From positions 1 to 34,421 of the forward strand of contig JAFGNR010000092.1 in NCBI GenBank assembly GCA_016926915.1: DNA of 34,421 nt. Direction: 5' to 3'. The position numbers and the translations under genes were made by a program. Positions within the stretch are counted from its first letter, which is position 1. Each line of letters starts with the position of its first letter. The notes under the pieces were generated by a model. The model worked only from the letters and a program-made list of their open reading frames with translations, ran no database searches and was not told the origin of the DNA. Origin of the DNA: Anaerolineae bacterium. GTDB lineage: Bacteria > Chloroflexota > Anaerolineae > B4-G1 > SLSP01. Below are positions 1-34,421 of this stretch, in pieces.

Positions 1-518
1 CCGGCAATGTATCCGACGAGATCTTCCGCCGGGTAGCCGGCTTTGATCAGCGCTTGTTTGACGTGGCCCCGTTGGGCGGCTGCAACCTGGAGGGTATGGG
101 GGCCGATTTTGTCCAAAATGAGCGGCTTGACGTTGCGATGCCGTTCAAGTTCCAGCAGCAACAAGATATCATCGGAAGTCAGACGCAGGCGTGTTGGGTC
201 GGTTGGATCGATGACCAGCCGCACACGCCCGTAGCGTGACATGGCGTCGCGAATTTCGAAGACCACGTTCTCCGGCAGCGGGTACTTGGCGTAGTAAGCC
301 AGACCGCGAATAACCTCCTCAGCTTCGAGACCGGCAGCGGCGGCATTCCATAAGGAGAGCGCTGACAGCCGGTACGTGTGGATATATTCCGGACTCTTCT
401 CCAATTCAGCAAAACGTGCAAGGTGATCTCTTGCCGCTTCGTACTGGGGGTTGTTCACCTCCAGCAGAACGGTGCGATCTCCTTGCACAATTAACGGCGC
501 ATCAATTCGAAAATCCAT
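1..518 (-). CDS. XPB-like DNA repair helicase, N-terminal part (cut by window edge)
   Basis: This is a minus-strand frame open from an ATG at 518 to the left edge, giving 172 codons without a stop. It encodes the N-terminal, non-motor part of a bacterial XPB/Ssl2-type superfamily 2 helicase. The recognisable family stretches are PLIVQGDRTVLLEVNNP (near residues 8-24), RFAELEKSPEYIHTYRLSAL (about 33-52) and RGHVKQALIKAGYPAEDLVG near the cut. In bacteria this family is a 3'-5' DNA helicase thought to act in DNA repair. The Walker ATPase motifs would lie beyond the edge and are not seen. There is no Shine-Dalgarno sequence, but a good promoter (527-554) puts the transcription start within about 2 nt of the ATG, so the mRNA is probably leaderless. 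It is divergent from rpoD. Recognition is by remembered family sequence, not by a search. Confidence 0.85.
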   Translation of the reverse strand, partial: MDFRIDAPLIVQGDRTVLLEVNNPQYEAARDHLARFAELEKSPEYIHTYRLSALSLWNAAAAGLEAEEVIRGLAYYAKYPLPENVVFEIRDAMSRYGRVRLVIDPTDPTRLRLTSDDILLLLELERHRNVKPLILDKIGPHTLQVAAAQRGHVKQALIKAGYPAEDLVGYIA

Positions 519-526
519 AACGCGTA

Positions 527-554
527 ATTCTACAGCAAAGCGAATACAGGTCAA
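527..554 (-). promoter_or_regulatory. Promoter for the XPB-like helicase, leaderless layout
   Basis: On the minus strand a -35 TTGACC (554-549) and a -10 TAGAAT (532-527) are separated by 16 bp, with 5/6 matches each. The expected start point is about 519-521 and the ATG is at 518, so the transcript would have essentially no 5' leader. This agrees with the missing ribosome binding site. Confidence 0.65.
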
Positions 555-589
555 ATGGCCCGGAAATACCGGAAAGTTCTCACAAGCTC

Positions 590-619
590 TTGACAAACGA
601 CCTAAAGCTGTGCTATAGT
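590..619 (+). promoter_or_regulatory. Strong sigma70-type promoter (P1) upstream of rpoD
   Basis: A consensus -35 TTGACA (590-595) and a -10 TATAGT (614-619, 5/6) are separated by 18 bp, giving a predicted start near 626. No long gene begins directly after it. Transcription would meet an intrinsic terminator at 645-677, so the default product is an RNA of about 50 nt unless read-through into the rpoD leader occurs. Confidence 0.75.
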
Positions 620-635
620 TTACAAGTCTTTGTAA
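620..635 (+). promoter_or_regulatory. Perfect dyad at the P1 start site
   Basis: TTACAA (620-625) and TTGTAA (630-635) form a perfect 6-bp inverted repeat around GTCT. It begins directly after the P1 -10 box and spans the predicted start site. It could be an operator for a dimeric repressor or a 5' hairpin of the short RNA. Sequence alone cannot separate these, and chance is possible. Confidence 0.4.
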
Positions 636-677
636 GAGCATGGGAGAGCACTGGGAAAACCGCCAGTGCTCTTTTTT
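626..677 (+). ncRNA. Candidate ~50-nt terminated transcript
   Basis: The predicted RNA runs from the P1 start near 626 to the T-run ending at 677. It may be a small RNA or the terminated product of an attenuator for rpoD, whose GTG lies about 210 nt further on. The segment AGAGCA occurs twice (635-640 and 645-650), so the right arm of the terminator (667-673) can also pair with 634-640, an alternative fold. A 15-codon frame (640-687, starting MGEHW) overlaps the terminator but has no properly spaced ribosome binding site. No known RNA family is recognised. Confidence 0.4.
645..677 (+). terminator. Intrinsic terminator in the rpoD upstream region
   Basis: A perfect 10-bp stem, AGAGCACTGG (645-654) with CCAGTGCTCT (663-672), encloses the 8-nt loop GAAAACCG and is followed by six T residues (672-677). 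This is a textbook rho-independent terminator. It sits only about 20 nt after the predicted P1 start site. Confidence 0.85.
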
Positions 678-836
678 CGCCGCCTGATTGCTGTTCATCC
701 AGGTGTCAGCCGCTGAGGTTGATCCCCCTTGAACGGAGGGGGGGCTCGGGGGTGCGTCAACAGCCACTGTCTTTCGGGGACAGTTTCACGCTGTCTCAGA
801 GTGGAAATGGTTAGAATCGACGAATTGACGCCGGAT
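678..836 (+). other. Rest of the rpoD upstream region, with two hairpins
   Basis: No credible gene was found here. CCCCCTT (724-730) can pair with GGAGGGGG (735-742). ACTGTC (766-771) can pair with GACAGT (779-784) across the loop TTTCGGG. Neither hairpin has a following T-run, so they are not called terminators. They may be part of a structured 5' leader if P1 transcripts read through to rpoD. Confidence 0.4.
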
Positions 837-865
837 TTGAACTTTTTGGCGGATTAGGCTAAACT
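837..865 (+). promoter_or_regulatory. Promoter P2 just upstream of rpoD
   Basis: A -35 TTGAAC (837-842) and a -10 TAAACT (860-865) are separated by 17 bp, giving a predicted start near 872. This leaves a leader of about 19 nt before the GTG at 891. The leader includes GGGGTG (875-880), a weak ribosome binding site about 10 nt from the start. Confidence 0.5.
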
Positions 866-890
866 GAAGTTAACGGGGTGTAAACTAGCT

Positions 891-2144
891 GTGATCGAGG
901 TTTTGGATTTGGTCGATGATACGGTCCTAGAAAACACGGATATTGAAGAAGAGGATACCGGCGAACGGGAAGAAGAAGAAACCGGGGAAGAATATCTTCT
1001 TGCATTGGGGTACGAACGTGGCTATGTTACGTACCGGGACATTCTGCGTGTTTTTCCGGAGGCCGAGGAAGACATCGAACGCCTGGACGAGATCATTTCG
1101 TCCTTGATGGATAATGGTATTTCGATTGGCGGCCCTGGAGAACAACGACCTGCTGCGTTGCGCTCTCGGGAAGACGAAGAGCCAGATCTCGATTTGGAAG
1201 AGGATGAACAGACCGAAGAGGACATTTACCGGGCTATCGAAGTGGACGATACCATCGGTTTGTACCTCAAAGAGATCGGAAAAGTTGCGCTCTTGACGGC
1301 AGAAGAAGAGGTCTCTCTGGCCAAGCGTATGGAAGCGGGCAAAAAAGCCAAACTGCGCATGAACCGCGCCCGCACGGATCTCAGGCGCATGGAGTTGCAA
1401 GATCTGGTCGAGGATGGGGTGGCGGCGCGGGAACACCTGATTCGAGCCAATTCTAGACTCGTGATCAGTGTCGCCAAGAAGTACATCGGTCGCGGCGTCC
1501 CGTTTCTCGATCTGATCCAGGAAGGCAATATCGGTCTGATTCGCGCCGCGAACAAGTTCGACTACACGCGCGGGCACAAGTTCTCCACATATGCTACCTG
1601 GTGGATTCGTCAGGCTGTTACGCGCGCGATTGCGGATCAAAGCCGTACTATTCGTGTGCCGGTGCACATGGGCGACCAGATTAATAAGCTGCTCCGGATT
1701 TCTCATCAGCTGACCCAGCGTCTGGGCCGGAATCCGACTCCCGAAGAGCTGGCCGCGGAACTCGATATTCCGGTGCGCAAAGTCGAGCAAATGCTCGATG
1801 TTGCTCGCCGCCCCCTGTCGTTAGAAATGCCCACGGATGACGAAGAGGATAGTACGCTGGGTGACTTCGTCGAAGATACCGACAGCCCGGCGCCTCCCGA
1901 CGAGGTCAGTTCGGCGATTCTGCGGGATTTGTTGTTCGATATTTTGGCGGACCTTCCGCCGCGTGAAGTCAAGATTCTGCAAATGCGATATGGTCTTCTC
2001 GATGGTCAGACGTATACTTTGGAAGAGGTGGGGCGCAAGTTGGGGGTTACCCGGGAGCGCGTGCGCCAAATCGAGGCCCAGGCGTTGAGCCGGCTTCGCC
2101 ATCCAGCTCATTCCCGGTATCTGCGGGACTTCTTGCGCGGGTAA
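891..2144 (+). CDS. rpoD: Primary RNA polymerase sigma factor (RpoD/SigA)
   Basis: This is a 417-residue sigma70-family factor directing RNA polymerase to -10/-35 promoters. A region 1.1-like segment lies at about residues 30-82 ([20 protein letters not shown]), after a very acidic N-terminus. Region 1.2 is at about 118-150 ([20 protein letters not shown]). Region 2 is at about 182-252, with the melting and -10 helix [20 protein letters not shown]. Region 3 is at about 260-340. Region 4 is at about 345-410, with the helix-turn-helix [20 protein letters not shown]. Region 1.1 plus complete regions 2-4 point to the primary sigma factor. A linker of about 25 residues separates regions 1.2 and 2.1. 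The GTG start leaves all regions intact. The promoters in this window fit its expected TTGACA/TATAAT specificity. The gene is divergent from the XPB-like helicase. Confidence 0.95.
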
Positions 2145-2167
2145 CGCGCGCGGTCAGATATGTTCCG

Positions 2168-2200
2168 GGGCGAGCCAATCACGGCTCGCCCTGTTATTTT
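2168..2200 (+). terminator. Terminator of rpoD
   Basis: GGGCGAGCC (2168-2176) pairs perfectly with GGCTCGCCC (2183-2191) around AATCAC and is followed by TGTTATTTT. It is best oriented for rpoD. The convergent tsaC gene ends at 2217, so the hairpin may also help from the other side, though the minus-strand flank is not T-rich. Confidence 0.8.
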
Positions 2201-2216
2201 GTGTCTGGGTGTGAGG

Positions 2217-3275
2217 TTACGCTGTGATGATTTGCCCGCCGGCAGCGCGCGTCAGGCGATCCCGAATGGCCAAACCCAGTCCAGCCGCACCGAAATCACG
2301 CGCCAGGATGACATCTACGCCGGCCGCGTCCAATGCGCGCAGCGTGGTGAAGAGCCGGTGCGCCACCATATCGAGATCGGTGAACGGTCCCGGCGCGAGG
2401 GCCATCCAGGGCCGTCCCTCAAAAGCAGCCAGGTCTTCAGTGGCAACCAGCACTCCCACGCGTTGTTGCGCTTTGTCGAATCGTTCCGCTTCACGCTGGA
2501 TCGCCTGAAGCACGGCCGTGTGTTCACCACGAAAGAGGATCAGGCGCGCGCGGGGAGCGTAATGTTGGTCGAGCATGCCGGGCGAGCGCTGCACTGGCAG
2601 TCTCTCGTGTTCGCGCACGGAGACGTTGCCCAGTATCGTCATCAAGGACTCCCGGCTCACCCCGCCAGGCCGAAGAATCACCGGTGGATCCTCAACGAGT
2701 GAGAGGACCGTGGATTCTACGCCGACGAAGGTCGCGCCGGCGTCGAGAATGATCTCTACACGTCCCGCAAGATCTGCCAATACATCCGAAGCGCGGGTGG
2801 GGCTGAGACGTCCAAAGCGGTTTGCGCTCGGCGCAGCGATGGGTACACCGGAGGCTTCCAGGAGCGCCTGGGCCACAGGATGCGCAGGGACGCGGACCGC
2901 GACGGTTGGGCCGCCTGCGGTGACTTCATCTGGAATCACGGAGGCTCTGGGGAGCACCAATGTCAGAGGTCCGGGCCAGAAGTGTTCGGCCAGCCGCCAG
3001 GCAACATCGGGAACCGTAGCGACGACGCCAGGAAGCCCTTGACTGCTGGCAAGATGGACGATCAGGGGATCGTGCGCCGGACGGTCTTTTGCCGTAAAGA
3101 TGCGGCGTACGGCGATGGCATTCAGCGCATTGGCGCCGAGTCCGTAGACCGTCTCGGTGGGAAACGCCACCAGCCCGCCTGCCTGAATCACATCTGCCGC
3201 GCGGTAAATGATTTCTGCGGCAATAGCGGACGGATCGACTTCGAGAATTTGTGTGGTTACCATGCCCTTCATCAT
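2217..3275 (-). CDS. tsaC: L-threonylcarbamoyladenylate synthase (Sua5/YwlC type)
   Basis: This enzyme makes threonylcarbamoyl-AMP from threonine, bicarbonate and ATP for the t6A37 modification of ANN-decoding tRNAs. The YrdC domain fills about the first 210 residues, with the family stretches GGLVAFPTETVYGLGANAL, AKDRPAHDPLIVH, WPGPLTLVLPRA and PIAAPSANRFGRLSPT. A linker beginning SPGMLDQHYAPRA and a C-terminal Rossmann-like domain mark the long Sua5 form rather than the short TsaC form. The start is uncertain: the first in-frame ATG is at 3275, another at 3263 (MVTTQILEVDP) fits family N-termini better, and a TTG lies at 3287. None has a well-placed ribosome binding site. It is the last gene of the minus-strand operon, about 37 bp after the nucleotidyltransferase. 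A housekeeping gene at the tail of a glycan operon is a little unusual. Confidence 0.93.
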   Translation of the reverse strand: MMKGMVTTQILEVDPSAIAAEIIYRAADVIQAGGLVAFPTETVYGLGANALNAIAVRRIFTAKDRPAHDPLIVHLASSQGLPGVVATVPDVAWRLAEHFWPGPLTLVLPRASVIPDEVTAGGPTVAVRVPAHPVAQALLEASGVPIAAPSANRFGRLSPTRASDVLADLAGRVEIILDAGATFVGVESTVLSLVEDPPVILRPGGVSRESLMTILGNVSVREHERLPVQRSPGMLDQHYAPRARLILFRGEHTAVLQAIQREAERFDKAQQRVGVLVATEDLAAFEGRPWMALAPGPFTDLDMVAHRLFTTLRALDAAGVDVILARDFGAAGLGLAIRDRLTRAAGGQIITA

Positions 3276-3312
3276 AACCGAGGGCAAGAGGGTGGCAAGC
3301 GCGGGGGCCTTC

Positions 3313-4443
3313 TTATTCGCGAAGCCAGGAGGTGAGCTGTTGCTGTGCGTCCCATGCGGCGCGGCTACGGCGCTCGCCCCGCAGCAATTGCCACAAGGTA
3401 GGCCCGTGGTGTTTGATTAGCATGAAAGGCCGGCGTAGATAGAAGCCGATCCGCTGTGCAAATGTAAGGTTTTTCCGGTTTTCGGGGGCGCCCAGTAACA
3501 ACAAACCGGCGTATGACAGCCACCCTTTCAGGCTCTTGTCGGGTAGGTCGCGCCAGAACTTGGGCGTGCGCGCCAGCATCTCGCCCGAAACCATTTGCCG
3601 GGCGAGCGTCAAGACATCCGGGCGTGGCTGTGGAAACAGCACGGTAATGGCATCAGGGTAAGGTTCATTCCAGAACCAGGCCGCAAGCGCCAACGTCAGC
3701 CCCACGCTTTTCGAGAGGCCGGCGGTGTCTGCTGCGTCGTGAAGGGTTTTCCAGTGACCCGGTTCCCAGTCCTGCGTCCAGAAGCGAACATCGGCTAGAG
3801 GGCCTAGCCCCACTGAAAGTTGGTGGTGATCGGTCTGGTGGTAGATCAGGTAGAGCAGGTGAGTAACAGCGTTCAATGTGAGTAGGCCGGGGTATTGGTT
3901 CCAGGGCGCAAGCTTTTCCTGCACCTCTGCGAGTGTGAAGAAGGCCCGTCCCCGGTCGTGGGCCAGCGCCGTGTGCAGTTCCAACCGGTAGCCTTGACCC
4001 GCCGGTATCAAGGGAGGGAGATGCAGGCCACGATCTCCCTGGACCAGTGTCCGGTAGCCTGCCTCGTGAAGCGCTTCCAGCAGGCGTGCAACGTCCTCCG
4101 GCGCGACCAACAGGTCGAGATCATTATAGCTGCGCTGCGCCGGATCTGGGTATCGCGCAGCGACGACCGGCCCTTTGACGCAGGCGATGGGAATGCTGAG
4201 GGTTTGCGCTACGTGTGCCAGGTGTTCGAGTTGTTTGTGGGCCAGCGCCTGTCGGGCCGCTTCTTCGAAGCGCTCTCGTATCGCGCCGCGCCGTATCTCT
4301 TCCGGTAGATTCCATCCTTTTTGTTTGGCTCGCCAGGGCAGCAATGCCAGGAGGCGGTGGGCCCTGGCCCAGGCCAGGAATGCCGAATCGGGAATATCGG
4401 ATTTGCCGGACCACCACCAGGCTAGGGAGCTCGGGGTTTCCAT
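3313..4443 (-). CDS. Nucleotidyltransferase family protein (NTP_transf_5, PF14907-like)
   Basis: This 376-residue protein has the signature of the uncharacterised nucleotidyltransferase family PF14907. A KG pair lies at 90-91 (IACVKGPVVAARYP). It is followed by the acidic metal-binding pattern YNDLDLLV, with D108 and D110, and by a helical region with conserved LELHTALAH. Members are often encoded in surface-polysaccharide clusters, but the substrate is unknown. It might transfer a nucleotide or act on a sugar or phosphate carrier. The ATG at 4443 lies just after the stop of the small membrane protein (4447), so the two are probably co-translated. A paralogue lies at 11109-12326. The family call is confident; the function is not assigned. 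Confidence 0.8.
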   Translation of the reverse strand: METPSSLAWWWSGKSDIPDSAFLAWARAHRLLALLPWRAKQKGWNLPEEIRRGAIRERFEEAARQALAHKQLEHLAHVAQTLSIPIACVKGPVVAARYPDPAQRSYNDLDLLVAPEDVARLLEALHEAGYRTLVQGDRGLHLPPLIPAGQGYRLELHTALAHDRGRAFFTLAEVQEKLAPWNQYPGLLTLNAVTHLLYLIYHQTDHHQLSVGLGPLADVRFWTQDWEPGHWKTLHDAADTAGLSKSVGLTLALAAWFWNEPYPDAITVLFPQPRPDVLTLARQMVSGEMLARTPKFWRDLPDKSLKGWLSYAGLLLLGAPENRKNLTFAQRIGFYLRRPFMLIKHHGPTLWQLLRGERRSRAAWDAQQQLTSWLRE

Positions 4444-4446
4444 CTT

Positions 4447-4749
4447 CTATTCCGTTTCCTCACGGGCCGGGCGTGTGCGCAGGTCCCGAATTGCGAAGAC
4501 CATCAGAATGATCGCTATGGCTCCCCACAAGGGTTTGGCCCACAGGCGAGCGTCACTCAGCGCCAACCCGGAGGCGAACAAGAGTTCACCGAAAAGCGTC
4601 ACCCGTGGGTATGGCGATTGCTTCCGAAGCGTCCGGAACGGCGCCCGAAGGCGTTGCGCCTCATAATAAGCCCAACTCCAGTTCGCCAGCAGGAGCGCGA
4701 TGCCGCTGACCCAAAGAATATTCCCGGTTATTGTCATGGAATTGATCAT
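4447..4749 (-). CDS. Small hypothetical membrane protein
   Basis: This 100-residue protein has three likely membrane-spanning segments: near 10-28 (ILWVSGIALLLANWSWAYY), 50-66 and 70-87 (WGAIAIILMVFAI). It ends in a charged tail. No family is recognised. Support for a real gene comes from AAGGAG about 11 nt before the ATG at 4749, tight packing between the GT39-like gene (36 bp upstream) and the nucleotidyltransferase (3 bp downstream), and its membrane character. A second ATG four codons in is an alternative start. It may assist one of its membrane or glycan neighbours, but that is only a guess from position. Confidence 0.65.
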   Translation of the reverse strand: MINSMTITGNILWVSGIALLLANWSWAYYEAQRLRAPFRTLRKQSPYPRVTLFGELLFASGLALSDARLWAKPLWGAIAIILMVFAIRDLRTRPAREETE

Positions 4750-4785
4750 TTCACAGGACTCTCCTTGCTACCGGTGGTTTGGCAT

Positions 4786-6279
4786 TTAGCGGTCGGCGCA
4801 TGCTTCATCGAGCGGAGACGGCCAGGTCAGGATCTGTTCGGGAATATGCTGGGCCGGGGCAAAGGCTTGGGCAGGCGTTTGTGTTGCATCATAAGCCCGG
4901 ACCTCAATGCCGGCCCAAATATTCGACCAACTGGTGTCGTAATCACTCAGGCTAGGGTAATAATCAAAAAGATCGCGATAGCGCCCGGTTTGCACAATCA
5001 GCCACGTTTTCTCGGACTGCGCGAGGGATGCGCCTATGGCATCCAGAGACGTGATACGCAGCACCCGGCGTTCTCTATGCTCTTGAGCATAATAGTCAAA
5101 GGCGGGAACTGCTAGTTCATCTACCCAAATGCTATCGTTCGGACCGATTTGCGCCTCGACTATAGAAATAGCCTCGCGCCAGGGGGCTTTAGGCACCAGC
5201 CAGATGTTTGCCAGACTGAGCATCATCGAGAATCCCAGTATCACTTTCCAAACCCAACGCCGTTTGGTGAGGCGGAGCACACCCCACGCTACCAACAGTA
5301 GGGCGTAGGGCAATAGAATGACGAGCAAGCGTTTCAAGGTGTATAGTCGTGGGATTACCGAAGCAATGGCGCCGCCCAGGTAGACACTCACGAGCATCCA
5401 GGCCAGGAGTGGATCCAGCTCTACAGTACCGGGCTTGTGGAGGAGGTTCTTCAATCTACTCCACACCAGCACAGCTAGCAGCGCCCCTGCGCCGCTTGCT
5501 ACCACCAGCATCGTGAGTAGCATCCCTCGCCCCAGGGTCTCTTCCCAACCCATCAACGTTGTCTTCAACATCGTCAGAGGATAAAGTGTACCGCTGCTGA
5601 TTTGGGCGATGTAGAGCGCCCTGCGCCACCAGAGCCAGAACGCGAGACCCACCATGACTTGCATGGCAAGCCAGAATCCCAGTGTGCGGGAGCGACGTCG
5701 ATACTGGATGGCCAGCCACAAGACGTTGAGTCCCAGCAACACAGGGAAAGCAGTTTGATCTGTTAAGAGTCCCAGGCTTGCTGTTATCAGATACCCAAAG
5801 CCATCGCTCCATTGCCAGCGGCGGAGCAATCTAACCGCAAAAACCGCCGCGCTCAGTCCTAGCAGTGTGACCAGTGCATACATCCGCGCTTCCTGTGAGT
5901 ACCAGATATGCAAAGGCGCCACAGCCAATAATGCTGACGACAGCCAAATCCAGCGGTGTGATTTCCGGGTGAGGGGGAACAGGCGTGTGATTTCATAACC
6001 CAGGCGTGCAGCGACTGCTACGCTCAAGCCTCCTGCTAACGCTGCGGGCAGGCGGGCTACGAGTTCGCTGCTGCCTGCTGCCCCGATGAAGCTTTTGAGT
6101 AGTGCGTAATATCCAGGTGGATGTGGGTCACAGAGCCGGTACAACAGGTCTCCCCAGAGATGCTGCGCGAAATAGATGCTGTCTGCCTCGTCAATCCACA
6201 GACTTTTGGATCCTAAGTTCCACAGACGGAGCACAAATGCTAGCATCACAATACCGAGAAGGTCGCGAGATTTGCGCAT
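4786..6279 (-). CDS. GT39/PMT-like membrane glycosyltransferase
   Basis: This is a 497-residue polytopic membrane protein resembling dolichyl-phosphate-mannose protein mannosyltransferases and ArnT (GT-C fold). The catalytic-loop acidic pair D30-E31 lies in SLWIDEADSIYFAQHL after the first membrane helix. HPPGYY is at 53-58, RLPAALAG follows, and YSQEARMYAL is typical of these proteins. About ten further hydrophobic helices lead to a soluble C-terminal segment. Such enzymes use polyprenyl-phosphate sugars to glycosylate lipids, glycans or proteins on the outer face of the membrane. The GT2 at 13326 could supply the donor. The start at 6279 is chosen because AAGGG lies 6 nt upstream and the ATG directly follows the stop of the O-antigen ligase gene; an ATG at 6327 would overlap that gene. 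Confidence 0.85.
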   Translation of the reverse strand: MRKSRDLLGIVMLAFVLRLWNLGSKSLWIDEADSIYFAQHLWGDLLYRLCDPHPPGYYALLKSFIGAAGSSELVARLPAALAGGLSVAVAARLGYEITRLFPLTRKSHRWIWLSSALLAVAPLHIWYSQEARMYALVTLLGLSAAVFAVRLLRRWQWSDGFGYLITASLGLLTDQTAFPVLLGLNVLWLAIQYRRRSRTLGFWLAMQVMVGLAFWLWWRRALYIAQISSGTLYPLTMLKTTLMGWEETLGRGMLLTMLVVASGAGALLAVLVWSRLKNLLHKPGTVELDPLLAWMLVSVYLGGAIASVIPRLYTLKRLLVILLPYALLLVAWGVLRLTKRRWVWKVILGFSMMLSLANIWLVPKAPWREAISIVEAQIGPNDSIWVDELAVPAFDYYAQEHRERRVLRITSLDAIGASLAQSEKTWLIVQTGRYRDLFDYYPSLSDYDTSWSNIWAGIEVRAYDATQTPAQAFAPAQHIPEQILTWPSPLDEACADR

Positions 6280-6280
6280 A

Positions 6281-7600
6281 TCAACCCTTATCTTTCGCTT
6301 CAGTTGTAAAGGGTACCCCATATACACCCACTCCAGCCACGACGCCTAGAAGCGCCCATGCAATCACATGCGCGCGAGTGTAGAACGTAATCGCATCACT
6401 CAGTCCGTGAGTGCATATGACGACAATGATCCCTAGATTGCTTAACGCCAGCGGAGCCAAAGAGGAGTCTTTTGACATTGCTATGGCGCGCCAGGATAAT
6501 GCAAACAGCCCGATCAGGACGGCCGACAAACTGATCAGACCGGGAAAGCCGAGTTCGGCGCCGGTGTTGAGGAAGAGGTTGTGCAGATGCTCGATTCTAA
6601 TTGTGGGTGAAATCAGGAAAGTGGGGTACATCTGGGGGAGCACGTCGACGACTAATCCCATCCCAATGCCGGTCAAAGGGAAATCTTGTAGGATGTAAAA
6701 GGCTCTCGCCCACAGCTCTAACCGCCCTGCGAGACTGCTCAAGGCACTGGTCACGTCTGATCCCGCCTCAATCTGTGCCACGTTTGGCGGAAGATCTGCC
6801 TGTTGCAGAGCAAAAACGCTGCCAGCAGCGATAACTGTGAGTAGGAAAAGCCAACGCCAGTTTCGTGTTGCCAACATCGTCATCATAGCGATGGCGAGGG
6901 ACAGAATGGCGCCGCGTGATTGGGTTAGAAGCAGGGCCAGGATGATCAAGACGGCGTCCAGCGCGGCAAGCAGGCGTATCCATGACTTGCGTGAGATGAG
7001 CATGTAAGCCAGCGGCAGGGGCGCCAGCATTGCCAGGGTTCCACCTGCCATATTGGAATTGAAGCCGGCATATCCTTCAGCTTTCCAGAAAGGGCGGAAT
7101 AGATGTGGAAATAGGTCTATGGGCTTCCATGGCATCCAGGAGAATTTTGCGCTGCCCCAGTCTGTCCCCAATAGTACGATAGGCACCAGGGCCAGCCCCA
7201 ATATGCCGATGCCCCAGGCGCTCAATTGAAACCATCCTGTCTCTTGCAGCAGTCCTACGATGCCGTAGAAGAGCGCTATTCCTGCAATGACTTTGTAGAC
7301 TTGGGGCAGGGTCAGGAGGCGGTTTGTGGACAGCCACAGGTTGAAGGGCAGCAGCAATAGCATGACTGCGATCGAGAGATCGAGTGGTGTGCGTGATACA
7401 GGACGCCGGCCGCACAGCCAACCCAAAGCCGGCATCAGGGCAAGTCCCAACAGGGAAGCCAATTGCACGAGGGGGGACACCTGATCGGCGAAAATCAACG
7501 CGGGTAAGCAGGCCGCAATCCAGGCCAGCTGCACGCGCCCGATGTGGCCCGCAAGCCAAATTCGCCAACGTGGCATCGTAGGAGAGTGGGAGCGTCTCAC
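6281..7600 (-). CDS. O-antigen ligase/polymerase family protein (Wzy_C)
   Basis: This 439-residue, very hydrophobic protein has about 11-12 membrane helices. Family hallmarks are GFNSNMAGGTLAML (about 179-192), TQSRGAILSLAIA (226-238), a large outer loop with GRLELWARAF (about 292-301) and HNLFLNTGAELGFPG (340-354). Members polymerise or ligate undecaprenyl-linked glycans on the outer face of the membrane. Sequence alone does not separate ligase from polymerase. The start is a GTG at 7600 with a weak AGG upstream; an ATG at 7576 is an alternative. The gene lies between the sugar 4,6-dehydratase (81 bp upstream) and the GT39-like gene, whose ATG follows this stop. A second protein of this family is encoded at 32279-33706. 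Confidence 0.88.
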   Translation of the reverse strand: MRRSHSPTMPRWRIWLAGHIGRVQLAWIAACLPALIFADQVSPLVQLASLLGLALMPALGWLCGRRPVSRTPLDLSIAVMLLLLPFNLWLSTNRLLTLPQVYKVIAGIALFYGIVGLLQETGWFQLSAWGIGILGLALVPIVLLGTDWGSAKFSWMPWKPIDLFPHLFRPFWKAEGYAGFNSNMAGGTLAMLAPLPLAYMLISRKSWIRLLAALDAVLIILALLLTQSRGAILSLAIAMMTMLATRNWRWLFLLTVIAAGSVFALQQADLPPNVAQIEAGSDVTSALSSLAGRLELWARAFYILQDFPLTGIGMGLVVDVLPQMYPTFLISPTIRIEHLHNLFLNTGAELGFPGLISLSAVLIGLFALSWRAIAMSKDSSLAPLALSNLGIIVVICTHGLSDAITFYTRAHVIAWALLGVVAGVGVYGVPFTTEAKDKG

Positions 7601-7681
7601 GAATGCTGCCTGTGACGGATCATGCGGGTCTCACCCCAGTCTGTCTGCGTGCATGGCAAACGCTGCGCGTGTTTTCCACGC

Positions 7682-9715
7682 CTATGCTGTGCTATCGGCA
7701 GAATCCCGCGCGCTGTTCTCGGGTCTGTCGTCCGCGAGCGCATCCGCCACAGGCGCGATGACCAGAGCCTCGCGCTGCTTGGTGATTCTGACCCCAGGTT
7801 CGAGTTTGAGTGGCTGTTTGATGTTGTCTCCAAAACCAGGGCTGCATTCTGGAACGATGGTTTCAATAAGGCGTATCACCTCGTCGAGATCATCGTGTTG
7901 TGCTGCTTCGAGCAATGTGGTTACGTTCTCGTGAAGTAAGGTCGGATTCTGCCGGTATTCGGTTGTCGAGACGAACACTTTTTCGTGGAGCGTGCGACGA
8001 TGGTGCTCTCCTTCGATGAAAAGCTCCTCGTATAGTTTCTCTCCGGGGCGTAACCCGGTAAAAACGATTTCGATATCTTCGCCTTCCCGGAGGCCGGCCA
8101 GACGGATCACGTCACGGGCCAGATCGACGATCTTTACCGGTTCTCCCATATCCAGGACGAACACCTCGGAGCCATTGCCCAACGCCGCCGCCTGGAGAAC
8201 GAGCTGTACGGCCTCGGGGATGGTCATGAAATAGCGAGAAATCTCGGGATGGGTTACCGTGACCGGCCCTCCGGCAGCAATCTGTTTCTGGAATAACGGA
8301 ACCACGCTGCCCCGGCTGCCCAATACGTTGCCGAACCGTACGGCGACGAAACAGCGTCCCGATCGCCGCGCGGCATCTTGAACGAGTAGTTCCGCGATCC
8401 GTTTGGTTGCTCCCATAATGCTGGTGGGATGGACCGCCTTGTCGGTCGAGATGAGGACAAAGTGACTGGCGCCGTGACTCATGGCCAGCTGCAGGAGATT
8501 GCGTGTCCCCGCGACGTTATTGGTCACGGCCTCCTGAGGATTCCGTTCCATCAAAGGTACATGTTTGTGGGCGGCGGCATGGAAAATGATCTCGGGTTTG
8601 AGTGTGGCAAAGATGCCGTGAAGCCGTGGCACGTCGCGAATATCGGCAATGACCGGGCGCGTCTCGATGTCAGGGAAATCGCGTTTGAGTTCGTTATGGA
8701 TGTGGAAGATGGAATTCTCTCCATGCCCCACCAGGATGAGCGCCCCGGGGCTGCAACTTGCGATCTGCCGGCACAATTCCGACCCGATGGACCCTCCTGC
8801 CCCGGTCACCATGACGCGGCGGCCCCGCAGCAGGGTTGTGACTCGCGAGATGTCTGTGTAGATAGGCTTGCGTGAGAGCAGGTCTTCGACGCGCACCGGC
8901 CTGAGCGCCTGCACCTTGACCCTTCCCGACAGCAGTTCGTAGAAACCGGGTAGGATCAACGTTTGGACGCCGGTCCCCTGGCAGTAGTTAACGATATCGC
9001 GTATCTCCCGGGCGGATGCGCTGGGGATGGCGATGAGTACTTGTTCGATTCTGTTCCGGCGGATCAGCTCCGGGATATCCTTCACGCCTCCTAGAACACG
9101 TAGGGAACCGATGAATAATCCCTGCTTGCGCGCGTCATCGTCGGCGAACCCGACCAACTCCATGCCCAATTGAGGATTCTGTTCGACTTCTCGCAGAACC
9201 ATGCGTCCGGCCTCGCCGGCGCCCACAATGAGCACTCTGCGCATCGAGGCTGGACGGGGGGTATAGTGGTTCTGATAAATGGAATACACCCACCGCAGCG
9301 CCAACCGGGGTGCGGTAATCACGGTTGTGGTTAGTAACAAGTCGATCAGTGGAACGGAGCGCGGCAGTGGGGGAAGTCCAAACAGATTGGCGAAAACTGA
9401 TACCCCGCCTGCCTGGAGGAAAGCGCCCACGACTGCCGCTTCCAACAACAGGGCTACCTCTGGAATACCGGCAAATGCCCAATAGCGTGCATAGACGCCC
9501 AGGGCCGCCAGAAGCGGAATCTTGATGGCAATGGCGATGCCTGCCGAGAGCCATGCCAACTGTGCGTAGTATCCTAAATCGAATTTTTCCAATCGCAGGA
9601 CAAATGCCAGGTGCGCTGCCAGTGGAATGAGAAGAATGTCCAGGGTTAGCAAGTAGCGATTGCGCAGACGCGCCACCCGCTTGACGGTATGTCGCCACCA
9701 GGATTCTGTTCGCAT
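7682..9715 (-). CDS. Membrane NDP-sugar 4,6-dehydratase (CapD/WbpM/PglF-like)
   Basis: This 677-residue protein is a 'polysaccharide biosynthesis protein' of the FlaA1/WbpM/PglF class. About four N-terminal membrane helices (20-140) are followed by a first Rossmann domain with GAGEAG (165-170). The SDR domain has the NAD-binding TGAGGSIGSE (304-313), the catalytic STDKA (423-427) and MGATKR (434-439). In this class a Met replaces the usual catalytic Tyr, as here. The known reaction is 4,6-dehydration of UDP-GlcNAc to a 4-keto-6-deoxy sugar. The last 60 or so residues are low in recognisable motifs. The aminotransferase 33 bp upstream would act next, as in the PglF/PglE bacillosamine route. 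The start at 9715 has AAGGA 4-5 nt upstream; the ATG at 9727 does not. Confidence 0.92.
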   Translation of the reverse strand: MRTESWWRHTVKRVARLRNRYLLTLDILLIPLAAHLAFVLRLEKFDLGYYAQLAWLSAGIAIAIKIPLLAALGVYARYWAFAGIPEVALLLEAAVVGAFLQAGGVSVFANLFGLPPLPRSVPLIDLLLTTTVITAPRLALRWVYSIYQNHYTPRPASMRRVLIVGAGEAGRMVLREVEQNPQLGMELVGFADDDARKQGLFIGSLRVLGGVKDIPELIRRNRIEQVLIAIPSASAREIRDIVNYCQGTGVQTLILPGFYELLSGRVKVQALRPVRVEDLLSRKPIYTDISRVTTLLRGRRVMVTGAGGSIGSELCRQIASCSPGALILVGHGENSIFHIHNELKRDFPDIETRPVIADIRDVPRLHGIFATLKPEIIFHAAAHKHVPLMERNPQEAVTNNVAGTRNLLQLAMSHGASHFVLISTDKAVHPTSIMGATKRIAELLVQDAARRSGRCFVAVRFGNVLGSRGSVVPLFQKQIAAGGPVTVTHPEISRYFMTIPEAVQLVLQAAALGNGSEVFVLDMGEPVKIVDLARDVIRLAGLREGEDIEIVFTGLRPGEKLYEELFIEGEHHRRTLHEKVFVSTTEYRQNPTLLHENVTTLLEAAQHDDLDEVIRLIETIVPECSPGFGDNIKQPLKLEPGVRITKQREALVIAPVADALADDRPENSARDSADSTA

Positions 9716-9748
9716 TGTTTCCTTCATCCAAGCTATGGGAATGTACAG

Positions 9749-10873
9749 CTATCCGAATTCTAAAGCTCTTCCCGCTTTTGCCAAGGCATCGACAACGAGG
9801 TCAATATCCTGATCGCTCAGGTTGTTGTGAAAGGGCAGCGCGACGGTTCTTTGGGCAATCGCTTCGGTTACCGGCAGGGCGCCTTCCCAATCGCCAAATC
9901 GCTTGCGAATGTAAGGCTGCGTGTGAATGGGAGCGAAATAGCCGCGTGAGGGGACGCCCAGTTCCTCCAGTGCTTTGATAAGCGGGTCGCGTTGTAATCC
10001 CTCGGCCAGCATCACGACGTAGACGAACCAACTCATGCGGACGTTCGGCCTGACGGTCGGTGTGACCAGCCAATCGAAGACGGCCAGCTTCTCCGAATAG
10101 CGCGCGGCAACCCGCGCGCGCTTCTCCAGGAACGTTTCCAGCCTTTTGAATTGGCTGACCCCCAGCGCTGCTGACATCTCATCCATCCGAAAATTGAACC
10201 CCAGGCGTTCATGCTCGAGCCACGCTCCCATTTCGCCCCGTCCCTGGTTGCGCAAGCTGCGTGCCATCCTGGCGATTTCGTCGTCATCGGTGACGATGAG
10301 GCCGCCTTCGCCGGTCGTGATCTGCTTGTTAGGATAGAAAGCAAAGGTGGCGCAATCGCCGAATTGGCCCAATTTGCGACCTTCGTATTCTGCTCCCAGG
10401 GCTTCGCAGGCGTCATCGATGATGCGCAACCGGTGTTCGTCTGCCAACGCCTGGATGGGACGCCAGTCGGCCGGATGTCCAAAGACATCCACCACCATAA
10501 TGGCTTTCGTCTGGGGTGTGATCTTGCGCGCCAGGTCATCCGGGTCCAGATTGAAGGTATCGGGTTCGATGTCCACGAATACAGGCGTGACGCCTTCGTA
10601 GAGCGCTGCGTTCACGCTGGCGGCAAAGGTAAAGGAAGGAACTAGAATCTGATCTCCTGGTCCCAACCCTAGAGCGCGAATCAGGATGTGTAGGGCCGAT
10701 GTCCCTGAATTTACGGCAATGCCGTGCTTGACGCCGGTATAGGCGGCTACCAGCGCTTCGAATTCGCGGGTCTTGGGCCCTAGCGCCAGACGTCCGGAGC
10801 GCAAAACTTCCAAGACTGCATCGCTGTCGCGTTGATCCAGTTCTGCCGAGGCCATCGGAACTTTGAAATGCAT
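9749..10873 (-). CDS. DegT/DnrJ/EryC1/StrS-family sugar aminotransferase
   Basis: This 374-residue PLP-dependent enzyme probably aminates a keto-sugar nucleotide. The family signatures are VNSGTSALHILIRALGLGPG (about 55-74), VPSFTFAASVNA, IIDDACEALGAEYEG (151-165) and FYPNKQITTGEGG, in which K183 is the expected PLP-binding lysine. FNFRMDEMSAALG follows. It is the first gene of the minus-strand operon, directly ahead of the NDP-sugar 4,6-dehydratase, so the likely joint product is a UDP-4-amino-4,6-dideoxyhexose. The start at 10873 is preferred because AGAGG lies about 10 nt upstream; an ATG at 10894 has none. Two tandem promoters lie upstream. The precise sugar is not determined. Confidence 0.92.
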   Translation of the reverse strand: MHFKVPMASAELDQRDSDAVLEVLRSGRLALGPKTREFEALVAAYTGVKHGIAVNSGTSALHILIRALGLGPGDQILVPSFTFAASVNAALYEGVTPVFVDIEPDTFNLDPDDLARKITPQTKAIMVVDVFGHPADWRPIQALADEHRLRIIDDACEALGAEYEGRKLGQFGDCATFAFYPNKQITTGEGGLIVTDDDEIARMARSLRNQGRGEMGAWLEHERLGFNFRMDEMSAALGVSQFKRLETFLEKRARVAARYSEKLAVFDWLVTPTVRPNVRMSWFVYVVMLAEGLQRDPLIKALEELGVPSRGYFAPIHTQPYIRKRFGDWEGALPVTEAIAQRTVALPFHNNLSDQDIDLVVDALAKAGRALEFG

Positions 10874-10913
10874 AGTGGTTTTTCCTCTTTGCATGAGTTT
10901 TGCTGATGTTCAG

Positions 10914-10941
10914 ATTATACCGCACTACGCAGACCCGACAA
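10914..10941 (-). promoter_or_regulatory. Proximal promoter of the minus-strand sugar operon
   Basis: A perfect -10 TATAAT (10919-10914) lies 16 bp after a -35 TTGTCG (10941-10936). The start would be near 10907, about 34 nt ahead of the chosen aminotransferase ATG. Confidence 0.6.
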
Positions 10942-10968
10942 TGCCGCCGGGTTCCGGTAGGCTTCTTG

Positions 10969-10996
10969 ATTATTGTAGGGGCAGCGCCATTGTCAA
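10969..10996 (-). promoter_or_regulatory. Distal promoter of the minus-strand sugar operon
   Basis: A consensus -35 TTGACA (10996-10991) and a -10 AATAAT (10974-10969, 5/6) are separated by 16 bp. The start would be near 10962. Together with the proximal promoter this makes a tandem pair about 55 bp apart. Confidence 0.6.
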
Positions 10997-11065
10997 TCGG
11001 GGATGAACAGTGGCTGTGATTGGAGAGTAACGCACCGGAATTCAGACGTCATAGCGGAAGCCCAT

Positions 11066-11094
11066 TTGTCGAAACCGCACTACGGCGATACACT
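11066..11094 (+). promoter_or_regulatory. Possible promoter for the second nucleotidyltransferase
   Basis: A -35 TTGTCG (11066-11071) and a -10 TACACT (11089-11094, 4/6) are separated by 17 bp. The start would be near 11101, leaving about 8 nt before the ATG at 11109. That is too short for a ribosome binding site, so initiation would be nearly leaderless. The -10 is weak. Confidence 0.35.
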
Positions 11095-11108
11095 GCAACG
11101 CACTGCAT

Positions 11109-12326
11109 ATGATCGGAGCAAAGGCAGTGCTGGTGAATAGGTGTGAAGGTTTGGAAGAAGAAATAGCGATCACCGAGGTGTTGACTCTGTGTCTCCGGGG
11201 GCGTTGGGACCTGGATGCCCGGGAAGCTGCGGCGGCTGAGCTCGCGCACTGCTGCCAAAGTTTTGCTGCCTGGCAGCAGGTTGCCGGGTCTGGGGGAATT
11301 GCGCCTTTATTGTACGACGTCCTGCGCGATAGGAACCTGGTAGCGCCGGAAATAGAGAGCTGGCTTGAACGTCTCTATTATAGCAATGGGATGCGCGTGA
11401 ATGGGTTGCTTGGCGAAGCGCGGGAGGTATTGACAGCACTTGCGAACGGCGGGATTCCGGTCATGGTACTCAAAGGATTGGCGCTGGCGGAACCGGTATA
11501 CGGCAATGCGGCACTGCGCCCGATGACGGACCTCGATTTCCTGATTGCTCGCGATGCCGCACCGCGGGCCACGGCGATTCTGCGCCAGCTCTCGTACCGG
11601 CCGTTGGAGTCAGAAGCCAGAATGGGGGCTACCCTGGCTTATGAAAACGAAGTTCTCTTGAGCAAGAATGGCGATATTGATACGCTGGTCGAGCTTCATT
11701 GGAGCTTGTTCGATTCCCCACATTACCAGCAGAACCTCGATATGCGCTGGTTCTGGGAGACGGCGCGCCCTGCGATGGTCGCGGGTGTGCCCTGTAGGGT
11801 GCTGGGGCCTGAGGCCCAATTGCTCCATCTGGCGGGCCATTTGCTGTTACACCACGGGCAGACCGCGTTCCGCCTGCTATGGATGCAGGACATTGCAGAA
11901 ATCCTGGTAGCGTATGGCGCAACGCTCGATTGGGATATGGCAATCGAGCAGGCGCAGCGTGATGATTTGGTATTGTCGTTGCAAAATGTTGTCCCATACG
12001 TGGCGGAACGCTGGCGGGTTCCTCTTCCGGATGGCGTTCTGGCGAAGGTGATGCAGCTCTGCCCTTCGACTCTCGAGACTGAACTTGTGGCTCGATTGAC
12101 TGCCGAAGCCAGGCCGGTGGCGCAACGCTTTTACACTGATCTGGTGAGTATGAAAAACTGGCGGCATCGTCTTGGCTACGCCTGGCAAAACCTTTTCCCC
12201 ACGATTGCCTATATCCGGCAGCGTTATCACGTGCGTCATGCTGCCCTGGCGCCGTTTTTCTACCCGTACCGGTGGTTACGCGGTCTATGGAGCACGCTGG
12301 GGGCGCTTTTGGGGAAGGATTTGTAG
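11109..12326 (+). CDS. Nucleotidyltransferase family protein (NTP_transf_5, PF14907-like), second copy
   Basis: This 405-residue protein belongs to the same family as 3313-4443. The helical N-terminal part has GIAPLLYDVLRD (about 63-74). IPVMVLKGLALAEPVYGN holds the KG at 122-123. PMTDLDFLIARD carries the acidic pair D141 and D143. VELHWSLFD and HLAGHLLLHHG follow, both common in the family. The two copies share these motifs but differ widely elsewhere, so they look like old paralogues. The substrate is unknown. No ribosome binding site precedes the ATG; the start could lie further in, since family members often begin near residue 18. It is divergent from the aminotransferase operon and directly upstream of the strong promoter at 12337. 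Confidence 0.8.
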   Translation: MIGAKAVLVNRCEGLEEEIAITEVLTLCLRGRWDLDAREAAAAELAHCCQSFAAWQQVAGSGGIAPLLYDVLRDRNLVAPEIESWLERLYYSNGMRVNGLLGEAREVLTALANGGIPVMVLKGLALAEPVYGNAALRPMTDLDFLIARDAAPRATAILRQLSYRPLESEARMGATLAYENEVLLSKNGDIDTLVELHWSLFDSPHYQQNLDMRWFWETARPAMVAGVPCRVLGPEAQLLHLAGHLLLHHGQTAFRLLWMQDIAEILVAYGATLDWDMAIEQAQRDDLVLSLQNVVPYVAERWRVPLPDGVLAKVMQLCPSTLETELVARLTAEARPVAQRFYTDLVSMKNWRHRLGYAWQNLFPTIAYIRQRYHVRHAALAPFFYPYRWLRGLWSTLGALLGKDL

Positions 12327-12336
12327 GGGGGAAGTG

Positions 12337-12364
12337 TTGACATCAAAGGACCGGTTTGTATAAT
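12337..12364 (+). promoter_or_regulatory. Fully consensus sigma70 promoter of the long glycan operon
   Basis: TTGACA (12337-12342) and TATAAT (12359-12364) are both perfect and separated by 16 bp. The predicted start is about 12371. This is the strongest promoter in the window. It precedes a terminated leader and then a gene array that continues beyond the right edge. Confidence 0.85.
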
Positions 12365-12383
12365 GCCCACCAGGAATTGTGAA

Positions 12384-12446
12384 ATGATGCTGTGGGCCTT
12401 TCTGGGTAGCGCATCAAGCGTGCAATTCATGACCGGGGGCTGCTGA
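12384..12446 (+). CDS. 20-codon leader reading frame, possible leader peptide
   Basis: An ATG at 12384 opens a 20-residue frame that begins [12 protein letters not shown] and ends with GGC before a TGA. The ribosome binding site AGGA (12372-12375) lies 8 nt upstream, an ideal distance. The frame lies between the consensus promoter and the intrinsic terminator at 12462. The peptide is hydrophobic. The same bases can form a two-part stem: GAATTG 374-379 with CAATTC 423-428, and TGATGC 385-390 with GCATCA 411-416 (all +12000). Translation would therefore compete with folding. It could be a regulatory leader peptide, a tiny membrane-active protein, or chance. It has no recognised homologue and no run of one codon that would suggest amino-acid attenuation. 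Confidence 0.4.
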
Positions 12447-12461
12447 TGAGGGGGGCGCTGG

Positions 12462-12495
12462 GACTTCGACGTTGTACGATATTCGAAGTCTTTTT
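12462..12495 (+). terminator. Intrinsic terminator/attenuator ahead of the acyltransferase gene
   Basis: GACTTCGA (12462-12469) pairs with TCGAAGTC (12483-12490), with a possible inner CGT/ACG extension, followed by TTTTT (12491-12495). It ends 9 nt before the ribosome binding site of the acyltransferase gene. Transcripts from 12371 would therefore stop at about 125 nt unless the terminator is bypassed. This is the usual layout of a transcription attenuator. Confidence 0.75.
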
Positions 12496-12516
12496 GTATA
12501 TCTGAGGATCTCAGGA

Positions 12517-13272
12517 ATGGAGAACACAACGAAGATCAGTTCCCAAATCAGCGGCGGGCCCCGGTTGTACCTTCAACGCCAGGCCAGCGGCCTCTGGCGA
12601 TACGTGTGGGAGCAGGCGCTCCAAACGATCGTCGGATGGGTGCCCACGCTGCTTGGAATTGGTCTGCGCGCGGTGTTGTACCGGTTCATGCTCAAGATGG
12701 AGGGTGTGGCTGCTATCGAGAGCGGCGTCCGGTTGCGATTTGCCCAGTACATCAAGTTGGGCAACCGGACCTACCTCGATCAGGGAACGTACATCCACGC
12801 GTGTCCCCAGGGCGTCACCCTCGGAGAGGGAACTCTGGTCATGCATGGCGCGGTGCTGCACGTGTATAACTTCCGTGGTCTGCCGCATTCCGGTATTTAC
12901 GTTGGACGAGATAGTTTGATCGGCGAGTATACCGTGATTCGCGGGCAGGGTGGGGTCACACTTGGGGATCGCGTTTATACTTCACCCATGGTGCAGATTA
13001 TTGCTGTCAATCACGTCTTTGACGATCCGGAACGTCCTTTTTCTGAACAGGGGATCACTGCTCAGGGTATAATCATCGAGGACGATGTTTGGATTGGGTC
13101 CGGGGCGGTGATCACCGATGGGGTGCGCGTCGGGCAGGGAGCGGTGATTGCCGCCGGCGCGGTGGTGACACAGGATGTCCCAGCCCATGCGGTGGTGGGG
13201 GGGGTGCCGGCCCGCCTGATACGAAAGATCGATGGTACGGCGCCTGCATCACGGGGTGAGATTTTCTTCTAG
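12517..13272 (+). CDS. Hexapeptide-repeat (left-handed beta-helix) acyltransferase
   Basis: This 251-residue protein, probably a sugar O- or N-acetyltransferase, has a basic N-terminal part with a possible membrane-associated helix ([15 protein letters not shown], about 40-54). The parallel beta-helix runs from about 70 to 235. Hexapeptide repeats are visible in [35 protein letters not shown] and [19 protein letters not shown], ending in VPARLIRKI. The expected active-site His lies in [13 protein letters not shown]. This form resembles WbbJ/maltose acetyltransferase-like enzymes of polysaccharide clusters; the acceptor sugar is unknown. The ATG at 12517 is chosen because GAGGA lies 8 nt upstream. 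An upstream in-frame TTG at 12472 falls inside the terminator. It is the first long gene of the plus-strand operon. Confidence 0.87.
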
Positions 13273-13325
13273 CGACGGGTAAGGGTGATAGGCTCAGGCG
13301 ACGCCGATATCGTGGAGGACAAAGG

Positions 13326-14561
13326 GTGGTAGACGTGCAAACAGAGTGTGTTCAAGTGGGATCGGAGGCTTTGCTTTCGGTCGTCATTCCGGCTTACAAC
13401 GAAGAGGACGGCATTGCGGCCATCGTCGAACGCGTGTTGGCGGTCAAGCCCGCGTTGGCAGAGATCGGATTGGGCCTCGAGTTGCTCGTCGTCGACGATG
13501 GCTCATCGGATCGCACGGCGGAGATTGTGCAGCACTATGAGGATGTCGGTTTGCTTCAGCACAAACCCAACAAGGGGTATGGCGCTGCCATCAAAACCGG
13601 TTTCTGTGCCGGAAAGGGGGAATTTCTGGCTTTCCTGGATGCCGATGGCACCTATCCTCCCGAATCATTGCCGGACCTGTGCCGGGAGGCGCTGCAGGGT
13701 GCAGATGTGGTGGTTGGATCACGCCGCTCTGGTGCGGAAAGCCATATGCCGTTCGTGAGAAAATTGGGTAACTTTCTCTGGGCCAACCTGGTTACGTTAC
13801 TCAGCGGGCAGCGCGTTGTCGATCCGGCCAGTGGGATGCGCGTGGTGCGCCGTGAGGCCCTGGCACGACTCTACCCACTTCCCGATGGATTGAACTTCAC
13901 TCCGGTGATGAGCACCCGCACAGTTCACGAGGGCCTCAAACTGGTTGAAATCCCCATGCCTTATGAGGAGCGGAGCGGGCGTTCCAAGCTCAGCGTGGTG
14001 GAGGACGGCCTCCGCTTTCTGCGAACTATTCTCTGGACGGCATTATATTATAACCCTGCGCGCATTCTGGGGGGGATCGGCGTGACGCTTTTCGGCGCCG
14101 GTTTGCTGATCGGGCTGGTCATCGTGGGGATGCGCTTGTTCGGCGTCACGCGGTTGGGGCCGGTTGGGGTCACGGGGACCTTTGCGGCTGTGGTGTTGGG
14201 CGTAGCCGGTTTCGACCTTTTCGCCTTGGGAGCGACCTTCAATTACCTAGTAGCGCTGTTTCACGAAGACCCGGTGCAACCCGGGCTCTTTGGAAGGCCG
14301 ATTTTCGACCCCCCGTTGGACCAGCATTTCTGGTGGATGGGTCTCCTGGCCTCGGCGGCCGGCTTTGTTGTGGGGCTTGTAAGTTTGATTCTGGGTCTCA
14401 ACGGGTGGGCTATCGAGCGCTTGTGGCTCTATATGCTCGGGGGAACTATGCTGCTGTTGCTGGGGGTTCAACTGTTTGTATTCTGGGTCATCATGCGCGT
14501 TCTCGAAGAGCTGAGTCGCCGTGACGTGATGATTCAAGCAGATTTGGAGCCTCTGGCGTGA
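13326..14561 (+). CDS. GT2 glycosyltransferase, polyprenyl-phosphate-sugar synthase-like, with membrane domain
   Basis: This 411-residue protein joins a GT2 domain to a C-terminal membrane domain. The GT-A core shows SVVIPAYNEEDGI (18-30), VVDDGSSDRT (55-64), GYGAAIKTG and FLDADGTYPPE with the DAD metal motif at 105-107. Four hydrophobic segments follow from about 240, near 242-265, 280-303, 335-358 and 365-392. This resembles DPM1/GtrB-type enzymes that make polyprenyl-phosphate glucose or mannose. The product could feed the GT39-like enzyme at 4786-6279 (inference). The GTG start at 13326 has GGAGGA 6 nt upstream. Its TGA overlaps the GTG of the radical SAM gene (GTGA), which implies translational coupling. 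Confidence 0.88.
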   Translation: MVDVQTECVQVGSEALLSVVIPAYNEEDGIAAIVERVLAVKPALAEIGLGLELLVVDDGSSDRTAEIVQHYEDVGLLQHKPNKGYGAAIKTGFCAGKGEFLAFLDADGTYPPESLPDLCREALQGADVVVGSRRSGAESHMPFVRKLGNFLWANLVTLLSGQRVVDPASGMRVVRREALARLYPLPDGLNFTPVMSTRTVHEGLKLVEIPMPYEERSGRSKLSVVEDGLRFLRTILWTALYYNPARILGGIGVTLFGAGLLIGLVIVGMRLFGVTRLGPVGVTGTFAAVVLGVAGFDLFALGATFNYLVALFHEDPVQPGLFGRPIFDPPLDQHFWWMGLLASAAGFVVGLVSLILGLNGWAIERLWLYMLGGTMLLLLGVQLFVFWVIMRVLEELSRRDVMIQADLEPLA

Positions 14562-16240
14562 ACGAGACACCGTACAATCTGGGTCGCAAGACCCAACCTC
14601 GCGTGCCCGAACCGGATTTTCCCAATACAGATGCCTTGTTACGCGCGCAGATGGACGGGCGCCCATCGGGTGCTGTCGATGTGCTGTTGGTCAATCCTCC
14701 CGCGCCGGATGGCGGTATCTGGATTCGCAGCCAGCATCGTGTCGGACGCCGGTCCCGGGAAGGGATGATCTGGCCCCAGGTGAGTCTGGCGCAGATGGCG
14801 GCGTTGTTCCCGGATTACCGTGTGGAGGTGGTTGATGCGATACCCCACCGGATGGGATGGGAGGCGTTCGAACGTATCCTGGATGAGAAGCGCCCGCGCT
14901 ACTATGTTACACAAGTGACCGCGCCTACGTTGCAGAATGATATGTATGGCGTCTTTCTCGCGAGAGCACGCGGTGCGAAGACCATTGCCTTTGGCACTCA
15001 TGTGACGCCAATGCCGGCTTCTACGATGGAGTCCTATCCCGCTCTGGATTACGTCCTGCGCGGCGAGCCGGAGCTGGCATTACGAGAATTGGTGGATACG
15101 TTGGATGTTCTCCAAGGCCACAAAGAACCGCGCGGAAGAGATCTGAAGGCTGTCTCTTTGTGGCCGGACACCGAGAAGGCATTTGCCGAACGACTCTTGA
15201 GGTTATTCGCCGGAGCCGATCCCGGCTGGCAACCGGCGTGGTTGGATATTGAGAGTGGGACGGTGAAAACGGGCCTGGCGCGGATCAAGGGGCTGGTCTG
15301 GCGCAAAGAGGGACAGGTCATGGTGAATGCGGATCGGGGATTCATAAAGGATCTCGACGATCTTCCTCTGCCGCGCCACGAACTGCTGCCTCTGTCCAAA
15401 TACCGCGCCCCTCTCGTTGGCGGCCCCTATGCATTCGTTGTATCGAGCCGGGGGTGTCCTGCCGCGTGCCGGTTCTGCATCAAGCATGTTTCCTATGGCA
15501 GTTCGGTTCGCTATCGCTCGCCGGAACACGTCCTGGAGGAAATTCAGGATCTCGTCGATTTGGGCATTCGCAAGATTCACATGTATACGGATCTGTTTAC
15601 AGTGAGTCGGGATCAGGTGCTGGGAATCTGTGAAGGGATTCTCGAACGACAGCTTCCCGTGAAGTGGACTTGCAACAGCCGGGTGGACTATGTGGATGAG
15701 GAGATGCTGCACATGATGCGACGCGCCGGTTGTTGGATGATTTCGTGGGGTATCGAGTCGGCGGATCCTCAGATGTTGAAACGGATGCGCAAGGGGATCA
15801 CCCCCGAAAAAGTCGCGCGCGCGCTCCGGTGGGCAAAGCAAGCCGGGATTATGAATTGGGGATATTTCATTATCGGCTTACCCGGTGAGACTGAGGAGAG
15901 TATTCGCAAGACGATTGACTTCTCGAAACGGCTGCCGCTCGACCTGGTACTGTTTCACATCGCAGCGCCGCACCCGGGGACGCCCTTTTTCTTCGAGGTG
16001 GTAGAGAATGGCTGGTTCAGACCGGGGACCCGCTGGGAAGAGGTCGATATGGATCGTTCGACGGTGTTGGATTATCCCAATCTCAAGGCTGAGGATTTGG
16101 AGCGCTGGGCCAAGCGGGCATTCCGGGAGTGGGCCTTTCGCCCCGGTCCTATGTTGACTTACCTGCGGTTGCTGCTATCCGATCCTACCTTGTTGCGCTC
16201 GGCTGTGCACATTGGTCTGGAGACCTTGGGATGGGTATGA
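14558..16240 (+). CDS. B12-binding-domain radical SAM enzyme
   Basis: This 560-residue protein has a cobalamin-binding Rossmann-like domain at about 40-180 (DVLLVNPPAPDGG, LDYVLRGEPELALREL). The radical SAM domain has the iron-sulfur motif CPAACRFC, with C300, C304 and C307, and typical downstream stretches MISWGIESADPQMLKRMRKG and GYFIIGLPGETEES. About 60 residues between the two domains (190-250) look longer than usual. Known relatives carry out methylations at unactivated carbons, ring changes or lipid modifications, and the substrate cannot be read from sequence. Its GTG overlaps the stop of the GT2 gene, so the target may be the same lipid-linked sugar. It ends at 16240, where ATGA gives a possible coupled start for the next gene. 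Confidence 0.9.
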   Translation: MNETPYNLGRKTQPRVPEPDFPNTDALLRAQMDGRPSGAVDVLLVNPPAPDGGIWIRSQHRVGRRSREGMIWPQVSLAQMAALFPDYRVEVVDAIPHRMGWEAFERILDEKRPRYYVTQVTAPTLQNDMYGVFLARARGAKTIAFGTHVTPMPASTMESYPALDYVLRGEPELALRELVDTLDVLQGHKEPRGRDLKAVSLWPDTEKAFAERLLRLFAGADPGWQPAWLDIESGTVKTGLARIKGLVWRKEGQVMVNADRGFIKDLDDLPLPRHELLPLSKYRAPLVGGPYAFVVSSRGCPAACRFCIKHVSYGSSVRYRSPEHVLEEIQDLVDLGIRKIHMYTDLFTVSRDQVLGICEGILERQLPVKWTCNSRVDYVDEEMLHMMRRAGCWMISWGIESADPQMLKRMRKGITPEKVARALRWAKQAGIMNWGYFIIGLPGETEESIRKTIDFSKRLPLDLVLFHIAAPHPGTPFFFEVVENGWFRPGTRWEEVDMDRSTVLDYPNLKAEDLERWAKRAFREWAFRPGPMLTYLRLLLSDPTLLRSAVHIGLETLGWV

Positions 16241-16287
16241 AAACGCGTGCGACTATGTGTTCGAGTCTGGCCCGGATCGAGGTTGGA

Positions 16288-18987
16288 ATGTTCAAGAGCT
16301 GGTTCCGCATGTTGGAAATCGCTGTCCTGGCGGCGGTGCTCCTTGCACCGCTTAGCGCCGGCGCTCAATCTGATGACCTGGTGTGGAGTGACCCGGTCAA
16401 CCTCTCCCAATCGGGTGCGGCAAGTGCACCGGTCATCGCCGGCGGATCCGAGGGGAGCCTACAAGTCTTCTGGCAGGATCGTTTCGATGGGTTGGTGACG
16501 GCACGGTATCAGGCGGGGACCTGGTCTGCGCCGGTTCCGGCGCCTCTACAAAGAGTTGTCATTACCGAGGAAGCAGAACGGCTGGTAGCTGTAGGGACCA
16601 TGCCGGAGATGGCGGCAGACAGCAATGGGCGGGTGCATGCGTGGTGGCTTGGTAACCCTAATCCCGAGACGGGCTACCGGCCTTTATGGCATAGCTGGAT
16701 CGCCATTGGAGAGACAGTCTGGCTGGCGCCGGATCTCGTCGCCGAATCCGCAGTGGCATGGGATATGGTCTCAGATGAAGATGGGATGTTGCACATCTTC
16801 TACGTGCGGCCCGCGCATACCGAGCAGTTCCCGGCAGGCATCTACCACAAACGCTCCACAGATGGCGGCGCTACGTGGTCGACTCCCAGTTTGATCGCTG
16901 CTTCGGTCTATTTTCGCCTGTTGGAAGAGGAGGAGGCTTACGTTGTGGGCGCCGCCGACGCATTGGGAAACGTGTTTGTCGTATGGGATGATGCCCAGAC
17001 GGGTTTTTCTCATTATGCTGCTTCCACTGATGGCGGTGTTTCCTGGAATGCACCGGAACGTGTGGGGGATGATCAGGTTGAGGCGCGCCATGCGTTCATT
17101 GTGACGGACCGTCAAGAAGACGCGGCCGGAGAGGTCACGGGAAGCCAGATAGTGTTACTTTGGGAAGTCGTGCGGACGACGACCGTTTGTGCTGTCTACC
17201 AACAGACTGTAGAGGCGGCAGCCGGGGCCCCGTTGCCGACCTGGACGGATCCTATCCGCGTCCTGGACGATTTCGCGGTATGCGGCGAGACCTACGCGCT
17301 GCAACGGACAGCATCCGGCAATCCTATGTTGGTCAGTGGCGCGGGTGGAGATGGCCTGAGTGTCGTTCTGTGGAATGGCGTACAATGGTCGGAGCCCCAG
17401 CATCTGTTATTTGGCTTCTTCGAGCCGGTGACCCAGTCCGGGATTCGTCTGGGATCCTTGAATTTGACCGTATCGGGTGATCGGCTCGCCGTTGTAGGTT
17501 TGGGTGATGATCAGGAGGTGTGGGTGTTACAGTCAGAGCCTGAGCCTGACAGCTGGGCCTTTGCGCCTTCAACTCCCTGGACCGATCCCCAGCCGGTTCT
17601 GGCCGCATTGCTGCCCGATCTTCCGGTCCTGACAGTAGATGACGGAGGGACTGCACACGCTTTGTGGAGTCAGTCTGCGGCGCCCGGTGAGACCGGATAT
17701 GCTTTGTTCTATAGCCAGCCTGAGACTGTTGTCGGGGCCGCGGCGGAGGCGGCGTGGACCCAGCCTGTGGCGCTGCTCGATTCTCCGATCGGAAAAGCGG
17801 AACAGCCGGACTTACTGGAAGCCGGCGGGCAGCTGCATGCCGTGTGGAGCGGCGGTTTTGACGGCGAGATCTTGTACAGTCGTGCATTCGTCCGGGACGT
17901 CTACGCAGCGGATGGTTGGAGCATCCCCATGAAGTTGCACGCCGGTATCGCGCGCGACCCCCAGCTGGTCGCCGGGCCTGAAGGTCAGATTTTCGTGGCC
18001 TATGCAGTGCCTTTCAACGAATCTCGGGGCGTGTATCTCACCCGTTCCGGTGATGGTGGACAGAACTGGTCGGAGTCGTTTACGGTGTTCGATGCTGTCG
18101 CGGGCGGCTGGGTTTCATCCGGGCACGTGGCGCTGGATGTCGATGACCAGGGCGGGGTTCACGTCGCCTGGGTTCGGCTGCGATTGCCGGGCAATGGGCT
18201 TCCTGAAGGGGTCTATTACGCGTATTCCCAGGATGAGGGCAAGACCTGGACATCTCCGGTAGAGATTGCGGCGGGCGCCTATGACTGGCCTCAAGTGGTT
18301 GTCGCCGGGGAGACGGTGCACGTGCTGGCGGTGCGTGTGGATGGTGAAAGCGGCGTGTGGCAGCGGCGCACTGTGGATGGAGAAAGCTGGTCGCCTCTCG
18401 ACGTTGTACCCGGCGTAGGCGAAGTCCAGGGGCGCGCGGCGGCCGTTGCCGACGTTGCCGGCGGTGTGCATTTGGTCGCCGTGGGAGCCGGTGAGAGTGG
18501 TGATACGTCCCTCGTCTATACGGTTTGGCAAGAGGAACAGTGGCGTACCGTGGAGACGATTCGTCTGATGGGCGCGCACCAACATCAAGGCGCGGGGGCG
18601 TCGGCGGACGTGCGGAGTGACTTGGGGCGGTTGGACGTCCTTTTCGTCACGCATACGATCCCCGATGGTTCGCAGACTCCGCTGCATGAACGCACGCTCT
18701 GGTACGCGCGGCGCGAGATCGCGGCGATTGCCGGCATTCCTGAAGCCACGACTGCGGAGCCAGTGACTCCAACCGTAGCTGTGACTGCGGAGCCGACATC
18801 GCTTGCTCCCACACCCACGCCCCGTCCCGATGTCAATCCCAATGCTGTGACGGGGAGCATGCCGGCGATTTCTTTGGGACCTATCACGGTGCCGTTGTTG
18901 GCCCTGTTTGGCTTTGCCGGCGCCGGTGTGTTGGTGGTCGTCGCGCTGGCGGCGCGTTTCGCCAAGACTAGCGCGAGGCGTCGCTAG
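16288..18987 (+). CDS. Secreted, membrane-anchored BNR/Asp-box beta-propeller protein
   Basis: This protein has about 899 residues. A signal peptide (LEIAVLAAVLLAPLSAGA before QS) is followed by propeller repeats with at least four Asp-boxes: STDGGATW (near 189), STDGGVSW (245), SGDGGQNW (587) and SQDEGKTW (647). A Thr/Pro-rich linker ending PTPTPRPDVN leads to one membrane helix (LLALFGFAGAGVLVVVALAA) and a short basic tail. The fold is sialidase-like, but no F/Y-R-I-P motif was found, so an enzyme is doubtful and a glycan-binding or scaffold role is more likely. The start at 16288 has GAGG 5 nt upstream. A coupled ATG at 16237, overlapping the radical SAM stop as ATGA, is a real alternative that would add 17 residues. 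A smaller relative follows. Confidence 0.8.
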   Translation: MFKSWFRMLEIAVLAAVLLAPLSAGAQSDDLVWSDPVNLSQSGAASAPVIAGGSEGSLQVFWQDRFDGLVTARYQAGTWSAPVPAPLQRVVITEEAERLVAVGTMPEMAADSNGRVHAWWLGNPNPETGYRPLWHSWIAIGETVWLAPDLVAESAVAWDMVSDEDGMLHIFYVRPAHTEQFPAGIYHKRSTDGGATWSTPSLIAASVYFRLLEEEEAYVVGAADALGNVFVVWDDAQTGFSHYAASTDGGVSWNAPERVGDDQVEARHAFIVTDRQEDAAGEVTGSQIVLLWEVVRTTTVCAVYQQTVEAAAGAPLPTWTDPIRVLDDFAVCGETYALQRTASGNPMLVSGAGGDGLSVVLWNGVQWSEPQHLLFGFFEPVTQSGIRLGSLNLTVSGDRLAVVGLGDDQEVWVLQSEPEPDSWAFAPSTPWTDPQPVLAALLPDLPVLTVDDGGTAHALWSQSAAPGETGYALFYSQPETVVGAAAEAAWTQPVALLDSPIGKAEQPDLLEAGGQLHAVWSGGFDGEILYSRAFVRDVYAADGWSIPMKLHAGIARDPQLVAGPEGQIFVAYAVPFNESRGVYLTRSGDGGQNWSESFTVFDAVAGGWVSSGHVALDVDDQGGVHVAWVRLRLPGNGLPEGVYYAYSQDEGKTWTSPVEIAAGAYDWPQVVVAGETVHVLAVRVDGESGVWQRRTVDGESWSPLDVVPGVGEVQGRAAAVADVAGGVHLVAVGAGESGDTSLVYTVWQEEQWRTVETIRLMGAHQHQGAGASADVRSDLGRLDVLFVTHTIPDGSQTPLHERTLWYARREIAAIAGIPEATTAEPVTPTVAVTAEPTSLAPTPTPRPDVNPNAVTGSMPAISLGPITVPLLALFGFAGAGVLVVVALAARFAKTSARRR

Positions 18988-19004
18988 CTGCCGCGCGCTT
19001 CCAA

Positions 19005-19013
19005 TGGTATAAT
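19005..19013 (+). promoter_or_regulatory. Extended -10 promoter directly at the start of the second BNR gene
   Basis: TGGTATAAT (19005-19013) combines a TGn extension with a perfect -10. No good -35 is present, as expected for extended -10 promoters. The start site would fall at about 19019-19020, on the A of the ATG at 19020, so a leaderless mRNA is predicted. This would be an internal promoter within the long operon. Confidence 0.6.
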
Positions 19014-19019
19014 ATTCGT

Positions 19020-20450
19020 ATGTTTACCCAGATCAAGGTAGGTCTACTCGTTTCACTCCTTGCCGGCGGTTTGTTGTTTCCGCCGGTAAGTAGCATGCAA
19101 AACCTCTCGCCTGATTGGAGCGACCCTCAGCTGATAGCCAGGGTCGACGGGCAACTGGCGGTTTCCACGATTGCTCTCGTTGCAGACCGCGCCGGTCAGC
19201 TGCATCTTTTCTATCCTTCAAGTCCAGACGAAATGACTGCCGATGGGATCGATTATGCCCGTTGGGATGGCCGTGGCTGGTCACATCCGGTTAACATCCT
19301 GGTGTCTGCCAGCGGCAACGATCTGTCTCATGTGCAAGCGGTCATCGATTCGGAGCAATTCATTCACCTGATCTGGCAAGATGGCAATAACACCCTGCGC
19401 TACGCGAGCGCACTCAGCACGGCGGCAGACCAGCCTCAGGCCTGGTCGTTCTCCGAATCTCTTGCCGGTGGGGTGTTGGGCGCGCATCTCATCAGTGATG
19501 GGTTGGGGAATCTTTTCGTGGCGTATAGCGACGCCACAGCCGGCGGGCGTGGCCTCACGCTGACCGCCTCGGCGGATGGCGGCGAGCAGTGGTCGGCGCC
19601 GTTTGCGGTTGCGTCTAGCCACGGGTTTGACAGCGTGATAGGGCAGGTGCGTCTCGCTTCGGGCGGGAAAGGTCAACTTCACGTCGTCTGGACCGAGTAT
19701 AAGATTCCTGACGGTTGGCCACCCTTGGGGGTCTTCTATACCAGATCATCTGACGATGGGGCCGCCTGGGCCGCGCCGGAACGGATCGCCGACATAGATC
19801 ACGGTCAAGTCGGTATTGCGGCGGCGGATGATCAGGTCCACCTGATATGGCGCAGCACGATTGGCGGCGACGGCACTTTCCATCAGTGGTCACTTGATGA
19901 GGGCGAGAGCTGGTCTGCATTCGAACTCCAGGATGATCGCGGGGGATTCTCCGGCCTGCCGTCGTTGGTTTGGGACAGCCGGGGCGTGTTACATTACCTG
20001 GTGGGATCCGGTTTTGCCGGTGCGTGGACTGCCGACGCCGGCACGGCGTACTACGTCGATGTAGCAGGCTATGAGCTACGACGGGGTATTGGTCAAGATA
20101 CCCGGTGGACGCAACCTGAACGGGCTGTTATGGAAATCGTCAACGGGAATCAACTCCATGTGATCTTCGAGACCGGCTTCAATCGCCTTTGGCATACATT
20201 CACCACCGTGGATGCACCGGCAATCCCTTCGGAACCTCTGCCCACGGCGATCCCGACAGCAACGCCCGTAGCAACGCCCACCCCAGAAGACGCTGATTCA
20301 ACAGCGTTGCCTGCCTATGAACTCGATGATGCGACGCCGCTGGATGCATCTTACTCCGGCGCCGACTGGACTTCTGTTATTGGGCCGGGCGCTGCAACGT
20401 TGTTGGTGGTCTCGATTGTGGTGTGGCGTTCTACGCGCAGGAGGCGATAA
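19020..20450 (+). CDS. Second secreted, membrane-anchored BNR/Asp-box protein
   Basis: This 476-residue protein has a signal peptide (VGLLVSLLAGGLLFPPVSS). The propeller has Asp-box-like motifs at SADGGEQW (near 182), SSDDGAAW (242) and SLDEGESW (290). A Pro/Thr linker (PTAIPTATPVATPTPE) is followed by one C-terminal membrane helix (GAATLLVVSIVVW) and an RRRR tail. The overall plan is that of the preceding protein at about half the length, so they look like relatives after duplication and divergence. No sialidase R-I-P motif is seen. The likely role is binding or organising extracellular glycan at the cell surface, inferred from neighbours. No ribosome binding site is present; the promoter at 19005-19013 makes the mRNA leaderless. 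The exporter gene begins 4 nt after its stop. Confidence 0.8.
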   Translation: MFTQIKVGLLVSLLAGGLLFPPVSSMQNLSPDWSDPQLIARVDGQLAVSTIALVADRAGQLHLFYPSSPDEMTADGIDYARWDGRGWSHPVNILVSASGNDLSHVQAVIDSEQFIHLIWQDGNNTLRYASALSTAADQPQAWSFSESLAGGVLGAHLISDGLGNLFVAYSDATAGGRGLTLTASADGGEQWSAPFAVASSHGFDSVIGQVRLASGGKGQLHVVWTEYKIPDGWPPLGVFYTRSSDDGAAWAAPERIADIDHGQVGIAAADDQVHLIWRSTIGGDGTFHQWSLDEGESWSAFELQDDRGGFSGLPSLVWDSRGVLHYLVGSGFAGAWTADAGTAYYVDVAGYELRRGIGQDTRWTQPERAVMEIVNGNQLHVIFETGFNRLWHTFTTVDAPAIPSEPLPTAIPTATPVATPTPEDADSTALPAYELDDATPLDASYSGADWTSVIGPGAATLLVVSIVVWRSTRRRR

Positions 20451-20453
20451 CCG

Positions 20454-21341
20454 GTGAAGGATCCCGTGAAATCCCGTCCATTTGCGGCAGCGGCGATGGA
20501 CAATGTCCTGAATCCGGAAGGTTTCTCCGGTGTAGTCATCCAACCATCTCGCGGGTGGGGAGGACTGCCGCTTGGCGAGGTTTGGCGCTTTCGCGAATTG
20601 GTTTTCTTCCTCGTCTGGCGTGATCTGAAAGTCCGCTATCGCCAGAGCGTGTTGGGGGCTTTGTGGATCATTATCCAACCTCTGGTTACCATGGCTGTTT
20701 TCTCCTTGATTTTCAACCGTTTTCTGGGCATTGATTCCGGAAACGATGTGCCCTATCCTGTTTTTTCTTATACAGCGTTGTTGCCGTGGATGTACTTCTC
20801 CAACTCTCTGTCGCGCTGTTCGAACTCCCTGGTGGGGAATGCGGCCCTGATTTCCAAAATCTATTTCCCGCGTTTGATCGTTCCTCTGTCAGCTGTCTTG
20901 CCCGGTCTGGTGGATTTCCTCATTGCGTTTGTAATTCTGCTCGGAATGCTGCTGTATTATGGCATCTGGCCCGGGTGGGCCATCTTAACCCTGCCTTTGC
21001 TGTTGTTGCTGGCAATGATCACCACACTGGGTGTGGGGTTGTGGCTTTCGGCGCTCAACGTCCAATACCGGGATGTGCAATATATCACGCCCTTTTTGAT
21101 CCAGGTCTGGATGTATGCAACGCCTATTATCTATTCGACGTCGCGGATTCCTGAACGCTGGCTCTGGCTGTATAATCTGAACCCCATGGTGGGGGTTGTG
21201 CAGAGTTTCCGCCGTATTCTGCTCAACGATCAGAGTTTTGGCGGTGTCAGCTGGCCCTCCCTGGCGATCGCCCTTGTCATTCTGGTCTCCGGTCTGATCT
21301 ATTTTCGCCAGACCGAACGCATCTTCGCCGACGTGGTGTAG
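20454..21341 (+). CDS. wzm: ABC-2 type polysaccharide exporter permease (Wzm-like)
   Basis: This 295-residue inner-membrane protein has about six membrane helices and a cytoplasmic N-terminus. The family stretch RELVFFLVWRDLKVRYRQSV leads into LGALWIIIQPLVTMAVFSLI. Later LNVQYRDVQYITPFLIQVWM and a NLNPMVGVVQSFRRILL segment are typical of O-antigen and teichoic-acid ABC permeases. With the ATPase encoded 7 bp downstream it would export a lipid-linked glycan. The GTG at 20454 lies 3 nt after the stop of the BNR gene and has AGGAGG upstream, a strong ribosome binding site. Confidence 0.9.
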   Translation: MKDPVKSRPFAAAAMDNVLNPEGFSGVVIQPSRGWGGLPLGEVWRFRELVFFLVWRDLKVRYRQSVLGALWIIIQPLVTMAVFSLIFNRFLGIDSGNDVPYPVFSYTALLPWMYFSNSLSRCSNSLVGNAALISKIYFPRLIVPLSAVLPGLVDFLIAFVILLGMLLYYGIWPGWAILTLPLLLLLAMITTLGVGLWLSALNVQYRDVQYITPFLIQVWMYATPIIYSTSRIPERWLWLYNLNPMVGVVQSFRRILLNDQSFGGVSWPSLAIALVILVSGLIYFRQTERIFADVV

Positions 21342-21348
21342 GTGAGAC

Positions 21349-22590
21349 GTGAGCGCCGTTGCCATTCGTTGTGAGAAAATCGCCAAACGTTATCGTATTG
21401 GCGTGGGCCGTCACGATACGCTGCGCGACCAGATCGCAGAGGGGGTTTCGCGACTCTTTCAGCCTGCTAAAGGCGGTGAAGCGCCGGGAACCCTGTGGGC
21501 GCTCCGGGATGTTTCTTTCGAGGTTCAAGCCGGCGAGGTGGCCGGCATCATCGGCCGGAATGGCGCCGGAAAAAGCACCTTGCTCAAAATCCTTTCGCGG
21601 ATCACTGAACCGACCCAGGGACGGGCTGTGTTGTTCGGTCGCGTGGGTTCTCTTCTAGAAGTGGGCACGGGCTTTCATCCGGAGCTTACCGGTCGTGAGA
21701 ACATTTTCTTGAATGGTGCGATTCTCGGCATGCGTCGCGAGGAAATCCAGCAGAAGTTCGACGAAATCGTAGCATTTTCGGAAATCGAGCGTTTTCTCGA
21801 TACGCCGGTGAAGCGTTATTCGAGCGGTATGTACGTGCGGCTGGCTTTCGCAGTCGCCGCGCATCTGGAACCGGAAATCCTGTTAGTCGATGAAGTGCTG
21901 GCCGTGGGTGACGTCGCGTTCCAGAGGAAGTGCCTGGGGAAGATGGGAGAGGTCGCCGGCGAGGGACGCACGGTGCTTTTCGTAAGTCACAATATGGCGG
22001 CGGTGCAGGCGCTGTGCACGCGCGGTATTTTTCTGAGGAAGGGCACTATCTGGTTTGATGGCTCGATCAATGATACGATCTCGACCTATCTTCGCACGTT
22101 GGAAGAGATCCCTGGTCAGGACCTTGCGGAGCGCGTCGAGCGGCGCGGCAAGGGGGCGCTCCGTTTGACGCGGGTGGAGATCTCTGAGGGTGAGACAATG
22201 CCGGCGGGTATTCTGGCGGCAGGCCGTCCGGCGCAGTTTTCTTTTTACCTTACCGGCACACGTTCCGATCTGACGTGCACCTTTACGATCTACGACCAGT
22301 ATGGAAAGCCGGTGGCGAATTTCAACAGCGCGACGTTAGGCCCTGAGGACGTCTATGATGCTGCATTTGGTCCAAGGATTACGTGTGAGCTGGATGAGCT
22401 GCTGCTGGCGCCTGGACGTTATCGCATCAACGTTGCGCTGACTGCGGGAAATGAACTGGAAGATCATCTCGAAGGCGCGGCTTTCTTCGACGTCGATCCC
22501 GGTCAGCTCCGGGGGCGGCCGGTACATGCCCACTCGAAATATGGAGTAGTGACGATGCCGCACCGGTGGAAAGTTCCCCTTGATTTGTGA
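21349..22590 (+). CDS. wzt: ABC polysaccharide exporter ATPase with C-terminal Wzt domain
   Basis: This 413-residue ATPase is the partner of the permease just upstream. The Walker A motif GRNGAGKST is at 69-77, the signature YSSGMYVRLAF starts at 157, Walker B is ILLVDE (177-182) and the switch His is in VSHN (about 212-215). The segment GSLLEVGTGFHPELTGRENI is characteristic of polysaccharide exporters. From about residue 255 a beta-rich Wzt_C-type domain follows. In known systems this domain reads the modified non-reducing end of the glycan before export. That would fit tailoring by the acyltransferase or pyruvyltransferase-like proteins here (inference). The GTG at 21349 has AGGTGA upstream, and its stop overlaps the next GTG (GTGA). 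Confidence 0.92.
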   Translation: MSAVAIRCEKIAKRYRIGVGRHDTLRDQIAEGVSRLFQPAKGGEAPGTLWALRDVSFEVQAGEVAGIIGRNGAGKSTLLKILSRITEPTQGRAVLFGRVGSLLEVGTGFHPELTGRENIFLNGAILGMRREEIQQKFDEIVAFSEIERFLDTPVKRYSSGMYVRLAFAVAAHLEPEILLVDEVLAVGDVAFQRKCLGKMGEVAGEGRTVLFVSHNMAAVQALCTRGIFLRKGTIWFDGSINDTISTYLRTLEEIPGQDLAERVERRGKGALRLTRVEISEGETMPAGILAAGRPAQFSFYLTGTRSDLTCTFTIYDQYGKPVANFNSATLGPEDVYDAAFGPRITCELDELLLAPGRYRINVALTAGNELEDHLEGAAFFDVDPGQLRGRPVHAHSKYGVVTMPHRWKVPLDL

Positions 22591-23726
22591 GGTATGAAGT
22601 GTGGGATAGGGTGCGTCGCGGGTATTCGAGGCTTCGCCGCCTGGCAAACAAGGAGCGCTCTCCGGAAATGACAGCGTTGCCGTTGGGGGAGGCGTGGCGG
22701 CGTCTGGTTGCGACCGCCAATCGCCGCCAATTGTCATCTCCTCCCGTTCGCGTGGATATGCAAGGCGCTCCTGATGCCCGGCAGCGGTTCAGTTGGACTG
22801 CGGCGCTTAGCGCCCTGGGCGCCGAAGTCTGTCACAGAACCTCGGGAGATGCCCGCGAACTGGCCGCGCTTCGCCAGCTGTATGATCGGATCATCGATCA
22901 GCGTGGCGTGTGGCAAATCCCGGTAAACCGCGTGGAACACGTGATGATCGGGTATACACTTCTGTATCTTGAGGAGATGACGGGTGAATCGCGTTACGGG
23001 CGCGCCGCTGCTTGCTTGGTCGAGATGTTGAACGACTATCCACGGGCCGCCGATGGTTCGCTGCCGTATTTGCCGCATACCCAGCTGGTGCTCGTGGATA
23101 CACTGGCGATGCTCTGCCCGTTCTTGGCGCGGTATGCAACCATGCATCACGTTGCAACGTTGTTGGACCTGGCGACGGCGCAGCTGCGCACCTTCGTGGC
23201 TCACAATGTGGATGCAGAGACGTCGCTGCCTTACCATGGCTACTACGCGGATGGCCCCCGGTATTTGGGGCTGCATGGTTGGGGACGGGGCACGGGGTGG
23301 TATTTGCTGGGCTTGATCGATACGTTGGTTGAATTGCCGGCGTCGCATTCGGCCCACGCCGATCTTGCCGCGGTATTCGCGCGTGCTGCGGAGACGGTGC
23401 GGGACTGCCAGCGACAAGATGGCCACTGGCACTGGGCGATCCTGCACCGCGCCGATCACACTGATAGCTCGACGACCAGCCTAATAGGCTACAGTCTTAT
23501 GCGCGCCATCCAGGCAGGGATACTGGACGACGGCTTTCTACCGACCGTGACACGGGCGGTTCAAGCATTGGTGGGGGTCACCCGCATCGATGGCATGCTC
23601 GATGGCGCGCTGGGGGAGTCGCGTGGCCTGGGAAAATATCCGCAGCAGTATGGCCCGCGTCCCTGGTTGCAGGGCTCGGCGACAGCTCTGGGGGCGCTCT
23701 ATCTTCAAGAAACGAGAATGACATGA
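22587..23726 (+). CDS. GH88/GH105-like unsaturated glycuronyl hydrolase
   Basis: This 379-residue protein resembles YteR/YesR-type hydrolases with an (alpha/alpha)6 barrel. Recognisable stretches are LVLVDTLAMLCPFLARYA, with D171 at the position of a known catalytic Asp, GWGRGTGWYLLGLIDTL (231-247), GHWHWAIL and TDSSTTSLIGYSLMRA. Family enzymes remove 4,5-unsaturated uronic acids from glycan ends by hydration. No polysaccharide lyase is encoded in the window, so its use inside an export and synthesis operon is unclear; it might trim, edit or recycle the product. No signal peptide is seen, so it looks cytoplasmic. The GTG overlaps the wzt stop and its own TGA overlaps the next ATG. Confidence 0.78.
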   Translation: MRYEVWDRVRRGYSRLRRLANKERSPEMTALPLGEAWRRLVATANRRQLSSPPVRVDMQGAPDARQRFSWTAALSALGAEVCHRTSGDARELAALRQLYDRIIDQRGVWQIPVNRVEHVMIGYTLLYLEEMTGESRYGRAAACLVEMLNDYPRAADGSLPYLPHTQLVLVDTLAMLCPFLARYATMHHVATLLDLATAQLRTFVAHNVDAETSLPYHGYYADGPRYLGLHGWGRGTGWYLLGLIDTLVELPASHSAHADLAAVFARAAETVRDCQRQDGHWHWAILHRADHTDSSTTSLIGYSLMRAIQAGILDDGFLPTVTRAVQALVGVTRIDGMLDGALGESRGLGKYPQQYGPRPWLQGSATALGALYLQETRMT

Positions 23727-24958
23727 CTGCCAACATCGTGATCACCGGCATTACGGGATTCCAGAACCGTGGCGTCGAGGCCATCGTGGCGCCCACTGTG
23801 CGACAGTTCCGCCAGCGGCGTACGGACATCAAGATTCAGGTTCTTACATATACTCCTGATTACGACACGTATCGCCTGCCCGAGGCGGACGCCCACTTCA
23901 TCGCGAATGATTTTCGATTGCCCAACACCAGCCTTACTTTCCGGGCGCGACGGTGGCTGGCCCGTATCCGTGGCAAGCCTCCGGCGCCTCAGGAGGGACA
24001 AGCCAATGCGCTGCTGCGCGCGGCGAATCTGGTGTTGGCGTCGGGAGGAGATGTGTTCAGCTCCGAATATGGCAACTTGCCCTGGCATTTGCAACCCTTG
24101 CGCTATGCCCAGAAACACGGCGTCCCCGTCGTGTTCTGGGCGCAGTCTATCGGCCCTTTCCATACCGGTGCAGAAGCGGCGACCTGGCTTGAGGTGGCGC
24201 AGGCATCACCTCTGATTACCGTCCGTGAGTCGCTCACCTATGCCTACGTGACCGGCCAGTTGGGCCTTTCTGGGGATCGCGTGCACCTCACGGCCGATCC
24301 GGCGTTCCTGCTTGAACCTCCGGAGCTGGGGGTTATTGCCAGGGTGCTGGAGTCTTACGGCATTCCCCGTGAGGGTCCACTTATTGCTCTCTCGATTAGT
24401 CAAGGGATCAGCGGCTTCTCAGGCACGGATGCGGACTCACATTTCGAAGCCTGGCGCAAGGTCATTCTCTCGTTGTTGGATCAGACGGAGGCGCACTTAC
24501 TGTTGATCCCGCACGTTCAGACGGGAGCGCTGCGCAACAACGATCGCCTGATTGTAACGGAGATGGCGCGCAGTTTGGAGTACCCTGCCCGGTTGCACAT
24601 TATAGGTGGGGAGCATTCGGCCAGCACATTCAAGGGGCTGATCGGCGCCTGCGATTTCGTGATCGCCGAGCGGATGCACGCGGCCCTGGCCGGCCTATCT
24701 AGTGGTGTGCCGACCATGGTGGTCGGTTACAGCGTCAAAGCACAGGGTATCATGACCGATATGGTCGGCTCGGACCTGGTCGACGCTGGTTGGGTGACGC
24801 CGGTCCAGACGTTCGTAACCGAGCCCACCGTGGAGCAATGCATCCTTCAGCATTGGGAGGCGCGGCAAGTCGTTCGTGAGCGTCTCGCGACGTCTCTACC
24901 TGAGACGCGCGCCCGGGCTCTGGCGAATTTCGATCTCCTGGAGACGGTGTTGTCGTGA
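23723..24958 (+). CDS. Polysaccharide pyruvyl transferase family protein
   Basis: This 411-residue protein resembles the CsaB/WcaK family (PF04230). N-terminal NIVITGITGFQNRGVEAI, LASGGDVFSSE (about 105-115), FWAQSIGPF, TVRES, TADPAF and the C-terminal ERMHAALAGLSSGVP (316-330) are the usual landmarks of this GT-B-like fold. Biochemically studied members move pyruvate from PEP to sugars to form ketals; others may act as glycosyltransferases. A pyruvyl ketal would make the glycan acidic and could be the end-modification recognised by the exporter (inference). The ATG overlaps the stop of the GH88-like gene (ATGA). Confidence 0.85.
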   Translation: MTANIVITGITGFQNRGVEAIVAPTVRQFRQRRTDIKIQVLTYTPDYDTYRLPEADAHFIANDFRLPNTSLTFRARRWLARIRGKPPAPQEGQANALLRAANLVLASGGDVFSSEYGNLPWHLQPLRYAQKHGVPVVFWAQSIGPFHTGAEAATWLEVAQASPLITVRESLTYAYVTGQLGLSGDRVHLTADPAFLLEPPELGVIARVLESYGIPREGPLIALSISQGISGFSGTDADSHFEAWRKVILSLLDQTEAHLLLIPHVQTGALRNNDRLIVTEMARSLEYPARLHIIGGEHSASTFKGLIGACDFVIAERMHAALAGLSSGVPTMVVGYSVKAQGIMTDMVGSDLVDAGWVTPVQTFVTEPTVEQCILQHWEARQVVRERLATSLPETRARALANFDLLETVLS

Positions 24959-24985
24959 ACTCCTTGTATCCGGGAGGCAGGGAGT

Positions 24986-26059
24986 ATGTCTGATTTACCC
25001 ACGGTTGGCATTCGTTTTTTCCCTAACCTGACCAGATCCCAGAACCCTTATTGGCAAATCCTCCGGTTGGGTCTGGAGGCGCGCGGATTCCGGTTCGTGG
25101 CCTCGGATGCGCTCGAATTTGGCCGGCGGTGGCTGTATAGATACCGTCGCGAGATCGATGTTCTCCATTTTCACTATATTCAGCAGTTCTATGCCTATGA
25201 GGGAACGCGCGCGCGACTCGTGTGGGTCGCGCGTTTTGCCAGGAATCTGTTGATTGCGCGTCATCTGGGATACCGCACGGCATTCACGCTGCACAATCTC
25301 CATCCCACATACTCCCTGGCGCCTTCTTGGGTCGATTATCTAGGGCATTGGGTTGCCGCCAACCTTACCGACAGCGTGATAGTTCACTGCGCTGCGGCGC
25401 GCCGGGCCTTGGCGCGGCGATTCGGGCGCCGGCGCAACGTTTTTGTCATCGATCATCCTCACTACATCGATGCCTACCCGAACACGCTTTCGCGGGAGGA
25501 GGCCCGTTCGCGCCTGGGGATAGCTTTGGACCGGCGTGTTTTTTTGTTTTTTGGCGGTATTCGTCCCAATAAGGGCATCGAGACGTTGGTGGAGGCCTTT
25601 CAAGCGCTACCTGATCCTGAGGCGCTGCTGCTGATTGCCGGCAAGCCGTGGCGTCCGGCAACGTATGTAGAGCAGCTGCAGGCGATGGCGAAGGCCGATG
25701 CCCGTATCAAGATTTTTGCCCAATTCGTGGAAGATGAAGAGATCCAGGTCTTTATGAATGCCGCCGACGCCATTGTGCTGCCGTTCAAGCGGATTTTGAC
25801 TTCCGGTTCTGCTTTTCTGGCGCTGTCCTTTGGCGTCCCGCTGGTGGCGCCGGAAATCGGCTGTCTGCCGGAGCTGGTGACGGAAGGTGTGGGATTTGTT
25901 TACGCTCCCGATGAGCCGGGGGCGTTGCTTGAGGCCCTGAAGCGGTGTCGAAGCGTAGACCTGGCGGCGCTGCGCAACCGGGTACGTCTGCGGGTCGAAC
26001 CCTTTACGGCGGCATGGGTGGCAGAGCAGCTCATAGCCGCGTATCAACTGCCGGCATAG
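24986..26059 (+). CDS. GT4-like glycosyltransferase (GT-B fold)
   Basis: This is a 357-residue GT-B glycosyltransferase. The N-terminal half contains VLHFHYIQQFYAYEG and TAFTLHNLHPTYS. The C-terminal half begins VFLFFGGIRPNKGIETLVEA, typical of the GT4 donor-binding domain, and includes ADAIVLPFKRILTSGSAFLA and GVPLVAPEIGCLPE. The usual E-x7-E pattern of GT4 is replaced by the TSGS-type loop, as in some mannosyl- or glucuronosyltransferases of capsule clusters. Donor and acceptor are not known. GGGAG lies a few nt before the ATG at 24986; the gap to the upstream gene is 27 bp. Confidence 0.85.
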   Translation: MSDLPTVGIRFFPNLTRSQNPYWQILRLGLEARGFRFVASDALEFGRRWLYRYRREIDVLHFHYIQQFYAYEGTRARLVWVARFARNLLIARHLGYRTAFTLHNLHPTYSLAPSWVDYLGHWVAANLTDSVIVHCAAARRALARRFGRRRNVFVIDHPHYIDAYPNTLSREEARSRLGIALDRRVFLFFGGIRPNKGIETLVEAFQALPDPEALLLIAGKPWRPATYVEQLQAMAKADARIKIFAQFVEDEEIQVFMNAADAIVLPFKRILTSGSAFLALSFGVPLVAPEIGCLPELVTEGVGFVYAPDEPGALLEALKRCRSVDLAALRNRVRLRVEPFTAAWVAEQLIAAYQLPA

Positions 26060-26077
26060 GCCAGGCATCGCGACATC

Positions 26078-27232
26078 ATGACTTCAAATGTCCTGTATGT
26101 AAACACTCCTGCGGCTATCGGAGGGGCGGAGGTTAGCCTTTTGACCTTGATGCAATCGTTGGATGGGCGACCTTACAAACCCTTGCTGGTTACCACTGAG
26201 GGTATGTTGCCGCAGCGAGCCCGCGCCCTTGAGATTCCTGTGTGGGTGCAGGAATTCCCCTGGTTCAGCCGCCGCCGGCCCTGGGAGTACCTGGGGGCGA
26301 TTTTACGCCTGGCCTGGATCATACGCAAGTACCGTGTGGCCCTGGTGCATACAAACTGTCCGCATAGCTTACATTATGTGCGCCGTGCTTGTCGCCTTAC
26401 CGGCGCGCCGTATGTCTCCCATGTGCGAGATTCTCGTGATGCCTGGTTCTTCTCTCAAAACGTGCAGGCGCTCAATGAGGCCCGCCGGGTTATTGCTAAT
26501 TCGCAAGCCGCCGCCGGCGTGTTTGTGTCCGCCGGTATTGATGCGGGGCAGATAGAGGTGATTTATAATCCCATCGACTTCATAAGTTTCGCTGCGGTTA
26601 CCGAAGCGGATGTGGGTCGGTTTCGGAAAAGTCAGGCGTTGTCACCGGAACTGTTTCTCGTTGGACTGGTTGGGCAAATTCAGGAGACCAAAGGACATGA
26701 AACGCTGATTCAAGCTATTCCGATGATTGTGGAGGCAGTCCCGAATGCGAAATTCCTGATCGTTGGGGCGGCTTTCGATACGGTCGCCCAGGGTTTCGAA
26801 TTACGTATTCGTCAACAGGTCGTTGAAATGGGCCTTTCTCCGTATGTGTCATTCCTTGGATTCCGCGATGATGTTCCGGTGGTCATGCGGTCTCTCGATC
26901 TACTGGTGGTTCCTTCCTGGAATGAGGCGTTTGGACGGGTTGTCGTCGAAGGCCTGGCTGCTGGCTGTCCGGTGGTTGGTACGCGAGCCGGCGGTATTCC
27001 TGAGATTATCACCGATGGCATCCATGGGCTGCTGGTCTCCCAGCGCGATCCTATGCAACTGGCCCAGGCGGTCATCAGGTTGGCGAAGGATCGCGTTTTG
27101 TACGGAAACATGAGACAGCTAGGACTGGAGCGGGCGCAGGCATTTGCTCCACAGCGTCACGCGGAGAGGATTCAATCCCTCTATGACGAAGTTCTTGGTC
27201 GAACGCGCCTTCAGGAGCCGCAGAAGAAATGA
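26078..27232 (+). CDS. GT4 family glycosyltransferase
   Basis: This is a 384-residue classical GT4 enzyme. An N-terminal glycine-rich acceptor loop (NTPAAIGGAEVSLLTL) is followed by IEVIYNPIDF at mid-protein. LVGLVGQIQETKGHETLIQA opens the donor domain, and the E-x7-E motif lies in EAFGRVVVE (E283, E291) with GTRAGGIPEII after it. It would add one sugar, probably from a nucleotide donor, to a lipid-linked glycan at the cytoplasmic face of the membrane. The linkage is not predictable. The last codons overlap the next gene (ATGA at 27229). Confidence 0.9.
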   Translation: MTSNVLYVNTPAAIGGAEVSLLTLMQSLDGRPYKPLLVTTEGMLPQRARALEIPVWVQEFPWFSRRRPWEYLGAILRLAWIIRKYRVALVHTNCPHSLHYVRRACRLTGAPYVSHVRDSRDAWFFSQNVQALNEARRVIANSQAAAGVFVSAGIDAGQIEVIYNPIDFISFAAVTEADVGRFRKSQALSPELFLVGLVGQIQETKGHETLIQAIPMIVEAVPNAKFLIVGAAFDTVAQGFELRIRQQVVEMGLSPYVSFLGFRDDVPVVMRSLDLLVVPSWNEAFGRVVVEGLAAGCPVVGTRAGGIPEIITDGIHGLLVSQRDPMQLAQAVIRLAKDRVLYGNMRQLGLERAQAFAPQRHAERIQSLYDEVLGRTRLQEPQKK

Positions 27233-28431
27233 AAATCGCGATCTTTCACAATCTTCCCAGCGGGGGCGCCAAACGCGCTTTGTATGAATGGGTGCGGCGT
27301 CTGGCGGAACCCCACGTGTTGGGCGCCTTTTCCTTGAGCACCGCGGAGCAGGCGTTTCTCGATATTCAGCCCTATGTCCGTGAACATCGTGTTTTCGACT
27401 TTTCTCCTCTGCCTATATTCCGAAGTCCCTGGGGCCGGCTCAATCATGTTCAGCGTTGGCGTGATTTGGGACGCCTGACGCAAATAGGGCGTGAGATTGC
27501 AGAGACGATCAATGCTGGCGAGTATGACGTGGTCTTTGCACACGCCTGCATGTTCACCTTCATCCCGACAGTCATGCGTTACCTTCAGATTCCTTCGGTT
27601 TACTATCTTCATGAACCGTTTGGCCCCACGTTCACACGCGAATTCGACCGCCCTTATCTCGAGCGGCATGGCATCCGGCGTTACCTTCATCGCCTGGCGC
27701 CCATTGCGGCATTATACAAAAACCATCTGGAACGGATTCGCCGCCAAAGCGTGGATAGGACAACCCTGTTGTTGGCCAATTCCGAGTTCACCCGACAGGA
27801 GATTATGAGAGCTTATGGAGTCGCTGCCCCTGTTGTCCGCTGTGGCGTGAACTTCGAGAGTTTCAAGCCGGCTCCTGGCGGCGTGCACAGTAATTACGTG
27901 ATTTCCGTGGGGGCTTTGACGCCGAGGAAGGGGTTCGATTTCTTGATTCGCAGCCTGGCCCTGGTCGAAGCGTATGAGCGTCCGGTTCTGAAACTTGCCT
28001 GCAATGGTCAGATACCGGAGGAGCGGGCGTATATCGAGGCGTTGGCAGCTGCCCATGGCGTAACGCTAGATATTCAGCTGAACTTGAGTACTGAGCAGCT
28101 GGTTCAGGCGTATAATGACGCCCTTTTTTGTCTGTATGCGCCGGTCAAGGAGCCTTTTGGGTTGGTTCCTTTGGAGGCGATGGCGTGTGGTAAAGCCGTT
28201 GTGGGCGTTGCCGAAGGCGGGGTATTGGAGAGCGTTGTCGATGGCGAAACGGGTATCCTCACACCGCGTGATCCGGCGCAATTTGCCGAGGCTGTGTGCA
28301 CGTTACTGCGTGACCGGGAGCTCCGCGATCGTTATGCTTCCCGGGGCCGCGTCTATATCCAGGATAGGTGGTCCTGGGAAGATTCGACAGCATTGATTGA
28401 ATCCCATTTGCGTGCGGTAAGCAGCGGATAA
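27229..28431 (+). CDS. GT4 family glycosyltransferase
   Basis: This 400-residue GT-B enzyme begins MKIAIFHNLPSGGAKRALYE, with the glycine-rich acceptor loop. YYLHEPFGPTF and LLANSEFTRQEI precede the donor domain, which starts at YVISVGALTPRKGFDFLIRS. The E-x7-E motif is EPFGLVPLE (E308, E316), followed by ACGKAVVGVAEGGVLE. The ATG overlaps the stop of the preceding GT4 gene, so both are probably made together and may act on successive sugars of one repeat unit. After its stop comes the longest gap within the array (99 bp). Confidence 0.9.
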   Translation: MKIAIFHNLPSGGAKRALYEWVRRLAEPHVLGAFSLSTAEQAFLDIQPYVREHRVFDFSPLPIFRSPWGRLNHVQRWRDLGRLTQIGREIAETINAGEYDVVFAHACMFTFIPTVMRYLQIPSVYYLHEPFGPTFTREFDRPYLERHGIRRYLHRLAPIAALYKNHLERIRRQSVDRTTLLLANSEFTRQEIMRAYGVAAPVVRCGVNFESFKPAPGGVHSNYVISVGALTPRKGFDFLIRSLALVEAYERPVLKLACNGQIPEERAYIEALAAAHGVTLDIQLNLSTEQLVQAYNDALFCLYAPVKEPFGLVPLEAMACGKAVVGVAEGGVLESVVDGETGILTPRDPAQFAEAVCTLLRDRELRDRYASRGRVYIQDRWSWEDSTALIESHLRAVSSG

Positions 28432-28530
28432 GAGCTACTTCGCCAAAAGTCCATTACGTGTTAAACTTGATGAAGGTTCGGGCCGCGACGGCCAGAACAT
28501 AACCGCTCATTTCGCTTTACAGGATGGCCG

Positions 28531-29628
28531 ATGGAAATAGAACGAGATCTATTGAGTGTGCGCGCCATAGCACGCGCCGATGTCGAACCGCTATCCCATC
28601 TGGCGATGGATGTGTTGGGAGACCATTGGCCCCCCGAGTTCATCGACTGGAAATACTTCGCCAATCCTGCCGGCGCCATCTATGGGGCCTGCGGTGAATT
28701 GGAGGGCGAGCTGGTAGGATTTTACGGCAATATTCCTCTGAAACTCAAGGTGGGCGAGCGGACGGTACAGGGCTGCCAGGCTTTGGATGCCCGCGTTGCT
28801 CCCCGGGCCCGGCGGCGCGGCCTCTTTGTCAAGATGGCGCAGTTGACCTATGCGAATATGGACGCTGCCGGCGTTCAGGTGACGTATGGCATGCCCAATG
28901 CCATTTCTCGCGCCGGTCTGGTCAATCGTCTGGGCTGGGCCTACCTGGGTGAGATCCCCCGTTATGTGAAGATCTTGGACGCGGGCGCCGTCGCAAAGGC
29001 GGGCGAGCTCCAGGGCGTGCGCGCTCAAGTCTACCGGACCGGACTGGCGGCGCTCGATGGTTCGGCGTCGCGAAGACACCCTGGGAGCAAGGAAATCGAA
29101 GTTCGCGCGGTCACGACGTTTGATGCGCGTTTCGAAGCGCTGTGGAATCAAGCGTCAGGGGGATTTCCGGTGGCGGTCGCGCGCGATTGCGCGTATCTTA
29201 CGTGGCGTTACGTCGATAATCCCCTGATCGACTATGTCATCTTAACTGCGGAATTGGACGGGCGACTTACGGGCTACGTGGTGATCTCGCAACGCGACCT
29301 GGCAGAGACCGGCGCCGTCGGCCTGGCGGAGTTCCTGATTGCACCGGGCGATGCTGCTTCCGGAACCGCTTTGCTGGCGGAAGCCATTCGCCAGGCTCGC
29401 GGGTTGGGGGCTGCCCAGCTGCAATGCTGGATGTTGCCTCAACACGAGAGTTACGTCCGCCTGCTGAAACAATCTGGGTTTCACTACTGGCCTCAATCGT
29501 TTGTCCCCGGCATCTTTCGCCATACCACATCGTTCATCACCCGCGTTCCCGAAGGGATGCGGTTTTCGCCGGACTTGGAAACCCTGGGGAACTGGTTCCT
29601 CACTATGGGCGATCAGGATTGGTTTTGA
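28531..29628 (+). CDS. GNAT-type N-acyltransferase, possibly two GNAT repeats
   Basis: This 365-residue protein shows GNAT motifs. ALDARVAPRARRRGLFVKMA (about 84-103) resembles the acetyl-CoA pyrophosphate loop. A second half begins near 200 and includes ARDCAYLTWRYVDNPL, and later LLAEAIRQARGLGAAQLQCW. This looks like two GNAT folds in tandem, as in several GNAT proteins of glycan clusters. It may N-acylate an amino sugar, and the polysaccharide deacetylase 6 nt downstream would create such free amines (inference). AGGA lies about 7 nt before the ATG. The 99-bp gap upstream holds a small GGCCG/CGGCC hairpin (28481-28493) without a T-run. Confidence 0.75.
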   Translation: MEIERDLLSVRAIARADVEPLSHLAMDVLGDHWPPEFIDWKYFANPAGAIYGACGELEGELVGFYGNIPLKLKVGERTVQGCQALDARVAPRARRRGLFVKMAQLTYANMDAAGVQVTYGMPNAISRAGLVNRLGWAYLGEIPRYVKILDAGAVAKAGELQGVRAQVYRTGLAALDGSASRRHPGSKEIEVRAVTTFDARFEALWNQASGGFPVAVARDCAYLTWRYVDNPLIDYVILTAELDGRLTGYVVISQRDLAETGAVGLAEFLIAPGDAASGTALLAEAIRQARGLGAAQLQCWMLPQHESYVRLLKQSGFHYWPQSFVPGIFRHTTSFITRVPEGMRFSPDLETLGNWFLTMGDQDWF

Positions 29629-29634
29629 CGTGTC

Positions 29635-30384
29635 ATGCGCATTTTGATGTACCACAGCATCGTTGCAGGCGCCCCGGAGGACGTTCATGACGTCTCCCTG
29701 GCGGCATTTTCCGCCCACATGGCCTGGCTGGGCGGGCAGGAGATTCCTGTGGTCGATCTACAACAGGCGGTGTTAGAGGGGGGACTCTCTGACGGCGCTG
29801 CGGTGGCCATCACGTTCGATGACGGCTACGAGGATAACTACAGCCGCGCCTGGCCGGTGCTACAGCGCTATGGTTTTCCGGCTACGGTATTCCTGGCTAC
29901 GGATCATGTGGGAAAGACAAGCCGGTGGCGCGAAGGCGCGCTGGGAGCGACGTCGTTGCTTGCCTGGGATCAGATCAAGGCGTTGGAGGAGGCCGGATGG
30001 CGCTTCGCTTCTCACACTGCATCTCACGTGGCGCTGACGCGTTTGCCACTGTCCGAGGTCGAGGTGGAGTTGTTGCGTTCCAAGGCCGCGCTCGCGGAAG
30101 CCCTGGGACATGAGATCACCGGCATTTGCTATCCTTTCAGTCAGGTGAACCCACACATTACGGCGCTGGCCCAGCGTCTAGGTTACACCTGGGGGGCTAC
30201 TTACCGGCCCGGATATGTCGGCGACGCCGGCCCGGATCCCTGGTTACTGCAACGGATTGGTATTCTGGCGACGGATACACGCGAGACCTTCGCTGCCAAG
30301 GTCCGCGGATCTCTACTTCTGCGCGTGAAGTGGATCCGGCGCCAGGTGCGCCAGTCTGTCCGGCGTCTCATTGGGAGGGCTTGA
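29635..30384 (+). CDS. Polysaccharide deacetylase (NodB homology domain)
   Basis: This is a 249-residue carbohydrate esterase 4-type protein. It has LMYHSI at the start, TFDDGYEDNY with the catalytic base and metal Asp pair D62-D63, and SHTASH with the zinc ligands H127 and H131. CYPFSQVN replaces the more usual F-x-YPYG motif, and RIGILATDTRETF lies near the end. It would remove N-acetyl groups from HexNAc residues. No signal peptide is visible, so it may act on cytoplasmic or membrane-linked intermediates. The last 40 residues are very basic (RVKWIRRQVRQSVRRLIGRA), which may hold it at the membrane or near anionic glycan. It is followed without a gap by a GT2 gene. Confidence 0.88.
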   Translation: MRILMYHSIVAGAPEDVHDVSLAAFSAHMAWLGGQEIPVVDLQQAVLEGGLSDGAAVAITFDDGYEDNYSRAWPVLQRYGFPATVFLATDHVGKTSRWREGALGATSLLAWDQIKALEEAGWRFASHTASHVALTRLPLSEVEVELLRSKAALAEALGHEITGICYPFSQVNPHITALAQRLGYTWGATYRPGYVGDAGPDPWLLQRIGILATDTRETFAAKVRGSLLLRVKWIRRQVRQSVRRLIGRA

Positions 30385-31302
30385 ATGGCAGCGCTCCCCG
30401 AGGTTGCGGTCATCATCGTTACCTGGAACAGCGGAACCGACATTGTGCGCTGCCTGGATGCGGTCGCGAAGGCACAAGGTCCTTTTCGCGTCATCGTCGT
30501 CGACAACGGTTCGGAAGACGGCACTGTATCAGTACTTCGTGAGCGGTATCCTGACATCCTATTGATCGAAAACGACCGCAATCTGGGTTACACGGGCGGC
30601 AACAACATGGGGATTGAGCGCGCGTTGGCTCTGGGCAGCGATTTCCTGTTGCTTCTCAATGATGATGCTGTCGTTGCGCCGGATGCCATCATGCGTCTTT
30701 TGGAAGCAGCGCAAGACCATCCGGATGCCGGTCTGTTCGGCCCCAGTATCTATGCCGTCGAACATCCAGAGATATTCCTTTCTGCGGGAGGCAGCATGAT
30801 TGGGGGGTGGCTGCCCCGTCATCGCGGACTCGGCGCCAACGAAGCCGGCGACTTCTCGCAAGTAACCGAGGTCGATTTCATCTCCGGATGTGCGTTGTTT
30901 GCCCGGCGTGAGGCATTCGAGGAGATTGGCGGGCTGGACGATCGTTTTTTCGTGTACCACGAGGATATTGATTGGTGTTATCGCGCTAAACAAGCGGGAT
31001 TCAAGGCTTTGGCAGTTCCAACCGCCAAGGTCTGGCATCCAGATACGCGGCTGCGGGACGCGGTATCCCCTTTGGTAACCTACTACATCACAAGAAACAC
31101 GTTGGCCTTCCTCCGGAAGCATCGTTTGTACGGCCCGTTATTTAGAATGCTGTTCGTGCACTACCTCCCGACGTTGTTCAACTGGACACTACGCGATCGT
31201 GCAGCCAGGGCGCCCCGGCGCCGCGCGATGGTCAGGGCGTTGTCTGACTTTGCCCGGGGCATCCGGGGCCCGGTCACAGGTTGGGAGACTCCTGCGTCAT
31301 GA
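30385..31302 (+). CDS. GT2 glycosyltransferase, rhamnosyltransferase-like
   Basis: This is a 305-residue GT2 protein of the WbbL/RfbF style. It shows VAVIIVTWNSGTDI (7-20), VVDNGSEDGT (38-47), NLGYTGGNNMGIERAL and LLLNDDAVVAPD, with the NDD metal motif at 92-94. Later come DFISGCALFARREAFEEIGG and DDRFFVYHEDIDWCYRAKQA, typical of inverting enzymes of this group. The C-terminus is basic. The ATG at 30385 directly follows the TGA of the deacetylase gene. The sugar transferred is not known; rhamnose is only the most common case in relatives. Confidence 0.9.
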   Translation: MAALPEVAVIIVTWNSGTDIVRCLDAVAKAQGPFRVIVVDNGSEDGTVSVLRERYPDILLIENDRNLGYTGGNNMGIERALALGSDFLLLLNDDAVVAPDAIMRLLEAAQDHPDAGLFGPSIYAVEHPEIFLSAGGSMIGGWLPRHRGLGANEAGDFSQVTEVDFISGCALFARREAFEEIGGLDDRFFVYHEDIDWCYRAKQAGFKALAVPTAKVWHPDTRLRDAVSPLVTYYITRNTLAFLRKHRLYGPLFRMLFVHYLPTLFNWTLRDRAARAPRRRAMVRALSDFARGIRGPVTGWETPAS

Positions 31303-32282
31303 ATGTTGATGTGATCATCCCTACTTATAATCGCGCTCCGGTTTTGCGGCGCACGTTGCAGGCGCTGGCAACACAATCGTTTCCTGCCGACCGCTTCAAT
31401 GTTCTTGTCGTCGATGATGGTTCGTCCGACGATACGCGTTTTGTCTGTGAATCTGCAGCGCTTCCACATCTCCGGTATTTGTCTCAGGCGCATGACGGCG
31501 CGACCGCGGCCCGGAATCTGGCTGCTAGCCAGAGCGATGCGGAGCTGTTGCTGTTTCTGGATGACGATATCACGATGGCGCCCTGGGCGCTTCATTGCCT
31601 GGTTCAGGAGCGCCAACGCCACGAAGACAAGTGCATCGTTGTGGGCACGCTTATCGACGTGAATCCGGATGCACCTGGAACTACCGATTGGGAGGGCGTC
31701 GCTCACCAACCTCCGGCGCCTTGCGAGAGCGTGGCGTTCGATTTCATCGAGTGTCTGACCGGGTGTTTGATGGTGCGCCGGGCCGATTTCGAAGATTTAG
31801 GTATGCTACAGAATCCTGCACCGGGATACTGGCCCAACTGGGATGACGTCGATTTCGCCTATCGGGCGTACGAGGAAGGGTTCAGTTTCCACCGCAGTCT
31901 GGGCGCTGTTTGCTACCATTGGGACCATGCCCAGAGCACGCTGCGGGCGTGCTTCCAGCGATGGGAGCGTGCTGGAGAAGCAGCGGCGCTTCTGTTCCGG
32001 AAGCATCCGGGGCTGATCCGGTATATGCCGATGTTCGAGGACAAGACTCCTATTGTCTGGGGAGTCGATTCCGCGCGGCTCGTGGCGAACAAGCTCTTCC
32101 ACCAGCTAACGGCGTGGTCGCCAGTCTTGCACGTCATCGAGACCCTGGCTTTGCGGGTGGAGCGACAGAAGGCGCATCGCTTAGGGTACAGTTTGCTTTC
32201 GCGGTGGGGTATCAGCGCCTACATCCTTCGTGGGTACCAGGCTGGTTTGTCGAAATACGGCGGCAGGGGGGGGGACGTGTGA
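31299..32282 (+). CDS. GT2 glycosyltransferase
   Basis: This is a 327-residue GT2 enzyme. It shows VDVIIPTYNRAPVLRRTL (3-20), LVVDDGSSDDT (36-46), GATAARNLA and LLLFLDDDITMAPW, with the DDD motif at 88-90. A later segment NWDDVDFAYRAYEEGFSFH fits the ED-like catalytic position with D in place of E. FIECLTGCLMVRRADFEDLG precedes it. The ATG at 31299 is chosen over a frame opening at 31281 because it overlaps the previous stop as ATGA and has GGGAG about 11 nt upstream. Its stop overlaps the GTG of the polymerase gene. Donor and acceptor are unknown. Confidence 0.88.
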   Translation: MNVDVIIPTYNRAPVLRRTLQALATQSFPADRFNVLVVDDGSSDDTRFVCESAALPHLRYLSQAHDGATAARNLAASQSDAELLLFLDDDITMAPWALHCLVQERQRHEDKCIVVGTLIDVNPDAPGTTDWEGVAHQPPAPCESVAFDFIECLTGCLMVRRADFEDLGMLQNPAPGYWPNWDDVDFAYRAYEEGFSFHRSLGAVCYHWDHAQSTLRACFQRWERAGEAAALLFRKHPGLIRYMPMFEDKTPIVWGVDSARLVANKLFHQLTAWSPVLHVIETLALRVERQKAHRLGYSLLSRWGISAYILRGYQAGLSKYGGRGGDV

Positions 32283-33706
32283 ATCGTTTCAACGGGAGGC
32301 GATTTGCAGGCATACCGTTTCGGGCGCTCTGGAAACCTGCAATTGTGGCTGTGACCCTGGTGTTGGCTGCGTGGGTCGGGCTGCTGGGCTCCCAGCTGCC
32401 GGTGTTGGTTATCATCGCCGGTCTCGGGGGGATTATTCTATTGCAGCAACCCGTGTTGGGGCTTTTCGGGCTGGTCGCGGCTACGGTTGCCATTCCTCTT
32501 CAATTCAACACCGGCACGGAAGTCAGCCTCAACGCGGCTACGCTTCTCGTTCCGGCTCTCGCCGTGGGGTGGGCTTTGAGTCTGGTGCGCCGCCCTGAGT
32601 GGTCCTGGCCGGCGTCTCGCGTCAACCCGCCGCTGGCAGGCTTCCTGTTAGCCGGTCTGCTCTCCTTGTTAGTGGGGAACGTGACCTGGGATCCGGCGGT
32701 GCCACGATCGGGAAGCTTTATCATGGTACAGCTGGCGCAGTGGGCGATCTTTGCTTTTGCTGCCATCGCTTTTTGGCTGCTGCCAAATTTGTCTGACGAG
32801 CGTTGGCTACAGCGGGTGATGTGGTTTTTCCTGTTGTTGGGGGGCGGTATTGCGATTTTGCGAAGCGTGCCTGGCCTTGGTTCTTTGCTCGACCAGTTGA
32901 CAACGGCGGCTTTCATCCGCGCGCCTCTGTGGGTCGTGATGTCCGGTTTGGCCGGCGGGCAGCTCCTCTTCAATCAAGAGCTGGCTTCCTGGAAAAAACT
33001 GTTCCTGGTTGCGGTGCTCATCGCTGTTCTCTACCAGGTCTTCTTTCCGTTGCGTGAGGCGGTCTCTCACTGGGCCGGCGTGGCGGCGACGCTGGGGATG
33101 CTGATCTGGTTCAGGTTCCCGCGTGTCCGTTGGGTGATCGTGGCGCTCGCCATTGTGTTGGCCGGCATGGGGATTCTATTCCCCACCGTCTACGAGTTTG
33201 CCGGCGGTGAGGATGAATGGGCAACGAGCGGCGCATCCCGGTTGACGTTGATTAGGCGGGTGCTTGAAGTGACCATGCGCAATCCTATCACTGGATTGGG
33301 TCCTGCCTCGTATCGCAACTATGCCAACGTTGAGCCTCTCCGGTATGGGCAGGCGTTGTGGGTCAACCCCCGAGTGAATTCTCACAACAACTACGTGGAC
33401 ATCTTTGCCCATACCGGGTTGCTGGGTCTGGGGTTGTTTCTCTGGTTCGCCTGGGAACTCCTGATGCTGGGATGGCAACTGAGCGCGCGTTACCGTGAAG
33501 GATTCGTGGGGGGATACGTCAGTGGGATGACAGCCGTGTGGGTGGGCAGTCTGGTCATCATGCTTCTGGCGGATTGGTTGCTGCCATTTGTCTACAATAT
33601 CGGTTTCCCCGGGTTTCAGGCGAGTTTGTTGGTGTGGTTGTTTGCCGGGGGTCTCCTGGTGATTGCATCGTCGCAGGATCCGCACCTTCAACAGGAAACA
33701 GTATGA
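32279..33706 (+). CDS. O-antigen ligase/polymerase family protein (Wzy_C), second copy
   Basis: This is a 475-residue polytopic membrane protein with about ten to twelve hydrophobic helices. A large loop near 310-370 holds SRLTLIRRVLEVTMRNPITG, followed by LGPASYR and NSHNNYVDIFAHTGLLGLGL, the hallmark of O-antigen ligases and polymerases. It would join glycan units on the outer face of the membrane. The GTG at 32279 overlaps the GT2 stop (GTGA). A longer frame open from 31910 is rejected because it would run through most of the GT2 gene. A different member of the family is encoded at 6281-7600, so two assembly activities may exist in this region. Confidence 0.85.
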   Translation: MNRFNGRRFAGIPFRALWKPAIVAVTLVLAAWVGLLGSQLPVLVIIAGLGGIILLQQPVLGLFGLVAATVAIPLQFNTGTEVSLNAATLLVPALAVGWALSLVRRPEWSWPASRVNPPLAGFLLAGLLSLLVGNVTWDPAVPRSGSFIMVQLAQWAIFAFAAIAFWLLPNLSDERWLQRVMWFFLLLGGGIAILRSVPGLGSLLDQLTTAAFIRAPLWVVMSGLAGGQLLFNQELASWKKLFLVAVLIAVLYQVFFPLREAVSHWAGVAATLGMLIWFRFPRVRWVIVALAIVLAGMGILFPTVYEFAGGEDEWATSGASRLTLIRRVLEVTMRNPITGLGPASYRNYANVEPLRYGQALWVNPRVNSHNNYVDIFAHTGLLGLGLFLWFAWELLMLGWQLSARYREGFVGGYVSGMTAVWVGSLVIMLLADWLLPFVYNIGFPGFQASLLVWLFAGGLLVIASSQDPHLQQETV

Positions 33707-33783
33707 AGTTGTTTTGCTGCGGTTCCCCGAAGCGCTTTAACGGCGCGCGCAAGGGCTCGCTCAGGGCCAGGTGGAGGATGTAG
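33703..33783 (+). CDS. 26-codon basic reading frame between the polymerase and GT2 genes
   Basis: An ATG at 33703 overlaps the polymerase stop as ATGA, has AGGA about 7 nt upstream, and opens a 26-codon frame ending in TAG at 33783. The next GTG starts 2 nt later. The peptide begins MKLFCCGSPKRFNGARKG and is very basic. It may be a coupling peptide that keeps ribosomes moving between two genes, a remnant of a degraded gene, or chance. No family is recognised. Confidence 0.3.
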   Translation: MKLFCCGSPKRFNGARKGSLRARWRM

Positions 33784-33785
33784 GC

Positions 33786-34421
33786 GTGACGGATTTGTCC
33801 GTTATCGTAGTCAATTGGAACACCTGTGAGCTGCTCGCCGGCTGCCTGAAGTCGCTCGAAGATGATTTCAGGAATCCACAGGACTTGAATATCCGGATCA
33901 TTGTGGTCGACAATGCCTCTACGGACGGCAGCGCCGAAATGGTGCGCGCCCGTTTCCCGTGGGTGCAGCTTATCGAGAATGTCGAGAACGTGGGGTTTGC
34001 CCGCGCCAATAACCAGGCCATCCGGATCACAACAACACCGTACGTGTTGCTGCTCAACAGCGATACGCGGGTTCATGAAGGGGCTTTCCGGACATTGGTA
34101 GCTTTCATGGAAACACACCCCGAAACCGGCGCTGCCGGCCCCTATCTTTACAATGCGGACGGCTCCCTTCAACCCTCGTGTCATCCTATCCTGACGCCGG
34201 GCCGGGAATTCTGGCGACTTTCGTTTGCGGATCGATTACTGCCCCTGGCGACGTATCCGATGCACCGGTGGAATTCGGATACGCCTCGCAAGGTGGAAGT
34301 AATCAAAGGGGCCTGTCTGCTTTTGCGCCGTGATGCGCTGGATCAGGTGGGAGTGTTGGATGAAGGGTTTTTCATGTATTCCGAGGAGATGGATCTCTGC
34401 CATCGTTTGCTGAAAGCAGGA
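33786..34421 (+). CDS. GT2 glycosyltransferase, partial (cut by window edge)
   Basis: This is 212 codons of a GT2 enzyme open to the right edge. It has LSVIVVNWNTCELLAGCLKS (4-23), VVDNASTDGSAEM (41-53), NVGFARANNQAI and YVLLLNSDTRVHEGA, with the NSD metal motif at 91-93. Near the edge, VIKGACLLLRRDAL and DEGFFMYSEEMDLCHRLLKA give the acidic catalytic region typical of WbbL-like rhamnosyltransferases. The GTG at 33786 is preferred because GGAGG (33773-33777) lies 8 nt upstream and the product then begins VTDLSVIVVNWN, like its relatives. An in-frame GTG at 33771 is possible. Confidence 0.88.
   Translation, partial: MTDLSVIVVNWNTCELLAGCLKSLEDDFRNPQDLNIRIIVVDNASTDGSAEMVRARFPWVQLIENVENVGFARANNQAIRITTTPYVLLLNSDTRVHEGAFRTLVAFMETHPETGAAGPYLYNADGSLQPSCHPILTPGREFWRLSFADRLLPLATYPMHRWNSDTPRKVEVIKGACLLLRRDALDQVGVLDEGFFMYSEEMDLCHRLLKAG

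Follow-up and report, generated by a model that had tools for sequence, protein, structure and literature searches.

A minimal promoter–hairpin unit lies ahead of one of two RpoD-like sigma genes found in the genome of the window, the 34,421-nt stretch of DNA analyzed here, and it is kept ahead of the orthologous gene within the window's family and in several families beyond it in the class Anaerolineae. With moderate confidence, we read this unit as an attenuator that acts in cis on transcription of a primary-type sigma gene and probably restricts the supply of this sigma factor, which we call type A.

The promoter, P1, spans positions 590–619 (+ strand), with TTGACA at 590–595, an 18-nt spacer, and TATAGT at 614–619. 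It has an extended -10 (TGc at 611–613, with TG at 611–612), and relatives keep it ahead of their orthologues, both within the family and in further families of the class. Judging from the position of the -10, transcription would start near 626, giving a short predicted 5′ leader (626–644, +) that is 3–25 nt long in relatives and unconserved. The leader runs into a hairpin at 645–672 (+), recognized by pairing, folding, and conservation, in which AGAGCACTGG (645–654) forms a 10-bp stem with CCAGTGCTCT (663–672) around an 8-nt loop (655–662). Six T residues (672–677, +), the first of them within the stem, mark the predicted 3′ end of a short RNA. With its GC-containing stem leading directly into a U-run, 645–677 has the sequence of an intrinsic terminator. 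Both the TTGACA-18-TATAGT promoter and the 10-bp stem with six T proposed in an earlier note on this DNA were borne out, and the RNA 626–677 folds at -21.5 kcal/mol (z = -3.7; none of 200 shuffles equaled it). The hairpin sits between P1 and the sigma gene, all on the same strand, as expected of a cis attenuator. Of the sites in the window that match a promoter pattern at 10 or more of 12 positions, nine in all, P1 alone has a terminator within 130 nt downstream; this promoter–terminator background covers the 34-kb window only.

The sigma gene (891–2144, +) encodes an RpoD-like protein with regions 1.1, 1.2, 2, 3, and 4, whose best named relatives are in metagenome bins labelled Anaerolineae, Thermoflexales, and Thermoflexus (Chloroflexota). 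Upstream of it lies a divergent XPB-type helicase gene starting at ~518. The window is contig G000:C360 of a 4.3-Mb assembly that holds two RpoD-like sigma genes with region 1.1, type A in the window and its paralogue, type B, at G000:C236, together with a third, shorter RpoD-like gene without region 1.1. Type A scored 342.2 against RpoD_Cterm (cut-off 354), with all sigma-70 regions present; type B scored 350.4. The two types form separate groups in the tree (support 1.0 for the B branch). Sequence alone does not decide which of them is the housekeeping sigma, so the gene that the earlier note called rpoD is to be read as RpoD-like, type A.

We then compared this region among relatives. A search with a 141-bp query gave significant matches in the closest genus only, and the wider set was drawn from regions upstream of orthologous sigma genes. 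P1 was identified upstream of the orthologous sigma gene at 17 same-family loci, and at 16 of them a U-tailed hairpin follows (15 by script plus L014, whose P1 was assigned by hand). The pattern shared by nearly all members is TTGACA/T-18-TATAGT and then a U-tailed hairpin whose stem base is AGCAC/GTGCT; the loop and the leader diverge. Every family copy that has the hairpin also has the U-run. The exception, L009, keeps P1, but in place of the AGCAC hairpin it has another one with a long stem (CTTGCGTTT...AAACGCAAG) and no U-run. The earlier note had made its proposal hinge on conservation in related species, and promoter and hairpin are indeed kept together ahead of the orthologous gene. No family genome holds more than one strict P1–AGCAC copy, and each copy whose context was read lies at the type A sigma gene. 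Strict matches to the hairpin are also rare in these genomes, a few of which have a second one.

The stem itself shows covariation. Changes on both sides were seen at five of 13 family stem pairs, a number reached by none of 500 shuffles, and slid versions of the pairing did far worse. The lowest pairs are invariant and thus uninformative by this measure, and the full conservation of AGCAC in alignment A1 is biased since its sequences were selected by that motif. The inner stems were more stable than shuffled interiors (mean z -2.8; p<0.05 for 23 of 31). A CIRCE-like or other DNA-operator reading of GAGCAC...GTGCTC was rejected: with widely differing distances between the arms and an interior that folds, the element is better read as RNA.

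Across the class Anaerolineae, 31 of 48 P1 sites have a strong terminator within 130 nt, compared with ~5 expected from dinucleotide shuffles. Most of these loci were chosen by P1 and its linkage to the sigma gene, but the excess is an upper estimate, since several entered via the hairpin and near-duplicates are included. Those with GGCAC, GAGCGG, or GCAGC stems were identified through P1 alone. Variants of P1 precede hairpins at L084–L090, L095, L109–L122, L140, and L141, where many of the hairpins have U-rich tails and some differ in stem sequence. The layout around the unit changes between families. In three loci from other families of the same order (L019, L022, L025), P1 and a larger GAGCAC...GTGCTC hairpin without a U-run stand just before the sigma start codon. 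In G040, G036, and G080, the unit heads an operon of ABC ATPase, ABC permease, Gld-like protein, and sigma genes, ~4 kb upstream of sigma; the type A gene is the last gene of such an ABC-Gld-sigma operon in two other families (L186:4252-9528, L193:140-5600, L232:209-4730). Many families of the class are without the element, and no P1–hairpin unit was found within ~1 kb in the sampled other families (f6, f12, f16, f29, f33, and others). A covariance-model search of 396 genomes placed its top matches at the type A sigma gene. Most of the weaker matches that we examined fell in ordinary terminators, repeats, or coding sequence and had no P1 ahead of them, and a dispersed element family was rejected. 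Separately, genome G036 (L214 = G036:C307; C68, C330) has dispersed AACCACAAAGAGCACAAAG-type repeats that fit the hairpin pattern in both orientations.

The sequence shows the anatomy of the unit, its conservation, and its linkage to the sigma gene; from these features we infer that P1 fires, that transcription terminates in part at the hairpin, and that the extent is modulated. RNA polymerase would start at the strong promoter P1 and make a tiny RNA, ~52 nt in the window and about 38–62 nt in relatives; the default product of about 50 nt suggested earlier is consistent with this reading, which predicts about 40–60 nt. Most rounds would stop at the intrinsic terminator, and only the read-through fraction would continue from P1 into the sigma gene. 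Read-through would most likely depend on the termination machinery itself (NusA/NusG-type factors, nucleotide levels, polymerase speed, temperature), as a leader this short and variable could not accommodate an aptamer, antiterminator, or leader peptide. The stem in genera g3, g9, and g10 begins only 3–4 nt past the predicted start, leaving no upstream room for any of these. The attenuator reading is further supported by the continued linkage of the element to the sigma transcription unit across layouts, whether before the start codon or heading an operon, by the varying orientation of the upstream neighbor among genera, and by the paralogous type B gene, upstream of which the AGCAC hairpin is absent in the loci examined.

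One feature of the locus counts against this reading, as does the absence of the element from many families of the class. A weaker promoter-like site, P2 (TTGAAC-17-TAAACT; 837–865, +), identified as a consensus match by comparison, lies between the terminator and the sigma gene and could supply that gene without read-through. Similar sites occupy this position in family relatives (TTGAa-17-TACACT or TTGACA-16-TATGCT), and P2 seems to serve the sigma gene too in the window's family. If the putative P2 is active, sigma supply in this family would not depend on read-through alone, and P1 would add a controlled increment onto a basal supply. The spacer between the terminator and P2 is longer in the window than in the closest relatives, and two more GC-rich hairpins (CCCCCTTGAACGGAGGGGG; ACTGTCTTTCGGGGACAGT) lie in it at 724–785.

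A different function is suggested by the relatives that lack the U-run. Several members of the same order (L019, L022, L025–L028) have promoter and hairpin without it, so termination cannot be the function everywhere, and the hairpin may have another role too, such as 5′-end protection. Taken as the whole explanation, a hairpin that stabilizes the sigma mRNA at its 5′ end or directs its processing, blocking 5′-end decay or serving as an RNase III or translation-control site, with the U-run secondary in some families, seems unlikely to us. It would account for the hairpins without a U-run that stand right before the sigma start codon in some of these relatives, and for the retention of the AGCAC/GTGCT stem base in the AGCAC-type set. 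However, the window's family keeps the U-run in every copy of the hairpin, where the predicted RNA would end, and U-rich tails are retained in other families despite different stems.

The cis attenuator could also work without any sensor, the terminator lying so near P1 that the state of the polymerase alone decides read-through; retained sigma, NusA loading, or nucleotide level might be the deciding state. We hold this version only tentatively, as a rather doubtful one; if it is true, transcription capacity would feed back directly on the synthesis of sigma.

It is improbable that the unit encodes an independent, tiny trans-acting sRNA whose position before the sigma gene is incidental. The element does have its own promoter and terminator, and in the window's family the sigma gene could be served by the putative P2. 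A base-pairing sRNA acting in trans would be expected to conserve an unpaired seed, but the 5′ tail and loop are unconserved even between genera, the element is tied to the sigma transcription unit even where the layout was rebuilt, and family genomes hold no second strict copy. The free-standing small sRNA that the earlier note had entertained is for these reasons unlikely.

We give still less credence to the idea that the hairpin simply ends transcription of the upstream gene and that a promoter is nested there by accident. A same-strand ORF does end shortly before P1 in g3, g8, g9, and g10, and GAGCAC...GTGCTC stems also serve as ordinary terminators elsewhere in the class. In the window, however, and apparently also in g2, g6, and g11, the upstream gene runs divergently, so terminating that gene is not a general role of the hairpin. 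P1, itself highly conserved, sits in between.

The attenuator reading proposed from the window alone thus stands as the best interpretation, and the mechanisms proposed with it, a leader peptide or a competing pairing, fall away almost entirely on comparison. The 15-codon frame at 640–687 (MGEHWENRQCSFFAA) is present in the window, but short frames are different or missing in every family relative. The AGAGCA repeat also exists and could pair with the terminator on paper, but the alternative is ~11 kcal/mol weaker (-10.7 vs -21.5 kcal/mol) and unconserved, and the 3–4-nt leaders of g3, g9, and g10 again argue against an antiterminator-type switch. A riboswitch, T-box, or known leader RNA was rejected as well, as no described RNA family matches: Rfam gave no gathering-score match in the window, and a relaxed threshold gave chance-level matches only.

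In amino-acid, riboswitch, and T-box attenuators, too, a 5′ leader transcribed from its own promoter contains an intrinsic terminator, preceded there by a sensor (peptide, aptamer, or tRNA-binding domain) and an antiterminator. The P1–hairpin unit differs in having no detected sensor or antiterminator, nor room for them. Among systems acting on transcription-machinery genes, the E. coli rplL-rpoB attenuator is similar in placing a terminator-like signal ahead of such genes, which it uncouples from the upstream unit (PMC4670729). That signal separates genes within a single operon at a long distance from the promoter, whereas the one described here lies within ~40–60 nt of its own promoter and precedes a sigma gene. 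Premature termination before a sigma gene, predicted here, is also known from E. coli rpoS, but there it is Rho-dependent, occurs in a 567-nt leader, and is relieved by sRNAs (PMC6582626), in contrast to an intrinsic hairpin behind a 3–25-nt leader. Primary sigma genes of the macromolecular synthesis operon (rpsU-dnaG-rpoD or dnaG-sigA) are under several promoters, as described for Staphylococcus epidermidis (PMC2824700). P1 and the putative P2 resemble that arrangement, but in the window no dnaG lies beside the sigma gene, and a promoter–terminator unit is found instead.

In our literature search, we found no leader attenuator of rpoD or sigA, no transcript maps from Anaerolineae, and no report of a P1–terminator–sigma arrangement. 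To our knowledge, little is known about the control of primary-type sigma factors outside model bacteria. A minimal P1–terminator unit conserved in several families at one of two RpoD-like genes would offer a simple, testable way of tuning sigma supply to the state of the transcription machinery, and the P1–hairpin is a conserved element without an Rfam entry.

The type B sigma loci show a different upstream organization. All six loci with enough upstream sequence (L266, L269–L273) have a conserved TTGACG-17-TATAAT ~590–770 nt upstream of the open frame, and this distance suggests that the leader is long or that a small gene lies upstream.

Follow-up and report, generated by a model that had tools for sequence, protein, structure and literature searches.

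What controls the transcription of a long glycan operon whose first gene follows, at short distance, a consensus promoter, a small open reading frame and a terminator-like hairpin? We addressed this question for a 34,421-nt stretch of DNA (the window), which is the entire contig C360 of G000, a metagenome-assembled genome of Chloroflexota (Anaerolineae type; completeness 88.7%); because the window is the whole contig, the 3' end of the operon lies beyond view. The first-pass annotation of this locus had proposed an attenuator or antiterminator, possibly responding to translation of a leader peptide, ahead of a one-way run of genes. The one-way run is borne out: from 12517, the start of the hexapeptide-repeat acyltransferase gene (hexAT), every gene up to the window edge lies on the plus strand (Table 1), with no promoter-like site of at least 10/12 matches in the intergenic gaps of this array and no terminator downstream that is stronger than the one in the leader. 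The hexAT-GT2-rSAM cassette is conserved in about 30 loci, from Chloroflexota and from some bins labelled Acidobacteria, and the genes behind it differ among loci. Orthologues of hexAT share 50-78% identity, with 311 confirmed stretches of varied identity, and the named close matches come overwhelmingly from Chloroflexota/Anaerolineae. Upstream, two NTP_transf_5 (uncharacterised nucleotidyltransferase) genes, at 3313-4443 (minus strand) and 11109-12326 (plus strand), flank a first, minus-strand glycan cluster; the latter ends about 10 nt upstream of the promoter at 12337.

Table 1. Features of the leader and of the operon behind it, in window coordinates.
Feature	Position	Strand	Basis or remark
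Consensus sigma-70 promoter TTGACA-16-TATAAT	12337..12364	+	12/12 matches
-35 TTGACA; 16 nt; -10 TATAAT	12337-12342; 12359-12364	+	sequence scan
Predicted transcription start	12371..12373	+	placed from the -10 position, ~7 nt after it; coincides with small-ORF AGGA
Predicted stem GAATTGTG/CGTGCAATTC around ORF start	12374..12428	+	folding
20-codon open frame	12384..12446 (stop at 12444)	+	sequence
Predicted intrinsic terminator, GGGACTTCGA / TCGAAGTC hairpin + T5	12460..12495	+	2 in window vs 0.25 per shuffle
First-gene ribosome binding site GAGGA	12504..12508	+	sequence
Hexapeptide-repeat acyltransferase (hexAT), first operon gene	12517..13272	+	Pfam Hexapep 7e-16
Family 2 glycosyltransferase (GT2), conserved neighbour	13326..14561	+	hexAT-GT2-rSAM cassette
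B12-binding-like radical SAM enzyme (rSAM), conserved neighbour	14558..16240	+	hexAT-GT2-rSAM cassette
Rest of array: BNR-repeat proteins, ABC export pair with Wzt C-terminal domain, GH88, pyruvyltransferase, glycosyltransferases, GNAT, deacetylase, Wzy	16129..34421	+	contig end cuts array

The promoter is present just as the first-pass annotation described it, and it stands well above chance: 0.005 promoters of such quality are expected per dinucleotide shuffle of the window, and genome-wide G000 holds 15 perfect TTGACA-16-TATAAT sites versus 0 for the reversed control pattern. Most of these 15 stand closely before a gene, one of them before a tRNA and one before a T-box leader. The T-box leader, L128 (G000:C228, ~1227-1560, minus strand), lies directly 3' of its perfect promoter and has a clear terminator. 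As a separate observation, 13 of the 15 sites fall on the minus strand of their contigs despite a presumably arbitrary contig orientation, the numbers being small.

The hairpin-plus-T5 terminator that had been placed just before the ribosome binding site is likewise confirmed. Its hairpin (12460-12492) has 8-10 bp and a loop of 11-13 nt, and the T5 run (12491-12495) ends 8 nt upstream of the GAGGA (12504); of this class, counted as at least 8 bp, 4 G-C pairs and T5, the 34 kb contain 2 where a shuffle yields 0.25. A generic terminator scan misses the hairpin because its loops are limited to 8 nt. Promoter and rho-independent terminator both lie upstream of the start codon of the first gene, which is the architecture of an attenuator; the start is backed by the orthologues, whose short N-termini ending ISGGP/INGGP place it at 12517, so that the hairpin belongs to the 5'UTR and is not coding. 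A TTG at 12472, if used as the start, would make the hairpin part of the gene; it was rejected since the orthologue N-termini fit the ATG at 12517. The other strong hairpin-T run of the window (644-678, plus strand; 11 bp, GAGAGCACTGG...CCAGTGCTC) is oriented toward a sigma-70 gene at 891; since it runs into the 5' end of the minus-strand ORF 3-767, the true start of that ORF is doubtful.

On balance, we favour a reading in which a strong promoter of housekeeping (sigma-70) type drives an operon for a glycan polymer and an intrinsic terminator in the 5'UTR throttles it. RNA polymerase would start near 12371, part of the transcription would terminate at ~12495 to give a ~125-nt RNA, and the remaining transcripts would extend into hexAT and the genes that follow, with the terminator setting a low, possibly condition-dependent, level of read-through. 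We infer from the sequence that termination occurs and lowers expression, and the short leader would probably stop most transcripts early. In favour of this model, both promoter and terminator are well above chance and a leader terminator is used elsewhere in G000, at the T-box leader L128. The terminator may be leaky since its stem has only 4-5 G-C pairs and its loop is long, and it bears no sign of selection, as in all 39 orthologous leaders a hairpin-T4 terminator is missing from the 350 nt before the start. An unlikely alternative is that the leader encodes an independent ~125-nt small RNA, or that the hairpin does not function as a terminator, which would make the leader a 5'UTR like any other. 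Consensus promoter and terminator do form a self-contained unit, the folding of the whole leader is ordinary (z -1.0), and the leader is not conserved; however, as no further promoter shows up in the scan from the terminator to hexAT, read-through is left as the simplest source of operon mRNA.

We judged conservation of the leader at family level and wider, using the 39 orthologous leaders and 47 other genomes of the order. Consensus promoter and terminator occur together in 0/39 of the orthologous leaders, and even the near orthologues L112 and L113, with first genes 73-78% identical, have nothing alignable upstream of the start. With the leader as query, BLAST searches of 40 and of 48 genomes returned only chance G-rich matches of 16-33 nt, and the 47 other genomes of the order gave no real match to the leader and no relative of the small ORF. 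None of the orthologous leaders keeps the stem, the small ORF or the terminator; at family level, this is the outcome that the first-pass annotation, with close relatives in mind, had itself named as speaking against its proposal. On these comparisons, the promoter-ORF-terminator layout is private to G000. The leader also heads an exopolysaccharide operon, as does the EAR/epsC RNA of the Bacillus eps operon, but Rfam, EAR included, gives nothing relevant for it either at the gathering threshold or at E<=10.

Control of a different kind appears in the relatives. In Escherichia coli, long sugar-coat operons are expressed with the help of JUMPstart/ops (JUMPstart is Rfam RF01707), a hairpin immediately before GGCGGTAGCNTG at the heads of polysaccharide operons that goes together with an RfaH-type protein; RfaH acts on long polysaccharide operons in gamma-Proteobacteria. 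Among 298 genomes of the class of G000, 117 encode an RfaH-like NusG paralogue (E<=1e-15). The best NCBIfam match of the paralogue is RfaH (TIGR01955) at 105 bits, below the cut-off of 144.5 and outscoring UpxY, LoaP and NusG, and among proteins of solved structure its best match is E. coli RfaH. Two members of the operon family, G008 and G017, each encode such a specialised NusG-like protein, and in both its gene precedes a BNR gene homologous to that of the window; in G008 it lies downstream of GT2 and rSAM, whereas in the window the rSAM and BNR genes abut without a paralogue.

In G008 and G017, hexAT and GT2 are preceded by a hairpin element that the two genomes have in common. With a covariance model of this hairpin (R1), copies were detected close behind the paralogue in other genomes of the class, and their common core is GGCGGAGC (consensus GGCGGAGCNYGCC). 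This core was defined on 31 paralogue loci, 14 of which carry it within 450 nt downstream. In a test set of 80 further paralogue loci, fetched after the core had been defined, it occurs downstream of the paralogue 24 times in sense versus once in antisense and 1.1 times in shuffles (Fisher p 1e-7), and upstream of it 13 times in sense versus twice in antisense (Fisher p 0.0025). At the copies flanking a paralogue, where alone it was scored, a hairpin ending beside the octamer reaches a score of at least 18 in 45% of cases versus 2.3% of shuffles; several octamer-bearing hexAT leaders have no obvious stem.

Copies away from the paralogue precede genes for ABC-2 export permeases, O-antigen ligase, sugar epimerases, GT2 and a hexAT orthologue (names read from translations), and several other matches to the pattern, inside coding sequence, are probably due to chance. 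Among leaders of hexAT orthologues, 12/40 contain GGCGGAGC in the 200 nt that precede the conserved N-terminal motif (11/41 in an earlier count that depended on the start), with 0 in antisense and 0 in an equal-length coding control; as some of the 12 are close relatives of one another (Longilinea group), the 12 do not count as independent events. Longilinea arvoryzae KOME-1 combines the octamer in its hexAT leader (L037) with the paralogue (G331:C1:2069709). L050 has the paralogue first, followed by the hairpin, GGGGCGGAGCGTGCC and hexAT. The paralogue is present in 10/12 genomes whose hexAT leader carries the octamer versus 11/28 whose leader lacks it (one-sided Fisher p 0.012), a modest association in incomplete genomes. 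The exact 17-nt pattern is weak alone, with 22 matches versus 10 for the control across the 298 genomes, and is found in 15/117 genomes with the paralogue versus 4/181 without (Fisher p 3e-4). Anaerolineae loci with GGCGGAGCNYGCC include L178, L185, L189, L050, L251, L253, L261, L265 and L286. The promoters before the element in L211, L210 and L209 (G008, G017), and partly in L113 (G021), have in common a sequence resembling TTGC(A/T)AA(A/T)TCTAAC..TTGGTTATAAT. In these promoters the inverted repeat TAACCA/TGGTTA overlaps the -10, with a CTGGAATA/CTGAAATA box directly behind; an activator or repressor may bind there.

The resemblance of the element to the E. coli system is close. In E. coli NZ_CP013662, JUMPstart reads CTGGTAGCTGTAAAGCCAGGGGCGGTAGCGTGC and lies 69 nt upstream of the first gene after galF. 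The consensus GGCGGAGCNYGCC of the relatives resembles E. coli ops (GGGCGGTAGCGTGC) less one T, copies of the L178 type (GGGCGGAGCGTGCC) being the E. coli core less one T, and near the paralogue the element usually stands behind a hairpin, as in the E. coli CTGG..CCAGGGGCGGTAGCGTGC. The two are alike in position, octamer and RfaH-like protein partner, and it is from position, partner and resemblance that the element would seem to act as a recruitment signal for the paralogue. They differ in that the element of the relatives lacks the T of GGTAG, has other stems and, on ten paralogue loci, gives no Rfam JUMPstart match at E<=1; moreover, it is found in Chloroflexota, while a published description has RfaH largely confined to Proteobacteria (PMC7593976). 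In the open-access literature, we found no report of such an element in Chloroflexota.

Antitermination by a NusG paralogue is therefore likely to govern this glycan operon family in the relatives, and to that extent the antitermination suggested for the locus probably holds; it probably does not extend to the window leader, as neither protein nor element is found in the G000 assembly. A search for a nearby NusG-paralogue gene, which the first-pass annotation had put forward as a check, found none: the assembly encodes a single NusG, R1 has no match in it, and the window leader itself holds no GGCGGAGC-type or R1 match and nothing like the element of the relatives within 4 mismatches, ops being matched only at 4 mismatches. 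We lean towards a scenario in which the Anaerolineae operon family is governed by a JUMPstart/ops-like system and GGCGGAGCNYGCC, often with a hairpin before it, recruits an RfaH-like paralogue in the leaders of glycan operons including hexAT orthologues, and in which G000 would be a derived case that has lost both protein and element and relies on its consensus promoter and leader terminator.

That an unseen NusG paralogue or another factor nonetheless carries polymerase past this and later terminators, in a regulated manner, is rather improbable. A terminator in the leader of an operon of more than 20 kb is the layout of LoaP targets, the dfn and mln operons of Bacillus (PMC12691694), the operon heads of the relatives do have an ops-like element and a NusG paralogue, and a paralogue could be missing from an assembly that is 88.7% complete. 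However, G000 as assembled has one NusG and no paralogue, the place that the paralogue occupies in G008 and G017 is empty in the window, and the leader contains neither an ops-like element nor, although it shares with LoaP leaders the long biosynthetic operon and the intrinsic terminator, a candidate recognition hairpin.

Classical attenuation, with translation of the leader peptide governing formation of the terminator, is very improbable. The 20-codon ORF with its AGGA (12372-12375, 8 nt upstream of the ATG) exists as had been noted, but barely exceeds chance, shuffled leaders showing a comparable Shine-Dalgarno sequence and ORF in 3.0% of cases and random pieces of the window in 1.2%, and the frame is most likely incidental. 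Since transcription is expected to start ~7 nt after the -10, the AGGA would be among the first nucleotides to be transcribed. The stem that can form over the ORF exists on paper (z -2.3 for its region alone), but the whole leader folds with z -1.0 only and the stem is not conserved. GAATTGTG (12374-12381) and the terminator-loop segment GTTGTACG can each pair with CGTGCAATTC, and the minimum free energy fold switches to the competing pairing in transcripts ending at 12480-12484; however, this pairing is equalled in strength by 9-16% of controls and reaches the loop of the terminator, not its arms. Duplex energies and constrained folding gave no pairing of an upstream segment with an arm of the terminator above chance level, and the terminator folds whether a ribosome is modelled at the ORF start, over the ORF or at its stop. 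With chance-level pairing, a terminator in all modelled ribosome states and no Rfam family, the proposed peptide-coupled switch is left without structural support. The leader shares with trp/his attenuators a small ORF before a terminator, but has no antiterminator, no run of any one amino acid and no regulatory codon run.

Taken by itself, the leader of the window adds a further case of a long glycan operon headed by a promoter and a terminator. Its relatives offer a testable recruitment site for NusG paralogues in a phylum for which we found none described. The presence in Chloroflexota of a GGCGGAGC element laid out like E. coli JUMPstart would imply that this pause-and-recruit signal either has a deep ancestry or was reached by convergence.
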